Made by a program: the position numbers and the translations under genes
In this document: piece by piece, positions 1 through 64,000 of the stretch
How positions within the stretch are numbered: the stretch's first letter is position 1
How the letters are laid out: each line of letters opens with the position of its first letter
Notes under the pieces: generated by a model
The model's input: only the letters and a program-made list of their open reading frames with translations
What the model was told of the DNA's origin: nothing
Databases searched by the model: none
From: Streptomyces bottropensis ATCC 25435
GTDB lineage: Bacteria; Actinomycetota; Actinomycetes; Streptomycetales; Streptomycetaceae
Assembly (NCBI RefSeq): GCF_000383595.1
Contig: NZ_KB911581.1
Span: 2,920,265-2,984,264 of the forward strand
Reading direction: 5' to 3'
DNA length: 64,000 nucleotides

Positions 1-579
1 GACCGGTTCGACACCCTGGAAGCACAACTGCCCGACGGCCTCGACGACTTGGACTACCCGGCCGACCTGCTGTGGGCCAGCCGCAGTCTGCACCACCTCG
101 GCGACCAGCGCGCGGGCCTCGCCGCCTTCGCCGAACGCCTGGCGCCCGGCGGCACGTTGGCCCTCGTCGAGGGTGGGCTGCCCAGTCGGTTCCTGCCGCG
201 TGACCTCGGCATCGGCCGCCCCGGACTGCAGTCCCGGCTCGACGCGGCGGAGGACCGGTGGTTCGGCGAGATGCGGGCCACGCTGCCCGGCAGCGTCCCG
301 GAGACCGAGGACTGGCCGGGGCTGCTCACCGCCGTCGGCCTGCGCGAGGTGACGTCCCGCACCTTCCTGCTGGACCTCCCGGCGCCCGTCCCGCAGGCCG
401 CCCGCGCCTACGCCGTGGCCTCGTTCCAACGCGGCCGGGGAATGCTCGCGGACCTCCTCGACGCCACCGACCTCGCGACCGTCGACCGGCTCCTCGACCC
501 CGACGACAGGGCGAGCCTGCACCACCGCGCGGACCTGTTCGTCCTCGCGGCCCAGACGGTGCACGTGGCCCGGCGCTGA
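1..579 (+). CDS. SAM-dependent methyltransferase, C-terminal part (5' end outside window)
   Basis: The frame is already open at base 1, so the N-terminus with the usual GxGxG SAM loop lies outside the window. What remains reads like the second half of a class I methyltransferase: a strand-helix stretch LLWASRSLHHL, where an acidic or aromatic post-IV motif is expected, then LAPGGTLALVEGG, the common 'LkPGG.l.l.e' strand. A helical C-terminal half follows with no membrane segment. The substrate cannot be told. The next gene starts about 120 bases downstream behind its own promoter-like element, so they need not be co-transcribed. Identification as a methyltransferase is fairly secure; a TTG codon at base 49 is not the real start. 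Confidence 0.72.
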   Translation, partial: DRFDTLEAQLPDGLDDLDYPADLLWASRSLHHLGDQRAGLAAFAERLAPGGTLALVEGGLPSRFLPRDLGIGRPGLQSRLDAAEDRWFGEMRATLPGSVPETEDWPGLLTAVGLREVTSRTFLLDLPAPVPQAARAYAVASFQRGRGMLADLLDATDLATVDRLLDPDDRASLHHRADLFVLAAQTVHVARR

Positions 580-611
580 CGTCGTCCCCGGCGTGCCCCG
601 GCAGGGCGGCA

Positions 612-635
612 CTTGACTTCGAGAGCGCTTCAAGT
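612..635 (+). promoter_or_regulatory. MerR-type promoter/operator candidate before the SDR gene
   Basis: A CTTGAC hexamer that could be a -35 box is followed at once by an imperfect inverted repeat, ACTTCGAG (616-623) and CTTCAAGT (628-635). A dyad lying just behind a CTTGAC box is how MerR-family regulators sit on their long-spacer promoters. No MerR gene is in the window and the -10 box is not clear. The call is tentative. Confidence 0.35.
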
Positions 636-696
636 GGTGGACTCCATCCGTCGGCCGGGGTCCAGTCCGCCGACGCGACACTAAGGGGGAACAGTC

Positions 697-1398
697 ATGT
701 CCGAAGCACCGGTCGCGCTCATCACCGGCGGCGGCAGCGGTATCGGCGCCGCGGTCGCCCGCCAACTGCTCGACCACGGCCACCGGGTGGCCGTCACCGG
801 GCGCAAGGCCGAGCGGCTGCGGGCGTTCGCCGCCGAACTCGGCGCCCCCGAGGGGCTGTTGACCATACCGGGGAACGCCGCCGAGTACGCGGACGTCCAG
901 GCGGCGGTGGATGCCACGCTGAAGGAGTTCGGGCGGATCGACACCGTCCTCGCCAACGCCGGGTTCGGCACGCACGACACGGTCGCCGAGGGTGACCCCG
1001 CCGGGTGGACGGACATGGTGCTCACCAACGTGCTGGGCCCCGCCCTGCTCATTCGGGCCTCCATCGACGCCCTCAGGGAGACGCGGGGGCGGATCATGCT
1101 GGTCGGCAGCGTCGCCGGGTTCATCCACGGTCCCGGCAACATCTACGGGGCGACCAAGTGGGCGGTGACCGGGCTCGCCGAGAACACCAGGCGGCAGGTC
1201 ACCGAGTGGGGCGTCGGTGTGACGCTGATCGCGCCCGGCCGAGTGGAGACCCCGTTCTGGGACGCCTACGGCAGCCTGCCGCCCGGCCATCTCCTCACCG
1301 CTGACCAGATCGCCGACTCCGTGGTCTGGGCGATCCGGCAGCCGCCCGGCGTCGACGTCAACACGGTGGTCGTACGCCCGATCGGCCAGCCGGTCTGA
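697..1398 (+). CDS. SDR family NAD(P)-dependent oxidoreductase
   Basis: A 233-residue classical short-chain dehydrogenase/reductase, the normal length for the family. The Rossmann cofactor motif is TGGGSGIG at residues 10-17, followed by the structural LANAG motif near residue 86. The catalytic triad is readable as Ser in LVGSVAG (about 134), Tyr in NIYGATK (about 149) and Lys four residues later. The protein is cytosolic and has no signal peptide. It starts at ATG after a GGGGGAA ribosome site and runs alone, ending against a convergent aldo-keto reductase with a shared terminator between them. The substrate is unknown; the MerR-like upstream element would fit a detoxification or redox-response role, but that is inference. 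Confidence 0.9.
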   Translation: MSEAPVALITGGGSGIGAAVARQLLDHGHRVAVTGRKAERLRAFAAELGAPEGLLTIPGNAAEYADVQAAVDATLKEFGRIDTVLANAGFGTHDTVAEGDPAGWTDMVLTNVLGPALLIRASIDALRETRGRIMLVGSVAGFIHGPGNIYGATKWAVTGLAENTRRQVTEWGVGVTLIAPGRVETPFWDAYGSLPPGHLLTADQIADSVVWAIRQPPGVDVNTVVVRPIGQPV

Positions 1399-1450
1399 GA
1401 ACCGCGCCACGTCCGGGCGAGGGTGCGTCCGGACGCGGCGCCGACACGTG

Positions 1451-1485
1451 GGACCGCCCGCCGGACGAGATCCGGCGGGCGGTCC
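1451..1485. terminator. Bidirectional terminator between SDR and aldo-keto reductase
   Basis: A perfect 15-bp inverted repeat, GGACCGCCCGCCGGA and its complement, closes on a 5-nt loop. It lies between two convergent genes, 52 bases after the SDR stop and 46 bases beyond the aldo-keto reductase stop, so it can serve both. There is no U tract, as is usual in streptomycetes. Confidence 0.75.
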
Positions 1486-1531
1486 GTCGTCTCGCGCGCC
1501 CGGCGAGCGGGCGCCGAGCCGGGGCCTCGGC

Positions 1532-2368
1532 TCAGGCCTGGTTGAACGTCGCCGGGTCGGGGCCGATGCGCCGGTCCTCGTTCAGCGCACTGATCGCCGC
1601 GATGTCCTCGGTGTCCAGGGAGAAGTCGAAGACCTCGATGTTCTCCTTGATACGGGAGGGGGTCACGGACTTGGGGATGACCACGTTGCCCAGCTGGAGG
1701 TGCCAGCGCAGGACCACCTGGGCGGGGGTGCGGCCGTGCTTCTGGGCGATGGCGATGACCGCCGGGACCTCAAGGAGCCCCTTGCCCTGGCCGAGGGGCG
1801 ACCAGGCCTCGGTGGCGATGCCCTGCTCCGCGTGGTACTCGCGGGAGGCGATCTGCTGGAGGTGTGGGTGCAGCTCGATCTGGTTGACCGCCGGAATGAC
1901 GCTCGTGGCCTCGATCAGCGTCTCCAGGTGCTCCGGAAGGAAGTTGGAGACACCGATGGCCTTCGCGCGGCCGTCCGCGTAGAGCTTCTCGAACGCCTTG
2001 AAGGTGTCGACGAACGTGTCCCGGGCCGGCATCGGCCAGTGGATCAGATACAGGTCCACGTACTCCAGGCCGAGCTTGGCCAGGGAGTCGTCGAAGGCGC
2101 GGAGGGTTGAGTCGTAGCCCTGGTCGCTGTTCCAGAGCTTGGTGGTGACGAAGAGATCCTCGCGGGGCACGCCGGCCGCGGCGATGGCCTTGCCGGTGCC
2201 CTCTTCGTTGCCGTAGATGGCGGCGGTGTCGATGCTGCGGTAGCCGGCCTCCAGTGCGGTGGTGACCGCCTGCTCGGCCTCGTCGTCCGGCACCTGCCAC
2301 ACGCCGAAGCCCAGCTGGGGCATCTCGACGCCGTTGTTCAGGATGATCGGGGGGACCTTGCTGCTCAC
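1532..2368 (-). CDS. Aldo/keto reductase (2,5-diketo-D-gluconate reductase type)
   Basis: A cytosolic NADPH-dependent carbonyl reductase of about 278 residues with the (beta/alpha)8 barrel signature. Early residues [18 protein letters not shown] are typical of the diketogluconate/prostaglandin reductase subgroup. The catalytic tetrad is visible: Asp and Tyr in DTAAIYGNE, Lys in TTKLWNSD and His in LIHWPMP. The cofactor-phosphate region [13 protein letters not shown] is near the C-terminus. I choose the GTG at 2368 (reading [10 protein letters not shown]) because AAGGA lies about ten bases upstream and the family begins there. A start at 2413 would add an unconserved 15-residue leader. The gene stands alone and converges on the SDR. 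The true substrate is not given by sequence. Confidence 0.9.
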
Positions 2369-2500
2369 GAGCTCTCGATCCTTAAGTCGTCGGGTGGTAC
2401 TTCCCATCGTCAACGATCACGGAGCGCGATGCATTCCTGGGCGGGCCGCTCGCGCTCCCGATCGCAGATTGGCCGGAAATGGATCCGGCGGTTCAAGAGT

Positions 2501-2516
2501 ATCGGTCTGGACCATT
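2501..2516 (+). promoter_or_regulatory. DasR (dre) box-like site before the secreted lyase-like gene
   Basis: ATCGGTCTGGACCATT matches 12 of 16 positions of the published DasR consensus ACTGGTCTAGACCAGT, with the central GGTCT and GACCA halves intact. It lies about 85-100 bases before the ATG at 2600, a normal promoter-proximal place. DasR is the GntR-family N-acetylglucosamine regulator of streptomycetes. Without scoring or a genome-wide comparison the match is suggestive only. Confidence 0.4.
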
Positions 2517-2599
2517 GACCGACCACGGTCATGAGTGGACTCTGTCCCTGCCGTAACGCACGTTGGTGAATGACGGCCACATACGTGAATGGATGGCTC

Positions 2600-3382
2600 A
2601 TGACCCCCACGCGAAGGAACGTCCTCGGCGCCGCGCTCGGCGGCGCCGCCGCGACCGCCGTCGGGCTGCCCGCCCCCGCCGCGCACGCCGCCTCCTGGCA
2701 GGTGAAGTGGTCCCCCTCGGCGAGCGCCGACGGGCTGCGCGCCTTCGAAACCCTGGAGGACGACCGCGCCGACTCGCACACCTCCGCCTCGCCGCACATC
2801 CGTGCCGTCGGCGACACTTGGCGGTTCGACATGCACACCGTCGACCGGGACACCTCCACCGACCGCCAGCGCCACGAGGTCACCGGCCTGCGCACCGGCA
2901 GCGGCTTCCTGCGCTGGACCGAGGGGCAGACCTGGCGCGTCACCTACGGGATGTACATCCCCAGTTCGCTGAAGGCGACCACCAGCTTCACGCACATCAT
3001 GCAGATGAAGCAGCCCGGCGCCGGCACCTCGCCCCTCGTGGTGCAGTCCCTGCGCCGGGTCAACGGCGCCCAGACCATCGAGCTGAAGCTGCCGATCGAC
3101 GACGTCCTCGTCGGCCGCACCGATCTGGCGCCCCTGCACGACGCCTGGGTCGACGTCGACTTCCAGGTCAAGGTCGGCAACGGTGCGGCCGGTTCGGTGC
3201 GCTGGATCCTCAAGAAGGGCTCGACCACCCTCATCGACGTCTCCCGCTCGGGCGTCGACACCTTCCTCGCCGACCGCCTGCGCCCCAAGTGGGGCATCTA
3301 CCGCTCCCTCGGCGACACCTCGGGCTCCCTGCAGAACTGTCACCTGCTGCTGCGGAACATGAAGGGCTACCAACTGGTCTGA
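2600..3382 (+). CDS. Tat-exported polysaccharide lyase-like protein
   Basis: About 260 residues. The start at 2600 gives a Tat signal: TPTRRNVLG, then an alanine-rich hydrophobic stretch ending in AHAA near residue 31. The mature domain is rich in beta strands and charged aromatic patches (TWRVTYGMYIP, FTHIMQMKQPG, WVDVDFQVKV, RPKWGIYRSL). This pattern fits the concanavalin-like jelly-roll of heparin lyase I / glucuronan lyase-type secreted enzymes. The match is by eye and the substrate is open. A start at 2570 would put eleven residues before the Tat signal and is less likely. The DasR-like box upstream would fit a role in amino-sugar polymer use. Confidence 0.65.
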   Translation: MTPTRRNVLGAALGGAAATAVGLPAPAAHAASWQVKWSPSASADGLRAFETLEDDRADSHTSASPHIRAVGDTWRFDMHTVDRDTSTDRQRHEVTGLRTGSGFLRWTEGQTWRVTYGMYIPSSLKATTSFTHIMQMKQPGAGTSPLVVQSLRRVNGAQTIELKLPIDDVLVGRTDLAPLHDAWVDVDFQVKVGNGAAGSVRWILKKGSTTLIDVSRSGVDTFLADRLRPKWGIYRSLGDTSGSLQNCHLLLRNMKGYQLV

Positions 3383-3410
3383 CCAGGAAGGGGAGAGGGG
3401 CCGGCGGGCC

Positions 3411-5237
3411 TCATGCCCGGTACAGCGCCTCCACCTCCTTCGCGTACGTCTTCTCGATCGCCTTGCGCTTCAGCTTCAGCGACGGCGTCAGCAGCCCGTG
3501 CTCCTCGGTGAACTGGTGGGCGAGGATACGGAACGTGCGGATCGACTCGGCCTGCGAGACCAGGGTGTTGGCGGCGACCACCGCCCGCCGCACCTCGGTC
3601 TCCAGTTCCGGGTCGCGCACCAGCTCGGCCGGGATCAGCTTCGGCTTGCCGCGCATCTGCAGCCAGTGCTCGACCGCCTCGCCGTCCAGGGTGACCAGGG
3701 CGGCGATGTACGGGCGGTCGTTGCCGACGACGATGCACTGGGCGACCAGCGGATGGTCGCGCACCCGCTCCTCCAGGATCGCCGGCGAGACGCTCTTGCC
3801 CCCCGACGTCACCAGGATCTCCTTCTTGCGCCCGGTGATGGTGAGATAGCCGTCCTCGTCGAGGGAGCCCAGGTCGCCGGTGGCGAGCCAGCCGTCGTGC
3901 AGGGTCTCGTCGGTGGCTTTCGGGTTGTTCAGATAGCCCTGGAAGACATGGGGTCCGCGCAGCCAGATCTCGTTGTCGTCCGCGATGTGCACGCTCGTGC
4001 CCGGGATGGGCTGGCCGACCGTGCCGTACCGGGTGCGCTCCGGCGGGTTGGCGGTCGCGGCCGCCGTACACTCCGTCAGGCCGTACCCCTCGAAGATGTG
4101 GACGCCGGCGCCCGCGAAGAACAGCCCGAGCCGTCGGTCCATCGCCGAGCCGCCGGACATCGCGTACTTGATGCGGCCGCCCATCGCCTCCCGGATCCTG
4201 GCGTAGACGACCTTGTCGAAGAACTGGTGCTGCATCCGCAGGCCCGCCGACGGGCCGGGCCCGGTGCCCCAGGCCCTCGCCTCCATCGCGTCCGCGTACT
4301 TCACGGCCACCTCGACGGCCTTCTCGAACGGCCCGGCCCTTCCCTCGCGCTCCGCCTTGCGCCGGCTCGCGTTGAAGACCTTCTCGAAGATGTACGGCAC
4401 CGCGAGGAAGAAGGTCGGCTGGAAGGCGGCGAGGTCGGGCAGCAGGACGGCGGCGTTGAGCTGCGGCTGATGGCCGAACTTGACCTTTCCGCGGATGCCC
4501 GCGACCTGCACCATCCGCCCGAAGACATGGGCGAGCGGCAGGAACAGCAGGGTCGCCGCCGCGTCGCCCTTGCGGGACTTGAACAGCGGAGCCCAGCGCT
4601 CGATGACCGTGTCCGCCTCCACCATGAAGTTGGCGTGCGAGATGACACAGCCCTTGGGGCGGCCCGTCGTGCCGGAGGTGTAGATGATCGTCGCGATCGA
4701 CTCCGGGGTCACGGCGAGGCGGTGCCGGTGCACCACCTCGTCGTCGAGATGCGCCCCCGACTCGTACAGCTCCTGGACCGCGCCGACGTCCAGCTGCCAG
4801 AGCCGGCGCAGCTGCGGCAGCCGGTCGATGACCGTGGCGATGGTCATCGCGTGGTCCTCGTGTTCGACCATGGCCGCCGTGCACTGGGAGTCGTACAGCA
4901 TCCAGAAGACCTGCTCGGCGGAGGAGGTCGGGTAGACGGGGACGACCTGGGCGCCGACCGTCCACAGCGCGTAGTCGAACAAGGTCCACTCGTAGCGGGT
5001 ACGGCACATGATGGCGACCCGGTCGCCGAACCGGACGCCCTGCGCCAGCAGCCCCTTCGCCAGCGCGAGGACCTCGTCGCGGAACTCGGCGGAGGTCATG
5101 TCGCGCCACTCGCCCCGCTCGTCCTTGCGGCCGAGCGCGATGTACGACGGGTCCTCCTGGGCGTGCTCGAAGACGACGTCGGCCAGACCGCCCACCGGCG
5201 GCGCCGACGCCAACGGGGGGTTGGTGAACTCGCGCAA
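3411..5237 (-). CDS. Long-chain fatty-acid-CoA ligase (AMP-forming, FadD15 type)
   Basis: A 608-residue ATP-dependent acyl-CoA synthetase that activates fatty acids for breakdown or lipid synthesis at the inner face of the membrane. The AMP-binding core is IIYTSGTTGRPKGC (about residue 188), the second motif is FEGYGLTE, and the hinge region is ATGDLGSLDEDGYLTITGRKKE. The C-terminal Lys-containing segment LTPSLKLKRKAIEKTY is also present. Length and the long insertion between the motifs fit the actinobacterial FadD15 group. The likely start is TTG at 5237, five bases after GAGGAG. The gene stands alone and ends close to the convergent lyase-like gene. No signal peptide or membrane span is present. 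Confidence 0.92.
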   Translation of the reverse strand: MREFTNPPLASAPPVGGLADVVFEHAQEDPSYIALGRKDERGEWRDMTSAEFRDEVLALAKGLLAQGVRFGDRVAIMCRTRYEWTLFDYALWTVGAQVVPVYPTSSAEQVFWMLYDSQCTAAMVEHEDHAMTIATVIDRLPQLRRLWQLDVGAVQELYESGAHLDDEVVHRHRLAVTPESIATIIYTSGTTGRPKGCVISHANFMVEADTVIERWAPLFKSRKGDAAATLLFLPLAHVFGRMVQVAGIRGKVKFGHQPQLNAAVLLPDLAAFQPTFFLAVPYIFEKVFNASRRKAEREGRAGPFEKAVEVAVKYADAMEARAWGTGPGPSAGLRMQHQFFDKVVYARIREAMGGRIKYAMSGGSAMDRRLGLFFAGAGVHIFEGYGLTECTAAATANPPERTRYGTVGQPIPGTSVHIADDNEIWLRGPHVFQGYLNNPKATDETLHDGWLATGDLGSLDEDGYLTITGRKKEILVTSGGKSVSPAILEERVRDHPLVAQCIVVGNDRPYIAALVTLDGEAVEHWLQMRGKPKLIPAELVRDPELETEVRRAVVAANTLVSQAESIRTFRILAHQFTEEHGLLTPSLKLKRKAIEKTYAKEVEALYRA

Positions 5238-5589
5238 ACCCGCTCCTCGTGGCGCTCCGAACAGCGCGTGAAAGCTACCTCACCGCGAGAACGGACGGGA
5301 GGGTTGTGGAGGGGGCGCATAGGGATGCATGACGCGAGTCGGTGCCGAAAAACGACCGCAGAAGCGGAGGTATCCGGCATAGTGCCGGACCTCGCGGTAA
5401 GTCCCGTGAGGTCAATCTCCACTGAACCCGCACGCCCCGGTCACGGTGAGCGTCCTGACGAACACCGTCCGCCCTGGTCGGACGTGAACATCCCTCACCT
5501 CTGCGGGACGGGCGGGCCGCACCGAGCCCGGCGCGAGGGCGGGGGCGGGAGCGCGGCGTGCCGACTGCCGCCGGGCCCGCCGCCAAGCC

Positions 5590-5945
5590 CCTCGTGCTCG
5601 GCCGTGTGGCCGGTCGTCGTCGCGGTCGAGGGTGCCGGGAGGGGTGTCCGTCGTGCCTGCGGTCTCGCCGGCCTCCTCCGTGCGGGGACCGCTTGCCGCC
5701 GGGCCGTCGGCCGGGTTTCCGCCCGGTCGACGGTCGCCTGCCTCGCGCTCGGCCGTACAGCCGGTCTCGGCGGGGAGGAGGGCTGTCGGAAGGGGGTGCG
5801 TCGGGCCTGTGCCGCGTCCGGCCTTTGTCGCGAGGGGGCTGCTTGCCTCGGACCGAGGGGCCGTCGGGTCCAGGTCGGCGTTCCGTCCCGCCCCCGGTCA
5901 GATCTCCCGTGCTCGTCCGTGCAGACGGTTTCCGCCGGAGAGGAT
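5590..5945. repeat. Degenerate tandem copies of the LysR gene 3' end in a 660-base gap
   Basis: The gap between the acyl-CoA ligase and the LysR gene (5238-5897) has no convincing gene. It does hold two decayed copies of the last codons of the LysR gene. On the minus strand the true gene ends NRLHGRARE (around 5905-5930). The same reading gives DRLYGRARG around 5740-5765 and DRPHGRARG around 5590-5615. Flanking DNA also matches, for example GGAGAGGATGGCTGCCG against GGGGAGGAGGGCTGTCG. The spacing is about 150 and 165 bases. The open frames here look like by-products of this repeated G+C-rich sequence. Confidence 0.6.
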
Positions 5946-6782
5946 GGCTGCCGCGAGGGCGTCCGCCGCGCCGGCCGCCGTGCCGGGGCGGCGGCCGTGG
6001 ACGAGGACGAAGTCGACCTCGCCCAGCTCCGGCAGTCCGGCCCGCTCCGGGACCCGGACCAGGCCGGGAGGCACCAGGCGGCGGGAGTGCGCCATCACGC
6101 CGAGGCCCGCGCGGGCGGCGGCGATGAGCCCGTTGAGGCTTCCGCTGGTGCAGGCGATGCGCCAGGAACGGCCCTCGCGCTCCAGCGCCTCCAGCGCCAG
6201 GGCGCGCGTGATGCCCGGCGGCGGGTAGGCGATCAGTGGGACCGGACGGTCGGGGTCGACTCGGAGCCGCTCCGCGCCGATCCAGACGAGCCGGTCCGTC
6301 CACACGGGTTCGCCGCGCGGGTCCTGCGGGCGCCGCTTCGCCAGCACCAGGTCGAGCCGGCCGGCCGCGAGCCGCTCGTGCAGCGTGCCCGACAGCTCGA
6401 CCGTCAGCTCCAGATCCACCTCGGGATGGTCGTGCCGGAAGGCCTCCAGGATCTCCGGGAGCCGGGTGAGCACGAAGTCCTCGGACGCGCCGAACCGCAG
6501 CCGCCCGCGCAACCGGGTCCCGGTGAAGAACGCCGTCGCCTGCTCGTGCACCTCCAGCAGCCGCCGGGCGAACCCGAGCATCGCCTCGCCGTCCTCCGTC
6601 AGCTCCACGGAGTGGGTGTCCCTGGAGAACAGCTGCCGCCCGGCCGCGTCCTCCAGACGGCGGACATGCTGGCTGACCGTGGACTGACGCAGCCCCAGCC
6701 GCCGGGCGGCCTGCGTGAAGCTCAGCGTCTGGGCCACGGCGAGGAAGGTGCGCAGATGGGAGGGCTCGTACACGAGCGCCAC
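5898..6782 (-). CDS. LysR family transcriptional regulator
   Basis: A 294-residue LysR-type regulator of normal length. The N-terminal winged helix-turn-helix is clear: HLRTFLAVAQTLSFTQAARR, then LRQSTVSQHVRRLED (residues about 9-60). The rest is the two-lobed effector-binding domain, starting LRFGASEDFV. It is divergent from the BASS-type transporter with 76 bases between starts, so it most likely controls that gene and itself. GTG at 6782 and GTG at 6773 are both possible starts. Its 3' end has been partly duplicated downstream. The inducer is unknown. Confidence 0.9.
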   Translation of the reverse strand: MALVYEPSHLRTFLAVAQTLSFTQAARRLGLRQSTVSQHVRRLEDAAGRQLFSRDTHSVELTEDGEAMLGFARRLLEVHEQATAFFTGTRLRGRLRFGASEDFVLTRLPEILEAFRHDHPEVDLELTVELSGTLHERLAAGRLDLVLAKRRPQDPRGEPVWTDRLVWIGAERLRVDPDRPVPLIAYPPPGITRALALEALEREGRSWRIACTSGSLNGLIAAARAGLGVMAHSRRLVPPGLVRVPERAGLPELGEVDFVLVHGRRPGTAAGAADALAAAILSGGNRLHGRAREI

Positions 6783-6858
6783 CCTACTCGGTCATCGCAA
6801 AACGTGATGACAGTCAGAACGGTATGACGGATTCCCGATCAAGGGGTCGAGGAGGACG

Positions 6859-7956
6859 ATGGAGAGGGGCCTTCCGGTCCCGGACACCACCCTCGCCGAC
6901 AGCACGTGGAGCACCGTGAAACGCCTGAAGTGGCCGAGCCGGCTGCCGATCGACCCCTACATCCTGCTGCTGCTCGCGACCGTGGGCGTCGCGGCGCTCC
7001 TCCCGGCCCGGGGAACGACCGCCGAGGTGGCGTCGGGCGCGTCCACCGTCGCGATCGCCTTCCTCTTCTTCCTCTACGGCGCCCGGCTCTCCACCCGTGA
7101 GGCGCTCGACGGCCTCAAGCACTGGCGGCTGCACGGCACCGTCCTGGCCTGCACGTTCGTCGTCTTTCCGCTGCTGGGCCTGGCGGCCCGGGGCCTGGAA
7201 CCGGTGCTCCTGAGTCACTCCCTCTACACCGGGCTCCTCTTCCTCACCCTCGTCCCGTCGACCATCCAGTCCTCGATCGCCTTCACCTCGATGGCCCGGG
7301 GCAACGTGCCCGCCGCGATCTGCGCGGGCTCCTTCTCCTCCCTCGCCGGCATCGTCCTCACCCCGCTGCTCGCGGCGGCCCTGCTCGGCGGCAGCGCCGG
7401 TGGGTTCTCCGCCGACTCGCTGCTGAAGATCGTGCTCCAGCTGCTGGTCCCGTTCGTCGCCGGGCAGCTCGCCCGCCGCTGGATCGGCGCCTTCGTCACC
7501 CGCCACAAGCGGATCCTCGGCCTCGTCGACCGGGGCTCCATCCTCCTCGTCGTCTACGTCGCGTTCAGCGAGGGCATGGTGCGCGGGATCTGGAGCCAGG
7601 TCAGCCCGCTGCGGCTGGCCGGACTCCTCCTCGTGGAGGCCGTCCTGCTCGCGGTGATGCTCCTGCTCACCTGGTACGGCGGCAAGGCGCTGCGCTTCGA
7701 CCGGGCGGACCGGATCGCCATCCAGTTCGCCGGCTCCAAGAAGTCCCTCGCCTCCGGACTGCCCATGGCGAGCGTCCTGTTCGGCCCCGAGGCCTCCCTC
7801 GCCGTCCTGCCACTGATGCTGTTCCACCAGATGCAGCTCATGGTCTGCGCGGTCATCGCCAAGCGCCGCGCGCACGACCCGGTGGAGCCGGCCGTCACGG
7901 AGGAGCGAGACGAAGCGATACGAACCGCGGTCGGTACAGGGACACGTTCCGCGTGA
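6859..7956 (+). CDS. Bile acid:sodium symporter (BASS) family transporter, SBF-like
   Basis: A 365-residue integral membrane protein with about nine or ten hydrophobic spans, evenly spaced from YILLLLATVG (residue 35) to MLFHQMQLMVCAV near the end. FLFFLYGARLS, the LTLVPSTIQSSIAFTSMA crossover-like stretch and the FAGSKKSLASGLPMA motif fit the SBF-like branch (PF13593) rather than true bile-acid carriers. It probably moves an organic anion with sodium; the substrate is unknown. The start is supported by GAGGAGG seven bases upstream. Its last 62 bases overlap the convergent DUF4185 gene, an antisense overlap that may restrain both transcripts. The divergent LysR gene is the likely regulator. 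Confidence 0.85.
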   Translation: MERGLPVPDTTLADSTWSTVKRLKWPSRLPIDPYILLLLATVGVAALLPARGTTAEVASGASTVAIAFLFFLYGARLSTREALDGLKHWRLHGTVLACTFVVFPLLGLAARGLEPVLLSHSLYTGLLFLTLVPSTIQSSIAFTSMARGNVPAAICAGSFSSLAGIVLTPLLAAALLGGSAGGFSADSLLKIVLQLLVPFVAGQLARRWIGAFVTRHKRILGLVDRGSILLVVYVAFSEGMVRGIWSQVSPLRLAGLLLVEAVLLAVMLLLTWYGGKALRFDRADRIAIQFAGSKKSLASGLPMASVLFGPEASLAVLPLMLFHQMQLMVCAVIAKRRAHDPVEPAVTEERDEAIRTAVGTGTRSA

Positions 7957-9130
7957 TGTTCAGCTGCGCCGCCGCCGCGTCGGCGTCCAGCCAGTTGACG
8001 TCGTAGCTGAGCACCAGGCGCCCGTCGTCCGCCGTCCGGTGCGCCTGGGGGTTGTACGCCGCGACCCCGCTGTTCGGCAACGGGGGACGGAACCCCTTGG
8101 TGGGCCCGTGCCACGGCCCGGTGGGGGAGCAGGCCCAGTACGCGGTCACGGTCGTCAGCCCCGCCGTCCCGGCCGCCATGGTGAGCAGCACATAGGTACG
8201 CCCGTCCCGTACGACGGTGAAGGCGCTGCCCACCCCCTTGTCCGCCCCGTTCCCGAGCACGGGCGCCCGCCGCCCCCGCACCTCCCAGCGCGCGCCGTCC
8301 CAGTACTCCCACGCCCCCGGCTCCCCGAGCCTGCCGCGCGGCACCCGGGCGACGTACGCGTGCGAGGTCGGCCGGGAGGCGGCCTGCGCGTCGGTGCCGC
8401 CGTAGACGTAGGTCCAGTCACCCGCGTCGACGGCCGTCGTCCCGAACAGCACCCGCCGGGCCGGATCGGCGACCGACGCCTGGTCCAGCACCGTCGTGAT
8501 CCCCTCCAGCCGCAGACCGGGCAGCGACAGCGTGGCCACCTCCGTCGAGGTGGGCACCCCGTAGATCCACGGCGCTCTGCCGGCCGTACGCGTCCACAGC
8601 AGCACCCGTACGACCTTCTCGTCCGAGCCGGGGGAGCGCGGCTCGACCCGGGCGGCCACCGGCCAGCGCCAGTGCTGCGGGGCCGGGTCCGGGAAGACGG
8701 GGGCCGGGAGCGTGGCTTCGAGGCGCCCCGAAGGGGACATCACCACGGCCGAGTTGCGCACCAGCGGCGTCGCGATGTCCCGCCATGCCACGGACTCGCC
8801 CGCCGGGTTGGGCGGGGGGTGCACCTGGCCCAGATACGTGTCCGAGAACAGCCACAGCAGCCGTCCGTCCGGGAGCCGCACCGAGTGGGTCCCGTCGCCG
8901 CCGGTCCAGTCGTCGGTACGGGTCGCGTCGTCGCCGTACCGGGTGAACTCGCCGGTCAGGGCCGGGTCCGGGTCCCAGTCCCGGACCGTACGCGCCGTGC
9001 AGGCGCCGCCGCCCTCCCGGTCGTCGTCCGGGAGGGCGGTGAGCAGCACGGCCGCGAGGGCCAGGACCAGGGCCAGGATCAGGACCGGTCCGGCCCCCGT
9101 CCGCTGTCGTGCTCCTGCGTCATCGGGCAC
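7895..9130 (-). CDS. Membrane-anchored or secreted DUF4185 protein
   Basis: A 411-residue protein with one N-terminal hydrophobic segment (GPVLILALVLALAAVLLTAL, about 14-33) and the rest outside the membrane. The outer part reads as repeated beta-propeller-like blades, with LPDGRLLWLFSDTYLG, DWTYVYGGTDAQ, AWEYWDGARWEV and LVLSYDVNWLDAD. This is the DUF4185 pattern, a family related to glycoside hydrolase propellers but without a settled activity. It starts ten bases after the sialidase stop, so the two form an operon and it may help bind or cut the same glycans. The GTG start has only a weak ribosome site, which fits translational coupling. Confidence 0.75.
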   Translation of the reverse strand: MPDDAGARQRTGAGPVLILALVLALAAVLLTALPDDDREGGGACTARTVRDWDPDPALTGEFTRYGDDATRTDDWTGGDGTHSVRLPDGRLLWLFSDTYLGQVHPPPNPAGESVAWRDIATPLVRNSAVVMSPSGRLEATLPAPVFPDPAPQHWRWPVAARVEPRSPGSDEKVVRVLLWTRTAGRAPWIYGVPTSTEVATLSLPGLRLEGITTVLDQASVADPARRVLFGTTAVDAGDWTYVYGGTDAQAASRPTSHAYVARVPRGRLGEPGAWEYWDGARWEVRGRRAPVLGNGADKGVGSAFTVVRDGRTYVLLTMAAGTAGLTTVTAYWACSPTGPWHGPTKGFRPPLPNSGVAAYNPQAHRTADDGRLVLSYDVNWLDADAAAAQLNITRNVSLYRPRFVSLRLAPP

Positions 9131-9140
9131 GGGAGGGACG

Positions 9141-11048
9141 TTAGTTGCCCGCGTCCACCCGGTCCATGGGCAGACGCAGGATCTCGCCCCGGGTCGTCGC
9201 GTCCCGCGTGGCGAGCCCGGCCACCTCCACGTCGCTCAACGCCCGGTCGTACAGCCGTACTTCGTCGATCGCGCCGGTGAAGTGGGCCCGGCTGTCGACC
9301 CGTTGCCCGATGTGCACGCCGAACGGCGCGTTGCGGCTGACCGAGCCGGGGACGTCGGCGGTGGCGAACGGGGTGCCGTCGACGAAGAGGGTGAGCTGCC
9401 CGCCCCCGTCGCGCCGCAGCACCAGCTGATGCCACTGCCCGTCGTTGTACGCGCCCGTGGACCGCACCGACGCCGTCCGGGGCGGCGAGGCGCCGTCCCG
9501 CACGGTGATCAGGCCGGTCAGCCGCCCGGCCGCGGGCTCCCCGCGCACCCACACCTGCGGCTGGGTCGTCCCGACCCCGCCCATCCACAGCATCGGCTGC
9601 TCCCCGGCGGTCGCGGTGTACCGGAACCGGAGCGAGGCGGTGAAGTCCTTGGTGCCGAGCGGGAGCCGGGGCCGGTAGGGCAGGCGGACGGCGTCGTCGA
9701 CCCCGTCGAACTCGATCGCGCCGCCGGCCGTCCCCACCGTCGGCCGGGCACCACCGAGGACGGCCGCCGGACGGCCGCCCGGGGCCCGGTCGGGCGTCCT
9801 CGGGTCGGGGCCCCGGCGCGGCTTCAGCCAGTCCTCGGTGAACCGGGCGAAGCGGATCTCGTCCCGGGCGTCGAGGGCGCCGCCCTCGTACAGCAGCCCC
9901 ACGACATCGTTGCCACGGGTCCCGCCACCGATCCGGACCAGGTCCGAGTAGCCGGACCAGTCCGTGGTGACGACCGTGCCCCGGTCCACGCTCTCCCAGG
10001 TGCGGCCGCCGTCGTAGGAGGACCGGACGGCCATCGTCCGGCGGCGGTCGGGGTCGGCGGGGGCGGCCAGCAGCATCCGGCCGCCCAGGCGCAGCACGGA
10101 CCCCTGTACCTGGGGTGTGTACAGGTCAGGGAGGGCCCGGAAGGGCGCGGCGAACGTGGTGCCGCCGTCCCGGCTGACCGTCTGGGCGCGATGGCCCAGG
10201 TCGGTGCCGTCCTGCTCGCGCCCGCTGACGAGCAGCGAGCCGTCCGCGCGTTCGGCGAGCGTCAGCTCCGACGGCTTCTGGCGGAACGTGCCGTCGTCCG
10301 CGATCGGCCACGAGTCGGTGGCGCCGACCTTCCAGTTCTCCCCGCCGTCGTCGCTGGTCACCAGCGCCGCGTGGTTGGCGCTGACCCGGCCGTCCGCCCA
10401 GCTCTCGGCGTTGACCCCGAGGACCAGCCGCCCCGCGTGCCGGCCCCGGGTGAGCTGGACCCCGTGCACGGGGCCGGTGGCGTACCAGGAGTTCCAGCCG
10501 GCCGGGCGGATCTGGTCGCCGAGGCCGCGCGGCTCGGACCAGGTGAGTCCGTCGTCGTCGCTGTACTGCAGGTGCGGGGCCCGGTCGCAGGGGACCTCGC
10601 AGCTCGCGCTGTCCAGGCGGCCCGTGTTGTACGTCTCCGCCAGCACGACGCGGCCGGTCTCGCGGTCCACGACCGGCGCGGGGTTGCCGTGGGTGTCGCC
10701 CCCGCCCGCGTTGACCACCCGCAGCGGACCCCAGGTGCGGCCGCCGTCCGTGGACCGCTTGACCACGAGGTCTATGTCGGCGGCGTCCCCGCAGTTCAGT
10801 ACGCGTCCCTCGGCGAAGGCGAGGAGGGTGCCCGCGGTGGTCCTGACGATCGCCGGGATCCGGAAGCAGGCGTAGCCGGGGTCCTGCGAGGCCTTGAAGA
10901 GGACCTGCTGCTCGAACTCGGCGGTGGTGGGGGCCTGTCGGGGCGCGGCCCCGGCGGGGTGGGGGAGGGCGAGGAGGGCGGTGGTGGTGAGCACCGCGGT
11001 GAGGGGAGAGGTGAGGGATCTGAGACGTGCGTGAAGACTCGACGGCAC
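9141..11048 (-). CDS. Secreted exo-alpha-sialidase (GH33) with C-terminal LamG-like domain
   Basis: A 635-residue exported enzyme. The signal peptide covers residues 1-34, cut after AGAA. The sialidase propeller follows: CFRIPAIV carries the FRIP arginine that binds the carboxylate. There are five Asp boxes of the SxDGGxTW type (STDGGRTW, SDDDGLTW, SDDGGENW, SRDGGTTF, SYDGGRTW), and SGYSDLV near residue 367 holds the expected nucleophilic Tyr. After about residue 430 a jelly-roll LamG/concanavalin-like domain begins (IEFDGVDDAVRLPY to IDEVRLYDRALSD), probably for glycan binding. It releases terminal sialic acids outside the cell. It is the first gene of an operon with the DUF4185 protein and has an operator-like palindrome 40-60 bases upstream. 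Confidence 0.92.
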   Translation of the reverse strand: MPSSLHARLRSLTSPLTAVLTTTALLALPHPAGAAPRQAPTTAEFEQQVLFKASQDPGYACFRIPAIVRTTAGTLLAFAEGRVLNCGDAADIDLVVKRSTDGGRTWGPLRVVNAGGGDTHGNPAPVVDRETGRVVLAETYNTGRLDSASCEVPCDRAPHLQYSDDDGLTWSEPRGLGDQIRPAGWNSWYATGPVHGVQLTRGRHAGRLVLGVNAESWADGRVSANHAALVTSDDGGENWKVGATDSWPIADDGTFRQKPSELTLAERADGSLLVSGREQDGTDLGHRAQTVSRDGGTTFAAPFRALPDLYTPQVQGSVLRLGGRMLLAAPADPDRRRTMAVRSSYDGGRTWESVDRGTVVTTDWSGYSDLVRIGGGTRGNDVVGLLYEGGALDARDEIRFARFTEDWLKPRRGPDPRTPDRAPGGRPAAVLGGARPTVGTAGGAIEFDGVDDAVRLPYRPRLPLGTKDFTASLRFRYTATAGEQPMLWMGGVGTTQPQVWVRGEPAAGRLTGLITVRDGASPPRTASVRSTGAYNDGQWHQLVLRRDGGGQLTLFVDGTPFATADVPGSVSRNAPFGVHIGQRVDSRAHFTGAIDEVRLYDRALSDVEVAGLATRDATTRGEILRLPMDRVDAGN

Positions 11049-11083
11049 GATGCGGCCAGCCCTTCATCCGTCTGGAGGATGGG

Positions 11084-11108
11084 ACATCGGACGTCCTACG
11101 TCCGACGT
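11084..11108 (-). promoter_or_regulatory. Operator-like palindrome before the sialidase gene
   Basis: CGGACGT and ACGTCCG flank a 3-base centre (11088-11104). The match extends outward (ACAT against ACGT), giving 10 of 11 paired positions per arm. It sits 36-60 bases before the sialidase start, in the expected promoter zone. The size and symmetry suit a dimeric GntR- or LacI-type repressor, but the regulator is not in the window. Confidence 0.5.
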
Positions 11109-11304
11109 GCGGCCCACGACGGTACTTGGGGGTTCTGGGGCTCACAAGAACCGTGCGGGTGGTCGGGCGTGTTTTCGCGGGAGGGGCGGGGGTTCGGATA
11201 CGTCGGCGTGGCTGAAAGCGATGGGCGTGGCCCCCTGTTTCTCAGGGCCCAATGCGGAGCGAAAGGCGGGGCCCCCGGGGCGCAGGGGGCGCTCCCCGCC
11301 ACCA

Positions 11305-11333
11305 GGGGCCCCGCCGTCGTGGAGGCGGGCCCC
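11305..11333 (-). terminator. Terminator hairpin after fdhD
   Basis: GGGGCCCCGCC pairs with GGCGGGCCCC across an 8-base loop, starting one base beyond the fdhD stop codon. The stem has a single extra C and no U tract. It closes the formate dehydrogenase operon. The rest of the gap to the sialidase start (11049-11304) shows only the operator-like palindrome and no gene. Confidence 0.65.
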
Positions 11334-11334
11334 G

Positions 11335-12198
11335 TCAGCCCCGGTCGGCCGCGGCCCGCAGAGCGATCCGGTGCTCGCCCGCGTACACGTTCATGGAGGA
11401 CCCCCGCAGGAACCCCACCAGCGTCAGCCCGGCCTCCGCCGCCAGATCCACCGCGAGGGACGACGGCGCCGACACCGCGGCCAGCACCGGTATCCCCGCC
11501 ATCACCGCCTTCTGCGCCAGTTCGAACGAGGCCCGCCCCGACACCAGCAGCACCGCCCGGGACAGGGGCAGGCCGCCGTTCTGCAGGGCGCGGCCGACCA
11601 GCTTGTCGACGGCGTTGTGCCGGCCCACGTCCTCCCGTACGTCGAGCAGTTCACCGTCCTCGCCGAACAGGGCCGCCGCGTGCAGACCCCCGGTCCGGTC
11701 GAAGACCCGCTGCGCCGCGCGGAGCCGGTCGGGGAGGCTCGCGAGGAGTTCGGGGTCGAGCCGGACCGGGGGAGCCTCACCGCCGTGGGTGTCGTCGACG
11801 GCCCAGCGGGCGGTCGTACGGACGGCGTCCAGCGACGCCTTGCCGCAGAGCCCGCAGGACGAGGTCGTATAGACATTGCGTTCGAGGGTGATGTCCGGGA
11901 TCACCACACCCGGCGCGGTCCTCACGTCCACCACGTTGTACGTGTTCGCCCCGTCCGCCGTCGCGCCCGCGCAGTACACGATGTTCTGCAGGTCCGACCG
12001 CTCGGCGAGCACCCCCTCGCTGACCAGGAACCCCGCCGCCAGCGCGAAGTCGTCCCCCGGGGTGCGCATGGTGATCGCGAGCGGCTTGCCGTTCAGCCGG
12101 ATCTCCATCGGCTCCTCCGCGACGAGCGTGTCCGGGCGGGTGGAGACCGCGCCGTCCCGGATGCGGATCACCTTGCGTCGTTCCGTGACTCGTCCCAT
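11335..12198 (-). CDS. fdhD: Formate dehydrogenase accessory sulfurtransferase FdhD
   Basis: A 287-residue cytosolic protein that passes sulfur to the molybdenum cofactor so that formate dehydrogenase becomes active. The diagnostic cysteine pair is in [10 protein letters not shown] (about residues 117-126). The FdhD core also shows [33 protein letters not shown] and [11 protein letters not shown]. It is the last gene of the formate dehydrogenase operon, starting eight bases after the ferredoxin-subunit stop, which fits its need there. A strong hairpin follows its stop. The call is secure. Confidence 0.96.
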
Positions 12199-12206
12199 GT
12201 CGTGTC

Positions 12207-13067
12207 TCAGTCCCGGTTCTGTACGTGCTGATAGCCGAAGCGGCCCTTGATGCAGAGGTTGCCGTGGGTCACCGGGTTGTCGTGCGGCGAGGTGACCTTC
12301 ACGATCTCATTGTCCTGCACGTGGAGGGTGAGGTTGCAGCCCACTCCGCAGTACGCGCAGACCGTGGTCGTCTCCGTCTGCGCCGACTCGTCCCAGGTGC
12401 CCGCCGCCCGCATGTCGAACTCCGATTTGAAGGAGAGCGCGCCCGTCGGGCACACCTCGACGCAGTTCCCGCAGTACACGCAGGCCGAATCGGTCAGCGG
12501 GGCGTCGTGCTCCACGGCGATCCGCGCGTCGAAGCCGCGCCCGACGACCGAGATCGCGAACGAGTTCTGCCACTGCTCCCCGCAGGCGTCCACGCACTTG
12601 TAACACAGGATGCACTTGTCGTAGTCCCGGACGTACAGCTCGTTGTCGACCCTCGGTTCCTCGTCCAGCCGGGCCGCGTCCGGGCCGAAGCGGTCCGGTT
12701 TCGCCTCGTACTCCTTGATCCACCCCGCGGCCTTCGGCGTCGTCGAGAGGTCGACCGACGACGCGAGGAGTTCCAGGACGACCTTGCGGCTGTGCCGCGC
12801 CCGCTCGGTGTCCGTCCGCACCCGCATACCGGGCTCGGCCCTGCGGGAGCAGGCCGGGACGAGGGTCCTGGCCCCCTCGACCTCGACGACACAGACCCGG
12901 CAGGCGTTCTTCGGCCTGAGCGTGTCGCCCTCGCAGAGGGTGGGCACGTCCTTGCCGGCGGCCCGGCAGGCGTCCAGGATCGTCGAGCCCTCGGGCGCCC
13001 GCACCGGCTCACCGTCGAGGGTGAACTCCAGCAGACGACGCGGCACTCCCAGCGGGATCACGGTCAT
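12207..13067 (-). CDS. Formate dehydrogenase iron-sulfur subunit carrying the N-terminal [4Fe-4S] region of the catalytic chain
   Basis: A 286-residue multi-cluster electron carrier. In order: a NuoG/HoxU-type [2Fe-2S] domain (Cys 45, 56, 59 and 73), then the region that often carries a His-Cys cluster. Two ferredoxin [4Fe-4S] sites follow ([11 protein letters not shown] and [12 protein letters not shown]). Last is a molybdopterin-oxidoreductase [4Fe-4S] motif ([12 protein letters not shown] ... [10 protein letters not shown]) in the final 55 residues. That last motif is normally the start of the catalytic subunit, which is encoded two genes upstream without it. I choose ATG at 13067 because it overlaps the previous stop as ATGA, implying coupling. 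A start at 13112 would add 15 unconserved residues. With the other subunits it forms an NAD-linked formate dehydrogenase. Confidence 0.9.
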
Positions 13068-14896
13068 TCGTACGCCCCCAAGCGGTCGATGGCGGATTCC
13101 ACGGCGTTCCACGCGGTCTGCCCGAGACCGCAGATAGAGGCGTCCCGCATCGCGCGGCCGACCTCCCTGAGCAGCGCGATGTCACCGGCCGCCGCCGCGC
13201 CGGTCCGCCCGGCGATCCGGTGCAGCGCCTCCTCCTGCCGTACGGTCCCGACCCGGCACGGCACGCACTGCCCGCAGGACTCGTCGCGGAAGAACTCCGC
13301 GATCCGCAGCAGCAGCCGGGGCAGCGGCACGGTGTCGTCGAAGGCCATCACGACCCCCGAGCCGAGCGTGGTGCCCGCCTCCCGCGTCCCCTCGAAGGTG
13401 AGCGGGATGTCCAGCTCGTCGGGCCGTACGAAACCACCGGCCGCGCCGCCGAGGAGCACGGCCCGCAGCCGCTCCCGCACCCCGGCGAGGGCGAGCAGGT
13501 CGCCGAGGGTCGCACCGAAGGGCAGCTCGTAGACGCCGGGCCGGTCCACGCTGCCCGATACGCAGAACAGCTTCGGTCCGGTGGAGCCGCCGGTGCCGAT
13601 CGCCGCGTACGCCGGGGCGCCCATGGTCAGGATCGGCAGGACGTTCACCAGGGTCTCGACGTTGTTCTCCACGGTCGGCTTGCCGAACAGGCCCTTCTCC
13701 ACCGGGAACGGCGGCTTCGAGCGGGGCTCGCCCCGGTAGCCCTCGATGGAGTTGAACAGGGCCGTCTCCTCGCCGCAGATGTAGGCGCCCGCGCCCCGGC
13801 GGATCTCGATGTCGAAGGTGTAGCCCTGGCCGAGGACGTCGTCGCCGAGCAGACCCCGGGCGCGCGCCTGGGCGAGGGCGTTCTCCAAGCGGCGCAGGGC
13901 CCGCGGGTACTCACCCCGCAGATACAGGTGGCCCCGGTGCGCGCCGGTCGCGTACCCGGCGATGGTCATCGCCTCGACCAGGGAGAACGGGTCGCCCTCC
14001 ATGAGCACGCGGTCCTTGAAGGTGCCCGGCTCGGACTCGTCCGCGTTGCAGACGAGGTAGTGCGGACGGTCGGGCTGCGACGCCGTGGCCTGCCATTTGC
14101 GGCCGGTGGGGAAGGCGGCGCCGCCGCGCCCGACCAGGCCCGAGTCGGTCACCTCGCGGATGACCCCGGCGGGGCCCAGCTCGAAGGCCCGCCGCAGGGC
14201 CGTGTAGCCGCCGTGGGCGCGATAGTCGTCGAGGGAGGTCGGATCGACGACGCCGACGCGGCTCAACAGGGTCAGGGAAGGGTCCTGGGCCTGGGGCACC
14301 GCCATGACGGCCGGCGGCTCCTCTTCCGCCGAGTCGGGCGCGCTCGCCGCGAGGACGGCCGCCTCGGCGGTCGCGGGCGCCGCGACCGCCGTGCGCACCG
14401 GATCCCCCGCCTTGATCGCGAGCGCCGCCGGCGCCCGCTCGCACAGCCCCAGACACGGGCCGCGCTGCACGCTCACCCCGCTGCCGGGGCCGAGACGGGC
14501 CTCGACCCCGGCGCACAGCTCGGCCGCCCCGGCCGCCGCGCACGCCAGGTCCGTGCAGACGTGCAGCACGGTGGCCGGGCGCGGCTCGACCGAGAACATC
14601 GCGTAGAAGGTGGCCACGCCGTAGGCCTCCGCCGGCGGCACGGTCAGCCGACGGCAGAGATAGTCCAGCGCACCCTCACTGATCCAGCCGATCCGGTCGT
14701 TGAGGGCGTGCAGCCCCGGCAACAGCAGGTCACGGCGGTCCCGGGCCTCCCGGCCGCCCCGCGCCCACCGCAGATCCTCGGCCCTCGTCGCGTCGCGGGC
14801 CGCGCCCTGCCAGGAGGATTCCGGCGGGCCGAGCAACGCGTCGACGGCCGCCCTCTCCTCGTCGGTGGGCTTGCTGCCACCGAAGTGCAGGTCCAC
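13064..14896 (-). CDS. NuoE-NuoF fusion: NADH-binding diaphorase subunit of formate dehydrogenase
   Basis: A 610-residue fusion. Residues 1-165 are a NuoE/FdsG-like thioredoxin-fold [2Fe-2S] domain (cysteines in HVCTDLAC and GPCLGLC). After an alanine-rich linker, residues about 205-610 are NuoF/FdsB-like, with the FMN/NADH loop GRGGAAFPTGRKW, CNADESEPGTFKDR, YICGEETALFNSIEG and the C-terminal [4Fe-4S] motif ESCGQCVPCRVGT. It would pass electrons from formate to NAD+. The GTG start at 14896 follows GAGGTGA and lies six bases after the catalytic-subunit stop. Its stop overlaps the next gene by four bases. The family is secure and the partner assignment rests on operon context. Confidence 0.92.
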   Translation of the reverse strand: MDLHFGGSKPTDEERAAVDALLGPPESSWQGAARDATRAEDLRWARGGREARDRRDLLLPGLHALNDRIGWISEGALDYLCRRLTVPPAEAYGVATFYAMFSVEPRPATVLHVCTDLACAAAGAAELCAGVEARLGPGSGVSVQRGPCLGLCERAPAALAIKAGDPVRTAVAAPATAEAAVLAASAPDSAEEEPPAVMAVPQAQDPSLTLLSRVGVVDPTSLDDYRAHGGYTALRRAFELGPAGVIREVTDSGLVGRGGAAFPTGRKWQATASQPDRPHYLVCNADESEPGTFKDRVLMEGDPFSLVEAMTIAGYATGAHRGHLYLRGEYPRALRRLENALAQARARGLLGDDVLGQGYTFDIEIRRGAGAYICGEETALFNSIEGYRGEPRSKPPFPVEKGLFGKPTVENNVETLVNVLPILTMGAPAYAAIGTGGSTGPKLFCVSGSVDRPGVYELPFGATLGDLLALAGVRERLRAVLLGGAAGGFVRPDELDIPLTFEGTREAGTTLGSGVVMAFDDTVPLPRLLLRIAEFFRDESCGQCVPCRVGTVRQEEALHRIAGRTGAAAAGDIALLREVGRAMRDASICGLGQTAWNAVESAIDRLGAYE

Positions 14897-14902
14897 TTGA
14901 CA

Positions 14903-16828
14903 TCACCTCACGATGGTCGCGACGGGCAGCTTCTCGATCCGGATCGCCGACGCCTTGAACTCCGCCGTGCCCGCGATCGGGCAATTGGCCTCGATCGTCA
15001 GCTGGTTGGTGTCCACCTCGTCGGGAAAGTGCATGGTCATGAAGGCGAGGCCGGGCCGCAGGGCGAGGTCGATCCACACGGGCGCCACCACCGATCCGCG
15101 CCGCGAGGACACCTGGACCTCCTCGCCCACCGCGACCCCGTAGCGCTCCGCGTCCTCCGGACACAGCTCGATGTACTCCCCGCGCCGCAGCGGCGAGGCG
15201 TAACCGCCGCTCTGCACACCGGTGTTGTACGAGTCGAGCCGCCGCCCGGTGGTGAGCCGGATCGGGAACCGCTCGTCGGTCAGGTCCACCGGCGGATCGT
15301 GCCGCACGATCCCGAAGGGCGCGAGCGGGCCCCGGCGCGCGGGGTCGGGGTCCCACAACCGCCCGTGCAGATAGGACGGTTCGAGCCGGTCCGGGTCCGG
15401 GCAGGGCCACTGGATGCCCTGCTCCCGCGCGAGCCGTTCGTACGTCATCCCGTAGTGGTCCGGCGACACCGACCGCAGCTCGTTCCAGACGGCCTCGGCG
15501 TCGGCGTACTTCCACTCGTGCCCGAGCCGCGAGGCCAGGTCGCAGATGATGTCGATGTCCTCGCGGGCCTCGCCCGGGGGAGTGACGGCACGGCGGACCC
15601 GCTGGACCCGCCGTTCGCTGTTGGTGGTCGTGCCGTCGGTCTCCGCCCATCCGGCGGTCGCGGGCAGCACGACATCCGCCAGCTGGGCCGTTCTTGTCAG
15701 GAAGATGTCCTGGACCACGAGGAAGTCCAGTTGCCCGAGCCGCCGTACGGCCTGCTCGCTGTCGGCCTCGGACTGCGCCGGGTTCTCCCCGATGCAGTAC
15801 ACGGCCTTCAGCGAGCCCTCCTCCATGGCCTCGAACATCTCCGTCAGGTTCAGCCCGTGGTGCGGCTGGATGACGGTGTCCCACGCCGACTCGAACTTCA
15901 GCCGGGACTCCGGGTCGAGGATGTCCTGGAAGCCGGGCAACCGGTTGGGGATGGCGCCCATGTCGCCGCCGCCCTGCACGTTGTTCTGGCCGCGCAGGGG
16001 CTGCAGGCCCGAGGCGTAGCGGCCCACGTGGCCGGTGAGCAGCGAGAGATTGATCAGCGCGCGGACGTTGTCCGTGCCGTTGTGGTGCTCGGTGATGCCG
16101 AGCGTCCAGCACAGCTGGGCCCGTTCGGCCCGGGCGTACGCGTGCGCCAACTCCCTGACGGCGGCGGCCGGTACGCCCGTCACCTTCTCGGCCAGCGACA
16201 GCGTCCACGGTTCGACGAGCGCCCGGTACTCCTCGAAGCCGCTGGTCGCCCGCTCGATGAACGCCTCGTTGGCGAGGCCCGCGTGGATGATCTCCCGGCC
16301 GATCGCGTGGGCCATCGGGATGTCGGTGCCGACGTTCAGCCCCATCCAGCTCTCCGCCCACTCGGCGGTGGAGGTCCGCCTCGGGTCGACGGCGTACATC
16401 CGGGCGCCGTTGTGGATGCCCTTGAGTACGTGCTGGAAGAAGATCGGGTGCGCGAAGCGGGCGTTGGAGCCCCACATCACGATGACGTCGGTGTGCTCGA
16501 TCTCCTCGTACGAGGAGGTGCCGCCGCCCGAGCCGAAGGCGGCCGAGAGGCCGGCCACGCTCGGCGCGTGACAGGTGCGGTTGCAGGAGTCGACGTTGTT
16601 GGTGCCCATGACCACGCGGGCGAACTTCTGGGCCACGTAGTTCATCTCGTTCGTGGCGCGGGCGCAGGAGAAGAGGCCGAACGCGTCGCGGTTGCGGGCG
16701 AGGCCCCGTGCGGCGCGGTCCAGCGCCTCCTCCCAACTCGCCCGCCTGAAGGGCTCGTCGCGGCAGTCGCGGACGAGGGGATGGGTGAGCCGGGTGTAGG
16801 TCTTCGGGGTCCGGTCGCGTTTCCTCAT
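14903..16828 (-). CDS. Formate dehydrogenase catalytic (molybdopterin) subunit lacking its N-terminal [4Fe-4S] domain
   Basis: A 641-residue molybdopterin oxidoreductase. The active site reads NNVDSCNRTCHAPSVAG: Cys86 replaces the selenocysteine of E. coli FdhF and His87 is the catalytic partner. Other MGD-binding motifs are VIVMWGSNARFAHPI, YAVDPRRTSTA, GQNNVQGGGDMGA, and the C-terminal dinucleotide domain with TTGRRLDSYNTG and NCPIAGTAEFKASAIRIE. The protein starts RTPKTYTRLTHPLVR, just where a full-length enzyme has passed its [4Fe-4S] domain. That domain is supplied by the gene ending at 12207. The start follows GAGGAG and lies ten bases after the panE-like stop. It oxidises formate to CO2 in the cytoplasm. 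Confidence 0.93.
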   Translation of the reverse strand: MRKRDRTPKTYTRLTHPLVRDCRDEPFRRASWEEALDRAARGLARNRDAFGLFSCARATNEMNYVAQKFARVVMGTNNVDSCNRTCHAPSVAGLSAAFGSGGGTSSYEEIEHTDVIVMWGSNARFAHPIFFQHVLKGIHNGARMYAVDPRRTSTAEWAESWMGLNVGTDIPMAHAIGREIIHAGLANEAFIERATSGFEEYRALVEPWTLSLAEKVTGVPAAAVRELAHAYARAERAQLCWTLGITEHHNGTDNVRALINLSLLTGHVGRYASGLQPLRGQNNVQGGGDMGAIPNRLPGFQDILDPESRLKFESAWDTVIQPHHGLNLTEMFEAMEEGSLKAVYCIGENPAQSEADSEQAVRRLGQLDFLVVQDIFLTRTAQLADVVLPATAGWAETDGTTTNSERRVQRVRRAVTPPGEAREDIDIICDLASRLGHEWKYADAEAVWNELRSVSPDHYGMTYERLAREQGIQWPCPDPDRLEPSYLHGRLWDPDPARRGPLAPFGIVRHDPPVDLTDERFPIRLTTGRRLDSYNTGVQSGGYASPLRRGEYIELCPEDAERYGVAVGEEVQVSSRRGSVVAPVWIDLALRPGLAFMTMHFPDEVDTNQLTIEANCPIAGTAEFKASAIRIEKLPVATIVR

Positions 16829-16838
16829 ACGACGCTCC

Positions 16839-17828
16839 TCATGCCGCGCTCCTCAGCGCGAGCAGGTCCGAGATGGCGTGGACGGTGCGCAGGGTGGGCA
16901 CCTCGACACCCGTGATGTCCGCGAGCTCGACGACGGCGGCCAGCAGGACGTCGAGTTCCAGCGGTCTGCCGCGCTCCAGGTCCTGGAGCGTGGAGGTGCG
17001 GTGGTCGCCGACGCGTTCGGCGCCCGCCATCCGCCGCTCGATGGAGACACCGACCTCGCAGCCCAGCGCCCGGGCGACGGCCAGGGTTTCGGCCATCATC
17101 GTCTCGATGACCTGGCGGGTGCCGCCGTGCAGACACTCCCCCGGAGGGGGCGCCCCCAGCCGCATGGTCGCCCTGGCCAGGGCACTGATCGGGTTGAACG
17201 AGATGTTGCCGAGCAGCTTGATCCAGATGTCGCCCCGCAGATCGGGCTCCACCGGGCACTTCAGCCCACCGGCGACCATGGCCTCGCTGAACGCCCGGCA
17301 GCGCGGCGAGACCGTACGGTCCGGCTCGCCGACGGAGAAGCGGGTGCCTTCCAGGTGCCGTACGACACCGGGCCCTTCGAGCTCGGTCGCCGCGTAGACG
17401 ACACAGCCGATGGCCCGTTCGGGCGCGAGCACCGCACTGACCGCGCCGCCCGGGTCGACGCTCTCGACACGGTGGCCGTCGTGCGGGCCGCCGTGCCGGT
17501 GGAAGTACCACCAGGGGATGCCGTTCTGGGCGGCGATCACCGCCGTGGTGCTGTGGAGCAGGGGCTCGATCAGCGGCCCGCACGCCGCGTACGAGTGGGC
17601 CTTCAGGCCCAGGAAGACGAAGTCGACCGGGCCGATCTCGGCCGGGTCGTCGGTGGCGTGGGCGCGGGCGGTGAAGTCCCCGCGCGAGCTGAGCACCCGC
17701 ACCCCGTCCCGCCTCATGGCCGCGAGATGTGGTCCACGGGCGACGAGGTGCGTGTCGGCGCCGGCGCGGTGGAGCGCGGCGCCGACGTAGGCGCCGATCG
17801 CACCGGCGCCGAGAACTGCGACTTTCAT
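16839..17828 (-). CDS. PanE/ApbA family reductase; possible oxalyl-CoA reductase
   Basis: A 329-residue NADP(H)-dependent reductase. The Rossmann motif VAVLGAGAIGAYVG starts at residue 3. VDFVFLGLKAHSY and the ketopantoate-reductase helix IWIKLLGNISFNPISALARATM carry the conserved Lys and Asn. ATG at 17828 is preferred because the family starts at the Rossmann strand. It is the first gene of the formate dehydrogenase operon, next to an oxalate/formate transporter, and nowhere near pantothenate genes. In Methylobacterium extorquens a PanE homologue (PanE2) is the oxalyl-CoA reductase that makes glyoxylate, so that role is the best contextual guess. Ketopantoate reduction remains possible. Confidence 0.85.
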   Translation of the reverse strand: MKVAVLGAGAIGAYVGAALHRAGADTHLVARGPHLAAMRRDGVRVLSSRGDFTARAHATDDPAEIGPVDFVFLGLKAHSYAACGPLIEPLLHSTTAVIAAQNGIPWWYFHRHGGPHDGHRVESVDPGGAVSAVLAPERAIGCVVYAATELEGPGVVRHLEGTRFSVGEPDRTVSPRCRAFSEAMVAGGLKCPVEPDLRGDIWIKLLGNISFNPISALARATMRLGAPPPGECLHGGTRQVIETMMAETLAVARALGCEVGVSIERRMAGAERVGDHRTSTLQDLERGRPLELDVLLAAVVELADITGVEVPTLRTVHAISDLLALRSAA

Positions 17829-17886
17829 GGTGAGGGAGCTCCGTTCGGTCGAGGGATACCGCGGAGAGGGCACGCTTCGCTACCTA

Positions 17887-17920
17887 AATCTGTCGACGAA
17901 ATATTGTCTACAGTATGGAA
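17887..17920. promoter_or_regulatory. GntR-type operator candidate between panE-like/FDH operon and OFA transporter
   Basis: An A+T-rich patch in a G+C-rich gap. TGTCGAC (17891-17897) and GTCTACA (17906-17912) form an imperfect dyad, with ACAGTATGG following. On the minus strand it shares ACTGTAGAC and CCATACTG with the site before the GntR gene at 27.8 kb. On the plus strand it shares GTCGACGAA with the site at 56.5 kb. It lies 59-92 bases before the panE-like start. Confidence 0.55.
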
Positions 17921-17963
17921 GTTGGAGCGGCAAGGGTTCACGCAACGGCCGGGCAAGGCATTG

Positions 17964-18077
17964 CCCGGACATGACGGTGGCCGGTACCCGGGCATGAGGG
18001 TGGCCGTTACCCGGGTATGACGGTGGCCGGCCTCCGGCACGGCGGTGCCAGGTGCCCGGCCGTGTGGGTGGCCGAGG
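17964..18077. repeat. 23-bp tandem repeats in the OFA transporter leader
   Basis: Three head-to-tail 23-base units occupy 17964-18032. Each reads CCCGG, then a variable trinucleotide (ACA, GCA or GTA), then TGA, then a GGTGGCCG-containing tail. A fourth, worn unit follows 22 bases later at 18055-18077. They lie between the operator-like site and the transporter ATG at 18172. There are no spacers, so this is not a CRISPR array. The gap 17829-18171 holds no gene. Confidence 0.75.
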
Positions 18078-18171
18078 AACGACCGTTCGGCGCGCGCTGC
18101 ATACCGCTCACCGCATACGGCCGACGCGCCGCCTTTCCAACCCCCTTCGGCACTCCCTACCGTCCGGGATC

Positions 18172-19506
18172 ATGAGTCCCCCCGTCGCACCCCCGGGCTG
18201 GAGCCGCTGGCTCGTCCCCCCGGCCGCGCTCTCCGTTCATCTCTCCATCGGGCAGGCCTACGCCTGGAGCGTCTTCAAGCCGCCGCTCGAATCCGCGCTC
18301 GGCCTCAGCGGCACCCAGAGCGCACTGCCCTTCCAGCTCGGCATCGTCATGCTGGGTCTGTCCGCCGCGTTCGGCGGCACCCTCGTCGAGCGCAACGGGC
18401 CGCGCTGGGCGATGACGGTGGCGCTGCTCTGCTTCTCCTCCGGCTTCCTGATCGCCTCGCTCGGCGCGGCCACCGAGCAGTACTGGCTGATCGTCTTCGG
18501 CTACGGCTTCGTCGGCGGGATAGGCCTCGGCATCGGCTACATCTCGCCCGTCTCCACCCTGATCAAGTGGTTCCCGGACCGGCCCGGCATGGCCACCGGC
18601 ATCGCGATCATGGGCTTCGGCGGCGGCGCGCTCATCGCCTCGCCGTGGTCCGCCCAGATGCTGGAGTCCTTCGGCTCCGACTCCTCCGGCATCGCCGTCG
18701 CCTTCCTGGTCCACGGACTGTCGTACGCCGTGTTCATGCTGCTCGGGGTGCTGCTGGTACGGGTGCCGCGCACCGAGAGGCCGGTCGACACGGGACCGGG
18801 CGTCCTGGACGGTCCGCAGGTCTCGGCCCGCAACGCCATCCGTACCCCGCAGTTCTGGTGCCTGTGGGTCATCCTCTGCATGAACGTCTCCGCGGGCATC
18901 GGCATCCTGGAGAAGGCCGCCCCGATGATCACGGACTTCTTCGCCGACTCCTCCACCCCGGTCACCGTCACCGCGGCCGCCGGCTTCGTCGCGCTGCTCT
19001 CCGCGGCCAACATGACCGGCCGGATCGTCTGGTCCTCGACGTCCGACCTGATCGGACGCAAGAACATCTACCGCGTCTACCTGGGCGTCGGCGCGCTGAT
19101 GTATCTGCTGATCGCCCAGTTCGGCGACTCCTCCAAGCCGCTGTTCATCATCTGCGCCCTGGTCGTCCTGTCCTTCTACGGCGGCGGCTTCGCCACGATC
19201 CCCGCCTACCTGAAGGACCTCTTCGGCACGTACCAGGTCGGTGCCATCCACGGCCGGCTGCTCACCGCCTGGTCCACCGCCGGCGTCCTCGGACCGCTGA
19301 TCGTCAACTGGATCGCGGACCGGCAGGAGGAGGCGGGCAAGTCAGGCCCCGACCTGTACGGCACGTCCTTCTTCATCATGATCGGCCTGCTCGTGATCGG
19401 CTTCGTCGCCAACGAGCTGGTCCGGCCCGTCGACCCCCGCTTCCACATCCCCGCCCCGAGGGAGGCCACCGATGTCGTCCAGCGACAGCAGTCCGAATCC
19501 GCCTGA
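18172..19506 (+). CDS. OFA (oxalate/formate antiporter) family MFS transporter
   Basis: A 444-residue transporter with about twelve membrane spans. The opening SVHLSIGQAYAWSVFKPPLESALG and the MFS loop VERNGPRWAM are typical of the OFA family. FGYGFVGGIGLGIGYISPVSTLIKWFPDRPGMATGIAIMGFGGGA spans the second signature region (residues about 105-150). ATG at 18172 starts the protein just before the first span. It is divergent from the formate dehydrogenase operon, which argues for oxalate or formate as cargo. Its last 35 bases overlap a tiny membrane-protein gene. The upstream gap carries an operator-like site and tandem repeats. Confidence 0.9.
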   Translation: MSPPVAPPGWSRWLVPPAALSVHLSIGQAYAWSVFKPPLESALGLSGTQSALPFQLGIVMLGLSAAFGGTLVERNGPRWAMTVALLCFSSGFLIASLGAATEQYWLIVFGYGFVGGIGLGIGYISPVSTLIKWFPDRPGMATGIAIMGFGGGALIASPWSAQMLESFGSDSSGIAVAFLVHGLSYAVFMLLGVLLVRVPRTERPVDTGPGVLDGPQVSARNAIRTPQFWCLWVILCMNVSAGIGILEKAAPMITDFFADSSTPVTVTAAAGFVALLSAANMTGRIVWSSTSDLIGRKNIYRVYLGVGALMYLLIAQFGDSSKPLFIICALVVLSFYGGGFATIPAYLKDLFGTYQVGAIHGRLLTAWSTAGVLGPLIVNWIADRQEEAGKSGPDLYGTSFFIMIGLLVIGFVANELVRPVDPRFHIPAPREATDVVQRQQSESA

Positions 19507-19609
19507 CCGGCGCCCCCTGATCGTCTTCGCGTGGATCTGGGTGGGCGTACCGCTCGCCTACGGACTGTACGAACTCGTACGGAAGGCCACGCAACTGTTC
19601 ACCGGGTGA
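19472..19609 (+). CDS. MFS transporter small subunit (45-residue membrane peptide)
   Basis: A short ORF in another frame that overlaps the end of the OFA gene by 35 bases and stops at TGA 19607-19609. It reads MSSSDSSPNPPDRRPLIV, then FAWIWVGVPLAYGLYELV, then RKATQLFTG. This gives one membrane span (about residues 15-34) with charged ends. Small one-span proteins of this form follow OFA transporters in other actinobacteria and are known as MFS transporter small subunits. The overlap suggests coupled translation and a one-to-one partner role. Its function is unproven, but the position and pattern are hard to explain by chance. Confidence 0.75.
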   Translation: MSSSDSSPNPPDRRPLIVFAWIWVGVPLAYGLYELVRKATQLFTG

Positions 19610-19624
19610 GCGCCGCGACCGTGC

Positions 19625-19686
19625 TGTGCCGATGCCGATGCCGATGCCGATGCCTGTGCCGAGACCCGGGCATCGGCATCGGCACA
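19625..19686. terminator. GATGCC-repeat hairpin, probable bidirectional terminator
   Basis: TGTGCCGATGCCGATGCC (19625-19642) is exactly complementary to 19669-19686. The left side continues with more GATGCC hexamers, so several registers of pairing are possible. It lies between the convergent OFA/small-subunit genes and the membrane sugar-transfer gene, and most simply ends both transcripts. Confidence 0.65.
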
Positions 19687-19687
19687 C

Positions 19688-21127
19688 TCACGTCGCGGAC
19701 CGGTCCTCGGGGGTCGTCGGCCGATGCGCCGTCACGGCGGTGGGGAGGGTGACGGCGGCGCTGTCGCGCCGGACGCCGGAGCCGGCTGTGGGCCGGTCGG
19801 GGGCGGCGCGGTCCAGCCAGAGCAGCAGGAGACCGAGCGCGCAGGCGAGCGCCGGCCAGTAGACGTAGCGGTAGTTCGTCGCCGGCACGATGGGCAGGTA
19901 GCCGAGCACGTAGGCCAAGGAGCTGATGCCCAGCGCCCGGATCGGCAGGGAGAACCTCCCCCGGCCCGGCCGGATGGTGAGCACGAGCGCGACGGCGAGC
20001 CAGAACCACCCCCGAAAGAGCGGCCGCAGATCGGTGGCCGCGCCCACGACGTACGAGGCGAGGGTGGCTTCGAGCCGGGGGCGGGCCACTTCGATGCCGA
20101 GGTCGTTGGCGAAGACACCTTGCTGGTACACGTAGCCCGTCTCGAAGAGCAGGGCGGTGAAGAGCCGCAGCCGGTACTGGAGGTAGCCGGAGGCGTGTCC
20201 GGGCATCTCGCGCAGCCACAGGGAGGTGAGCTGGTCCGCGTCCCGGGACAGTCCGTCCGGCGAGCGTTGGTAGCAGGCCCAGTAGGCGTCCGACACGGCG
20301 TCGACGCGGTCGCACTCCTCGGCGGCGGCCACCAGGCGGTCCCGCAGCTCCGGCCGGACGTCGGCCGACCGCAGTTCCTCCACGGTCAGGACGTGGACGA
20401 GATCGTCGAGCAGGATCTGCGCGCCCTGATCCGTCTGCACGGGCCGCGCGAACATGGAGATCGCCGCGGCGGGCAGCACGACGGCGGCCACCAGCGCCGC
20501 CGTGCACGCGGCCCACGTGCGACGCCCGGGGGAGTGCCACAGCGCGAGGACGAGCAGGACGAACATCGGAATGGCGGCGAGGAAGGCGTTCTTGCGCACG
20601 AGCACGGCGTAGGCGAGGAAGAACACGCCGAGCCAGAGCAGAGCCCAGCGCGTCCGGGCGGACAGGCCGCTGTCCCGCAGCCGCAGCCCGACGAACGCCA
20701 CCGCGCAGGCCGCCAGCAGCGCGCAGGCCGCGTGCACGTCCTTCCACACCACGCCGACGAACGTGAGCACGGGGGGAGTCAGTCCGAGGCCGAGGACGGC
20801 GAGCGAACCGGCACGGCTCGCGGTCATCTCCCAGACGCACCGGGCGAGCACCCACAGCGCGCCCCACAGGACGACGGACTGGAGGACGGCCATGGACGCG
20901 GGCGTGCCGGTGACGGCGATCAGTGCGCGCCACAGCAGGCTCAGCACGGGTGGATGCCAGTCGGTCAGCGGCGTCCTGCCCATGGCCTGCCGGAGCTGGT
21001 CGATGCTGTCGGGACTCATGAACCCGGGGGTGAAGACGATGCTCGTGGCCACGCAGCACGCCACGGCGACAGCGGTCAGCCACCAGATCCAGTGCTTTTC
21101 GCCCTGAATATGCACCTTTCGTCCCAT
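19688..21127 (-). CDS. Polytopic membrane protein, probable glycosyltransferase of the ArnT/PMT type
   Basis: A 479-residue protein with roughly ten to twelve hydrophobic spans. An early extracytoplasmic loop, FTPGFMSPDSIDQLRQAMGRTPLTDWHPPVLSLLWR, holds the acidic pair and WHPP pattern seen in polyprenyl-phosphate-sugar-dependent membrane transferases. A later large loop (about residues 235-310) is soluble, and PATNYRYVYWP near the end resembles the final conserved loop of the group. It would move a sugar from a lipid carrier to an outer acceptor. The neighbours GtrA and a family 2 glycosyltransferase are the usual partners for making and flipping such carriers. The sugar and acceptor are unknown. 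Confidence 0.68.
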   Translation of the reverse strand: MGRKVHIQGEKHWIWWLTAVAVACCVATSIVFTPGFMSPDSIDQLRQAMGRTPLTDWHPPVLSLLWRALIAVTGTPASMAVLQSVVLWGALWVLARCVWEMTASRAGSLAVLGLGLTPPVLTFVGVVWKDVHAACALLAACAVAFVGLRLRDSGLSARTRWALLWLGVFFLAYAVLVRKNAFLAAIPMFVLLVLALWHSPGRRTWAACTAALVAAVVLPAAAISMFARPVQTDQGAQILLDDLVHVLTVEELRSADVRPELRDRLVAAAEECDRVDAVSDAYWACYQRSPDGLSRDADQLTSLWLREMPGHASGYLQYRLRLFTALLFETGYVYQQGVFANDLGIEVARPRLEATLASYVVGAATDLRPLFRGWFWLAVALVLTIRPGRGRFSLPIRALGISSLAYVLGYLPIVPATNYRYVYWPALACALGLLLLWLDRAAPDRPTAGSGVRRDSAAVTLPTAVTAHRPTTPEDRSAT

Positions 21128-21215
21128 GTGGCGGATGCTAACAGCGTCGACGGGACCGTACGGGTCAGGGCGCGGCGCGGAGCAGAGTGCGGCGCGGATC
21201 GGAGCGCGACACGGA

Positions 21216-21755
21216 TCAGGGTGCGACGAAGACGTAGCGCCGGTAGGTGAAGAAGCGGAACAGGGTGGCGAGGACCCAGCCGAAGACGCGGGCCGCGTTG
21301 TCGCTGCCCATCGATTCCAGCCCGAGCACCTGCCGCGAGGCGAAGACCGTGCCCGCGGTGATGGCGACGCCGACCACGTTCACGAACAGGAACAGGGCCA
21401 GTTCCTGCGTCATGTTCGCGCGATGCCGGTGGCGGTAGGTCCAGTAGCGGTTCCCCGCCCAGCTGAAGAGCGCCGCGGCGGTCGTCGCCACGACGGAGGC
21501 CCGTACGGGGGCGGCCCCCATCACCCCGCCCTCCGTGCCGCCGGGAAGGCCGAACACCAGCAGGTTGTAGCCGCCGTTGTCCACCGCGAAGGCCAGCGCC
21601 CCGACCATCCCGAACTTGGCGGCCTCGCGCCAGACGCCCCGGATGGCGTCACGCACACGCAGCGCCGTGGATACGAGGACCAGCACACGGCGAGAGTAAC
21701 GACCCGGCGCGTCCCGGCCGTCCGGACGCGCCCATAACGCATTATTTCCTCTCAT
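21216..21755 (-). CDS. GtrA family membrane protein
   Basis: A small protein with four membrane spans: FGMVGALAFAVDNGGYNLLV, AALFSWAGNRYWTYR, ALFLFVNVVGVAITAGTVFAS and GWVLATLFRFFTYRRYVF. The NRYWTYRHR and FRFFTYRRYVF ends are the GtrA signature. GtrA proteins are thought to flip or anchor undecaprenyl-phosphate sugar made by a partner family 2 glycosyltransferase, here the divergent gene at 21799. The start is uncertain: ATG at 21755 is given, but a GTG near 21680 just before the first span is as likely. Starts at 21755 or 21776 would include TTA codons that may really be upstream untranslated sequence. Confidence 0.8.
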   Translation of the reverse strand: MRGNNALWARPDGRDAPGRYSRRVLVLVSTALRVRDAIRGVWREAAKFGMVGALAFAVDNGGYNLLVFGLPGGTEGGVMGAAPVRASVVATTAAALFSWAGNRYWTYRHRHRANMTQELALFLFVNVVGVAITAGTVFASRQVLGLESMGSDNAARVFGWVLATLFRFFTYRRYVFVAP

Positions 21756-21798
21756 CACTCGTAATTCTGTCGTCATCCGACGCCGGGTCAGGTAGGGA

Positions 21799-22797
21799 GT
21801 GGCCGTGCAACCGACGATCGCGTGTGTCGTGCCGTGTCACAACGAGGAGGCCGCTGTCGGCAAGGTGGTGCGCGACCTGCGGACGGCGCTCCCCGAGGCG
21901 CTCATCTACGTGTACGACAACGCCTCGACGGACCGCACGGTGCAGGTCGCCCGTGAGGCGGGTGCGATCGTCCGCGAGGAACCGCGCAAGGGGAAGGGCA
22001 ACGTCATCCGGCGGGCGTTCGCCGACGTCGACGCCGACGCCCTGCTCCTGATCGACGGTGACGACACCTACGACGCGTCCCGGGCGCGCGACCTGGTCAA
22101 CCTGCTCTTCGAAGGGCCGTACGACCAGGTGGTCGGCGCCCGCCGCGAGACGGGCAGCGCCGCCTACCGGGTGGGGCACGCGACCGGCAACAGGCTGCTC
22201 ACCGGCGCGGTGCGGTCCCTGTTCGGCAACGACGTGACCGACATGCTGAGCGGCTACCGCGTTTTCTCGCGCCGCTTCGTCAAGTCCTTCCCGGCGCTGG
22301 CCCGCCAGTTCGAGACCGAGACCGAGATGACCATCCACGCCCTCCACCTCCGGCTCCCCACAGCCGAGTTGGAGGTGGACTACCGGGTCAGGCCCGCCGG
22401 GAGCGAGAGCAAACTGCGCACCTTCCGGGACGGCTGGCGCATCCTGCGGGTCATCCTCGATCTCGCCCGGCGCGAGCGGCCCTCACTCGTCCACACCGTG
22501 GTCGCGGGAGTCCTGGCCTTCGTCTCGGTCGTCCTCGGCATCCCCGTCATCGCCGACTTCGTCCGCACGGGCACCGTGCCGCGCATCCCCACGGCGATCC
22601 TCGCCGCCGCGATCATGACGATCGCGGTGCTCGTCCTGCTCGTCGGGTACATCCTGGAGTCCCTGATGCGCATGCGTCAGGAACACTCCCGCCTCGTGCA
22701 CCTCGCCTACGCGGCGCCGGGCCGGCCACCGCGCTACACCGGCCACCGGCCCGGCACCGGTCCCGTCCCCGCCAGGAACATCTCGGAGCGTCCTTAG
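21799..22797 (+). CDS. Glycosyltransferase family 2 with C-terminal membrane spans (polyprenyl-phosphate sugar synthase type)
   Basis: 332 residues. The GT-A domain begins IACVVPCHNEEAAVGKVV and contains DNASTDRT, the LLLIDGDDTYD metal-binding DXD region (about residue 80) and ETEMTIHALHL. Two C-terminal spans, VVAGVLAFVSVVLGIPVIA and AILAAAIMTIAVLVLLVGYIL, resemble dolichol/undecaprenyl-phosphate sugar synthases. GTG at 21799 is given; GTG at 21805 has better spacing from AGGGAG. The stop codon TAG overlaps the first base of a mobile-element end. A bridge across that element keeps the frame open about 100 codons more, so the present C-terminus may be new. It probably makes the lipid-linked sugar used by the divergent GtrA and membrane-transferase genes. 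Confidence 0.85.
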   Translation: MAVQPTIACVVPCHNEEAAVGKVVRDLRTALPEALIYVYDNASTDRTVQVAREAGAIVREEPRKGKGNVIRRAFADVDADALLLIDGDDTYDASRARDLVNLLFEGPYDQVVGARRETGSAAYRVGHATGNRLLTGAVRSLFGNDVTDMLSGYRVFSRRFVKSFPALARQFETETEMTIHALHLRLPTAELEVDYRVRPAGSESKLRTFRDGWRILRVILDLARRERPSLVHTVVAGVLAFVSVVLGIPVIADFVRTGTVPRIPTAILAAAIMTIAVLVLLVGYILESLMRMRQEHSRLVHLAYAAPGRPPRYTGHRPGTGPVPARNISERP

Positions 22798-22975
22798 ACG
22801 TCGTTTCACTTGGCGAGTCAGCGATAGTTGATCGGGCTGGTGTCTATGACGGTGAAGGCGAGGAAGTGCTCGGGCTTGCACTCGTTGCGTCGGTGCAGTC
22901 GGCGGCAACCGGAGATCAAGGACTTGGTGCGCTTGACGAACCAGAGGTGTCCGCCCAGTCGCTGCGACTTCGATG
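22797..22975 (-). mobile_element. Truncated IS5-family left end (transposase C-terminal remnant)
   Basis: This segment matches 25454-25630 over its whole length with scattered changes, for example TTTCACTTGGCGAGTC, GAGGAAGTGCTCGGGCTTG and CAGTCGCTG. It encodes on the minus strand the tail of the same transposase, with substitutions and no open start. Similarity fades near 22975, where unrelated cargo begins. It gives the composite element its left end. Confidence 0.8.
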
Positions 22976-23022
22976 CGGTGGCTGGCTGGTCCGTGGCCGC
23001 ACCGGCCGGTCGGCGCGGCCGA

Positions 23023-24477
23023 TCAGCCGGTCTTGGGGGCGCAACGCATGCCGATGTAGACGCAGCGTGTGCCGTCGGGCAGGGCGGAGAAGATCACCGG
23101 TGTGTAGTCCGTGCTGAAGGCTGAACCCACGCCCGTGCCGGCGAAGGCCGTCTCCGTGACCGGCAGCAGGTTGATCTGCAGGGGCTTTGAGAGGTCCTTC
23201 ATGCCGTCGACGAACTCGTAGAGTGCGTGCCCGGAGCCGTCCTTCTCGGTCACCGTGATGATCACACCCTCGCGCCGGTACGTGCCGATGAGCGGTGTCC
23301 AGTCCACCACGGGTGGCGTGGCGGACGGGGCGAAGGGATCCGGCATGGTCACCCCGGCCAGGTCGGCGAGAAGCTCGCGGTAGAGCGCTGCGTACACCTC
23401 ACGCGCACCGCCGCCGTTGGTGAGCAGCGCGACGGCGACGTCGGCCGAGGGCACCACGCGCAGGTAGGCGTACTGCCCGATGGAGGCGCCGTCGTGGCCG
23501 TAGCCCTCGACGCCGTTCCAGTCGTACAGGGTCCAGCCCAGACCCCAACCGTCCGAGCTGACCGTCCACTTGTCGGGACAGTCCACCACCCGGCGTTGCA
23601 TCAGGGCGACCGTCTCCTCGGAGAGCACGCGGGTGCCGTCCTCGGCCACGCCGCCGGCAAGGTGCATCCGTGCGAGCCGGGCGAGGTCGCCCGCAGTGGC
23701 GATGACCCTCCCGTACGGGCCCGCCGATCGCGGCATCATGTCCCACTCCGGCGCCGGGTCCGGCGCCTGGCCGGGCTCGCCCAGGTGTCCCATGGCCGCG
23801 CGGAAGCGCAGCGCCTCTTCGGGCAGCGTCATGGTGCGAGTGAGGCCGAGCGGGGTCAGGAGCAGGTCCTTGAGGGCCTGGTCCCAGACCTTGCCGGTCA
23901 CCACCTCGATGATCCGGCCGAGCACGTTGTAGCCGACGCTGCTGTACGAGATCGCGCTGCCGGGCGGGCAGTCGAGCGCCACGTCCTTCGCGGCCTCGAC
24001 GTACTTGGCGAGGCAGTCGTCGCCGCGCCCGCTGTCGTGATTGAAGTCGCAGGTGAGACCGCTCGTGTGGCTGAGCAGCCGGCGGACGGTGATCATCGCG
24101 GTCGCCGCGGGGCCACCGACGGAAAACTCCGGCAGCACGTCCGTGACCGGTGCGTCCAGGTCCAGCAGGCCGTCCTCGACGAGCCGCATGACCAGGGTGG
24201 CCGTGTAGATCTTGGCTATGGATCCCATCTGGAAAACCGACTCGGTCGTCGTCTCCACGCCCGTACCGCGATGCAGGACGCCGCTCGCGCACTCGTGGAC
24301 GGTCCCGTCGACGAGGACGGCCAAAGACGCTCCCGGCACGTGGTGTTCGGCGCAGAGCTGGTCGAGGCGGGCCTGCCACCGGGCGAGATCCAGCTTCCGC
24401 CCGGTCGAGTTACGGGTGCCCCACGCCCCTTCGGCACTCCAGTCGCCCTTTTCGTCAAAGTTCGTACCGTTCAGCAC
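23023..24477 (-). CDS. Serine hydrolase, beta-lactamase/penicillin-binding-protein-like (class C fold)
   Basis: A 484-residue serine hydrolase. The nucleophile motif SxxK is QMGSIAKIYTA (Ser about residue 82), the second motif is ISYSSVGYNV (Tyr-x-Ser in place of YxN) and the third is GYGHDGASIG (HxG in place of KTG). These fit the class C beta-lactamase/DD-peptidase/esterase superfamily, more likely an esterase or peptidase than a true beta-lactamase. An extra C-terminal beta domain follows (about residues 390-484). There is no signal peptide, so it may be cytosolic. The GTG at 24477 is chosen because GGAGGGGAG lies just upstream. It is divergent from a TetR gene inside the probable composite element, the layout of a regulated resistance or catabolic pair. 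Confidence 0.85.
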   Translation of the reverse strand: MLNGTNFDEKGDWSAEGAWGTRNSTGRKLDLARWQARLDQLCAEHHVPGASLAVLVDGTVHECASGVLHRGTGVETTTESVFQMGSIAKIYTATLVMRLVEDGLLDLDAPVTDVLPEFSVGGPAATAMITVRRLLSHTSGLTCDFNHDSGRGDDCLAKYVEAAKDVALDCPPGSAISYSSVGYNVLGRIIEVVTGKVWDQALKDLLLTPLGLTRTMTLPEEALRFRAAMGHLGEPGQAPDPAPEWDMMPRSAGPYGRVIATAGDLARLARMHLAGGVAEDGTRVLSEETVALMQRRVVDCPDKWTVSSDGWGLGWTLYDWNGVEGYGHDGASIGQYAYLRVVPSADVAVALLTNGGGAREVYAALYRELLADLAGVTMPDPFAPSATPPVVDWTPLIGTYRREGVIITVTEKDGSGHALYEFVDGMKDLSKPLQINLLPVTETAFAGTGVGSAFSTDYTPVIFSALPDGTRCVYIGMRCAPKTG

Positions 24478-24518
24478 AGCCGACTCCCCTCCATTGCGCA
24501 CGGTGATCCTCGATGCGA

Positions 24519-24564
24519 ACACTGTACGCACCGAGGATCCTCGTTCGCAACACGCGTACGGTGT
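24519..24564. promoter_or_regulatory. Operator-like dyads between serine hydrolase and TetR gene
   Basis: ACACTGTACGC (24519-24529) and GCGTACGGTGT (24554-24564) are inverted copies with one mismatch in eleven. Between them lies a perfect 12-bp palindrome, CGAGGATCCTCG (24532-24543). All fall in the 140-base divergent promoter gap. TetR-family proteins commonly bind such dyads next to their own genes, so the neighbour at 24618 is the likely binder. Confidence 0.5.
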
Positions 24565-24617
24565 CGCTACGGTGAGGGATGACAAGCAAGCGGATCGACC
24601 GACGGGAGTGAGCGCGC

Positions 24618-25328
24618 ATGCCTCGCGACGCCAAGCCGATCACCTCGGTGTGGACACGTCCGCATCGCCCGCAGCGAGAGCAGCTGACGCGGGAGCAGAT
24701 CGTGACCGCGACGATCGAGCTGCTGGACGTGGAGGGGGTGGAGGCGCTCAGCATGCGCAAGCTCGGAACTCGTCTGAAGGCCGGGGCCACTTCCCTCTAC
24801 CGGCATGTGGCCAATCGGGACGAGCTGATCCAGCTAGCCGTGGACGATGTGTTCGGTGAGCTGGACCCGCCGGCCGCCGCCACCCACGGGACATGGCGCA
24901 CGGCGGTCGCCCGCGCCGCCACCGACCTGCGGGCAATGGTCCTGCGCCACCCCTGGGTCGGCCCCGAACTCGGCCAGGTCGGGCTACTCCACGTCGGCCC
25001 GAACGCCGTCCGCATGACATCGGGTCTCCTCGCGCAGTTCCAGGCGGCCGGTTTCCCTGCAGGTGAGGAGGACCAAGCCGCTGGGGCGCTCATGTCCTAC
25101 GTCGTCGGGATCGCCACCAGCGAGGCCGCGTACCTCTCGCTGATCGCCCGCAGTGGTGTCTCCGAGCGCGAATGGCTGTCGGGCCACAGCCCGGACTTCG
25201 GTGAGGAGGTAGACCCGCGGCAGGTGCGCGAGGACCGCTTCGCATATGGACTCGACCGGATCCTCGACGGCCTCGCCGGCCGGCTCACGCAAGGCAATGA
25301 CGGTGGTTCTCGCCCCACCGGACGGTGA
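24618..25328 (+). CDS. TetR/AcrR family transcriptional regulator
   Basis: 236 residues. The DNA-binding domain is near the N-terminus: REQIVTATIELLDVEGVEALSMRKLGTRLKAGATSLYRHVANRDELIQLAVD (about residues 30-80), with the SLYRHVANRDEL recognition-helix end typical of TetR proteins. The C-terminal part is helical and resembles the TetR_C_1 ligand domain. The neighbour is the divergent serine hydrolase, with operator-like dyads between, so it likely represses that gene and itself. It lies inside the probable composite element. The ligand is unknown. The 125 bases after it up to the IS left end hold nothing recognisable. Confidence 0.88.
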   Translation: MPRDAKPITSVWTRPHRPQREQLTREQIVTATIELLDVEGVEALSMRKLGTRLKAGATSLYRHVANRDELIQLAVDDVFGELDPPAAATHGTWRTAVARAATDLRAMVLRHPWVGPELGQVGLLHVGPNAVRMTSGLLAQFQAAGFPAGEEDQAAGALMSYVVGIATSEAAYLSLIARSGVSEREWLSGHSPDFGEEVDPRQVREDRFAYGLDRILDGLAGRLTQGNDGGSRPTGR

Positions 25329-25453
25329 CATCGCGAGCGAGCCCGGATGAAGTCGCTTGACGATCTCCTGAGCCGCATGGGCCGACCCGCCAAGACCCGG
25401 GGCATACGAGAGGCTGCACCACGTGAACCGCTTGGGCAGCGCAACCTCGACTT

Positions 25454-26311
25454 GGACCTCGCTTCACTTGGCGAGTCGGCGATAGTTGATCAGGCTGGTG
25501 GATATGGCAGTGAAGGCGAGGAAGTGCTCGGGCTTGGACTCGTAGCGTCGGTGCAGCCGGCGGCAGCCTGCGAGCCAGGACATGGTCCGCTCGACGACCC
25601 ATCGGTGACGTCTCAGTCGCTGTGATGTCTCGATCCCTCGACGGGCGATCCGAGGTGCGATGCCCCGCTCACGGAGCCACCGCCGCAGGTGGGGGTAGTC
25701 GTAGCCTTTGTCCCCGTGGAGCTTGTCGGGTCGTCGACGACGGGGGCCCGACGGCTTCGGGCCGGGGGTATCGACGCGACGAGCGGCTGCAGAGCGAGAC
25801 TGTCGTGGGCGTTCGCAGCGGAGATGGCGACCGCGACCGGCAGACCGGGCCGGTCGGTGACGAGATGGATCTTCGATCCCTTCTTACCGCGATCGGTCGG
25901 ATTCGGTCCGGTCAAAAGCCCCCTTTGAGGGCCCGGACGCTCACCGAGTCGACAGCGAAACGCGACCAGTCCAGCTCTCCCCGGGTGCCGAGTCCATCCA
26001 GGATGACCCGGTGCGGACGGGCCCAGACCCTGTCCTTGCTCCAGCGGGCGAAACGCCGGTAAACCGTCGGCCAGGCCGGCCCGAACAACGGCGGCACCTG
26101 CCGCCACGTGCACCCCGACGTCGCCACGAACACGATCGCGGCCAGACATTCACGATCCCCCGCCCGCCGACGGCCACCTCCCTGCGGGCGTATCACCACC
26201 GTCTCCGGCACCACCCTGCGGAACAACTCCCACAACTCATCCGGCACCAGCCGTTCAGTGAGACTCGTCATGCTCAGCACAACGAGCCAGCCCGCCAAAG
26301 GAAACGACGTC
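25454..26311 (-). mobile_element. IS5-family (IS427-like) insertion sequence, right copy
   Basis: About 860 bases. The transposase lies on the minus strand and fills almost the whole element. The right end is GAAACGACGTC; the left end, GACCTCGCTTC, differs from its perfect complement at two positions. No TTA lies beside the left end, whereas the outer pair with the left fragment has both TTA copies and perfect ends. The element therefore seems to have moved, or been fixed, as part of the larger unit. Confidence 0.75.
25464..26271 (-). pseudogene. IS5-family transposase, broken by frameshift
   Basis: The reading starts at ATG 26271 (MTSLTERLVPDELWELF) and runs to RALKGGF followed by TGA near 25915. 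It continues one frame back as LTGPNPTDRGKKGSKIHLVTDR at a CAAAGGGGGCTTTTGA run, the kind of slippery site where IS427-type elements make one protein from two frames. A second shift is needed near 25745 (a GGCCCCCGTCG run) to reach DKGYDYPHLRRWL and the end, INYRRLAK at 25464. The first shift may be programmed; the second is probably a disabling mutation. The DDE catalytic residues are split across frames, so the protein is probably inactive. Confidence 0.75.
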
Positions 26312-26741
26312 TTACCCCGACCTGCACCGCCGTCCCGGCCACGTGCTGCCGTCGTCGTCCCGGTCGGACGGTACGGCGACGTCGGCGGCCCGCCCGAGCC
26401 CGGGCCGAACACCCGGTATGGCCGCCGCCGGTCGGGCCACCGGGGAAACGGCCGCTGGTTCCCGCACGTCACCTGGGACCCGAGGAACCCTGACCACCAC
26501 CCCGGACGACACGGCCGCCCAGCTCCCCGGGCTGTGCGCACCACCGGCGGGCGGTCGCGTGGTCGGGCGTACGACGACGGTCACCGCAACGCAATCGCCA
26601 CGCGGCCAGTACTCATCGGGGCTCTGACGGAAGCCCACAACTTGGGCCGCGCTTTACTGTCGCCTCGGCCGCCCTCATACCCGTGAGTCACTGATCAGAC
26701 TGGTGGATCCCGCTGACCACAGGCTACGAGGGGAACCACTC
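26312..26741. other. 430-base gap between IS right end and fabH-like gene
   Basis: No convincing gene. One plus-strand frame is open to a TGA at 26625-26627. If the composite element and one TTA copy are removed, that frame joins the end of the glycosyltransferase at 22794 in phase. This would add about 106 residues, rich in Pro, Ser, Thr, Arg and Gly. Third-position G+C bias is good at first and then weakens, so this may be an old tail or chance. Confidence 0.4.
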
Positions 26742-27680
26742 ATGAACGGCTCGCGCATCGTCGCCGTCGGCCACTACCAGCCCGCCAAGGTGCTCACCAA
26801 CAAGGACCTGGCGGATCTGGTCGAGACAAGTGACGAGTGGATCACGAGCCGGGTGGGCATTCGCACACGGCACATCGCAGGACCCGACGAACCGGTCGAC
26901 GAGCTGGCCGGCCACGCCGCCGCCAAGGCACTGGCCTCGGCCGGTCTCGGCCCGGAGGCCATCGACCTGGTCGTGGTCGCCACCTCCACCGCCATCGACC
27001 GCTCCCCGAACATGGCGGCCCGGGTCGCGAACCGGCTCTCCATCCCGAACCCGGCCGCCATGGACGTCAACGTCGTCTGCGCCGGGTTCACCCACGCCCT
27101 GGCCACCGCCGACCACGCGGTACGCGCGGGGGCCGCCACCAGGGCACTGGTCATCGGCGCCGACAAGATGTCCGAGGTCACGGACTGGGCCGACCGCACG
27201 ACCTGCGTCCTCGTCGGGGACGGGGCGGGCGCGGCCGTCGTCGAGGCCGCCGAGGAACCCGGCATTGGGCCGGTGCTGTGGGGATCGGTGCCCGAGATGG
27301 GCAACGCCGTGCGGATCGAGGGCACCCCGCCGCGCTTCGCGCAGGAGGGCCAGAGCGTCTACCGCTGGGCCACCACCAAGCTGCCTCCCATCGCCCGCGC
27401 GGCGTGCGAGAAGGCCGGACTCACGCCCGCCGACCTCGCCGCGGTCGTCCTGCACCAGGCCAATCTGCGGATCATCGAGCCCCTCTCGACGAAGATCGGC
27501 GCGGTCAACGCCGTGGTCGCGAAGGACGTCGTCGACTCGGGGAACACCTCGGCCGCGAGCATCCCCCTCGCCTTCTCCAAGCTCGTCGAACGCGGCGAGA
27601 TCTCCAGCGGCGACCCCGTGCTGCTGTTCGGTTTCGGCGGGAACCTGTCGTACGCCGGACAGGTGGTCCGCTGCCCGTGA
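26742..27680 (+). CDS. Beta-ketoacyl-ACP synthase III (FabH-like)
   Basis: A 312-residue thiolase-fold condensing enzyme with the full KAS III triad: Cys in DVNVVCAGF (about residue 113), His in VLHQANLRI (about 244) and Asn in DSGNTSAASIP (about 274). DEWITSRVGIRTRHIA near residue 36 is the usual FabH N-terminal motif and GFGGNLSYAGQVV closes the protein. It joins acyl-CoA to malonyl-ACP or a related acceptor. ATG at 26742 follows GGGGAA. It is not in a fatty-acid or polyketide cluster: the next gene is a GntR regulator 212 bases on, and a mobile element lies upstream. Its substrate and pathway are unclear, and it may be an orphan or specialised FabH. Confidence 0.9.
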   Translation: MNGSRIVAVGHYQPAKVLTNKDLADLVETSDEWITSRVGIRTRHIAGPDEPVDELAGHAAAKALASAGLGPEAIDLVVVATSTAIDRSPNMAARVANRLSIPNPAAMDVNVVCAGFTHALATADHAVRAGAATRALVIGADKMSEVTDWADRTTCVLVGDGAGAAVVEAAEEPGIGPVLWGSVPEMGNAVRIEGTPPRFAQEGQSVYRWATTKLPPIARAACEKAGLTPADLAAVVLHQANLRIIEPLSTKIGAVNAVVAKDVVDSGNTSAASIPLAFSKLVERGEISSGDPVLLFGFGGNLSYAGQVVRCP

Positions 27681-27770
27681 GTGGCTGAGCAGGTCGTTCG
27701 CGGTGCCGCCAGGGTGCCGCTCGCGGCGGTGTGACGAGGCGTACTCGTCGGTCCTCTGGTCATCGCGGGT

Positions 27771-27803
27771 CGTAGACTGTAGACGAAAGACAATCCATAC
27801 TGG
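27771..27803. promoter_or_regulatory. GntR-type operator candidate before the GntR-FCD gene
   Basis: The site holds ACTGTAGAC, GACGAAAGACAAT and CCATACTGG in an A+T-rich stretch 90-122 bases before the GntR start. ACTGTAGAC and CCATACTG recur, on the other strand, in the panE/OFA gap at 17.9 kb. GTAGACGAA matches GTCGACGAA of the sites at 17.9 and 56.5 kb at eight of nine positions. A site before the regulator's own gene suggests autoregulation. Confidence 0.55.
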
Positions 27804-27892
27804 CCGTTGACTCGGACTTTCCAGTTCTTTCCGGTACGGGCCGTCGGCTTTCCGTGTGCAGTACACCCAGTGGTGCTCTGGAGGGGGACCCG

Positions 27893-28567
27893 ATGTTGTC
27901 GACAGGACTTCCGCAAGGGGCGGTGCCCAAGCTCGAACGCCCCGGCCCGCTGCGCGACCGCGTCTACGAGGCCCTGCTCGAACTCATCACCACGCGCGCG
28001 CTGCGCCCCGGCCAGCACCTCGTCGAGAGCGAACTCGCCGGGCACCTCGGGGTGTCCCGGCAGCCCGTGCGCGAGGCCCTGCAGCGCCTCAACACCGAAG
28101 GCTGGGTCGACCTCCGGCCCGCCCAGGGCGCCTTCGTCCACGAGCCGACGGAGGCGGAGGCGGACCAACTGCTGACGGTCCGTACCCTGCTGGAGGCCGA
28201 GGCCGCCCGCCTCGCCGCGGCGAACGCCGGCACGGCGGGCATCACGGCCCTGGAGGAACTCTGCGCGCAGGGCGAGGGGGCCGTCGGCGCCGACGACGTG
28301 GACGCGGCCGTCACCCTGAACGCCCGCTTCCACGCCAAGGTCATGGAGCTGGCCGGCAACACGGTCCTCGCCGAACTCGCCGCCCAGGTCGACCGCCGGG
28401 TCCGCTGGTACTACACGCCCGTCGCCCGGCAGCGCGGCAACGAGTCCTGGATCGAACACCGCGAACTGATCGCCGCCATCGCCGCCCGCGACGAGGCCCG
28501 CGCGACGCAGGTCATGCGAGCGCACACGGAACACACGCGCAAGACGTACCACGAGCGGGAGAATTGA
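27893..28567 (+). CDS. GntR family regulator with FCD domain; candidate controller of the oxalate genes
   Basis: A 224-residue FadR-type regulator. The winged helix-turn-helix (residues about 20-80) includes RDRVYEALLELITTRALRPGQHL and ESELAGHLGVSRQPVREAL, then TEGWVDLRPAQGAFV. The FCD effector domain follows, with its metal-binding His residues in FHAKVMELAGN, WIEHRELI and RAHTEH. ATG at 27893 follows GGAGGGGG. Its stop codon overlaps the terminal TTGAC of an IS605-type element, so the last residues may have been set by that insertion. Operator-like sites here and before both oxalate/formate loci suggest it controls them, with an organic acid as effector. That link is inference. Confidence 0.88.
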   Translation: MLSTGLPQGAVPKLERPGPLRDRVYEALLELITTRALRPGQHLVESELAGHLGVSRQPVREALQRLNTEGWVDLRPAQGAFVHEPTEAEADQLLTVRTLLEAEAARLAAANAGTAGITALEELCAQGEGAVGADDVDAAVTLNARFHAKVMELAGNTVLAELAAQVDRRVRWYYTPVARQRGNESWIEHRELIAAIAARDEARATQVMRAHTEHTRKTYHEREN

Positions 28568-28624
28568 CATGCAACCCCTCCCTGAAGGGAGGGGCTTCTG
28601 GCCTTCCGGCCTGGTGCTGCGTCG
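28564..28624 (-). ncRNA. Right-end hairpin and expected 3' part of the omega-RNA of TnpB
   Basis: In IS200/IS605 elements the guide RNA of TnpB comes from the 3' end of tnpB and the right end of the element, and its guide is the DNA just outside. Here that region has an 8-bp perfect stem with a TGAA loop. The adjoining guide would be the complement of the last GntR codons (TTCTCCCGCTCGTGG and on). This is positional inference; no RNA structure was calculated. Confidence 0.4.
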
Positions 28625-29857
28625 CTACGCGGCGCGGTCCCAGGTGCGGATTCCTTGGCTTCCTGCTTCTTCACGCCCCGCCATGGCCTTGGGCCAGGGT
28701 CTTCCGGGCGCTCCACGGGCATGTACCGCTTGTCCAGCGGCGTGTTCGACGTTGATCGCGGCGTTGATGTCGCGGTCCAGGTGCGCACCGCATGCGGGGC
28801 AGTCCCATTCCCTGATGTGCAGGGGTTTGGGGCCGTCGATGTGGCCGCACTGTGAGCAGCGGCGGGTGGTCGGTTCGAACCGGCCGATCTGGACGAAGGT
28901 CCGTCCGTACCGTTCGCATTTGTACTGGAGCATGTTCACGAATGCTGACCAGCCCGCGTCGTGCACGCTCTTGGCCAGCCGTGTGCGTGCCATTCCGGAG
29001 ACCGCCAGGTCCTCCACGGCGACCGCTTGGTGTTCGCGGACGATGCGGGTGGACAGGTGGTGGTGGAATTCGCGGCGTGCGTCGGCGACTTCGGCGTGGG
29101 CGCAGGCGGCCTTCTGCCGGGCCTTGGCCCGGTTCTTCGACCCTTTCTCCTTACGGGACAGCTCGCGCTGGGCCTTCTTCAGCTTCTTCTCCGCCCTGCG
29201 CAGGAACCTGGGCGAGGCGATCTTCGTGCCGTCGGACAGGACGGCGAAGTGCTTGAGTCCAAGGTCGATGCCGACGGTCGGGAGGTCGTCGGCATCGGGT
29301 GCGGCCGCCAGGTCGGTGGCGGGGTCGGTTTCGATGACGAAGCCGGCGAAGTACCGTCCGGCCGCGTCCTTGATGACGGTGACGCTGGAGGGGGTGGAGG
29401 GCAGGGTGCGGGAGAAGCGGACCGGGACCGTACCCACCCCGGGCAGGACCAGGCGCCCCTTGTCGTCGATCTTGAAGCGGGCGTTCTTGGTGAAGCGGAT
29501 GGACTGCCGGTTGCCCTTGCGGGACTTGAACGCCGGAGGTTTCACCCTGGGGCCCCTACGCTCGCCCTTCAGGCCCGCGAAGAAGGCCGCATAGGCAGCG
29601 CCGAGGTCCCGCAGGGACTGCTGGAGCACCACCGCACTGACCTCGGCCAGCCAGGCCCGCTCGGGTGTCTGCTTGGCCTGCGTGATCAGCATGGCCGACA
29701 GCTCGGCCATCGTCGGGGGCTTGCGTCCTTCGGCGCGTGCCTTCTCGCGGGCGGCGATGGCGTCGTTGTACACCACCCGTGCGCACCCGAACGCGCGGGC
29801 CAGCGCGGTGCGCTGGCCCGGAGTCGGGGTGAGACGGAAGGAGTACCTGAGCTGCAT
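28625..29857 (-). CDS. tnpB: TnpB, RNA-guided endonuclease of an IS200/IS605 element
   Basis: A 410-residue protein of typical TnpB length. It starts MQLRYSFRLTPTPGQRTALA (start at 29857). The RuvC-like residues are intact: Asp in VGIDLGLKHFAV, Glu in VAVEDLAVSGM and Asp in LDRDINAAINVE. The zinc finger pairs CSQCGH with CPACGAH. TnpB proteins are ancestors of Cas12; they cut DNA that matches their guide RNA next to a short adjacent motif. Upstream in-frame sequence to 29995 overlaps the tnpA relic and is not part of the protein. The partner transposase is decayed, so this nuclease may be active but unable to move. Confidence 0.93.
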   Translation of the reverse strand: MQLRYSFRLTPTPGQRTALARAFGCARVVYNDAIAAREKARAEGRKPPTMAELSAMLITQAKQTPERAWLAEVSAVVLQQSLRDLGAAYAAFFAGLKGERRGPRVKPPAFKSRKGNRQSIRFTKNARFKIDDKGRLVLPGVGTVPVRFSRTLPSTPSSVTVIKDAAGRYFAGFVIETDPATDLAAAPDADDLPTVGIDLGLKHFAVLSDGTKIASPRFLRRAEKKLKKAQRELSRKEKGSKNRAKARQKAACAHAEVADARREFHHHLSTRIVREHQAVAVEDLAVSGMARTRLAKSVHDAGWSAFVNMLQYKCERYGRTFVQIGRFEPTTRRCSQCGHIDGPKPLHIREWDCPACGAHLDRDINAAINVEHAAGQAVHARGAPGRPWPKAMAGREEAGSQGIRTWDRAA

Positions 29858-29882
29858 GACGGCCAACCTACATACTTGGGTT

Positions 29883-30106
29883 ATGGGTGAGATGCAGACG
29901 ATCAGAACTGGTCGCACTGTGCTTTTGTGATGCATGTCCACTTGAACGTCTCCTCCCGCCGGCTGCGCCAGGAGTTCCCCGACCTGGTGCGTCACTACTG
30001 GCGGGCCAACAAGCTGTGGTCGGGCTCGTACTTCGTCGGGACCGTGGGCGGCGCCCCGCTGTCCGTGGTGAGGCAGTACATCGAACAGCAGAACCCGCCG
30101 GTGTGA
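29883..30106 (+). pseudogene. tnpA: tnpA (Y1 transposase) relic
   Basis: The reading starts MGEMQTIRTGR at ATG 29883. A one-base loss then shifts the frame before CAFVMHVHLNV, and an internal deletion removes the middle of the enzyme. The C-terminal part resumes as SSRRLRQEFPDLVRHYWRANK and runs through LWSGSYFVGTVGGAPLSVVRQ to a TGA at 30104. The family is about 130-150 residues, so roughly 70 are missing. The deletion removes much of the HUH region, so it cannot work. Confidence 0.8.
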
Positions 30107-30295
30107 GCTGTGCCCCGGCTCTGCCGGGAGCGAGCCGTCACGGCGGCCGCACGGTGCCCGGCTCCGCCGGACGAACAGCTGCGACGCTCCGCGTCGCGAC
30201 TATCAGATTCGCTTCACCACCGGCCTGAAGGCCGATGCACTGCGAATGAATCCCGGTAGCGGGCGGGGAGGCCGGCCGGCGGCTAGGTTCGTCCG

Positions 30296-30544
30296 ATGGC
30301 CGTGTACATCGAGTTCAATGACCAGAGTCGTCCGGCGAAGCATTTCACCGACGAGTCGTTCGACAGGGACAAGGTGGCTCACACCTACAGCTACGAGTTG
30401 CTGCCGCATGGCGTCGTGGCCGTGTACCGGGCCGTGCGTCCGGTGAAGCGCGATCAGATGGGCGAGCCGACGAGCTTCGAGGAGATCGGTGTGTTCGGTC
30501 CGTCCGCCTGGTTCTCGATCCAGGGTGACCGCTTCACTCGCTGA
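30296..30544 (+). CDS. Small hypothetical protein (82 aa)
   Basis: I do not recognise the family. The protein is soluble and evenly charged: MAVYIEFNDQSRPAKHF, a central LLPHGVVAVYRAVRPVKR, and an end with FGPSAWFSIQGDRFTR. Codon use is biased to G/C at the third position, like real genes nearby. It lies just beyond the IS605-type element and 165 bases before the ROK gene, on the same strand but with an operator-like dyad between. No signal peptide, cysteines or membrane span are seen. Confidence 0.6.
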   Translation: MAVYIEFNDQSRPAKHFTDESFDRDKVAHTYSYELLPHGVVAVYRAVRPVKRDQMGEPTSFEEIGVFGPSAWFSIQGDRFTR

Positions 30545-30604
30545 CCGGACCCCTCGCATCCCCTCGGCGTCCCCACACGGTCTCCTTTGTCCTCTCAGTG
30601 GAGA

Positions 30605-30631
30605 AAGTCTGCGCTAATTGCTGCGCGACTT
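30605..30631 (+). promoter_or_regulatory. Operator-like dyad before the ROK regulator
   Basis: AAGTCTGCGC (30605-30614) faces GCGCGACTT (30623-30631) around the A+T-rich centre TAATTGCT. The arms pair except for one extra base. It lies about 80-105 bases before the ROK start. ROK repressors bind long A+T-centred dyads, so autoregulation is possible. Confidence 0.4.
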
Positions 30632-30709
30632 CTTCCCAGGCCCGGCAGCCGCTGCTACGTTCCCCTCGAAAGCCAAGCACGGCGGTGCCGATGAGGCGGG
30701 GAGGGGCTT

Positions 30710-31900
30710 GTGAGACGTATGACAGCTCGACCTGCCAACGCGCACCAGGCCAGGCTGCTGCGGCTGTTGCGGGACGGTGGGCCCAACTCCCGGGCCCAGC
30801 TCGGCGACCGGGTCGACCTCTCGCGGTCGAAGCTGGCCGTGGAGGTGGACCGGCTGCTGGAGACGGGGCTCGTCGTGGCGGACGGACTCGCCGCCTCGCG
30901 CGGTGGGCGCCGCTCGCACAACATCCGGCTCGCCCCCCAACTCCGTTTCCTCGGCGTCGACATCGGTGCCACCTCGATCGATGTCGCCGTCACCAACGCC
31001 GAGTTGGAGATCCTGGGCCACATCAACCAGCCCATGGACGTACGGGACGGCCCGGTCGCCGTCTTCGAACAGGTGCTGTCCATGGCCGCCAAGCTGCGCG
31101 CCTCCGGGCTCGCGGAGGGGTTCGACGGCGCCGGTATCGGCGTCCCCGGACCGGTCCGCTTCCCCGAGGGCGTCCCCGTCGCCCCGCCGATCATGCCGGG
31201 CTGGGACGGGTTCCCGGTGCGCGAGGCGCTCAGCCAGGAACTCGGCTGCCCCGTCATGGTCGACAACGACGTGAACCTCATGGCGATGGGTGAGCAGCAC
31301 GCGGGCGTCGCCCGTTCCGTGGGCGACTTCCTGTGCGTCAAGATCGGCACCGGCATAGGCTGCGGCATCGTCGTCGGCGGCGAGGTCCACCGCGGGACGA
31401 CGGGCAGTGCCGGCGACATCGGGCACATCCTCGCCGTACCGGACGGCCGCCCCTGCGCCTGTGGCAACCGGGGCTGCCTGGAGGCCCACTTCAGCGGCGC
31501 CGCCCTCGCCCGCGACGCCAACGACGCCGCCCAGCAGGGACTTTCGGTGGAACTCGCCTCCCGGCTGGAGATCAACGGCACCCTGACCGCCGTCGACGTG
31601 GCCGCCGCGGCCGCCGCCGGCGACGCCACCGCCCTAAACCTCATACGCGAGGGCGGCAACCGCACCGGCCAGGTCATCGCCGGACTCGTCAGCTTCTTCA
31701 ACCCCGGCCTGGTCGTGATCGGCGGCGGGGTGACCGGCCTCGGCCACACCCTGCTCGCCGCGATCCGCACCCAGGTCTACCGCCAGTCACTTCCCCTCGC
31801 CACCAACAACCTGCCCATCGTGCTGGGGGAACTCGGACCCACCGCCGGAGTCATCGGCGCGGCCCGCCTCATCAGCGACCACCTGTTCTCACCCGCGTAG
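30710..31900 (+). CDS. ROK family transcriptional regulator
   Basis: 396 residues. The N-terminal helix-turn-helix reads HQARLLRLLRDGGPNSRAQLGDRVDLSRSKLAVEVDRLLETGLV (about residues 11-55). The sugar-kinase-like ROK body follows, with FLGVDIGATSIDVAV, GAGIGVPGPV, VDNDVNLMAMGE, KIGTGIGCGIVVGGEVHRG and the zinc motif GHILAVPDGRPCACGNRGCLEA. GTG at 30710 follows GGGGAGGGG. It sits 133 bases before the ABC transporter operon, on the same strand, and most likely controls that operon in response to a sugar. Whether it also has kinase activity is not evident; ROK proteins with a DNA-binding domain are usually regulators only. Confidence 0.92.
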   Translation: MRRMTARPANAHQARLLRLLRDGGPNSRAQLGDRVDLSRSKLAVEVDRLLETGLVVADGLAASRGGRRSHNIRLAPQLRFLGVDIGATSIDVAVTNAELEILGHINQPMDVRDGPVAVFEQVLSMAAKLRASGLAEGFDGAGIGVPGPVRFPEGVPVAPPIMPGWDGFPVREALSQELGCPVMVDNDVNLMAMGEQHAGVARSVGDFLCVKIGTGIGCGIVVGGEVHRGTTGSAGDIGHILAVPDGRPCACGNRGCLEAHFSGAALARDANDAAQQGLSVELASRLEINGTLTAVDVAAAAAAGDATALNLIREGGNRTGQVIAGLVSFFNPGLVVIGGGVTGLGHTLLAAIRTQVYRQSLPLATNNLPIVLGELGPTAGVIGAARLISDHLFSPA

Positions 31901-32033
31901 GCCGTTTCCCACCACAAGGCCTCACCGGTCGGCGCCCCGCTCCGCCCCGCGTCGCCCCGCCCTGCCCTGAACACGCCTGCCCACGCACGCGCAACGCCCT
32001 GCAACCGGCCCGCACGCCCGCCAAGGGGAACTC

Positions 32034-33638
32034 ATGGCACCAGAATTACCGCTGCTCACCATGTCCGGCATCACCAAGTCGTTCCCCGGAGTCCGGGCCC
32101 TGGACGGCGTCGACCTCGACGTCCAGGCCGGAGAGGTCCACTGTCTGCTCGGCCAGAACGGCGCCGGGAAGTCCACCCTGATCAAGGTCCTGGCCGGCGC
32201 CCACCAGCCCGACGACGGCACCATCACCTGGCGGGGCGAGCCCGCCACCCTGAAGTCCCCGATCGCCGCCATGAGCCTCGGGATCGCCACCATCTACCAG
32301 GAACTCGACCTGGTCGAGGGCCTGTCGGTGGCCGAGAACGTCCACCTCGGCCATGAACCCACGGCCGCCGGTTTCGTCGTACGAGGGAAAGCGGCGCGTG
32401 CGTCGACAGCCGCCCTGCTCAAGCGGCTTGGGCACCCGGAGGTCGATCCGGCGCGGCTCGTGGGTGAGTTGTCGGCGGCGCAGCGGCAGATCGTCTCCAT
32501 GGCGCGGGCGCTCTCCCACGACGTACGGCTGATCGTGATGGACGAGCCGTCGGCCGCGCTCGATCCGGACGAGGTCGACAACCTGTTCAGGATCGTGGGG
32601 GACCTGACGGCCGCCGGGGTGGCTGTCGTCTACATCTCGCACCGCCTGGAGGAGATCCGGCGGATCGGCGACCGCGTGACCGTCCTGAAGGACGGGCGGG
32701 CCGTGGCCGGCGGGCTGCCCGCGAAGTCCACGCCGACGCGCGAGGTCGTGGCGCTGATGACGGGACGGAACGTCGAGTACGTCTTCCCCGACCGGCCCGT
32801 CGCGCCGCCCACCGGGAGCGCACCCGTGCTGGAGGTGCGGGGGCTGGCGCGCGCCGGTGAGTTCGAGCCCCTCGACCTGGAGGTGCGGCCCGGCGAGATC
32901 GTGGGCCTCGCCGGACTCGTCGGCTCGGGGCGGTCGGAGATCCTGGAGACGATCTACGGCGCCCGGAAGCCCACGGCGGGCTGGGTGAGCGTCGACGGGC
33001 GGCCGTTGAGGCCCGGCAGCGTACGCGCCGCCGTACGGGCCGGGCTCGGGCTCGCCCCCGAGGAGCGCAAGGCGCAGGGGCTGCTGATGCTGGAGTCCGT
33101 CACCAGAAACGTCTCCGTGTCGTCGATGGGCCGCTTCGCGCGCGTCGGCTGGATCGACCGGAGCGCCGAACACCGCGCCGCACGGGCCGCGACCCGCGAG
33201 CTGTCCCTGCGCCCCGACAATCCCGACGTACCGGTCCGCACGCTCTCCGGAGGCAACCAACAGAAGGCGGTGCTCGCCCGCTGGCTGCTGCGCGGCTGCC
33301 GGGTCCTGCTGCTCGACGAGCCCACCCGGGGCGTCGACGTGGGCGCCCGCGCCGAGCTGTACGCGGTGGTGCGCCGGCTCGCCGACGAAGGGCTCGCCGT
33401 GCTGCTGGTCTCCAGCGAGGTGCCCGAAGTCCTCGGCCTCGCCGACCGGGTGCTCGTCCTGCGCGAGGGCCGGGTCGTGCATACGGCGCCCGCCCGTGAG
33501 CTGGACGAACACCGTGTCCTCGACCTCGTGATGGAAGGAAGCCCGGTGGACAGTGTGGCAAGTCCGGCGGCCAGTGCGGGAAGTCCGGTGGCCGGTGCGG
33601 GGAGCCCCGTGACCGGTGAAGGGAGCCCGGCGTCATGA
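32034..33638 (+). CDS. Sugar ABC importer ATP-binding protein (RbsA/MglA type), with a TTA codon
   Basis: A 534-residue double ATPase. The first domain has Walker A GQNGAGKST, a degenerate signature LSAAQRQ and Walker B LIVMDEPSAAL. The second has a degenerate Walker A GLVGSGRSE, signature LSGGNQQKAVLARWLL and Walker B VLLLDEPTRGVDVGA. That asymmetry is normal for ribose/galactose/xylose importers. Codon 5 (32046-32048) is TTA, which in streptomycetes needs the bldA tRNA. ATG at 32034 has an AGGGGA site, and the next ATG (32061) has none. The tail repeats GSPV/GSP four times and is not a known domain. The gene overlaps the permease by ATGA. Confidence 0.93.
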   Translation: MAPELPLLTMSGITKSFPGVRALDGVDLDVQAGEVHCLLGQNGAGKSTLIKVLAGAHQPDDGTITWRGEPATLKSPIAAMSLGIATIYQELDLVEGLSVAENVHLGHEPTAAGFVVRGKAARASTAALLKRLGHPEVDPARLVGELSAAQRQIVSMARALSHDVRLIVMDEPSAALDPDEVDNLFRIVGDLTAAGVAVVYISHRLEEIRRIGDRVTVLKDGRAVAGGLPAKSTPTREVVALMTGRNVEYVFPDRPVAPPTGSAPVLEVRGLARAGEFEPLDLEVRPGEIVGLAGLVGSGRSEILETIYGARKPTAGWVSVDGRPLRPGSVRAAVRAGLGLAPEERKAQGLLMLESVTRNVSVSSMGRFARVGWIDRSAEHRAARAATRELSLRPDNPDVPVRTLSGGNQQKAVLARWLLRGCRVLLLDEPTRGVDVGARAELYAVVRRLADEGLAVLLVSSEVPEVLGLADRVLVLREGRVVHTAPARELDEHRVLDLVMEGSPVDSVASPAASAGSPVAGAGSPVTGEGSPAS

Positions 33639-34651
33639 CCCAGCCCGTGTCCCCGCCCCGAGGGACGGACAAGGTGACACCTGTCGACGCACCGCCCGCC
33701 TGGCGGGCCCGCGTGTTCCGCGCCGACGTCCGCACCCTCTCGCTCCTCGGTGTCCTCGCCGCGCTGATCCTCATCGGCGGTTTCACCAGACCCGACGAGT
33801 TCCTCGACACCCGCAATCTCCAACTCGTCCTCACCCAGGCGTCGGTGATCGGTGTCGTCACCGTCGGCATGACCTTCGTCATCACCTCCGGCGGCATCGA
33901 CCTGTCCGTCGGCGCGATCGTCGCCCTGGCGTCCGTGTGGGCGACGACCGTGGCCACCCAGGAGTACGGATTCGCCGGCATCCTCTTCACGGCGGTGATC
34001 GTCGGCGTCGGCTGCGGGCTGGTGAACGGGCTGCTCGTCGCCTACGGCGGGGTGGTCCCCTTCATCGCCACCCTCGCCATGCTCGCCTCGGCCCGCGGAC
34101 TCGCCCTGCAGATCACCGACGGCAGCACCCAGGTCGTCACCGTCGACTCCGTCCTGGAGCTCGGCGAGCGCGAGGCGTACGTCCTCGGGATCCCGCCGCT
34201 CGTCCTGGTCTTCGCGGTCGTGACGATCATCGGCTGGCTCGTGCTGAACCGCACCACCTTCGGCCGGCGCACGGTCGCCGTCGGCGGCAACGCGGAGGCG
34301 GCCCGGCTCGCGGGCATCGACGTCCGCCGCCAGCGGCTCTATCTGTACCTGCTCTCCGGGCTGTGCTGCGGCATCGCCGCGTTCCTGCTGATCGTGCTGT
34401 CCGGCTCGGGCCAGAACACCAACGGCAACCTCTACGAACTCGACGCCATCGCCGCCGTGATCATCGGCGGAACCCTTCTCAGCGGGGGACGGGGCACCAT
34501 CACCGGCTCCGTCATCGGCGTCCTGATCTTCACCACGATCACCAACATCTTCGCGCTCAACAACCTGCAGAGCGACGTCCAGCAGATCGCCAAGGGCGCG
34601 ATCATCGTCGCCGCGGTCCTGGTCCAACGACGTACGGCAAGCACGACCTGA
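33635..34651 (+). CDS. Sugar ABC importer permease (RbsC type)
   Basis: A 338-residue permease with about eight to ten spans, from LSLLGVLAALILIGGF (residue 31) on. The BPD_transp_2 signatures are clear: VTVGMTFVITSGGIDLSVGAIVALASV near residue 85 and GRRTVAVGGNAEAARLAGIDVRR near 215, then AVIIGGTLLSGGRGTITGSVIGV. It pairs with the ATPase (4-base overlap) and the lipoprotein that follows. It carries a monosaccharide or polyol inward; the substrate is not set by sequence. Confidence 0.93.
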   Translation: MTQPVSPPRGTDKVTPVDAPPAWRARVFRADVRTLSLLGVLAALILIGGFTRPDEFLDTRNLQLVLTQASVIGVVTVGMTFVITSGGIDLSVGAIVALASVWATTVATQEYGFAGILFTAVIVGVGCGLVNGLLVAYGGVVPFIATLAMLASARGLALQITDGSTQVVTVDSVLELGEREAYVLGIPPLVLVFAVVTIIGWLVLNRTTFGRRTVAVGGNAEAARLAGIDVRRQRLYLYLLSGLCCGIAAFLLIVLSGSGQNTNGNLYELDAIAAVIIGGTLLSGGRGTITGSVIGVLIFTTITNIFALNNLQSDVQQIAKGAIIVAAVLVQRRTASTT

Positions 34652-34687
34652 GACACCGAAGAGCCGACACGGGAAAGGTCCACCGCC

Positions 34688-35725
34688 ATGCCAGAGAACA
34701 CCAGCCGCAGAAGACTGCTCTTCGGAACCGCCGCCGTCTCGGCCGGCGCCCTCCTCGCCGGTTGCACCAGCAACGAAGCCAAGGACGACCCGGCCGCCGA
34801 CAAGCAGCCGGCCGCCGACGACAAGCCCGGCAAGGCGGTCACCATCGGCTTCGCCGGACCGCAGGCCGACCACGGCTGGCTCAACGCGATCAACCAGAAC
34901 GCCAAGAGCCGCGCCGAGCGGTACGAGGACGTCACGCTGGAGATCACCGAGGGCTCCAACGACACCGCCCAGCAGATCGGGCAGATCGAGACCCTCATCA
35001 ACAAGAAGGTCGACGTCCTGGTGGTGCTGCCCGCCGACGGCAAGGCGCTCACCCAGGTCGGTCTCAAGGCGATGCGGGCCGGCATCCCCGTCGTCAACCT
35101 CGACCGGATCTTCAACTCCCCGCAGGCGTACCGCTGCTGGATCGGCGGCGACAACTACGGCATGGGGCTCAACGCCGGGCACTACATCGGCGAGCAGCTC
35201 AAGGACAAGGGCGACGCCCGGGTCATCGAGCTGGCCGGACTCGACAACCTGGAGCTGACCAAGCAGCGCACCAAGGGCTTCGACGACGCGCTGAAGAACT
35301 ACCCGAACATCAAGAAGGTGGCACGCCAGGCCGCCGAGTTCACGGTCGAGTCGGGCCAGGCCAAGATGGCCCAGCTCCTCCAGGCCCAGTCGAACTTCGA
35401 CGCCCTGTGGAACCACGACGACGACCAGGGCGTGGGTGCCCTGCGCGCCATCGAGCAGGCCGGGCGCGACGACTTCCTGATGGTCGGCGGCGCGGGCGCG
35501 CTCTCCGCGTTCCAGGCGATCAAGAAGGACGACGGGGTGCTGAAGGCCACCGTCCTCTACCCGCCGACCATGGCCGCCTCCGCGATCGACCTCGCCCGCG
35601 CCCTCGGCCAGGGCAAGGGCGTCGGCGGCCTCGCCGAGTTCGAGATCCCGTCCTCGCTGACCCTCTACTCGGCCGTCGTGGACAAGGCCAACGTCGACCA
35701 GTACATGTCCACGGGCTTCAAGTGA
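34688..35725 (+). CDS. Sugar ABC importer substrate-binding lipoprotein (RbsB type)
   Basis: 345 residues. The signal reads SRRRLLFGTAAVSAGALLAGC, a lipobox with Cys at about residue 27 and paired arginines that may allow Tat export. The periplasmic-binding-protein type I fold follows: VTIGFAGPQADHGWLNAI, LINKKVDVLVVLPADGKAL, IPVVNLDRIF, GDARVIELAGLDNLELTKQRTKGF and FDALWNHDDDQGVGAL. It captures the sugar outside the membrane for the preceding permease. It is followed by an oxidoreductase and an epimerase gene that probably act on the imported compound. Confidence 0.93.
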   Translation: MPENTSRRRLLFGTAAVSAGALLAGCTSNEAKDDPAADKQPAADDKPGKAVTIGFAGPQADHGWLNAINQNAKSRAERYEDVTLEITEGSNDTAQQIGQIETLINKKVDVLVVLPADGKALTQVGLKAMRAGIPVVNLDRIFNSPQAYRCWIGGDNYGMGLNAGHYIGEQLKDKGDARVIELAGLDNLELTKQRTKGFDDALKNYPNIKKVARQAAEFTVESGQAKMAQLLQAQSNFDALWNHDDDQGVGALRAIEQAGRDDFLMVGGAGALSAFQAIKKDDGVLKATVLYPPTMAASAIDLARALGQGKGVGGLAEFEIPSSLTLYSAVVDKANVDQYMSTGFK

Positions 35726-35837
35726 CGAGACCCGCCGACGGGGTCTGACCGCCGATGGGGACCCGAACCCCCGACCCCCGCACTCGCGGTCAGGCCCCAG
35801 CGCCCCACCGCGCCGCCACCACGAGGAGGACACACGC

Positions 35838-37124
35838 ATGGGACAGCCGCAGCAGCCCGACCAGGCCGAGGCGGAGGAGTCAGGAAGGCCCCGGCCCGGG
35901 GGAGGGGTCTGGCCCGCCGGGCACGCCGGGGGGCTCGGCGCGCCGCCGCTGCGCGTCGGCATGGTCGGCTACGCCTTCATGGGGGCCGCCCACTCCCAGG
36001 GCTGGCGCACGGCGGGCCGGGTCTTCGAACTGCCGCTCAGTCCCGTGCTGGCCGCCGTGTGCGGGCGGGACGCCGACGCGGTGCGGACCATGGCGGACCG
36101 GCACGGGTGGGCGTCGACGGAGACCGACTGGCGGGAGCTGATCGCCCGGGACGACATCGACCTGGTCGACATCTGCACCCCCGGCGACAGTCATGCCGAG
36201 ATCGCCCTCGCCGCTCTCGCCGCGGGCAAGCACGTGCTCTGCGAGAAACCCCTCGCCAACACGGTCGCGGAGGCCGAGGCGATGGCGGCGGCGGCCGAAG
36301 AGGCATACTCGCGTGGCCAGTTGGCCATGGTCGGCTTCAACTACCGTCGCGTACCCGCCACCGCGCTCGCCCGCCGTATGGTCGCCGAGGGCCGGCTGGG
36401 AGCCCTGCGGCACGTGCGGGTGACGTACCTCCAGGACTGGCTCGTCGACCCGGAGTTCCCTCTGACCTGGCGCCTGCGCAAGGAGTCGGCCGGCTCCGGG
36501 GCGCTCGGCGACCTCGGCGCCCACATCGTCGACCTCGCGCAGTACGTGGCCGGCGAGCCGGTGGTCGGCGTGTCCGCGCTGATGGAGACCTTCGTCCGCG
36601 AACGTCCCCTGCCCGCGGGCGCCTCCGCGGGCCTCGCGTCCACCGGCGGCACGGCGGGCAGGGGCGCGGTCACCGTCGACGACACGGCCCTGTTCACCGG
36701 CCGCCTCGCCTCCGGCGCCGTCGCTTTCTTCGAGGCCACCCGCTTCGCCACCGGCCGCAAGAACGCCCTGCGCATCGAACTCAACGGCGAGCGCGGCTCG
36801 TTGGCCTTCGACCTGGAGCGCCTCAACGAACTCGCCTACCACGACCACACCGAACCCGCCGCCCACGCCGGGTTCCGCCGCATCCTCGTCACCGAGCCCG
36901 ACCACCCCTACCTGGACGCCTGGTGGCCGCCGGGCCACGGCCTCGGCTACGAGCACACCTTCGTCCACCAGGCCCGTGACCTGGTCCACGCCGTCGCGGC
37001 GGGCCACCGGCCCGAGCCGTCCTTCGCCGACGGGCTCCAGGTGCAGCGCGTGCTCGCGGCGGTCGAGGAGAGCGCCGAGAAGAACTCCGTCTACACCCCG
37101 ACCCACACCCCCACCACGGTCTGA
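35838..37124 (+). CDS. Gfo/Idh/MocA family oxidoreductase
   Basis: 428 residues. A 35-residue Pro/Gly-rich leader precedes the NAD(P) Rossmann fold LRVGMVGYAFMGAAHSQGW. The hallmark EKPL is in GKHVLCEKPLANTV (about residue 138) and the substrate-side motif is GDLGAHIVDLAQY. A loop rich in Gly and Ala (AGASAGLASTGGTAGRGAV) interrupts the C-terminal domain. Enzymes of this family oxidise or epimerise sugars and inositols. Its place between the importer and a sugar-phosphate epimerase suggests it works on the imported sugar or polyol, perhaps making a keto-sugar. Confidence 0.92.
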   Translation: MGQPQQPDQAEAEESGRPRPGGGVWPAGHAGGLGAPPLRVGMVGYAFMGAAHSQGWRTAGRVFELPLSPVLAAVCGRDADAVRTMADRHGWASTETDWRELIARDDIDLVDICTPGDSHAEIALAALAAGKHVLCEKPLANTVAEAEAMAAAAEEAYSRGQLAMVGFNYRRVPATALARRMVAEGRLGALRHVRVTYLQDWLVDPEFPLTWRLRKESAGSGALGDLGAHIVDLAQYVAGEPVVGVSALMETFVRERPLPAGASAGLASTGGTAGRGAVTVDDTALFTGRLASGAVAFFEATRFATGRKNALRIELNGERGSLAFDLERLNELAYHDHTEPAAHAGFRRILVTEPDHPYLDAWWPPGHGLGYEHTFVHQARDLVHAVAAGHRPEPSFADGLQVQRVLAAVEESAEKNSVYTPTHTPTTV

Positions 37125-37136
37125 GGAGACCCGGAC

Positions 37137-38141
37137 ATGCCGCGCGACTTCACGCTGTTCACCGGCCAGTGGGCCGACCTGCCCCTCGAAGAGGTCTGCC
37201 GCCTCGCCCGCGACTTCGGCTACGACGGTCTCGAACTCGCCTGCTGGGGCGACCACTTCGAGGTCGACAAGGCGCTCGCCGACCCGTCCTACCTGGACTC
37301 CCGGCACCAGCTCCTGGAGAAGTACGGCCTGAAGTGCTGGGCCGTCTCCAACCACCTCGTGGGGCAGGCCGTGTGCGACGCCATCATCGACGAGCGCCAC
37401 CGCGCCATCCTGCCCGCTCGCATCTGGGGCGACGGCGAGCCCGAGGGCGTACGCCGGCGGGCCGCCACCGAGATGGCCGACACCGCGCGGGCGGCGGCCG
37501 CCCTCGGCGTCGACACCGTCATCGGTTTCACCGGCTCCGCCATCTGGCACCTGGTCGCCATGTTCCCGCCCGCCCCCGAGTCGATGATCGAGCGCGGCTA
37601 CGACGACTTCGCGGCGCGCTGGAACCCGATCCTCGACGTCTTCGACGCCGAGGGCGTGCGCTTCGCCCACGAGGTCCACCCCAGCGAGATCGCCTACGAC
37701 TACTGGACGACCCAGCGAGCCCTCGAAGCCGTCGACCGCCGCCCGGCGTTCGGCCTGAACTTCGACCCCTCGCACTTCGTGTGGCAGGACCTCGACCCGG
37801 TCGGCTTCCTGTGGGACTTCCGCGACCGGATCTACCACGTGGACTGCAAGGAGGCCCGCAAGCGCCTCGACGGCCGCAACGGCCGCCTCGGCTCGCACCT
37901 GCCCTGGGGCGACCCCCGGCGCGGCTGGGACTTCGTCTCGGCGGGCCACGGCGACGTCCCCTGGGAGGACGTCTTCCGGATGCTCCGCTCGATCGACTAC
38001 CGGGGACCGATCTCCGTCGAGTGGGAGGACGCCGGCATGGACCGGCTCCAGGGCGCCCCCGAGGCCCTGACCCGCCTCAAGGCGTTCGACTTCGAACCGC
38101 CGTCGGCCGCCTTCGACGCGGCGTTCGGCGGCAACGACTAG
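37137..38141 (+). CDS. Sugar phosphate isomerase/epimerase (TIM barrel, AP-endonuclease-2 fold)
   Basis: A 334-residue TIM-barrel protein. Metal-binding acidic and His residues are visible at the expected strand ends: [36 protein letters not shown] and [12 protein letters not shown]. It starts 13 bases after the oxidoreductase, so both belong to the importer operon, and the two together could interconvert keto-sugars. No signal peptide. The same family appears twice more downstream, at 43551 and 48692. Confidence 0.92.
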
Positions 38142-38168
38142 GCCCGGCGCACCACAGGGCCACCTGTT

Positions 38169-38191
38169 GACCGGGCCCTCACGGCCCGGTC
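38169..38191 (+). terminator. Terminator-like hairpin after the epimerase gene
   Basis: GACCGGGCC and GGCCCGGTC form a perfect 9-bp stem with a 5-base loop, 28 bases past the stop. It may end the importer operon or only reduce read-through into the secreted-enzyme genes that follow. Confidence 0.55.
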
Positions 38192-38275
38192 GTGTCTCCG
38201 GGGTGACGGCGCACCCCGGCGTACCGCACACACCCGTACACCTCCGTACGACCAGCCCCTCTCTGGAGGCATTTC

Positions 38276-40786
38276 GTGCACCCGTACGACGACAACAGAC
38301 ACCCCACCAGCCCCTTCGGGCGCCGCCGAGTGCGCGGGCCCATCGCCCTGCTCAGCGGTCTGCTGCTCGCCGGTGCCTCGCTCTCGCTGACCGCGCCCGC
38401 CGCGGGCGCGGCCGACGCCCAGAAGGCAGGCGCCCCGAAGACGGGCGCCGCCGCGGCCGAGGACTTCCAGCAGGTCACCCTCGCCAAGGGCGAACCGGAG
38501 GTCGGCGAGCCCATGTCGCTGGCCGTCCTCCCGGACCGCTCGGTCCTGCACACCTCGCGCGACGGTGAACTGCGGCTGACCGACGCCGCGGGCAACACCA
38601 GCCTCGCCGGCAAGCTCGACGTGTACGCGCACGACGAGGAGGGCCTGCAGGGCATCGGAGTCGACCCGGACTTCGCCGACAACCGCTTCATCTACCTCTA
38701 CTACGCGCCCCCGTTGAACACCCCGGCCGGTGACGCCCCCGAGACCGGTACGGCCGCCGACTTCGCGCCCTTCGACGGCGTCAACCGGCTCTCCCGCTTC
38801 GTCCTGAAGACCGACGGCACGCTCGACAAGGCCAGCGAGAAGAAGGTCCTCGACGTCCCCGCCTCCCGGGGCATCTGCTGCCATGTCGGCGGCGACATCG
38901 ACTTCGACGCGGCGGGCAACCTGTACCTGTCGACGGGCGACGACAGCAACCCGTTCCAGTCGGACGGCTTCACCCCCATCGACGAACGCGCCAACCGCAA
39001 CCCCGCCTTCGACGCCCAGCGCACCTCCGGCAACACCAACGACCTGCGCGGCAAGATCCTGCGCATCAAGGTCGGCGCCGACGGCTCCTACACCATCCCC
39101 GACGGCAACCTCTTCGCCCCGGGCACGGACAGGACCCGCCCCGAGATCTACGCGATGGGCTTTCGCAACCCCTTCCGCTTCAGCGTCGACAAGAAGACCG
39201 GCGTCCTCTACGTCGGTGAGTACGGCCCCGACGCGGGCGCCGCCAGCCCCTCGCGCGGCCCGGCCGGGCAGGTCGAGTTCGCCCGCGTGACCAAGCCGGG
39301 CAACTTCGGCTGGCCGTACTGCACCGGCAAGAACGACGCCTACGTCGACTACGACTTCGCCACCGGCACCTCGGGCGCGGCCTTCGACTGCGCGGCCCCG
39401 AAGAACACCTCGCCGAACAACACCGGCCTGACCGACCTGCCCCCCGCCGAGCCCGCCTGGATCCCCTACAACGGCGCCAGCGTCCCCGACTTCGGCGACG
39501 GCTCCGAGTCACCCATGGGCGGCCCGGTCTACCACTACGACGCCTCGCTCGACTCCCCGGTGAAGTTCCCCGAGGCCTACGACGGCGACTTCTTCGCCGG
39601 TGAGTTCGGCCGCCGCTGGATCAAGCGCATCACCAGCGACGGCGACGGCACCGTGCGGTCCATCAGCGACGTGCCCTGGACCGGCACCCAGATCATGGAC
39701 ATGGCCTTCGGCCCGGACGGCGCGCTGTACGTCCTCGACTACGGCATCTCCTGGTTCGGCGGTGACGAGCACTCCGCCCTCTACCGCATCGAGAACGCCA
39801 CCGACGGCCACTCCCCGGTCGCCGCCGCGTCGGCCGACCGCACCTCGGGCCAGGCGCGACTGCGGGTCCGCTTCTCCTCAGAGGGCACCAGCGACCAGGA
39901 CGGCGACGCCCTGACCTACAGCTGGGACTTCGGCGACGGCGGCACCTCCACGGCCGCCAACCCCCGGTACACCTACCGGACGAACGGCACCTACACCGCG
40001 ACCGTGACCGCCAAGGACAGCACCGGCCGCACCGGCAGCGCGAGTGTGCGGATCGTGGTCGGCAACACCGCGCCCGAGGTCGAGCTGCGACTGCCCGAGG
40101 ACGGGCAGCTGTTCGCGTTCGGTGACGCCGTGCCGTTCAGGGTGAAGGTGAGCGACAAGGAGGACGGCACCCCCATCGACTGCGCCAAGGTCAAGGTCAC
40201 CTTCGTCCTCGGCCACGACAGCCACGGCCACCCGGTGACCTCCGCCAACGGCTGCACCGGCACCATCCAGACCAGCGCCGACGGCGGCCACGACGAGAAC
40301 GCCAACATCTTCGGGGTGTTCGACGCCGAGTACACCGACGGCGGAGGCGGCGGCCAGGCCCCGCTGACCACCCACGACCAGAACGTCGTCCAGCCCACCC
40401 ACCGCCAGGCCGAGCACTACGGCGACTCCTCGGGCATCGCGGTCCAGTCGAAGGACACCGCACACGGCGGCAAGACCGTCGGCAACATCGACGACGGGGA
40501 CTGGATCTCCTTCGAGCCGTACGTCCTGTCCGACGCCGAGAAGATCACCGCACGTGTCTCCTCAGGCGGCGCCGGCGGCACGCTGGAGGTCCGCGCCGGC
40601 TCGCCGGCCGGCCGTCTCCTCGGCAGCGCCACCGTGCCGGTGACCGGCGGCTGGGACACCTTCCAGGACGTCACGGCCGACCTGGCCAGGGGCCCGCGCG
40701 GCAGCACCACGCTCTACCTGGTCTTCAAGGGGAGCGACTCAGGTGGCCTGTTCGACGTGGACGACTTCACCTTCACGAAGCGGTGA
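38276..40786 (+). CDS. Secreted PQQ-type sugar dehydrogenase-like protein with PKD and CBM6-like domains
   Basis: 836 residues, exported by a Sec-type signal (RRRVRGPIALLSGLLLAGASLSL, cut near AGAAD, residue 46). A six-bladed glucose/sorbosone dehydrogenase propeller spans about residues 60-500 (EGLQGIGVDPDF, GGDIDFDAAGNLYLSTGDD, YAMGFRNPFRFSVD, VLYVGEYGPDAG). A PKD domain follows (DALTYSWDFGDGGTSTAANPRYTY) and a C-terminal CBM6-like beta domain (QAEHYGDSSGIAVQ to FDVDDFTFTKR). It probably oxidises a free sugar or glycan end outside the cell. GTG start after GGAGG. The next gene, with a ThuA and a DUF1080 domain, starts ten bases on, a common partnership in glycan-using bacteria. Confidence 0.88.
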   Translation: MHPYDDNRHPTSPFGRRRVRGPIALLSGLLLAGASLSLTAPAAGAADAQKAGAPKTGAAAAEDFQQVTLAKGEPEVGEPMSLAVLPDRSVLHTSRDGELRLTDAAGNTSLAGKLDVYAHDEEGLQGIGVDPDFADNRFIYLYYAPPLNTPAGDAPETGTAADFAPFDGVNRLSRFVLKTDGTLDKASEKKVLDVPASRGICCHVGGDIDFDAAGNLYLSTGDDSNPFQSDGFTPIDERANRNPAFDAQRTSGNTNDLRGKILRIKVGADGSYTIPDGNLFAPGTDRTRPEIYAMGFRNPFRFSVDKKTGVLYVGEYGPDAGAASPSRGPAGQVEFARVTKPGNFGWPYCTGKNDAYVDYDFATGTSGAAFDCAAPKNTSPNNTGLTDLPPAEPAWIPYNGASVPDFGDGSESPMGGPVYHYDASLDSPVKFPEAYDGDFFAGEFGRRWIKRITSDGDGTVRSISDVPWTGTQIMDMAFGPDGALYVLDYGISWFGGDEHSALYRIENATDGHSPVAAASADRTSGQARLRVRFSSEGTSDQDGDALTYSWDFGDGGTSTAANPRYTYRTNGTYTATVTAKDSTGRTGSASVRIVVGNTAPEVELRLPEDGQLFAFGDAVPFRVKVSDKEDGTPIDCAKVKVTFVLGHDSHGHPVTSANGCTGTIQTSADGGHDENANIFGVFDAEYTDGGGGGQAPLTTHDQNVVQPTHRQAEHYGDSSGIAVQSKDTAHGGKTVGNIDDGDWISFEPYVLSDAEKITARVSSGGAGGTLEVRAGSPAGRLLGSATVPVTGGWDTFQDVTADLARGPRGSTTLYLVFKGSDSGGLFDVDDFTFTKR

Positions 40787-40795
40787 GGGGGCACC

Positions 40796-42181
40796 ATGCC
40801 GACGAACCGACGACTGCTGACCGCACTGGCCGGCGCCGCCCTGCTGATCGGAGGCGTGTCGGGACCGGCCGTGTCCGATGAGGCGGGCCGCTCCGGGGGT
40901 CACGAGGACGAACGCCGGGTGCTGGTCTTCTCCAAGACGGCAGGCTTCCGCCACGACTCGATCCCCGAGGGCGTCACGGCCGTACGGGAACTGGGCGCGG
41001 CCCACGGCTTCGCGGTCGACGCCACGGAGGACGCCGGCGCCTTCACCGCCCGCAACCTCGGGCGCTACGACGCCGTGGTGTTCCTCTCGACGACGGGTGA
41101 CGTCCTCGACCCGGCCCAACAGGGCGCGTTCGAGCGGTACATCAAAGGCGGGGGCGCCTACGTAGGCGTCCACGCCGCCGCCGACACCGAGTACGACTGG
41201 GCCTTCTACGGCGGACTCGCGGGCGCGTACTTCCAGTCGCACCCCGCGATCCAGCCCGCCACGGTCGACGTCGAGGACCACGCCCACCCGGCCACCGCCG
41301 GACTGGGCGCGACCTGGAACCGCACGGACGAGTGGTACAACTACCGCTCCAACCCCCGTGAACGGGCCCATGTCCTCGCCTCGCTCGACGAGTCGTCGTA
41401 CAGCGGCGGCACCATGAAAGGCGACCATCCCATCGCCTGGTGCCAGAACTACCAGGGCGGCCGCGCCTTCTACACCGGTGGCGGCCACACCAAGGCGTCC
41501 TTCGCCGAACCCGCCTTCCGGCAGCATCTGCTCGGCGGTATCCGGTGGGCGATCGGCGAGTCCCGCGCCGACTGCCGCCCGGAGAACGGGTACCGGCCGC
41601 TGTTCGACGGAACCTCCCTGGACGGCTGGCGGCAGGCGGGACCCGGCTCGTTCACCCTGTCCGACGACGGCACGATCACGTCGTCCGGCGGGATGGGCAT
41701 GCTCTGGTACGCCGGCCGGAGCTTCGGGTCGTACTCCCTGAAGCTCGACTGGAGGATGTCCGGCGCCTCGGGCGACGACAACTCCGGGGTGTTCGTGGGC
41801 TTCCCGCCCTCGGACGACCCCTGGTCGGCCGTGAACAACGGCTACGAGGTCCAGATCGACGCCACGGACGTATCCGAGAGGACCACCGGGTCCGTCTACG
41901 GCTTCCGGTCCGCCCACATCAGGAAGCGCGACCGCGCCCTGAACCCGCCGGGTGAGTGGAACACGTACGAGATCCGCGTGGAGGGCGAGCGTCTGCGCGT
42001 CTGGCTCAACGGCAAGAAGATCAACGATTTCACCAACACCGATCCGGTACGGAGTCTGCGCGAGGGGCACGTCGGCCTCCAGAACCACGGGGCCGGGGAC
42101 CAGGTGTCCTTCCGTGACGTCCGGATCAAGGAACTGCCCGCACGGGCCGCCGACCGGGCGGACCCGCCGCCGGGCGACTGA
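40796..42181 (+). CDS. Secreted ThuA domain + DUF1080 (3-keto-glycoside hydrolase-like) protein
   Basis: 461 residues with a signal peptide (RRLLTALAGAALLIGGVSGPAVS, about 1-28). Residues 40-260 form a ThuA/trehalose-utilisation domain of glutamine-amidotransferase-like fold: RRVLVFSKTAGFRHDSIPEGV, GGGAYVGVHAAADTEYDW, FQSHPAIQ and GRAFYTGGGHTKASF. Residues about 265-450 are a DUF1080 concanavalin-like domain: YRPLFDGTSLDGWRQ, NSGVFVGFPP, GEWNTYEIRVEGERL and GHVGLQNHGAGDQVSFRDVRI. DUF1080 proteins are now tied to cleavage of 3-keto-glycosides made by dehydrogenases, which would match the neighbouring secreted dehydrogenase and the cytosolic oxidoreductase of this locus. A strong terminator follows. 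Confidence 0.9.
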   Translation: MPTNRRLLTALAGAALLIGGVSGPAVSDEAGRSGGHEDERRVLVFSKTAGFRHDSIPEGVTAVRELGAAHGFAVDATEDAGAFTARNLGRYDAVVFLSTTGDVLDPAQQGAFERYIKGGGAYVGVHAAADTEYDWAFYGGLAGAYFQSHPAIQPATVDVEDHAHPATAGLGATWNRTDEWYNYRSNPRERAHVLASLDESSYSGGTMKGDHPIAWCQNYQGGRAFYTGGGHTKASFAEPAFRQHLLGGIRWAIGESRADCRPENGYRPLFDGTSLDGWRQAGPGSFTLSDDGTITSSGGMGMLWYAGRSFGSYSLKLDWRMSGASGDDNSGVFVGFPPSDDPWSAVNNGYEVQIDATDVSERTTGSVYGFRSAHIRKRDRALNPPGEWNTYEIRVEGERLRVWLNGKKINDFTNTDPVRSLREGHVGLQNHGAGDQVSFRDVRIKELPARAADRADPPPGD

Positions 42182-42183
42182 GC

Positions 42184-42221
42184 GACGGCGGGCGGGGGAC
42201 GCCGGACCTCCGCCCGCCGTC
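42184..42221 (+). terminator. Rho-independent-like terminator after the ThuA/DUF1080 gene
   Basis: GACGGCGGGCGG and CCGCCCGCCGTC form a perfect 12-bp stem, followed by a pyrimidine-rich tract with several T runs. It starts three bases after the stop and separates the secreted proteins from the ebo-like operon. Confidence 0.75.
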
Positions 42222-42306
42222 CTGTCCCTTCTCCCTTTTCTGTTCCCTCTTCCCCCACGGAGGGTTCCCGGCCCTTCCCACCCCTGGCCCGACGAGGAGG
42301 CTGCCC

Positions 42307-43554
42307 ATGTCCGCGTCCGTGTCCGTCACCCCACCGAGCGTCGGCGTCTGGCTGATCGGAGCACGGGGTTCCGTCGCCACCACCGTCGTCGCGGGCTGCG
42401 CGGCCGTCACGGCGGGCCTGCACGCCCCGACGGGCATGGTCACCGAGACCCCCCTCTTCGCCGGGACGCGCCTTGTGCCCCTGTCCGCCCTCGCCTTCGG
42501 CGGCCACGACACGGTCGACTGCCCCCTGCCCAAACGGGCCGAGGCCCTCGCGGCCGGGGGCGTCCTGCCGCACGGCCTTCCGGCGGCCGTCGCAGCCGAA
42601 CTGGCCGTCGCCGACCGGGAGATCAGGCCCGGCGGCCCCCTCCCGGGCGACACCAGGACCCCCGACGAGCTGATCTCCTCCCACGCCGCCGACATCCAGG
42701 ACTTCGTACGCCGCCGGAACCTGACCCGGGCCGTGGTGGTCAACGTCGCCTCCACGGAACCCGCGCCCACCGGCGCCGCCCTTCCTCCCAGCTCCCTCTA
42801 CGCGGCGGCCGCCCTCCGCGCGGGCTGCCCCTACGTCAACTTCACCCCCTCGACCGGTCTCCACCACCCGCTACTGGCCCCGCTCGCCGTCTCCGCCGGA
42901 CTCCCGTACGCGGGCCGCGACGGCAAGACCGGCCAGACCCTGCTCCGGTCCGTCCTCGGCCCGATGTTCGCCCAGCGGGCCCTGGCCGTCCGGGCCTGGT
43001 CCGGCACCAACCTCCTCGGCGGGGGTGACGGCGCCGCCCTCGCCGACCCGGCCGCCGCGGCTGCCAAGAACGCCGGCAAGGAACGCGTCCTGACCGACAG
43101 CCTGGGCGCCACCCCCGAGGGCGAGACCCATATCGACGACGTTCCCGCCCTCGGCGACTGGAAGACCGCCTGGGACCACATCGCCTTCGACGGTTTCCTC
43201 GGCACCCGGATGGTCCTCCAGACCACCTGGCAGGGCTGCGACTCCGCCCTCGCCGCCCCTCTGGTCCTGGACCTCGCCCGCCTCCTGGCCGGGGCCCACG
43301 CGGCGGGCCTCACCGGGCCCCTCGCCGAGCTGGGCTTCTACTTCAAGGACCCGGTGGGGGACGGCCCGACGGCCCTGGGGGAGCAGTACGCGGCGCTGGC
43401 CGGGTTCGCAGAGCGGCTGCGGCCGGGGGCGAAACCCCGGACGCGGCCCCTGCGCGACCCGGAAGCCGGGCCGCAAGCCCCCGGGCCGGAAGCCGACCCG
43501 GAGGCCGAGCCGGAACCGGGGCGTGCGGCGCAACCGCGCGAGGAGACACGATGA
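42307..43554 (+). CDS. Inositol-3-phosphate synthase family protein heading the ebo-like operon
   Basis: 415 residues. An N-terminal NAD-binding glycine-rich segment, GVWLIGARGSVATTVVAG, is followed by NVASTEPAP, GRDGKTGQTLLRSVLGPMFA, GTNLLGGGDGAALADP and the family block GDWKTAWDHIAFDGFLGTRM, then TWQGCDSALAAPLVLDLARL. This matches myo-inositol-1-phosphate synthases, which cyclise a hexose phosphate through NAD-dependent oxidation. The last 45 residues are a Pro/Glu/Ala-rich tail that looks non-conserved, possibly the scar of a lost neighbour. It overlaps the next gene by ATGA. Its product may be a cyclitol building block for the ebo-linked pathway; plain inositol supply is also possible. 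Confidence 0.85.
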   Translation: MSASVSVTPPSVGVWLIGARGSVATTVVAGCAAVTAGLHAPTGMVTETPLFAGTRLVPLSALAFGGHDTVDCPLPKRAEALAAGGVLPHGLPAAVAAELAVADREIRPGGPLPGDTRTPDELISSHAADIQDFVRRRNLTRAVVVNVASTEPAPTGAALPPSSLYAAAALRAGCPYVNFTPSTGLHHPLLAPLAVSAGLPYAGRDGKTGQTLLRSVLGPMFAQRALAVRAWSGTNLLGGGDGAALADPAAAAAKNAGKERVLTDSLGATPEGETHIDDVPALGDWKTAWDHIAFDGFLGTRMVLQTTWQGCDSALAAPLVLDLARLLAGAHAAGLTGPLAELGFYFKDPVGDGPTALGEQYAALAGFAERLRPGAKPRTRPLRDPEAGPQAPGPEADPEAEPEPGRAAQPREETR

Positions 43555-44453
43555 GCCGCCACGACACCCCCCTCTCCTTCGGCTACGGCACCAACGGCCT
43601 CGCCGACCTCCGACTGGACGACGCCCTCGCCCTCCTCGCCGACCTCGGCTACGACGGCGTCGGTCTGACGCTCGACCACATGCACCTCGACCCGCTCGCC
43701 CCCGACCTCGCCGCCCGCACCCGGCGCCTCGCCCGCCGACTGGACGCCCTCGGCCTGACCGTCACCGTGGAGACCGGCGCCCGCTATGTGCTCGACCCGC
43801 GCCGCAAACACGGCCCCACGCTGCTGGACGCCGACCCCGACGACCGTGCCCGCCGGGCCGACCTGCTGCTCCGCGCCATACGGGTCGCCACCGAACTCGG
43901 CGCCCACGCCGTGCACTGCTTCAGCGGCGTCGCCCCGCCCGGCACGGACGAGGACACCGCCTGGAAACGTCTGCCCGACGCGCTCACCCCCGTCCTCGAC
44001 GCCGCCACCGCCGCCGGCGTCCCCCTCGCGATCGAACCCGAACCCGGTCACCTCCTCGCCACGCTCGCCGACTTCCATCGCCTGCGCGAGACCCTCGGGG
44101 ACCCCGCCGCCCTCGGCCTCACCCTGGACATCGGTCACTGCCAGTGCCTCGAACCCCTCCCTCCCGCCGACTGCGTCCGCGCCGCCGCGCCCTGGGTCCG
44201 CCACGTCCAGATCGAGGACATGCGACGCGGCGTCCACGAGCACCTCCCCCTCGGCGAGGGCGAGATCGACTTCCCGTCCGTCCTCGCGGCGCTGGCCGCC
44301 GTCGACCACCGAGCCCTGACCGTCGTCGAACTGCCCCGCCACTCCCACGCCGGCCCGCACTTCGCCGAGCAGTCCCTCGCGTTCCTCGAACGGTCCCTCG
44401 GCCTCCGCCACAGCGCGACCGGCCGCACCATCCTTCCCGGGAGCACCCCGTGA
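43551..44453 (+). CDS. Sugar phosphate isomerase/epimerase (TIM barrel) of the ebo-like operon
   Basis: A 300-residue xylose-isomerase-like TIM barrel. It opens LSFGYGTNGLADLRLDDALALLADLGYDGVGLT. Metal-site residues appear in PLAIEPEPGHLL, LGLTLDIGHCQCLE, VRHVQIEDMRRGVHEHLPLGEGEIDF and TVVELPRHSHAG. It overlaps the genes on both sides by four bases (ATGA and GTGA), so translation of the whole set is coupled. The substrate is unknown, likely a sugar or cyclitol phosphate in the same pathway. Confidence 0.88.
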   Translation: MSRHDTPLSFGYGTNGLADLRLDDALALLADLGYDGVGLTLDHMHLDPLAPDLAARTRRLARRLDALGLTVTVETGARYVLDPRRKHGPTLLDADPDDRARRADLLLRAIRVATELGAHAVHCFSGVAPPGTDEDTAWKRLPDALTPVLDAATAAGVPLAIEPEPGHLLATLADFHRLRETLGDPAALGLTLDIGHCQCLEPLPPADCVRAAAPWVRHVQIEDMRRGVHEHLPLGEGEIDFPSVLAALAAVDHRALTVVELPRHSHAGPHFAEQSLAFLERSLGLRHSATGRTILPGSTP

Positions 44454-45160
44454 TCCACCACCACACCCCGGCCGGACCGACGGCCCACCCGGCGCACACC
44501 GCTCCCGCCGACCTGCACCGCCACCTCGACGCCCACCTCACCGAGGGCGCCCGCACCTGGCTGGCACGGGCGCTCGACGAGGCCGCCGACCATCCGGGCA
44601 CCCATGGCCCCCTCGCCGTCTGGGAGCTGCGCCTCGCCGAGGCCGGCCGGCGCTGCGGCACCGAACACGCCGACGCCGTCCGCGTCCTGATCCTGCACGC
44701 GGCCCGCGCCGACGCCGACGCCCTCACCCGGGTCTACGACCAGGGCACCGCCGACGAACGCAGAGCGGTGCTCCACGCGCTGCCGCACCTCGTGCCCGGC
44801 CCCGAGGCGCTGCACCTCGTCGAGGACGCCCTGCGGACCAACGACACCCGTCTCGTCGCCGCCGCACTCGGCCCGTACGCCGCCCGCCGTCTGGCCCCGC
44901 ACCACTGGCGGCACGCCGTGCTCAAGTGCCTGTTCACCGGTGTGCGCGTCGACGAGATCACCGACCTGGCCCGCCGCTCCCGCGGAGATGGCGAACTCGC
45001 CCGCATGCTCGGCGCCTTCGCCGAGGAACGCACCGCCGCGGGCCGTCCCGTACCCGAGGACCTGCACCGCGTCCTGGCCCTGACCGAGCCCCCACCGGCC
45101 GACGAGCACGACCTCGACAGCGCCCACGGCATCCACGGCACTCACGGCAAGGAGTCCTGA
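44450..45160 (+). CDS. eboA: EboA domain-containing protein
   Basis: 236 residues, all-helical and soluble. Typical EboA features are GARTWLARALDEA at the start, then the repeat-like helices RVLILHAARADADALTRVYDQGTADERRAVLHALPHL and VDEITDLARRSRGDGELARMLGAFAEER. GTG at 44450 overlaps the previous stop as GTGA. EboA has no known enzymatic role. It always travels with the TatD-like EboB and the EboE/EboF genes, as here. The identity rests mostly on this shared order plus the helical pattern, and is fairly good. Confidence 0.78.
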   Translation: MIHHHTPAGPTAHPAHTAPADLHRHLDAHLTEGARTWLARALDEAADHPGTHGPLAVWELRLAEAGRRCGTEHADAVRVLILHAARADADALTRVYDQGTADERRAVLHALPHLVPGPEALHLVEDALRTNDTRLVAAALGPYAARRLAPHHWRHAVLKCLFTGVRVDEITDLARRSRGDGELARMLGAFAEERTAAGRPVPEDLHRVLALTEPPPADEHDLDSAHGIHGTHGKES

Positions 45161-46008
45161 TGCGCATCTTCGACCCCCACATCCACATGACGTCACGCAC
45201 CACCGACGACTACGAGGCGATGCACGAGGCGGGCGTGCGCGCGGTCGTCGAGCCGGCCTTCTGGCTGGGCCAGCCCCGCACGTCGGCCGCCTCCTTCGTC
45301 GACTACTTCGACTCCCTGCTGGGCTGGGAGCCCTTCCGCGCCGCCCAGTACGGCATCGCCCACCACTGCGCCCTCGCCCTCAACCCCAAGGAGGCGAACG
45401 ACCCGCGGTGCACACCGGTGCTAGACCTGCTGCCCCGCTATCTGCTCAAGGACCGGGTCGTCGCCGTCGGAGAGATCGGCTACGACTCCATGACCCCGGC
45501 CGAGGACCACGCACTCGAACACCAGCTGCAACTGGCCGCCGACCACGGCCTGCCCGCCCTCGTCCACACCCCGCACCGGGACAAGCTCGCCGGTCTGCGC
45601 CGCACCCTGGACGCCGTACGGGCCTCCGCCCTGCCCGTCGAGCGGGTGCTGCTCGACCACCTCAACGAGACCACCGTCAAGGAGGCCAGGGACAGCGGCG
45701 CCTGGCTCGGTTTCTCCGTCTACCCGGACACCAAGATGGACGAGGAACGCATGGTCGCCGTCCTCAAGGAGTCCGGCCCGGAGAAAGTCCTCGTCAACTC
45801 CGCCGCCGACTGGGGCAGAAGCGACCCCCTCAAGACCCGCAAGGTCGCGGACGCGCTGCTCGCCGCCGGGTTCGACGAGGACGACACCGACCTCGTGCTG
45901 TGGCGCAACCCCGTCGCCTTCTACGGACTCAGCGGGCGCCTCGCCCTGGACGTCACCGCCACGGACCCCACGCACGAGGGCAACAGCATCCTGCGCGGCG
46001 GTGAGTGA
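45160..46008 (+). CDS. eboB: TatD family metal-dependent hydrolase EboB
   Basis: A 282-residue TIM-barrel hydrolase of the TatD/amidohydrolase type. Metal ligands: His-x-His in FDPHIHMTSR, Glu in VVAVGEIGYDSM, His in PALVHTPHRDK, His in VLLDHLNETT and the late Asp in NSAADWGRSDPLK. The start is ATG at 45160, overlapping the stop of eboA as TGATG with GGAG just before. It was reported as part of the ebo operons of cyanobacteria, Pseudomonas and some eukaryotic algae, where it is needed for an uncharacterised metabolite pathway. The actual substrate is unknown. Confidence 0.85.
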   Translation: MRIFDPHIHMTSRTTDDYEAMHEAGVRAVVEPAFWLGQPRTSAASFVDYFDSLLGWEPFRAAQYGIAHHCALALNPKEANDPRCTPVLDLLPRYLLKDRVVAVGEIGYDSMTPAEDHALEHQLQLAADHGLPALVHTPHRDKLAGLRRTLDAVRASALPVERVLLDHLNETTVKEARDSGAWLGFSVYPDTKMDEERMVAVLKESGPEKVLVNSAADWGRSDPLKTRKVADALLAAGFDEDDTDLVLWRNPVAFYGLSGRLALDVTATDPTHEGNSILRGGE

Positions 46009-46011
46009 CCC

Positions 46012-47181
46012 GTGCGCTTCCGCCACCCCGACGGCTCCACCGTCCACCTCGCCTACTGCACCAACGTGCACCCCGCCGAGACCCTCGACGGCGTCCTCGC
46101 CCAGCTGCGCGACCACTGCGAGCCCGTACGCCGCCGCCTCGGCCGCGACCGCCTCGGCATCGGCCTCTGGCTGGCCAGGGACGCCGCCACGGCCCTGGTG
46201 ACCGACCCGTCCGCCCTGCGCGGCCTGCGCGCCGAACTCGACCGGCGCGGCCTGGAGGTCGTCACCCTCAACGGCTTCCCCTACGAGGGCTTCGGCGCCG
46301 AAGAGGTCAAGTACCGCGTGTACCGGCCCGACTGGGCCGACCCCGAGCGCCTCGACCACACCACCTCCCTCGCCCGTGTCCTCGCCCGGCTGCTCCCCGA
46401 CGACGTGACCGAGGGCACCATCTCCACTCTCCCCCTGGCCTGGCGCACCGCCTACGACGACAGCCGCGCCGCCCGCGCCCACGCCGCCCTGCGCACTCTC
46501 GCCGAACGCCTCGACGCCGTGGCCGAGCTGACCGGCCGCTCCATCCGCGTCGGCCTGGAACCCGAACCCGGCTGCACCGTGGAGACGACCGCCGACGCCA
46601 TCGTCCCGCTGACCGCCCTCGGCCACGACCGCATCGGTGTCTGCGTCGACACCTGCCACCTCGCCACCTCCTTCGAAGACCCGCACACCGCCCTGGACGC
46701 GCTCACCCGAGCCCGCGTCCCCGTCGTCAAATCCCAGCTGTCCGCCGCCCTGCACGCCGAACACCCGCACCTCCCCGAGGTCCGCGAGGCCCTCGCCGCC
46801 TTCGCCGAGCCCCGCTTCCTGCACCAGACCCGCACCCGCTCCGCCGCCGGCCTGCGCGGCACCGACGACCTCGGCGAGGCGCTGGAGGGCGACACCCTGC
46901 CCGACGCCTCCCCCTGGCGCTCCCACTTCCACGTCCCGCTCCACGCGGCCCCCGCCGCACCCCTCACCTCCACGCTCCCGGTCCTCAAGGCCGCCCTCGC
47001 CCACCTCGTCGGCGGCCCCCACCCCCTCACCCGCCATCTGGAGGTCGAGACCTACACCTGGCAGGCCCTGCCACCGGAGCTGCGCCCCGGCACCCGCGCC
47101 CAGCTCGCCGACGGCATCGCCGCCGAACTCGCCCTCGCCCGGGACCTGTTGACGGACCTCGGCCTCAAGGAGCTGCCATGA
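46012..47181 (+). CDS. eboE: EboE-type metabolite traffic protein (xylose-isomerase-like TIM barrel)
   Basis: 389 residues. The opening VHLAYCTNVHPAETLDGVLAQL is the hallmark of EboE. VVTLNGFPYEGFGAEEVKYRVYRPDWADPERLD is another highly conserved stretch. Metal-site residues lie in IRVGLEPEPGCTVET, GVCVDTCHLATSF and HFHVPLHAAP, and it ends with LEVETYTWQALPP. It starts with GTG three bases after the TatD gene and overlaps the next gene by ATGA. EboE proteins are needed for moving scytonemin precursors across the cell in cyanobacteria. Here there are no scytonemin genes, so the metabolite differs. The family call is strong. Confidence 0.88.
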   Translation: MRFRHPDGSTVHLAYCTNVHPAETLDGVLAQLRDHCEPVRRRLGRDRLGIGLWLARDAATALVTDPSALRGLRAELDRRGLEVVTLNGFPYEGFGAEEVKYRVYRPDWADPERLDHTTSLARVLARLLPDDVTEGTISTLPLAWRTAYDDSRAARAHAALRTLAERLDAVAELTGRSIRVGLEPEPGCTVETTADAIVPLTALGHDRIGVCVDTCHLATSFEDPHTALDALTRARVPVVKSQLSAALHAEHPHLPEVREALAAFAEPRFLHQTRTRSAAGLRGTDDLGEALEGDTLPDASPWRSHFHVPLHAAPAAPLTSTLPVLKAALAHLVGGPHPLTRHLEVETYTWQALPPELRPGTRAQLADGIAAELALARDLLTDLGLKELP

Positions 47182-48611
47182 GCCGGGACGACACCGCCCC
47201 GCACCCCGCAACGGCTTCCGCGCCCGCGTCCGGCCCCACCCCTCTCCTCGTCCTGGACGTCGTCGGCCTCACCCCCCGTCTCCTCGACCACATGCCCCAC
47301 CTCAAGGCCCTCGGGCAGTCAGGCTCCCGCGCCCCGCTCGGCACCGTGCTGCCCGCCGTCACCTGTGCCGCCCAGTCCACCTTCCTGACCGGCACGCTCC
47401 CCGCCGAGCACGGCATCGTCGGCAACGGCTGGTACTTCCGCGAACTCGGCGACGTCCTGCTGTGGCGCCAGCACAACGGCCTCGTCGTCGGCGACAAACT
47501 CTGGGACGCCGCCCGGCGCGTCCACCCCGGCTACACGGTCGCCAACATCTGCTGGTGGTACGCCATGGGCGCCGACACCGACTTCACCGTCACCCCCCGT
47601 CCCGTCTACTACTCCGACGGCCGCAAGGAGCCCGACTGCTACACCCGGCCCCCGGCCCTGCACGACGAGCTCACCGACAGGCTCGGCACGTTCCCCCTGT
47701 TCCACTTCTGGGGACCGGGCGCCGACCTCGTCTCCAGCCGCTGGATCATCGACGCGACCCGCCACATCCTCCGCACCCGCCGCCCCGACCTGGCCCTGTG
47801 CTACCTCCCCCACCTCGACTACGACCTGCAGCGCCACGGCCCCGACGACCCGCGCTCCCTGAAGGCGGCCGCCGACCTCGACCGGGCCGTGGCACCCTTG
47901 CTCGACGACGCCCGCGCGCAGGGCCGAACCGTCGTCGCGCTCTCCGAGTACGGCATCACCCGCGCCGACCGCCCCGTCGACATCAACCGCGCCCTGCGCC
48001 GCGCCGGCCTCCTGGAGGTGCACACCCAGGACGGCATGGAGTACCTCGACCCGATGGCCTCACGTGCCTTCGCGGTCGCCGACCACCAGATCGCCCACGT
48101 CTACGTACGCCGCCCCGAGGATATGGACGCCACCAGGGAAGCCCTCGCGGACCTGCCCGGTATCGATCAACTCCTCGACGACGAGGGCAAGAAGGCCCAC
48201 CACCTCGACCATCCGCGCTCCGGCGAACTCGTCGCCGTCGCGGAGCCGGACGCCTGGTTCACGTACTACTACTGGCTCGACGACGACCGTGCGCCCGACT
48301 TCGCGCGCACCGTCGAGATCCATCGCAAACCCGGCTACGACCCGGTCGAGCTGTTCATGGACCCGCTCGACCCGTATGTGAAGCTCAAGGCGGCCACGGC
48401 ACTGGCCCGCAAGAAACTGGGCCTGCGCTACCGCATGGCGGTCGTGCCGCTGGATCCCTCGCCTATTCGCGGCAGCCACGGCCGCCTGCCCACGAGCGAC
48501 GACGACGGTCCGCTCATCATCTGCTCCACCCCCCGAGCCGTCGGCGACCGCGTGGCGGCCACCGATGTGAAAGCACTCCTGCTGCGTCTGGCCGGTCTCC
48601 CCGACCGGTGA
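47178..48611 (+). CDS. eboF: EboF-type alkaline phosphatase superfamily (nucleotide pyrophosphatase-like) protein
   Basis: A 477-residue metallo-phosphoesterase of the nucleotide pyrophosphatase/phosphodiesterase group. LLVLDVVGLTPRLLDHMPHL holds the first metal Asp. LPAVTCAAQSTFLTGTLPAEHGIVGNGWYF carries the nucleophile region (VTCAAQS in place of TTTxxNH). YLPHLDYDLQRHGP and VVALSEYGITRADRP hold further ligands, and AVADHQIAHVYVR follows. It is cytosolic, since no signal is present. It would cut a phosphate or nucleotide ester in the ebo pathway. It overlaps eboE by four bases and is followed, after 80 bases, by a separate Tat-exported epimerase gene. Confidence 0.86.
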   Translation: MSRDDTAPHPATASAPASGPTPLLVLDVVGLTPRLLDHMPHLKALGQSGSRAPLGTVLPAVTCAAQSTFLTGTLPAEHGIVGNGWYFRELGDVLLWRQHNGLVVGDKLWDAARRVHPGYTVANICWWYAMGADTDFTVTPRPVYYSDGRKEPDCYTRPPALHDELTDRLGTFPLFHFWGPGADLVSSRWIIDATRHILRTRRPDLALCYLPHLDYDLQRHGPDDPRSLKAAADLDRAVAPLLDDARAQGRTVVALSEYGITRADRPVDINRALRRAGLLEVHTQDGMEYLDPMASRAFAVADHQIAHVYVRRPEDMDATREALADLPGIDQLLDDEGKKAHHLDHPRSGELVAVAEPDAWFTYYYWLDDDRAPDFARTVEIHRKPGYDPVELFMDPLDPYVKLKAATALARKKLGLRYRMAVVPLDPSPIRGSHGRLPTSDDDGPLIICSTPRAVGDRVAATDVKALLLRLAGLPDR

Positions 48612-48691
48612 CGAGCACCCCCATGTCCCGACTGGTCACAAGTGAAGCACTCACCACTGACAACGCCCGCCCACTCAGAGGAGTTCCAGGC

Positions 48692-49735
48692 ATGAGCCGC
48701 ACCGACAAGACGGATCCCGAACTCACCCACCGCCTCAGCAGACGAGGCATGCTCGGCGTCGCCGCGGGCGCCACCGTCGCCGCCCTGCTGGGCGCGGCCG
48801 CCCCCGCCCAGGCGGCCGCCGGCACCGAGGCGGCCGCCGCGGGCAAGGGCCGGGGCCGCCCCGTGCTCCCGCCCGGCCGCCTCGGCATCCAGCTCTACAG
48901 CCTCCGCGACAAGGTCTCCACCCTCGGCTTCGCCCCCGTCTTCGCCGAGCTGAAGAAGTACGGGTACGACGAGGTCGAGTTCGCCGGCTACACCCAGGGC
49001 TCGGCGGGCCCGATCACCCTCACCCAGCTCAAGCGGCTGGCCCGCAACCACGGCCTGAACCCGATCGGCAGCCACGTCGGCTACTACGCGAGCGACCCGA
49101 ACGCGTACACCTTCGCCCAGAACCTCACCAAGGTCCTCGACGACGCCCAGGCCCTCGGCCTGAAGCACATCGGCACCGCCGCCGGCCCCTTCCGATACGG
49201 GACGACCGTCGACGCGGTGAAGCGGGCCGCCCACGAGTTCAACACCTACGGCGCGGCCGCCAGGGCGCGGGGCATCAAGTTCTACCAGCACAACCACTCC
49301 GAGGAGTTCTCCTTCGCCACCGACAACCCCCAGGTCCGCCTCTACGACGTCCTGCTCCGCGAGACCGACCCCGACCTCGTCTTCCTGGAGATGGACATCT
49401 TCTGGGCGTACGTCGCCCAGTTCCGTTTCTCCAAGCGGCCCGACGGCACCGCCGCTCCCTTCGAGCCGCTCGACTACGTCCAGCGCCGCCCGGACCGATA
49501 CCCGCTGTTCCACGTCAAGGACGGCGAGAGCGACCCGTCGAACCCGTACGGCTACCGCATGACGGACGTCGGCGACGGCGACATCGACTACCAGAAGTTC
49601 ATCTCGGCCGTCAACGGTCTGAAGGGGTCCCGCCGCGCCCACCACTGGCAGGCCGAACACGACAACCCCACCGAGTCCTTCACCTTCGCCCGCCGCTCCA
49701 GCGAGCACCTGCACGCGCTGCGGGAGGAGAACTGA
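48692..49735 (+). CDS. Tat-exported sugar phosphate isomerase/epimerase-like protein
   Basis: 347 residues with a Tat signal: HRLSRRGMLGVAAGATVAALLGAAAPAQAAA (about 13-43). The mature part is a TIM barrel of the xylose-isomerase-like group: LGIQLYSLRDKVSTLGFAPVFAELKKYGYDEVEFAG, KFYQHNHSEEF, LVFLEMDIFWAYVA, PLFHVKDGESDP and HHWQAEHDNP. The acidic and His residues expected at the metal site are there. Export is unusual for a name that implies phosphate sugars; such secreted members may act on 3-keto-sugars. ATG at 48692 follows GAGGAG. It could be the last gene of the ebo-like set or a separate unit. A perfect hairpin follows. Confidence 0.88.
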   Translation: MSRTDKTDPELTHRLSRRGMLGVAAGATVAALLGAAAPAQAAAGTEAAAAGKGRGRPVLPPGRLGIQLYSLRDKVSTLGFAPVFAELKKYGYDEVEFAGYTQGSAGPITLTQLKRLARNHGLNPIGSHVGYYASDPNAYTFAQNLTKVLDDAQALGLKHIGTAAGPFRYGTTVDAVKRAAHEFNTYGAAARARGIKFYQHNHSEEFSFATDNPQVRLYDVLLRETDPDLVFLEMDIFWAYVAQFRFSKRPDGTAAPFEPLDYVQRRPDRYPLFHVKDGESDPSNPYGYRMTDVGDGDIDYQKFISAVNGLKGSRRAHHWQAEHDNPTESFTFARRSSEHLHALREEN

Positions 49736-49753
49736 CCGAGGCCGGGGAATCAA

Positions 49754-49808
49754 CGGCAGCAGGCGGCCGCCCCGTGGTGCGGGACCACGGGGCGGCCGCC
49801 TGCTGCCG
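49754..49808. terminator. Bidirectional terminator with perfect 25-bp stem
   Basis: A perfect inverted repeat of 25 bp per arm (left arm from CGGCAGCAGGCGGCC to CCCCGTGGT) with the 5-base loop GCGGG. It lies between the convergent epimerase gene and the OFA transporter and ends both. It marks the border between the sugar/ebo region and the second oxalate region. Confidence 0.85.
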
Positions 49809-49820
49809 TACGCGAGGGCG

Positions 49821-51209
49821 TCAGGCCGCTTCGTCACCGAGGGGACGGGGGTTGGGAGCGATGTGCCGGTCGCGCGGCCGCCCCGGCGGGTGCAGGAAGA
49901 TCGCCACGAACCCGGCGAACAGCGAGATGGAGCCGGCGAGCACGAAGGCGCCCGCGTAGTCCCAGGCGCCCACGACCACGGCGCCCATACCGGAGCCGAG
50001 CAGACCCGACACCAGCTTGGAGCTGTAGACGAGACCGTAGTTGGAGGCGTTGTTGTTCTCGCCGAAGTAGTCCGCGGTCATCGCCGCGAACATCGGGAAG
50101 ATGGCCCCGCCGCCGAACCCGGAGATGCTGGAGAACACCAGGAAGAGCGGCAGGTTGCCGATGTTGCCGGACCAGAGGATGCCGTACTGGGACAGGCCCA
50201 GCACGATGCAGACGAAGATCAGACACTGCTTGCGGCCGTAGCGGTCGGAGAGCCAGCCGATGACACCGCGGCCGGTACCGTTGACGATCGCCTTCAGCGA
50301 CATGGCGGTGGCCACGATCCCGCCCGCGAAACCGACCTCGTTGCCGAAGGGCACCTGGAAGGCGATGCCGAAGATGTTCACGCCCGAGGTGCACAGGAGG
50401 CAGAACCACATCAGCGCGACGCGGCCCGTCCGCCATGCCTCGCTCGGCGTGTACTGCTTCACGGCCGGCGGGTTCTTCTCCAGCGCGCGTCGCGCGCGCG
50501 GGTCGTCCGGCTTGCGCAGCGGGTCGACCTCGGCGGGCCACCAGTTCTTCGGCGGGTCCTGGAAGAAGTGACCCGCCACGGCGACGACCGCCGCGAGGAA
50601 CAGACCGACGCCGACGAGCACCCACCGGAAGTTCGTCAGGTCCATGAACCCGGTGAAGATGAACACGAACGGCACCGAACCGTAGGCGAACCCGCCGTTC
50701 ACGAAGCCGGTCTTGCCTCCCTTGCGCTCCGGGTACCACTTGCCGACCATGTTCACGCAGGTCGCGTAGACCATGCCGGCGCCCATACCGCTGAACATGC
50801 CGAAGCCGATGTATGCGACGACGACGTGCGGCGCGAACGCCAGGGACAGATAGCCGAGCAGGGTGCCGACGGCGCCCAGCATCATCGCCCAACGGGCCGG
50901 CAGTCTGCCGCTCTCCCGGAGCTTGCCCGCCGGGAAGGCCACCGCGGCCTGGAAGAACACCCACACGCCCAGCATCCAGAAGATGTGCTGGTTGCTCCAG
51001 CTGTGCGCGGTGTGCAGGGTCTCCTCGGCGGACGCGAACGCGTACTCCGCCGAGCTGATGCCCATCATGCCCACCCACGGCAGGATGACCATCCACTTGC
51101 GTTTGCGCCCCATGATGTCCAGGTCGGACTCGCCGATCCGGTACATCCTGCCGCCTGCGTCCGTCACCTCCCGGTAGGGGACGGGTGTGGAGATGTCAGT
51201 TGTTGCCAT
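49821..51209 (-). CDS. OFA family MFS transporter (second oxalate/formate transporter)
   Basis: A 462-residue membrane protein with about twelve spans. It has a long cytosolic N-terminus (YREVTDAGGRMYRIGESDLDIMGRKRKWMV), then WVGMMGISSAEYAFASAEETLHTAHSW. The OFA loop YIGFGMFSGMGAGMVYATCVNMVGKWYPERKGGKTGFVNGGFAYGSV spans the middle, and GWLSDRYGRKQCLIF is a normal MFS loop. ATG at 51209 follows GGAGGG; longer readings to 51359 add a low-complexity leader. It is the last gene of the minus-strand oxalate operon but lies 159 bases after its neighbour, so it may also have its own promoter. No small-subunit gene is seen beside this one, unlike the copy at 18.2 kb. Confidence 0.88.
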   Translation of the reverse strand: MATTDISTPVPYREVTDAGGRMYRIGESDLDIMGRKRKWMVILPWVGMMGISSAEYAFASAEETLHTAHSWSNQHIFWMLGVWVFFQAAVAFPAGKLRESGRLPARWAMMLGAVGTLLGYLSLAFAPHVVVAYIGFGMFSGMGAGMVYATCVNMVGKWYPERKGGKTGFVNGGFAYGSVPFVFIFTGFMDLTNFRWVLVGVGLFLAAVVAVAGHFFQDPPKNWWPAEVDPLRKPDDPRARRALEKNPPAVKQYTPSEAWRTGRVALMWFCLLCTSGVNIFGIAFQVPFGNEVGFAGGIVATAMSLKAIVNGTGRGVIGWLSDRYGRKQCLIFVCIVLGLSQYGILWSGNIGNLPLFLVFSSISGFGGGAIFPMFAAMTADYFGENNNASNYGLVYSSKLVSGLLGSGMGAVVVGAWDYAGAFVLAGSISLFAGFVAIFLHPPGRPRDRHIAPNPRPLGDEAA

Positions 51210-51368
51210 GTCGTTCGAACCCTCCGCGTGGAAGAAGTCTGGCCAGCGCCCCCTGTCCGTGCTTCTCTGCGCCGGGGCCCGCGGTGAGCGGTCGCCGCGG
51301 GCCCCGTGGTTCGGGCCGTCGCTCAGCTCATCGCCACCGCCCCCCGGCGACCGAGCCACCCGGGCCGG

Positions 51369-53504
51369 TCACAGCAGCCCCGCGGCCCGCGCCCACCGAT
51401 ACTTCGCGCCGAGGACGGCGACCGGCTTCTCGGTCGTGTACGGGTACGCCACGACCCCGTGCTCGAAGAGGTACTGGCACGCCTCCTCGACCTCGACGTC
51501 GCCCGCGAGCGACGCGACGACCGGCTTCTCGACGCCCCGCTCGCGGAACTCTGCCACCACGCGCGCGGTCAGCTCGGCGAACACCATGGGCGGGGTGACG
51601 ATCGTGTGCCAGTAGCCGAGGACGAGCGCGTGGATGCGCGGGTCCTCCAGGCCCAGCCTGATCGTCGCCTCGTACGTCGACGGGGGCTCGCCGCCGGTGA
51701 TGTCGACCGGGTTGCCGGCGGCCCCGAAGGGCGGGATGAAGGCGCGGAACGACGCGTCCAGGTCCGGCGGGATCTCCATCAGGGTCAGCCCGTTGTCGGT
51801 GACCGCGTCCGACAGCAGTACGCCGCTGCCGCCCGCACCCGTGATGATCACGACGTTGTCGCCCTGCGGAGCGGGGAGCACCGGCAACGCGCGCGCGTAC
51901 TCCAGCATCTCGTTCAGGCCCGGCGCCCTGATGACACCGGCCTGTTTCAGGATGTCCTCGTACACGGCGTCGTCGCCCGCCAGCGCGCCCGTGTGCGAGC
52001 CCGCCGCCTTCGCCCCGGCCGCCGTACGGCCCGCCTTGAGGACCACGACCGGCTTCTTCGGGACGGTCGCCCGCGCGGCCTCCACGAAGGCCCGTCCGTC
52101 CTTCAGGTCCTCCAGGTGCATCGCGATGCACTCGGTGCGGGGGTCCTCGCCGAACCAGGTCAGCAGGTCGTCCTCGTCGAGGTCCGACTTGTTGCCGAGC
52201 CCGACGATCGCCGACACACCCGTCTTCGTGGTCCGCGCGAACCCCAGGATGGCCATCCCGATGCCACCGGACTGCGAGGTCAGCGCCACCCCGCCCTTGA
52301 CGTCGTAGGGCGTGCAGAACGTGGCGCAGAGGTCCTGCCACGTCGAGTAGTAGCCGTAGATGTTCGGCCCGAGCAGCCGGATGCCGTGCCGCTCGGCGAT
52401 CGCCACGATCTCGTCCTGGAGTTCGTGCTCGCCGGTCTCCGCGAAACCCGACGGGATCAGTACGGCGTTGGGGATGCCCTTGCGGCCCACCTCCTCCAGC
52501 GCCGCGGCCACGAACTTGGCGGGGATCGCGAAGACCGCCACATCCACCTCACCGGGAACGTCCGTGACACTCTTGTACGCCTTGCGGCCCAGGATGTCAT
52601 CGGCCCTGGGGTTCACCGGATGGATCTCGCCCGAGAAGCCGCCGTCGACGAGGTTGCGCATCACCGAGTTGCCGATCTTGCCCTGCTCGTTGGAGGCGCC
52701 GATCACGGCCACCGCCGAGGGCTGCATCAGCCGGCGCATCGACGTGAGGATCTCCTCGCGCGTGTACCGGCGCCGCGGCTTCGGCACCGACTCCGCGAGG
52801 ATCACCCGGATGTCCGCCGCGACCGCGCCCTGCGGGGTCGCGATCACCGGGTTGAGGTCGACCTCGGCGATCTCCGGGAAGTCCGCGACGAGTTCGCAGA
52901 CCCGGCGGATCTGCTCCGCGATCGCCCACCGGTCCACGGCGGGCGCCCCGCGCACCCCGCGCAGGATCTCCGCCGCGCGGATCGAGTCCAGCATGGACAG
53001 CGCCTCGTCCGCGTCGACCGGCGCGAGCCGGAACGTCACGTCCTTGAGGACCTCCACCAGCACCCCGCCGAGCCCGAACGCGACGACCTTCCCGAACGTC
53101 TGGTCGGTGACCGCGCCGACGATGACCTCCTGCCCCTGCGGCAGCAGCTCCTGCACCTGGACGCCCTCGATCCGGGCGTCCGGCGCGTACGCGCGCGCGT
53201 TGTCGACGATCCGGTGGAACGCGGCCCTCACGTCCGCCGCGCCCTCCACCCCGACGATCACACCGCCCGCGTCGGTCTTGTGCAGGATGTCCGGCGAGAC
53301 GATCTTCATCACCACCGGCCCGCCGAAGCGCGCCGCGAACGACACGGCCTCCTCGACGTCCCGCGCCAGCTCCTCGCCGGGTACGGCGATCCCGTACGCG
53401 TCGGCGACCACCTTGCCCTCGGGAGCGGTCAGCGCGCTGCGCCCCTCGGCCCGTACGGCGTCGAGGAGTCCACGTACCCTCAGCACCCGGTCTTCGGCCA
53501 TCAA
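51369..53504 (-). CDS. NDP-forming acyl-CoA synthetase (acetate-CoA ligase family, beta-alpha fusion)
   Basis: 711 residues. The first third is an ATP-grasp domain (GGPVVMKIVSPDILHKTDAGGVIVG, EVIVGAVTDQTFGKVVAFGLGGVLVEV, EVDLNPVIATP). The rest is the CoA-binding and CoA-ligase half (VAVIGASNEQGKIGNSVMRNL, LLGPNIYGYYS, ALTSQSGGIGMAIL, GSHTGALAGDD with its conserved His). Such enzymes make acyl-CoA from acid, CoA and ATP, or run in reverse. It starts one base after the formyl-CoA transferase stop, so it belongs to the oxalate operon. It may charge oxalate or formate with CoA to prime the transferase cycle. Acetate as substrate cannot be excluded. Confidence 0.88.
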   Translation of the reverse strand: MMAEDRVLRVRGLLDAVRAEGRSALTAPEGKVVADAYGIAVPGEELARDVEEAVSFAARFGGPVVMKIVSPDILHKTDAGGVIVGVEGAADVRAAFHRIVDNARAYAPDARIEGVQVQELLPQGQEVIVGAVTDQTFGKVVAFGLGGVLVEVLKDVTFRLAPVDADEALSMLDSIRAAEILRGVRGAPAVDRWAIAEQIRRVCELVADFPEIAEVDLNPVIATPQGAVAADIRVILAESVPKPRRRYTREEILTSMRRLMQPSAVAVIGASNEQGKIGNSVMRNLVDGGFSGEIHPVNPRADDILGRKAYKSVTDVPGEVDVAVFAIPAKFVAAALEEVGRKGIPNAVLIPSGFAETGEHELQDEIVAIAERHGIRLLGPNIYGYYSTWQDLCATFCTPYDVKGGVALTSQSGGIGMAILGFARTTKTGVSAIVGLGNKSDLDEDDLLTWFGEDPRTECIAMHLEDLKDGRAFVEAARATVPKKPVVVLKAGRTAAGAKAAGSHTGALAGDDAVYEDILKQAGVIRAPGLNEMLEYARALPVLPAPQGDNVVIITGAGGSGVLLSDAVTDNGLTLMEIPPDLDASFRAFIPPFGAAGNPVDITGGEPPSTYEATIRLGLEDPRIHALVLGYWHTIVTPPMVFAELTARVVAEFRERGVEKPVVASLAGDVEVEEACQYLFEHGVVAYPYTTEKPVAVLGAKYRWARAAGLL

Positions 53505-54773
53505 TCAGATCACTCCGTCCGACTTGAGCAGGCGCAGCTCCTCGTCGCCGAGCCCCAGCTCGCCGACGTAGACCTCTTCGTTGTGCTCGCCCAGCAGGGG
53601 TGAACTGGTCACGTCCACGGGGGAGTCGGACAGCTTCAGCGGGCTGCCGACGGTCACGAAGTCGCCGCGCTCGGGGTGCGGCACGGTGACGACCATCTCG
53701 TTGGAGACCAAAGACTCGTCCTCGATGATCTCCTTGGTGGAGAGGATCGGCCCGCAGGGGATGTTGTGGTCGTTGAGCCGCTCCAGCACCTCCCACTTGG
53801 GCAGGGTGGCCGACCACTCCTCGATGAGCTGGAACATCTTGCCGAGCTTGGGCAGCCGGGCCTCCGGCGTCGCCCACTCGGGGTCCTCCGCCAGTTCGGG
53901 CCGGCCGATCAGCTCGCTCATCGGCCGCCAGCCGACGGGCTGCACGATGACGTACACGTAGTCGTTCGGGCCGCCCGGCGCGCACTTCACGGCCCAGCCG
54001 GGCTGGCCGCCGCCGGAGGCGTTCCCGGACCGGGGAACCTCGTCGCCGAAGTCCTCGTTGGGATATTCACGGAGCGGGCCATGGGCCAGCCGCTGCTGGT
54101 CCCTCAGCTTCACCCGGCAGAGGTTGAGGACGGCGTGCTGCATGGCCACGTTGACCCGCTGGCCGCGCCCGGTCGACTCCCGCTGGTACAGCGCGGCGAG
54201 AATCCCCGCCACGGCGTGGACGCCCGTGCCCGAGTCCCCGATCTGGGCACCCGTCGCCAGCGGCGGCCCGTCCTCGAAGCCGGTGGTCGCCATGGAACCG
54301 CCCATGGCCTGCGCGACCACCTCGTACGCCTTGAAGCCGGTGTACGGACCGTCCCCGAACCCCTTGATGGAGGCATAGACGATCCGCGGATTGATCTCCT
54401 GGACGCGGTCCCAGGTGAAGCCCATGCGGTCGACAGCGCCGGGGCCGAAGTTCTCGACCATGACGTCGGAGCGCCGGATCAGCTCGGTGAGGATCTCCTT
54501 GCCGCGCTCGGTCTTGGTGTTGAGGGTGATGCTCCGCTTGTTGCAGTTGAGCATCGTGAAGTAGAGGGAGTCGACGTCCGGGAGGTCGCGCAGCTGCCTG
54601 CGCGTGATGTCCCCGCTCGGCGCCTCCAGTTTCACCACGTCCGCGCCGAGCCAGGCGAGCAGCTGGGTGGCGGACGGGCCGGACTGGACGTGTGTCATGT
54701 CCAGGACGCGGACGCCTTCGAGGGCCTTGCCGGGCGGGGTGGGCCTGACGGTCTCGGTGGTCACCGGGGTCAC
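53505..54773 (-). CDS. frc: Formyl-CoA:oxalate CoA-transferase
   Basis: A 422-residue class III CoA-transferase, the normal length. [43 protein letters not shown] is the family opening. The catalytic Asp, which forms the aspartyl-CoA intermediate, is in [12 protein letters not shown] (about residue 180). The glycine loop that guards the active site is [24 protein letters not shown] and [13 protein letters not shown] are also typical. It moves CoA from formyl-CoA to oxalate in the cytosol. Its stop and the next start are adjacent, and it begins one base after the decarboxylase-like gene, all in one operon. The order with an oxc-like gene is strong support for oxalate as substrate. Confidence 0.9.
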
Positions 54774-54774
54774 C

Positions 54775-56460
54775 TCACTTGTACATCGTCTGGTTCATGG
54801 TTCCGGGGGCGTACGCGTCCGGGTCGACCCAGACGTTGACGAGCGACGGCTTGCCCGACTCCCGGGCGCGCCGCAGCGCGGGGGCGATGTCGGCGGGGTC
54901 GCGGACCTCCTCGCCGTGACCGCCCAGCATCTGGGCGAACTTGTCGTAGTGGACGTCGCCGAGGGTGTTGCCGATCCGCTCGCGCTCCTCGCCGTACTTG
55001 GCCTTCTGGCCGTAACGGATCTGGTTCATGGAGGAGTTGTTGCCGATGATCCCGACGAAGGGGAGGTCGTAGCGGACGAGGGTCTCGAAGTCCCAGCCGG
55101 TGAGGGAGAAGGCGCCGTCACCGAAGAGGGCCACCACCTCCTTGTCGGGTCGTGCCTTCTTGGCGGCGAGCACGAAGGGGACGCCGACGCCGAGGGTGCC
55201 GAGGGGGCCCGGGTCCATCCAGTGCCCGGGTGACTTGGGCTGCACGACCTGACCGGAGAAGGTGACGATGTCGCCGCCGTCGCCGATGTAGATGGAGTCC
55301 TCGGTCAGGAATTCGTTGATCTCGCTGACCAGCCGGTACGGGTGGATCGGCGAGGCGTCGGACCTCAGGCTGGGCAGCCGCTTCTCGATGGCGCTCTGCT
55401 CGGCGGCGCGCAGCTCGTCGAGCCACTCCTTGCGCCTCGACGCGCCCCCGTCGATGCGCCCGGAAGCCGCCTCCGTCACCGACTTCAGCACCAGGCCCGC
55501 GTCGCCGACGATCCCGAGGTCGATGTCGCGGTTCTTGCCGACGGTCCGGTAGTCGAGGTCGATCTGTACGACCGTCGCGTCCGGCGACAGCCGCTTGCCG
55601 TAGCCCATGCGGAAGTCGAAGGGCGTCCCGACGATCACGATGACGTCGGCGCCTGAGAAGGCGTACCGGCGGGAGAGCTGGAAGTGGTGCGGGTCGCCGG
55701 GAGGCAGGGTGCCGCGGCCGGCGCCGTTCATGTAGGCGGGGATGTTGAGGGTGCGTACGAGGTCGATGGCGGCCTCGGTGCCCCGGGTCGTCCACACCTG
55801 GCTGCCCAGCAGGATCGCGGGCCTCTCGGCGTGCACCAGCAGGTCGGCGAGCTTCTCGACGGCCTCGGGGTCACCGGCCGAGCGGGTCGAGGCCCGGTAG
55901 GCACCGGCCTTCGGCACGCGTGCCTTCTCCACGGGCACCTTGGCGTCCAGGACGTCGCGCGGGATCTCCAGGAAGGAGGGGCCGGGGGCGCCGTGGTAGC
56001 ACTCGCGGAACGCCATGGACACCATGTCGGCGGCGCGGGCCGTGTCCGGCACCGTCGCCGCGAACTTGGTGATCGGCGTCATCATGTCGACGTGCGGCAG
56101 GTCCTGCAGCGACCCCATCTTGTGCTGGGTGTGCGCTCCCTGGCCGCCGATCAGCAGCATCGGGGACTCCGCGCGGAAGGCGTTGGCGACCCCGGTCACG
56201 GCGTCGGTCGTACCGGGGCCGGCGGTGACGACCGCGCAGCCGGGCTTGCCGGTGATCCGGGCGTAGCCGTCGGCGGCGTGGGCGGCGACCTGCTCGTGGC
56301 GGACGTCGACGACCTCGATGCCCTCGTCGACGCAGCCGTCGTAGATGTCGATGATGTGGCCGCCGCACAGGGTGTAGATGACCTCCACACCCTCGGCCTT
56401 GAGCGCCTTGGCGACGAGGTGACCACCGGAGATGAGGTCCTGGCTGTTGCCGTCGGGCAT
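54775..56460 (-). CDS. Thiamine-diphosphate enzyme, oxalyl-CoA decarboxylase / 2-hydroxyacyl-CoA lyase family
   Basis: 561 residues. The pyrimidine domain holds the catalytic Glu in [18 protein letters not shown] (about residue 56) and [15 protein letters not shown]. The pyrophosphate domain has the GDG...N motif [18 protein letters not shown] and ends with [14 protein letters not shown]. Automatic annotation may call it acetolactate synthase. Its place at the head of an operon with formyl-CoA transferase and an OFA transporter points to oxalyl-CoA decarboxylase, which makes formyl-CoA and CO2. The second half differs from the Oxalobacter enzyme, so a lyase role is not excluded. ATG at 56460 is chosen; the open frame further up is an overlap with sucC. 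Confidence 0.8.
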
Positions 56461-56533
56461 GGCGAAGTCCTGTCCCTTCGTAGGGGTTTTCGTGGGTCTT
56501 CGTTGAGCGTCGGAGCGCACTCGCGGTTGATTG

Positions 56534-56557
56534 CATACAGTCGACGAATACTGTATG
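56534..56557. promoter_or_regulatory. GntR-type operator candidate between oxc-like and sucC-like genes
   Basis: CATACAGT (56534-56541) and ACTGTATG (56550-56557) are exact inverted copies around CGACGAAT. The site is 74-97 bases before the oxc-like start and 70-93 before the sucC-like start, so it can control both. It shares GTCGACGAA with the 17.9-kb site, and its CATAC[A/T]GT arms resemble CCATACTG of the other two sites. Confidence 0.6.
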
Positions 56558-56626
56558 AACCTTGTTATCCCGCATCCCATGGATGGTGTCCAGGGGGCGT
56601 GCGGCACTTTTGAGTCAGGAGCCGGA

Positions 56627-57757
56627 ATGGACCTTTTCGAGCACCAGGCCAGGGAACTCTTCGAGGAACACGGCATCGCGGTCCCGCGGGCCGAGGTCAC
56701 CGACTCGCCCAAGGAGGCCCGTGAGATCGCCCGCAGGCTGGGCGGACGCGTCGTCGTCAAGGCACAGGTGAAGACCGGCGGGCGCGGCAAGGCGGGCGGG
56801 GTGAAGCTCGCCGCCGACCCCGCCGCCACCGAACTGACGGCACGGCAGATCCTCGGCATGGACATCAAGGGCCACACCGTCCGCACGGTGATGGTCGCCG
56901 AACCCGTCGCCGTCGAGAGCGAGTTCTACGTCTCCTACGTCCTCGACCGCGCGGCCGGCCGTTTCCTCGCGATCGCCTCGGCCGAGGGCGGTATGGACAT
57001 CGAGGACGTCGCCGCGAGCCGGCCCGAGGCCGTGGCCCGCATCCCCGTCGACCCCGCCGAGGGTGTCACCTCGGCGAAGGCGTCCGAGATCGCCGAGGCC
57101 GCCGGCCTGCCCCCGCAGAGCGTCGACGTCCTCATGCGGCTCTGGCAGGTGCTGACCCGCGAGGACGCGCTCCTCGTCGAGGTCAACCCGCTCGTCCGCA
57201 CCGGACAGGGCCGGATCCTCGCCCTGGACGGCAAGGTCACCCTCGACGACAACGCGGGCTTCCGGCAGTCCCGCCGGGGCGACGAGGGCTTCGCGCACGA
57301 CGATCCGCTGGAGGCCGCCGCGGCCGCCAAGGGCCTCAACTACGTGAAGCTGGACGGCGAGGTCGGGGTCATCGGCAACGGCGCCGGACTCGTCATGTCC
57401 ACCCTCGACGTGGTCGCCGGCTGCGGCGCCCGCCCCGCCAACTTCCTCGACATCGGCGGCGGCGCCTCCGCCCAGATCATGGCCGACGGTCTCTCCGTCA
57501 TCCTCTCCGACCCGGACGTGAAATCCGTCCTCGTCAACGTCTTCGGTGGGATCACCGCCTGCGACGCGGTCGCCGACGGCATCGTGCGGGCCCTGGACAG
57601 CGTGCGGTTGACCAAGCCGCTCGTCGTCCGCCTCGACGGCAACAACGCCGTACGCGGCCGGGCGATCCTCGACGACCGCGACCACCCGCTCGTCCACCAG
57701 GCCACCACCATGGACGGTGCCGCGCGCCGCGCCGCCGACCTCGCCCACGCGAACTGA
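56627..57757 (+). CDS. Succinyl-CoA synthetase beta-subunit paralogue (SucC-like)
   Basis: A 376-residue ATP-grasp protein. [24 protein letters not shown] and [21 protein letters not shown] form the N-terminal nucleotide-binding part. [22 protein letters not shown] carries metal-binding residues. [48 protein letters not shown] is the CoA-ligase part. ATG at 56627 has AGGAG upstream. It is divergent from the oxalate operon across a shared operator-like site. Streptomycetes have a housekeeping sucCD elsewhere, so this is probably a second copy that could use another acid, such as malate, oxalate or glyoxylate-derived compounds. Specificity cannot be read. Confidence 0.9.
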
Positions 57758-57768
57758 GGAGCCCGGAC

Positions 57769-58653
57769 ATGGCCATCTACCTCACGCAGGAGAGCAAGGT
57801 CCTCGTCCAGGGCATGACCGGCGGCGAGGGCATGAAGCACACCCGCCGCATGCTCGCGGCCGGCACGAACGTCGTCGGCGGCGTCAATCCCCGCAAGGCC
57901 GGGCGCACCGTCGACTTCGGCGACCGCGCCGTCCCCGTCTTCGGCTCGGTCGCCGAGGGCATCGAGGTCACCGGCGCGGACGTCACCGTGGTCTTCGTCC
58001 CGCCCGCCTTCGCCAGGGCCGCCGTCGTCGAGGCGGCCGACGCCGGCATCGGCCTCGCCGTCGTCATCACCGAGGGCATCCCCGTCCACGACTCCGTCGC
58101 CTTCACGGCGTACGCGCGCTCCCGGGGCACCCGGATCATCGGCCCCAACTGCCCCGGCCTGATCACCCTCGGCCGGTCCAACGCCGGCATCATCCCCGCC
58201 GACATCACCAAGCCGGGACGCATCGGCCTGGTCTCCAAGTCCGGCACCCTCACCTACCAGCTCATGTACGAACTCCGCGACACCGGCTTCTCCACCTGCG
58301 TCGGCATCGGCGGCGACCCCGTCGTCGGCACCACCCACATCGACTGCCTGGCCGCCTTCCAGGACGACCCCGACACCGAACTGATCGTCCTCATCGGCGA
58401 GATCGGCGGCGACGCCGAGGAGCGGGCCGCCGCGTACGTCCGCGACCACGTCACCAAGCCCGTCGTCGGCTACATCGCCGGCTTCACCGCCCCCGAGGGC
58501 AGGACGATGGGCCACGCCGGCGCGATCGTCTCCGGCTCCTCGGGCACGGCGCAGGCGAAGAAGGAGGCGCTGGAAGCGGTCGGGGTGCGGGTCGGCGGCA
58601 CGCCCACCGAGACGGCCGGGCTGGTGCTCGCGGCCCTGGAGAGCGAGGTCTGA
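57769..58653 (+). CDS. Succinyl-CoA synthetase alpha-subunit paralogue (SucD-like)
   Basis: A 294-residue partner of the preceding gene. The CoA-binding domain starts [64 protein letters not shown] and [17 protein letters not shown] follow. The phosphorylated catalytic His is in [13 protein letters not shown] (about residue 249), and [29 protein letters not shown] is conserved. It starts 11 bases after sucC-like behind GAGGAG. Together they form one acid-CoA ligase that links ATP or GTP to CoA ester formation or use in the oxalate region. Confidence 0.92.
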
Positions 58654-58745
58654 CCTCCTGCCGCACCACACCCGTCCGCCCCGCCCGGCATGCGGCCCTC
58701 GACGCGGCCCCCGCCCCCGGCTGTGCACCGAGAGCGGAGAACCCC

Positions 58746-60314
58746 ATGGCACCACCCACCCTCGCCCCCGCCCCCCTCGTCCTGAAGTCCGGCACGGCCT
58801 GGACCGACGCCTGGCAGCGCTGTCTGACCATCGCCCCCGAGGCCTTCCGGGACGACCGCGTCCTCAACCACTGGAGCGCCGCCTGGCGCCCCGACGGCCG
58901 GGCCCTGCCCGCCACCAGCCCCGTCGACGGACGTCCCGTCGCCGCCCCGCCCCGCCTGGACGGGATCACCGCCCACCAGGCGGTCAGGGCCTCCCTCGAC
59001 CAGCACCGGGCCTGGCGCCACGTCCCCCTCGACGAACGCCGCGCCCGGGTCGCCGCCACCCTCGACGCCCTCACCCACCACCGCGAACTGCTCGCCCTGC
59101 TCCTCGTCTGGGAGATCGGCAAACCCTGGCGGCTCGCGCAGGCCGACGTCGACCGGGCCATCGACGGCGTCCGCTGGTACGTCGACGGAATCGAACCCAT
59201 GCTCGAAGGCCGGATCCCCCTCGACGGGCCGGTCTCCAACATCGCGAGCTGGAACTACCCGATGAGCGTCCTCGTCCACGCGATGCTGGTCCAGGCGCTG
59301 GCGGGGAACGCGGTCATCGCCAAGACCCCGACCGACGGCGGCGTCGCCTGCCTCACCCTGGCCACCGCCCTCGCCGCCCGCGAGGGCCTGCCCCTCACCC
59401 TCGTCAGCGGCAGCGGGGGCGAGCTGTCGGAGGCGCTCGTGCGGGCCCCGGAGATCGGCTGCGTCTCCTTCGTCGGCGGCCGCGACACCGGCGCCGCCGT
59501 GGCCACCGCCGTCGCCGACCTGGGCAAACGGCATGTCCTGGAGCAGGAGGGGCTGAACACCTGGGGCATCTGGAACCACACCGACTGGGACACCCTCGCC
59601 GCCGTCGTCCCCAAGCTCTTCGACTACGGCAAGCAGCGCTGCACGGCGTATCCGCGCTTCGTCGTCCAGCGGGAACTGTTCGACGAGTTCCTCGCTGCCT
59701 ACCTCCCGGCGGTCCGCACCCTCAGGGTCGGCCACCCGCTCGCCGTGGAGCACCCCGAGGACCCGTACCCGAAGCTGGACTTCGGGCCCGTCATCAACGC
59801 GGCCAAGGCCAAGGAGCTGACCGACCAGGTCGCCGAGGCCGTCGACCGGGGCGCCGTCCCGCTGCACCGGGGCGGGCTCGCCGACGCGCGCTTCCTGCCC
59901 GGCCAGGACACCGGCGCGTACGTCCAGCCCGTCACGCTCCTCAACCCGCCCCCGTCCTCCCCGCTCCACCACGCGGAACCCTTCGGCCCCGTCGACACGA
60001 TCGTCCTGGTCGACACCGAGGCCGAACTGCTCGCCGCCATGAACGCCTCCAACGGAGCGCTCGTCGCCACCCTCTCCACCGACGACCGGGCGACGTACGA
60101 GCGGCTCGCCCCCCAGATCCGGGCGTTCAAGGTCGGCCACGGCACACCCCGCTCCCGCGGCGACCGCGACGAACTGTTCGGGGGCTTCGGCGCCTCCTGG
60201 CGGGGCGCCTTCGTCGGCGGCGACCTGCTGGTGAAGGCCGTCACGCGCGGTCCGGCGGGGGAGCGGCTGCCGGGGAACTTCCCCGGGTACCACCTCATGC
60301 CGCCCGCGGCCTGA
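58746..60314 (+). CDS. Aldehyde dehydrogenase superfamily protein
   Basis: A 522-residue member of the aldehyde dehydrogenase superfamily. NIASWNYPMSVLVHAMLVQALAGNAVIAKTPTDG is the substrate/cofactor channel region. The general base Glu is in VLEQEGLNTWGIW (in place of ELGG) and the catalytic Cys is in YGKQRCTAYPRFVV. HHAEPFGPVDTIVLVD matches the usual EeFGP motif. The N-terminal 70 residues are not typical of any branch I know. It lies 92 bases after the SucD-like gene on the same strand, probably in the same unit, and could handle a CoA-derived semialdehyde or glyoxylate-type aldehyde. That role is inferred from place only. Two hairpins follow it. Confidence 0.85.
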   Translation: MAPPTLAPAPLVLKSGTAWTDAWQRCLTIAPEAFRDDRVLNHWSAAWRPDGRALPATSPVDGRPVAAPPRLDGITAHQAVRASLDQHRAWRHVPLDERRARVAATLDALTHHRELLALLLVWEIGKPWRLAQADVDRAIDGVRWYVDGIEPMLEGRIPLDGPVSNIASWNYPMSVLVHAMLVQALAGNAVIAKTPTDGGVACLTLATALAAREGLPLTLVSGSGGELSEALVRAPEIGCVSFVGGRDTGAAVATAVADLGKRHVLEQEGLNTWGIWNHTDWDTLAAVVPKLFDYGKQRCTAYPRFVVQRELFDEFLAAYLPAVRTLRVGHPLAVEHPEDPYPKLDFGPVINAAKAKELTDQVAEAVDRGAVPLHRGGLADARFLPGQDTGAYVQPVTLLNPPPSSPLHHAEPFGPVDTIVLVDTEAELLAAMNASNGALVATLSTDDRATYERLAPQIRAFKVGHGTPRSRGDRDELFGGFGASWRGAFVGGDLLVKAVTRGPAGERLPGNFPGYHLMPPAA

Positions 60315-60319
60315 GACCG

Positions 60320-60386
60320 CCGCGGCGTGATCGTCCGATCACCGCGGGTGAGGTCGTGCGGGCCTGCGTGACGAGGCCCGCACGAC
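60320..60386 (+). terminator. Double terminator after the aldehyde dehydrogenase gene
   Basis: The first hairpin pairs CCGCGGCGTGATCG with CGATCACCGCGG (60320-60347, small bulge). The second is a perfect 12-bp stem, GTCGTGCGGGCC with GGCCCGCACGAC (60353-60386). Together they should end the sucCD-like transcript before the tRNA gene. Confidence 0.7.
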
Positions 60387-60488
60387 CCCGTCCGGAGCCC
60401 GGATATGCAGGTGAAGGGCACTCCGAAGTCTTGGTATTGTTGTCCATGTCGCCGCCGGGAGCACTCCTGGCAAGGCGGCGGACACCTG

Positions 60489-60573
60489 GTCCGGGTGGCG
60501 GAATGGCAGACGCGCTAGCTTGAGGTGCTAGTGCCCTTTATCGGGCGTGGGGGTTCAAGTCCCCCCTCGGACA
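60489..60573 (+). tRNA. tRNA-Leu (anticodon GAG)
   Basis: An 85-base class II tRNA. The acceptor stem GTCCGGG pairs with CTCGGAC (one G-T pair). The anticodon stem CTAGC/GCTAG encloses TTGAGGT, giving anticodon GAG at 60522-60524. It has the long variable arm of leucine tRNAs, and the T loop is GGTTCAAGTCC. CCA is not encoded. It reads CUC and CUU codons. Confidence 0.95.
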
Positions 60574-60594
60574 CTCGCTACGGCGATGAGCATG

Positions 60595-60628
60595 CGAAGG
60601 GCCCCGACCGACCGGTCGGGGTCCTTCG
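60595..60628 (+). terminator. Terminator after tRNA-Leu
   Basis: CGAAGGGCCCCGACC pairs with GGTCGGGGTCCTTCG across the loop GACC, with one G-T pair. It starts 22 bases after the tRNA. The remaining 230 bases to the mannanase gene contain no gene and no second copy of the tRNA end that would suggest an integrated element. Confidence 0.8.
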
Positions 60629-60860
60629 CGTTCTCGTGGCCCCGGGCGATGCCCCAGGCGATGTCACGGATGCGGAGTCCCGTGATCCTTTCAGGCGACC
60701 CGCTCGCGCTCAGGCTCTTTCCTTTCCCCCCAACCTCTAGTCAAATAGCGGCACTTGAACCACACGCGTGTCACGCGCCGGCGCCGTCCCCGACCAGGAC
60801 GCCTTTCTCGGCCGGCCGACCGCGTCACGGGAAGGACCCCCACACGTGCCGGAGAGACAC

Positions 60861-62876
60861 ATGCCCATTTCCCCCCTGAAGCGTCGCGCGTTCATCCTCC
60901 TGGGGGCCGCGGTCGCCGCGGCGGCCGGCACCCGGACATCCGTGGCCGCCACGGCGGCCTCCCCCTCGGGGCCGCCCGGCACGCCGACGCCGGTCCGGAT
61001 CGTCGACGACCGGGCGACCCCCGCCACCCGCGCGCTGTTCGCGTACCTGAAGCGGCAGCAGGGCAGAGGCATCCTGTTCGGGCACCAGCACGACCTGACC
61101 TACGGCTTCACCTTCACCACACCCGACGGCAGGGCGTCCGACACCAGAGCGGCGGTGGGCGACTACCCCGCGGTCTTCGGCTGGGACACCCTCGTCCTCG
61201 ACGGCGACGAACGCCCCGGCGCCGAGAACGGCACCGACGCCGAGAACATCGCCGCGCTCAGCCGGTGCATCCGGCAGGGGGACGCGCGCGGTGGGATCAA
61301 CACCCTCAGCGCCCACATGCCGAACTTCGTCACCGGCAAGGACTTCCGGGACACCTCGGGCCGGGTCGTCGGCCAGATCCTCCCCGGCGGCGCGCGGCAC
61401 GCGCGCTTCAACCGGTTCCTCGACCGCCTCGCGAAGGCCGTCAAGGGCGCGCGGCGCCCGGACGGCACCGCCATCCCCGTCATCTTCCGGCCCTTCCACG
61501 AGAACAACGGGGGCTGGTTCTGGTGGGGCGCCGGTCACACCACCTCGGGCGAGTTCATCGAGCTGTTCCGCTACACCGTCGAATACCTGCGCGACACCAA
61601 GGGCGTACACAATCTCCTCTACGCCTACTCGCCCAACTCCAGTCTCGGTGGGGACCCGGCCGGCTACCTCAGGACCTACCCCGGTGACCGCTTCGTCGAC
61701 GTCCTCGGCTACGACTCCTACGACGAGGGCGCCGGTCCGACCCCCTGGCTCGACGGTCTGGTGCGGGACCTGGCCATGGTGGTCCGGCTGGCCGACGAGC
61801 GGGACAAGGTGCCGGCCCTCACGGAGTTCGGGGAGAGCGGCACCGAGGTCCGCGACCCGCAGTGGTTCACGCGTCTGCTGCGGGCCGTCGAGGCGGACCC
61901 GCTGGCCCGCCGGGTGACCTACATGCCCACGTGGGCCAACTTCGGAGGCACCAGGCGCGCCTACGTGCCGTACCCGGGGCACGCCCTGCTGCCGGACTTC
62001 GTCCGGTTCCATCAGGATCCCTACACCCTGTTCGCCTCCGATCTGCGGGGAGTGTTCGCCGCCCGCACCACCGCCGTCAGGAACGGCCCGTCCGTGCATC
62101 TGGTGACACCCACGGACCGGCAGCGCGTGACGGCCGCCAGGACCACCGTCCGCGTGCGGGTCACGCCCGCGCGGGCGAGCCGGGTCACCTACTCCGTGGA
62201 CGGCGGGCGCGCCCGGCCCCTGCGCCTGGACGCGGACGGCTACCACTCGGCCACCTGGTCGATCGGCGCGGCCCCGCGCAAGAAGGGCTCGGCGACCCTC
62301 ACCGTGCGCGCGCGGGTGGGCGGTGAGACCCTCACCGACTCCGCCGTCGTCCTCCTCGGCGAGGCCGCCCCCCTGCCCGCCGGCTGGATCGACGACTTCG
62401 AGGGGTATGCCGGGGACGATGTCGCCCTCGGCGAGGCGTACACCCACCTCAACGCCCACACCCTCACCCTGTCGCCCGACCACAAGTCCTCGGGCTCCTA
62501 CGGACTGGCCTACGCCTACGACTTCACCGGCGCCGCGTTCACCGGCATCGGCCGGCCGGTCGTCGCGGACTGGTCCGGCTTCACCTGCCTGGCGCTGTGG
62601 CTGCGGGGCGACGGCTCGGAGAACGCCGGGGCGCTCGAGATCGTCGCCGACGGAGTCCCGTTCCAGTACAGGTTTCCGCTGGACGACACGAGCGGGCAGG
62701 AGATCAAGGCCCCCTTCGGCGAGTTCCAGCCCGCTCCCTGGGACACCGAGCATCCCACCGCCGTGCTCGACGCGGCCCGTCTGGCCAAGGTGACGGCGTT
62801 CAATCTGTACCTCGGCCGGGGCGGCGGGACGGTGACCAAGGGCGTCGTCCACGTGGACGACATCAGGGCCGAGTGA
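60861..62876 (+). CDS. Secreted GH26 beta-mannanase-like enzyme with C-terminal accessory domains
   Basis: 671 residues. ATG at 60861 follows GGAGAG. The signal is PLKRRAFILLGAAVAAAAGTRTSVAA (about 6-31). The GH26 barrel covers about residues 45-400. ILFGHQHDLTYGF is the family opening, RPFHENNGGWFWWG carries the acid/base Glu (about 212) and ALTEFGES the nucleophile Glu (about 322). An Ig-like domain follows (VHLVTPTDRQRVTAARTTVRVRV), and then a CBM11/CIA30-like beta domain from WIDDFEGYAGDD to GVVHVDDIRAE. It would cut beta-mannan outside the cell. It stands alone between the tRNA and the leader/EF-G genes. Confidence 0.9.
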   Translation: MPISPLKRRAFILLGAAVAAAAGTRTSVAATAASPSGPPGTPTPVRIVDDRATPATRALFAYLKRQQGRGILFGHQHDLTYGFTFTTPDGRASDTRAAVGDYPAVFGWDTLVLDGDERPGAENGTDAENIAALSRCIRQGDARGGINTLSAHMPNFVTGKDFRDTSGRVVGQILPGGARHARFNRFLDRLAKAVKGARRPDGTAIPVIFRPFHENNGGWFWWGAGHTTSGEFIELFRYTVEYLRDTKGVHNLLYAYSPNSSLGGDPAGYLRTYPGDRFVDVLGYDSYDEGAGPTPWLDGLVRDLAMVVRLADERDKVPALTEFGESGTEVRDPQWFTRLLRAVEADPLARRVTYMPTWANFGGTRRAYVPYPGHALLPDFVRFHQDPYTLFASDLRGVFAARTTAVRNGPSVHLVTPTDRQRVTAARTTVRVRVTPARASRVTYSVDGGRARPLRLDADGYHSATWSIGAAPRKKGSATLTVRARVGGETLTDSAVVLLGEAAPLPAGWIDDFEGYAGDDVALGEAYTHLNAHTLTLSPDHKSSGSYGLAYAYDFTGAAFTGIGRPVVADWSGFTCLALWLRGDGSENAGALEIVADGVPFQYRFPLDDTSGQEIKAPFGEFQPAPWDTEHPTAVLDAARLAKVTAFNLYLGRGGGTVTKGVVHVDDIRAE

Positions 62877-62897
62877 AGCACCCGGCGGAAAATGCGG

Positions 62898-62926
62898 TGA
62901 CCCGGCCCCGTCGCTGTCCCTAGACT
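62898..62926 (+). promoter_or_regulatory. HrdB-type promoter before the leader ORF and EF-G paralogue
   Basis: GTGACC (62898-62903) and TAGACT (62921-62926) are separated by 17 bases, close to the housekeeping -35/-10 pattern of streptomycetes. It is about 36 bases before the leader ORF start. Confidence 0.5.
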
Positions 62927-62961
62927 CACCGCACCAAGTGACGAGAGAGGGGAGCCCGGCC

Positions 62962-63078
62962 ATGTGCGACCGCACCGCCGTCGTCGTTCCCCGTTCCCTG
63001 TACGAGGTGATCCTCGTGTCCTCGTCGGTCCGGTGCCCGCTGCGCGGCCGGTACCGGATGCCCGTGACGCACGTCTGA
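62962..63078 (+). CDS. Leader peptide ORF (38 aa) before an EF-G paralogue
   Basis: ATG at 62962 follows AGGGGAG at good spacing and runs 38 codons to TGA at 63076-63078. The peptide is [18 protein letters not shown], then [13 protein letters not shown] and RMPVTHV. It has no known domain. A perfect hairpin starts 12 bases after its stop and the EF-G paralogue lies 120 bases beyond. This promoter-leader-hairpin order is how ribosome-sensing attenuators are built, so the peptide is likely a sensor, not an enzyme. Translation has not been shown, and a short chance ORF remains possible. Confidence 0.55.
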
Positions 63079-63089
63079 CGTCGAACCCC

Positions 63090-63127
63090 TGTGCGTGTGA
63101 CGGAGCGACAGCTCCGTCACACGCACA
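63090..63127 (+). promoter_or_regulatory. Attenuator-like hairpin between leader ORF and EF-G paralogue
   Basis: TGTGCGTGTGACGGAGC and its exact complement form a 17-bp stem with the loop GACA. It sits after the leader stop and 73 bases before the EF-G paralogue start. It can end transcription unless a stalled or slow ribosome on the leader changes the fold, but no competing stem was worked out. Confidence 0.6.
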
Positions 63128-63200
63128 CGTTCTCGGCGTCCGCCGTCCCCGCACGGGAATCGCGCTGCCCCGAAACAGCTCAGCTGAAAGGCCACGGGCC

Positions 63201-64000
63201 ATGCGCAGCACCGTCACCACCCACGCCGACCCTCTGACCGCCGTCCGCAACCTGGGCATCCTCGCCCACGTCGACGCCGGCAAGACCACCGTCACCGAGC
63301 GGTTCCTGTACGCCACGGGGACCACGCACAAGCGCGGAGAGGTCCACGACGGCACCACCGTCACCGACTTCGACCCGCAGGAGCGCGACCGCGGCATCAC
63401 CATCTTCGCGGCGGCCGTGAGCTGCGCCTGGGACGGGCACCGGATCAACCTGATCGACACCCCGGGCCATGTCGACTTCGCCGACGAGGTGGAGCGTTCG
63501 CTCAGGGTGCTCGACGGCGCGATCGCCGTGTTCGACGCGGTCGCCGGGGTCGAGCCGCAGAGCGAGTCGGTGTGGCGGCAGGCCGACCGGCACGGCGTCC
63601 CGCGTATCGCCTTCGTCAACAAGCTGGACCGCGCGGGCGCCGACCTCGACACGGCCGTCGACTCGATCCGGCGGCGGCTCCATCCGGTGCCGCTGGTGGT
63701 GCAGTTGCCGATCGGCCGGGAGGACGCCTTCCTCGGAGTGGTGGACCTGCTCCGGATGCGGGCGCTGGTCTGGGCGGACGGCGACGACACGGCCGCGGAG
63801 GTTCCGGTGCCGGACGACCTGCGGGAGGAGGCGCGACGACGCCGACGGCTGCTGGAGGAGGCGGTGGCGGAACTGCATCCCCTGGCGCTGGAGGAGTTCT
63901 GCGCCGAGTCCGCGCTGAGCGCGCGGACGCTGGCCTCGGCGCTGCGCGACCTGACCCGCACGGGTGAGGGCGTGGTCGTGCTGTGCGGCTCGGCCTACCG
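63201..64000 (+). CDS. Elongation factor G paralogue (translational GTPase), 3' part outside window
   Basis: The first 266 residues are a translational GTPase. G1 is AHVDAGKTT, the switch I region is [20 protein letters not shown]3 is DTPGHVDF, and G4 is FVNKLDR. Divergence from housekeeping EF-G (for example [17 protein letters not shown] and [13 protein letters not shown]) suggests the second EF-G of streptomycetes or a ribosome-protection relative. ATG at 63201 is given; AAAGG lies upstream. A leader ORF and a hairpin before it suggest control by ribosome state. Its translation-factor role is certain, but the exact duty (recycling, stress or drug protection) cannot be decided from this part. 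Confidence 0.9.

Follow-up and report, generated by a model that had tools for sequence, protein, structure and literature searches.

An INO1-headed ebo operon of Streptomyces bottropensis that has lost UbiA, and a second ebo cluster that may supply the prenyl step

The ebo operon and its neighbourhood

The window analysed here is a 64,000-nucleotide stretch of the S. bottropensis ATCC 25435 genome (contig NZ_KB911581.1, positions 2,920,265 to 2,984,264). At 42307-48611 it carries six genes in one tight run on the + strand, in the order INO1, ISO, EboA, EboB, EboE and EboF, where ISO is the name given in this analysis to the TIM-barrel gene at 43551-44453. The features of the operon and of the region upstream of it are as follows.

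30710, upstream of the operon: ROK
32034, upstream of the operon: ABC ATPase
33635, upstream of the operon: permease
34688, upstream of the operon: sugar-binding protein
35838-37124, + strand, upstream sugar gene: Gfo/Idh oxidoreductase
37137-38141, + strand, upstream sugar gene: TIM barrel
38276-40786, + strand, upstream sugar gene: GSDH/CBM6 protein (glucose/sorbosone dehydrogenase-like)
40796-42181, + strand, upstream sugar gene: ThuA/3-keto-disaccharide hydrolase
42307..43554, + strand: INO1-like inositol-phosphate synthase, the head gene (PF07994 115 bits and PF01658 99.5 bits, both above cut-off)
43551..43554, + strand: ATGA overlap of INO1 and ISO, the site of a UbiA match in 62 of 80 fetched relatives
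43551..44453, + strand: ISO, sugar-phosphate isomerase/epimerase-like TIM barrel (PF01261 143 bits; position in relatives)
44450..45160, + strand: EboA (NF035938 EboA_domain 155 bits, cut-off 50)
45160..46008, + strand: EboB, TatD-like hydrolase (TatD PF01026 47.7 bits, cut-off 27)
46012..47181, + strand: EboE (NF035939 equivalog 427 bits, cut-off 250)
47178..48611, + strand: EboF (Phosphodiest PF01663 232 bits, cut-off 23)

Coordinates and family models bear out the earlier sequence-only reading that EboA, EboB, EboE and EboF are present and tightly packed and that the head gene is an inositol-3-phosphate synthase homologue. Its placing of a sugar importer and keto-sugar enzymes upstream agrees with the family calls. 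It did not mention ISO, which is a standard member of the operon in actinobacteria. The sugar genes at 35838..42181, whose order before INO1 is kept in most relatives, are conserved neighbours outside the ebo set. On the narrower NF035937 EboA_family model, EboA did not reach the cut-off (51 bits, cut-off 320), while EboB and EboF were 39-56% and 49-57% identical to their counterparts in five non-actinobacterial ebo loci. All six genes are under purifying selection, with dN/dS values of 0.14-0.58 against four relatives.

Adjacent EboA, EboB, EboE and EboF are shared with the ebo operons of the type described by Yurchenko et al. from eustigmatophytes and bacteria (PMC5133447) and with that of Nostoc (PMC6282210). 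A UbiA-family prenyltransferase belongs to this operon type, as in the actinobacterial version, and a sugar-phosphate cyclising enzyme is found in both the known operons and the window operon. Unlike the known operons, the actinobacterial type has INO1 (mIPS) for EboD and an extra ISO gene; its UbiA belongs to the SCO3242 family (NF045897, named after SCO3242 by NCBIfam) and scores below the EboC cut-off (107-134 against 250 bits), and in the window operon UbiA is missing in cis. Relatives carry it between INO1 and ISO, which here overlap directly.

Measured against known ebo operons, the window operon has EboA, EboB, EboE and EboF and lacks EboC and EboD, while from the actinobacterial order INO1-UbiA-ISO-A-B-E-F only UbiA is missing, the rest being present and in order. 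A tblastn search of the window with two UbiA proteins from relatives gave no significant match (best E 0.22), and tblastn likewise detected no remnant of the gene at the INO1/ISO junction (best E 0.37). Five EboDs, the AroB of the genome and its second DHQ-synthase-like protein, used as queries, gave no match in the window at E 1e-3. These searches confirm the earlier statement that UbiA and EboD are missing; since it had been judged from the window alone, the meaning of this absence is altered by the genome and the relatives.

Loss of UbiA and the second ebo cluster

In a phylum sample of 296 genomes, eight ebo loci were found outside Streptomyces, and all eight have the order INO1-UbiA-ISO-A-B-E-F, which is also annotated on two Streptomyces plasmids. 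In a genus sample of 151 genomes, UbiA adjoins INO1 in 95 of the 105 that bear INO1, the 95 including broken copies. Because UbiA is kept beside INO1 in these outside loci and genus genomes, it is, on the gene orders compared, the usual second gene of the operon and its absence from the window is a secondary loss; the same counts rule out that this operon type never had a prenyltransferase. On the tree of relatives the loss corresponds to eight changes, and the clade of the window is among the losers. By its own terms the sequence-only reading would be refuted by relatives with both UbiA and EboD inside the operon; relatives do carry UbiA there, while EboD was not detected in any of the actinobacterial loci searched for it.

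For the counts below, six of the 18 fetched loci without a UbiA match were set aside as contig ends or unclear cases (L012, L018, L022, L038, L051, L052). The 12 UbiA-less loci kept comprise ten with INO1 and ISO adjacent plus L037 and L044. From the 62 UbiA-bearing loci, 50 were taken for the second-cluster search and 49 (without L054) were searched. Ten INO1 genomes of the genus sample have no adjacent UbiA, five of which were set aside: G082, G152 and G212 as fragments or contig ends, G159 as a contig end and G127 as an odd assembly. Of eleven "far" UbiA pieces in the UbiA-adjacent genomes, six were taken to be the same gene broken at a contig edge, and five weak matches to other UbiA proteins did not enter the count. 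Some genomes belong to both samples (e.g. G199 is the genome of L026).

About 175 kb from the window operon (hereafter cluster 1, like its counterparts in relatives), the same genome carries a second, paralogous ebo cluster, UbiA2-ISO2-A2-B2-E2-F2-P450 (L085), with an FAD oxidoreductase and an IMPase-like gene before it and the cytochrome P450 after it. Unlike the window operon it has a UbiA, and it has no INO1. Identity between the two clusters was 54% for ISO, 41% for EboA, 75% for EboB, 58% for EboE and 68% for EboF. UbiA2 scored 361 bits on NF045897 (cut-off 260) and 107 bits on the EboC model (cut-off 250), and carries the Asp motif NDxxDxxxD. For the NF045897 UbiAs, the next-best models after EboC were geranylgeranylglycerol-phosphate geranylgeranyltransferase or a related prenyltransferase, a similarity that would be in keeping with an enzyme that O-prenylates a polyol phosphate. 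The search for an unlinked UbiA thus ended in a SCO3242-type gene, and the "unlinked lipid step" suggested from the sequence alone fits this finding; the "soluble product" offered beside it gained no support. Three other UbiA-superfamily genes of the genome fall short of NF045897 and were rejected as the missing enzyme; by eye, that of L001 resembles heme O synthase, that of L002 adjoins a UbiD-like gene and that of L004 resembles decaprenyl-phosphate phosphoribosyltransferase. The cluster-1 UbiA of a relative (L005) is only 43% identical to the cluster-2 UbiA, so the two need not act on the same substrate. Genomes G132 and G079 carry cluster 2 but no cluster-type INO1 at all, and cluster 2 can therefore dispense with INO1.

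Loss of UbiA is concentrated in genomes with another copy. A second UbiA was found elsewhere in 11 of 13 UbiA-less cases, and a second cluster in 10 of 49 controls (Fisher p 3.6e-5) or, counted loosely, in 15 of 49 (p 9e-4). In the genus sample the second UbiA was present in 5/5 UbiA-less against 5/95 UbiA-adjacent genomes (p 3.3e-6). An independent-pairs test on the tree, with second UbiA scored by a loose rule (14 of 49), had too few informative pairs and was not significant (median p 0.5). A rough binomial comparison of 6 of 8 loss lineages with 14 of 49 controls gave p 0.009, but some of the lineages were taken from the second sample and extant genomes served as the background. In two of the eight loss lineages (L037/G007 and L044/G008), both draft assemblies, no SCO3242-type UbiA was found anywhere in the genome. 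UbiA was probably lost here because the second operon copy still has one.

Individual genomes add detail to this pattern. In G185 the cluster-1 UbiA has no Asp motif and the cluster-2 copy has it. G014 is a case of reciprocal loss, cluster 1 having lost UbiA and cluster 2 having lost A-B-E-F while keeping UbiA2-ISO2. The cluster-1 EboF is missing or shortened in 5 of 13 UbiA-less but 0 of 52 UbiA-bearing loci (p 1.6e-4), and all five genomes concerned have EboF2 in cluster 2.

These EboF losses could also mean that cluster 1 is a superfluous copy undergoing decay, losing UbiA, then EboF and later the rest, while cluster 2 does all the work. G008, without UbiA, ISO, EboA and most of EboB, would fit such a course, but it also has no second EboE. 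Decay nevertheless appears unlikely: ISO, EboA, EboB and EboE are kept in 13 of 13 UbiA-less loci with a second cluster, the window genes show the dN/dS values given above, and in G014 the loss of A-B-E-F struck cluster 2. INO1 is also always kept in the locus set, but by construction of the search.

Less likely again is that the window operon works without a prenyltransferase and yields a soluble cyclitol, the second cluster being unrelated. This would account for six remaining genes under purifying selection with no UbiA in cis, for the retained INO1-ISO-A-B-E-F of G007, in whose genome no SCO3242-type UbiA was found, and for the low identity between the two UbiA types. It is opposed by the concentration of loss in genomes with another UbiA, the reciprocal loss in G014 and the broken UbiA of G185 beside an intact second copy.

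INO1 in the place of EboD

The best PDB relative of the window INO1 was the Archaeoglobus fulgidus mIPS 1u1i (198 bits, E 2.6e-57). Residues N235, L237, D241, K254, K258, K286, D312 and K347 of the window INO1 correspond to A. fulgidus N255, L257, D261, K274, K278, K306, D332 and K367, and are invariant across 12 aligned cluster INO1s. K278, K367 and N255 are altered in PDB mutant sequences (3qvw, 3qvx, 3qw2) and conserved in the window INO1; L257, D261, K274, K306 and D332 we take to be further active-site positions. With both Pfam domains and these residues the protein belongs to the mIPS family. The A. fulgidus enzyme is not known to lie within an ebo operon.

INO1 was present in 8/8 of the non-Streptomyces actinobacterial ebo loci fetched, in which no EboD match was found, while all five non-actinobacterial ebo loci read lack INO1 and carry a 3-dehydroquinate-synthase gene of the EboD type. 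For this reason INO1 probably replaces EboD across the actinobacteria, and the replacement proposed from this one operon finds support as a phylum-wide pattern. The search for an unlinked EboD was unsuccessful. The genome has two DHQ_synthase matches, AroB (346 bits, cut-off 305) and a second cyclase at 5.48 Mb; the latter was rejected as EboD, being 30-33% identical to five reference EboDs, which are 50-60% identical among themselves and to which AroB is also 34-37% identical. Both EboE genes of the genome lie away from it.

The window INO1 is distinct from the housekeeping copy, which is encoded at another site in the genome. Least probable of the alternatives is that it merely supplies ordinary inositol for mycothiol or phosphoinositides, unrelated to any replacement of EboD: its mIPS family membership, its conserved catalytic residues and the housekeeping need for inositol would agree with this, but a dedicated mycothiol-type INO1 at 8.94 Mb scores 730 bits on the TIGR03450 equivalog (cut-off 638) against 24 bits for the window INO1, and INO1 heads the ebo operon in all the loci outside the genus, where EboD was not found.

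A proposed prenylated-cyclitol pathway and its significance

The reading preferred here, with a probability of roughly 0.6, is that of an actinobacterial INO1-type ebo operon whose UbiA was lost in the clade of the window and which belongs to a prenylated-cyclitol pathway with the prenyl step performed in trans. INO1 for EboD, UbiA as the usual second gene and UbiA2 in cluster 2 are established at the level of sequence, and from them we infer the chemistry, i.e. cyclisation, prenylation and product. INO1 would use NAD to cyclise a sugar phosphate, in the simplest case converting glucose 6-phosphate to inositol 3-phosphate, and the membrane UbiA from cluster 2 would prenylate the cyclitol or its phosphate in trans. 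EboF may remove or hydrolyse a phosphate group, ISO and EboE may rearrange the ring or side chain, and EboA and EboB could build a membrane complex or assist one. The putative product, a prenylated cyclitol, would act as a small lipid or would carry metabolites during export, as has been suggested for Nostoc. Ari2-type INO1 homologues (6k96) show the family to be capable of making other rings, which counts against this reading. So does the only tested EboC-type enzyme, whose preferred reaction is the farnesylation of quinolines, not of cyclitols (PMC9235831).

A wider proposal is more tentative. EboD and INO1, unrelated cyclases, may fill the same ebo slot in different phyla, which would point to a prenylated cyclitol (phosphate) as the hidden core, and the two Streptomyces clusters may form a network with one common prenyl step, in which ISO, EboA, EboB and EboE are cluster-specific and the parts that cluster 1 loses where cluster 2 is present, UbiA and EboF, are shared.

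Many phyla and also algal plastids harbour ebo operons, and in Nostoc scytonemin export depends on them; no product is named in the ebo literature drawn on here. In S. coelicolor, SCO3243 "myo-inositol phosphate synthase" and SCO3242 "putative transferase" (PMC3610822) together with SCO3237 "phosphodiesterase" (PMC8981147) parallel INO1, UbiA and EboF; by gene number and order, SCO3238-3241 would be EboE, EboB, EboA and the isomerase. In contrast to the window operon, SCO3237-SCO3243 keeps UbiA and lies inside the CDA lipopeptide antibiotic cluster, not beside sugar-catabolic genes.

That actinobacteria consistently have INO1 in place of EboD narrows ebo chemistry to something that both enzymes could make, a cyclitol, and offers a cyclase family with well understood biochemistry. 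Lineages that lost UbiA and have a second cluster are natural complementation experiments and show which step should be shared, and the presence of the operon inside the CDA cluster of S. coelicolor makes it testable in a laboratory model.

Gene content of the window operon

Family models identified six closely packed genes on the + strand at 42307-48611. They include the EboA, EboB, EboE and EboF genes named by the sequence-only reading, which had omitted the sugar-phosphate isomerase/epimerase-like gene (ISO) between INO1 and EboA.

Features of the window
35838-42181: sugar genes matched in ebo loci of other families
42307-43554, +: INO1 (NCBIfam/Pfam)
43551-44453, +: ISO, TIM-barrel isomerase (NCBIfam/Pfam)
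44450-45160, +: EboA (domain model 155 bits, cut-off 50)
45160-46008, +: EboB (NCBIfam/Pfam)
46012-47181, +: EboE (equivalog model 427 bits, cut-off 250)
47178-48611, +: EboF (NCBIfam/Pfam)
49821-56886, -: MFS transporter, CoA-ligase, CoA-transferase III, TPP enzyme

EboA fell below the cut-off of a narrower EboA family model (51 vs 320 bits). The reported absence of UbiA and EboD was also confirmed within the 64-kb window, where tblastn gave no UbiA (best E 0.22) and EboD protein probes found no match. The dN/dS values against four relatives ranged from 0.14 to 0.58, the highest being that of EboA, and EboF exceeded 0.25 only against the truncated copy in L058.

By sequence, the window INO1 belongs to the inositol-phosphate synthase family but is divergent: it scored 24 bits where the mycothiol INO1 model has its cut-off at 638, and 198 bits on alignment to 1u1i, the structure of the A. 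fulgidus mIPS. Its residues 161-366 align ungapped with A. fulgidus 181-386, placing N235, K258 and K347 on N255, K278 and K367, which are substituted in PDB mutants 3qw2, 3qvw and 3qvx. L237, D241, K254, K286 and D312, which we take to be catalytic positions, likewise match, and all eight active-site positions are invariant among 12 aligned cluster INO1s. The five-membered-cyclitol-phosphate synthase 6k96 is a weaker relative (41.8 bits), a reminder that the window enzyme could make something other than inositol phosphate. The one further INO1 of the genome, at 8.94 Mb, belongs to the mycothiol class and scores 730 bits on that model.

INO1 in place of EboD

EboE was found in 17 of 296 genomes sampled across the phylum, eight of them outside the genus. 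All eight non-Streptomyces actinobacterial loci have the order INO1-UbiA-ISO-A-B-E-F, the UbiA of L143 being counted from an open frame carrying the NDWADRDLD motif alone. Two annotated Streptomyces plasmids share this order, with UbiA annotated as an SCO3242 family prenyltransferase. Five non-actinobacterial plasmid loci (Azospirillum, Roseivivax, Mycetohabitans, Deinococcus, Ketogulonicigenium), a small sample, all carry UbiA and a 3-dehydroquinate-synthase gene (EboD), and no INO1 match. EboD probes gave no match in the actinobacterial ebo loci tested except a chance-level one (E 8.5e-4) inside the EboE of L139. Since INO1 is present in all eight loci from outside the genus and EboD was not found in them, the exchange belongs to the actinobacterial operon and not just to the window. 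The proposal that INO1 could stand in for EboD is thereby supported, as a general trait of this operon.

The search for an unlinked EboD returned only the two DHQ_synthase proteins of the genome, AroB and a superfamily member (G000:C1:5479633, L089). The latter scored 202 bits on the AroB model (cut-off 305) and is 30-33% identical to EboDs, while five reference EboDs are 50-60% identical among themselves; these values rule it out as AroB or a close EboD. It could be a sedoheptulose-7-phosphate cyclase that serves a different pathway.

No description of an INO1-type ebo operon was found in the open-licence literature. A survey of 148 taxa gives EboD as usual with a few exceptions, and mentions EboA proteins of actinobacteria that carry a fused xylose-isomerase-like domain (PMC5133447); the same pair, ISO and EboA, are neighbouring genes in the loci studied here. 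In the S. coelicolor CDA cluster, SCO3242 and SCO3243 are listed among the genes (PMC3610822) and SCO3237 as a phosphodiesterase (PMC8981147); by numbering, SCO3243 to SCO3237 are seven gene numbers and would fit a seven-gene operon. On a Streptomyces camelliae plasmid (L168 3221-15447), an INO1-type operon is preceded by a gene annotated as ScyD/ScyE family and followed by aromatic prenyltransferase, methyltransferase and multicopper oxidase genes, a neighbourhood reminiscent of the link between ebo and scytonemin.

Loss of UbiA and the second ebo cluster

Among 80 Streptomyces loci retained out of 545 relatives, 62 showed a UbiA match beside INO1. INO1 and ISO were directly adjacent, as in the window, in ten; UbiA, ISO, EboA and most of EboB are gone in L044, a second GSDH-ThuA pair occupies the place of UbiA in L037, and six loci were cut or unclear. 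In the genome of L037 (G007:C252, locus L157), this pair lies between INO1 and ISO. In a separate genus sample, cluster-type INO1 occurred in 105 of 151 genomes, with UbiA at most 3 kb away in 95. In a 66-row tree built from INO1, EboB and EboE, eight changes are needed to explain UbiA absence, and the window groups with five other UbiA-less rows (SH-aLRT support 100). Judged from these sequences, the missing UbiA is a secondary, lineage-specific loss; the lack of a prenyltransferase, correctly noticed in the window, is not inherent to the operon type, as most loci keep UbiA.

An unlinked prenyltransferase was located in a second ebo cluster about 175 kb from the window INO1, at ~2.787-2.795 Mb:

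G000:C1:2784902-2794845 (L085 5903-15846): second ebo cluster with neighbours

Cluster 2 (UbiA2-ISO2-A2-B2-E2-F2-P450) has no INO1. It is flanked by the cytochrome P450 behind and by FAD oxidoreductase and IMPase-like genes in front, and these flanking genes recur in several relatives (L148, L156, L161, L162). UbiA2 scored 361 bits on the SCO3242 model (cut-off 260), fell below the EboC cut-off (107 vs 250 bits), carries the Asp-rich motif and shares 43% identity with the UbiA that lies within the cluster in L005. Two genomes (G132, L147; G079, L148) carry cluster 2 but lack a cluster-type INO1, so that cluster 2 does not need INO1; UbiA2 may act on something other than the cluster-1 substrate.

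An SCO3242-type UbiA was present elsewhere in 11 of 13 UbiA-less genomes (the window genome and 12 of the 80 loci), including G002, whose copy is divided between two contigs with each part below the cut-off; none was found in the draft genomes of G007 and G008, which harbour L037 and L044. Among 49 UbiA-bearing genomes, ten had a cluster-2-type EboE (at least 61% identity) and 14-15 any second cluster (Fisher p 3.6e-5 with 10/49, 9e-4 with 15/49). In the genus sample, which partly overlaps the first and from which unclear rows were set aside, a second UbiA occurred in 5/5 UbiA-less vs 5/95 UbiA-adjacent genomes (p 3.3e-6). Loss in cluster 1 thus goes with the presence of cluster 2; these Fisher tests ignore kinship, and a tree-paired test of UbiA loss against second UbiA was not significant (median p 0.5), with a second UbiA in six of eight loss lineages.

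Single cases are more telling than counts. In G185 the cluster-1 UbiA frame lacks the Asp motif and the cluster-2 copy has it. In G179 the cluster-1 UbiA is broken over frames, possibly by assembly error, and a second INO1-UbiA pair lies elsewhere. G014 has no UbiA in cluster 1, and its cluster 2, in which UbiA2-ISO2 remain, has lost A-B-E-F, leaving as a scar EboA residues 2-35 adjoining the P450 C-terminus. Cluster-1 EboF was lost or truncated in 5/13 UbiA-less loci vs 0/52 UbiA-bearing loci long enough to judge (p 1.6e-4); all five genomes have EboF2 in a full cluster 2. Cluster-1 ISO, A, B and E were kept in 13/13 readable UbiA-less loci with a second cluster (L026 is cut). Most likely, the lost prenyltransferase is covered in trans, although G007 and G008, cluster 2 without INO1 in G132 and G079, and a possibly different substrate of UbiA2 complicate this reading.

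Sugar genes and proposed pathway

Behind the operon, the genes at 49821-56886, whose MFS transporter resembles oxalate/formate antiporters at a score below the cut-off, look like an oxalate-degradation cluster. Upstream, annotation agrees with the sugar importer and keto-sugar enzymes described before. ThuA/3-keto-disaccharide hydrolase and GSDH-like genes also adjoin INO1-type operons in other families (L140, L141, L142, L144, L146); identity between L140 and the window is 61% for GSDH, 68% for ThuA, 76% for the TIM barrel and 68% for Gfo/Idh. This recurrence hints that the operon may be tied functionally to 3-keto-sugar metabolism.

Geranylgeranylglycerol-phosphate geranylgeranyltransferase-type enzymes prenylate a polyol phosphate, and this enzyme or a related prenyltransferase is the best model after EboC for SCO3242-type (NF045897) proteins. 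A cyclitol-isoprenoid product (PMC5133447) and a carrier role (PMC6282210) have been proposed for ebo. The one EboC-type enzyme tested farnesylated quinolines (PMC9235831), which calls for caution on a prenylated cyclitol. The sequences show gene content and order, family membership, conservation at the active-site positions and the pattern of losses; the chemistry is inferred. In the proposed pathway, INO1 would make a cyclitol phosphate that UbiA2 would prenylate in trans; EboF may act on the phosphate, ISO and EboE would modify the sugar or cyclitol part, and EboA and EboB would assist.
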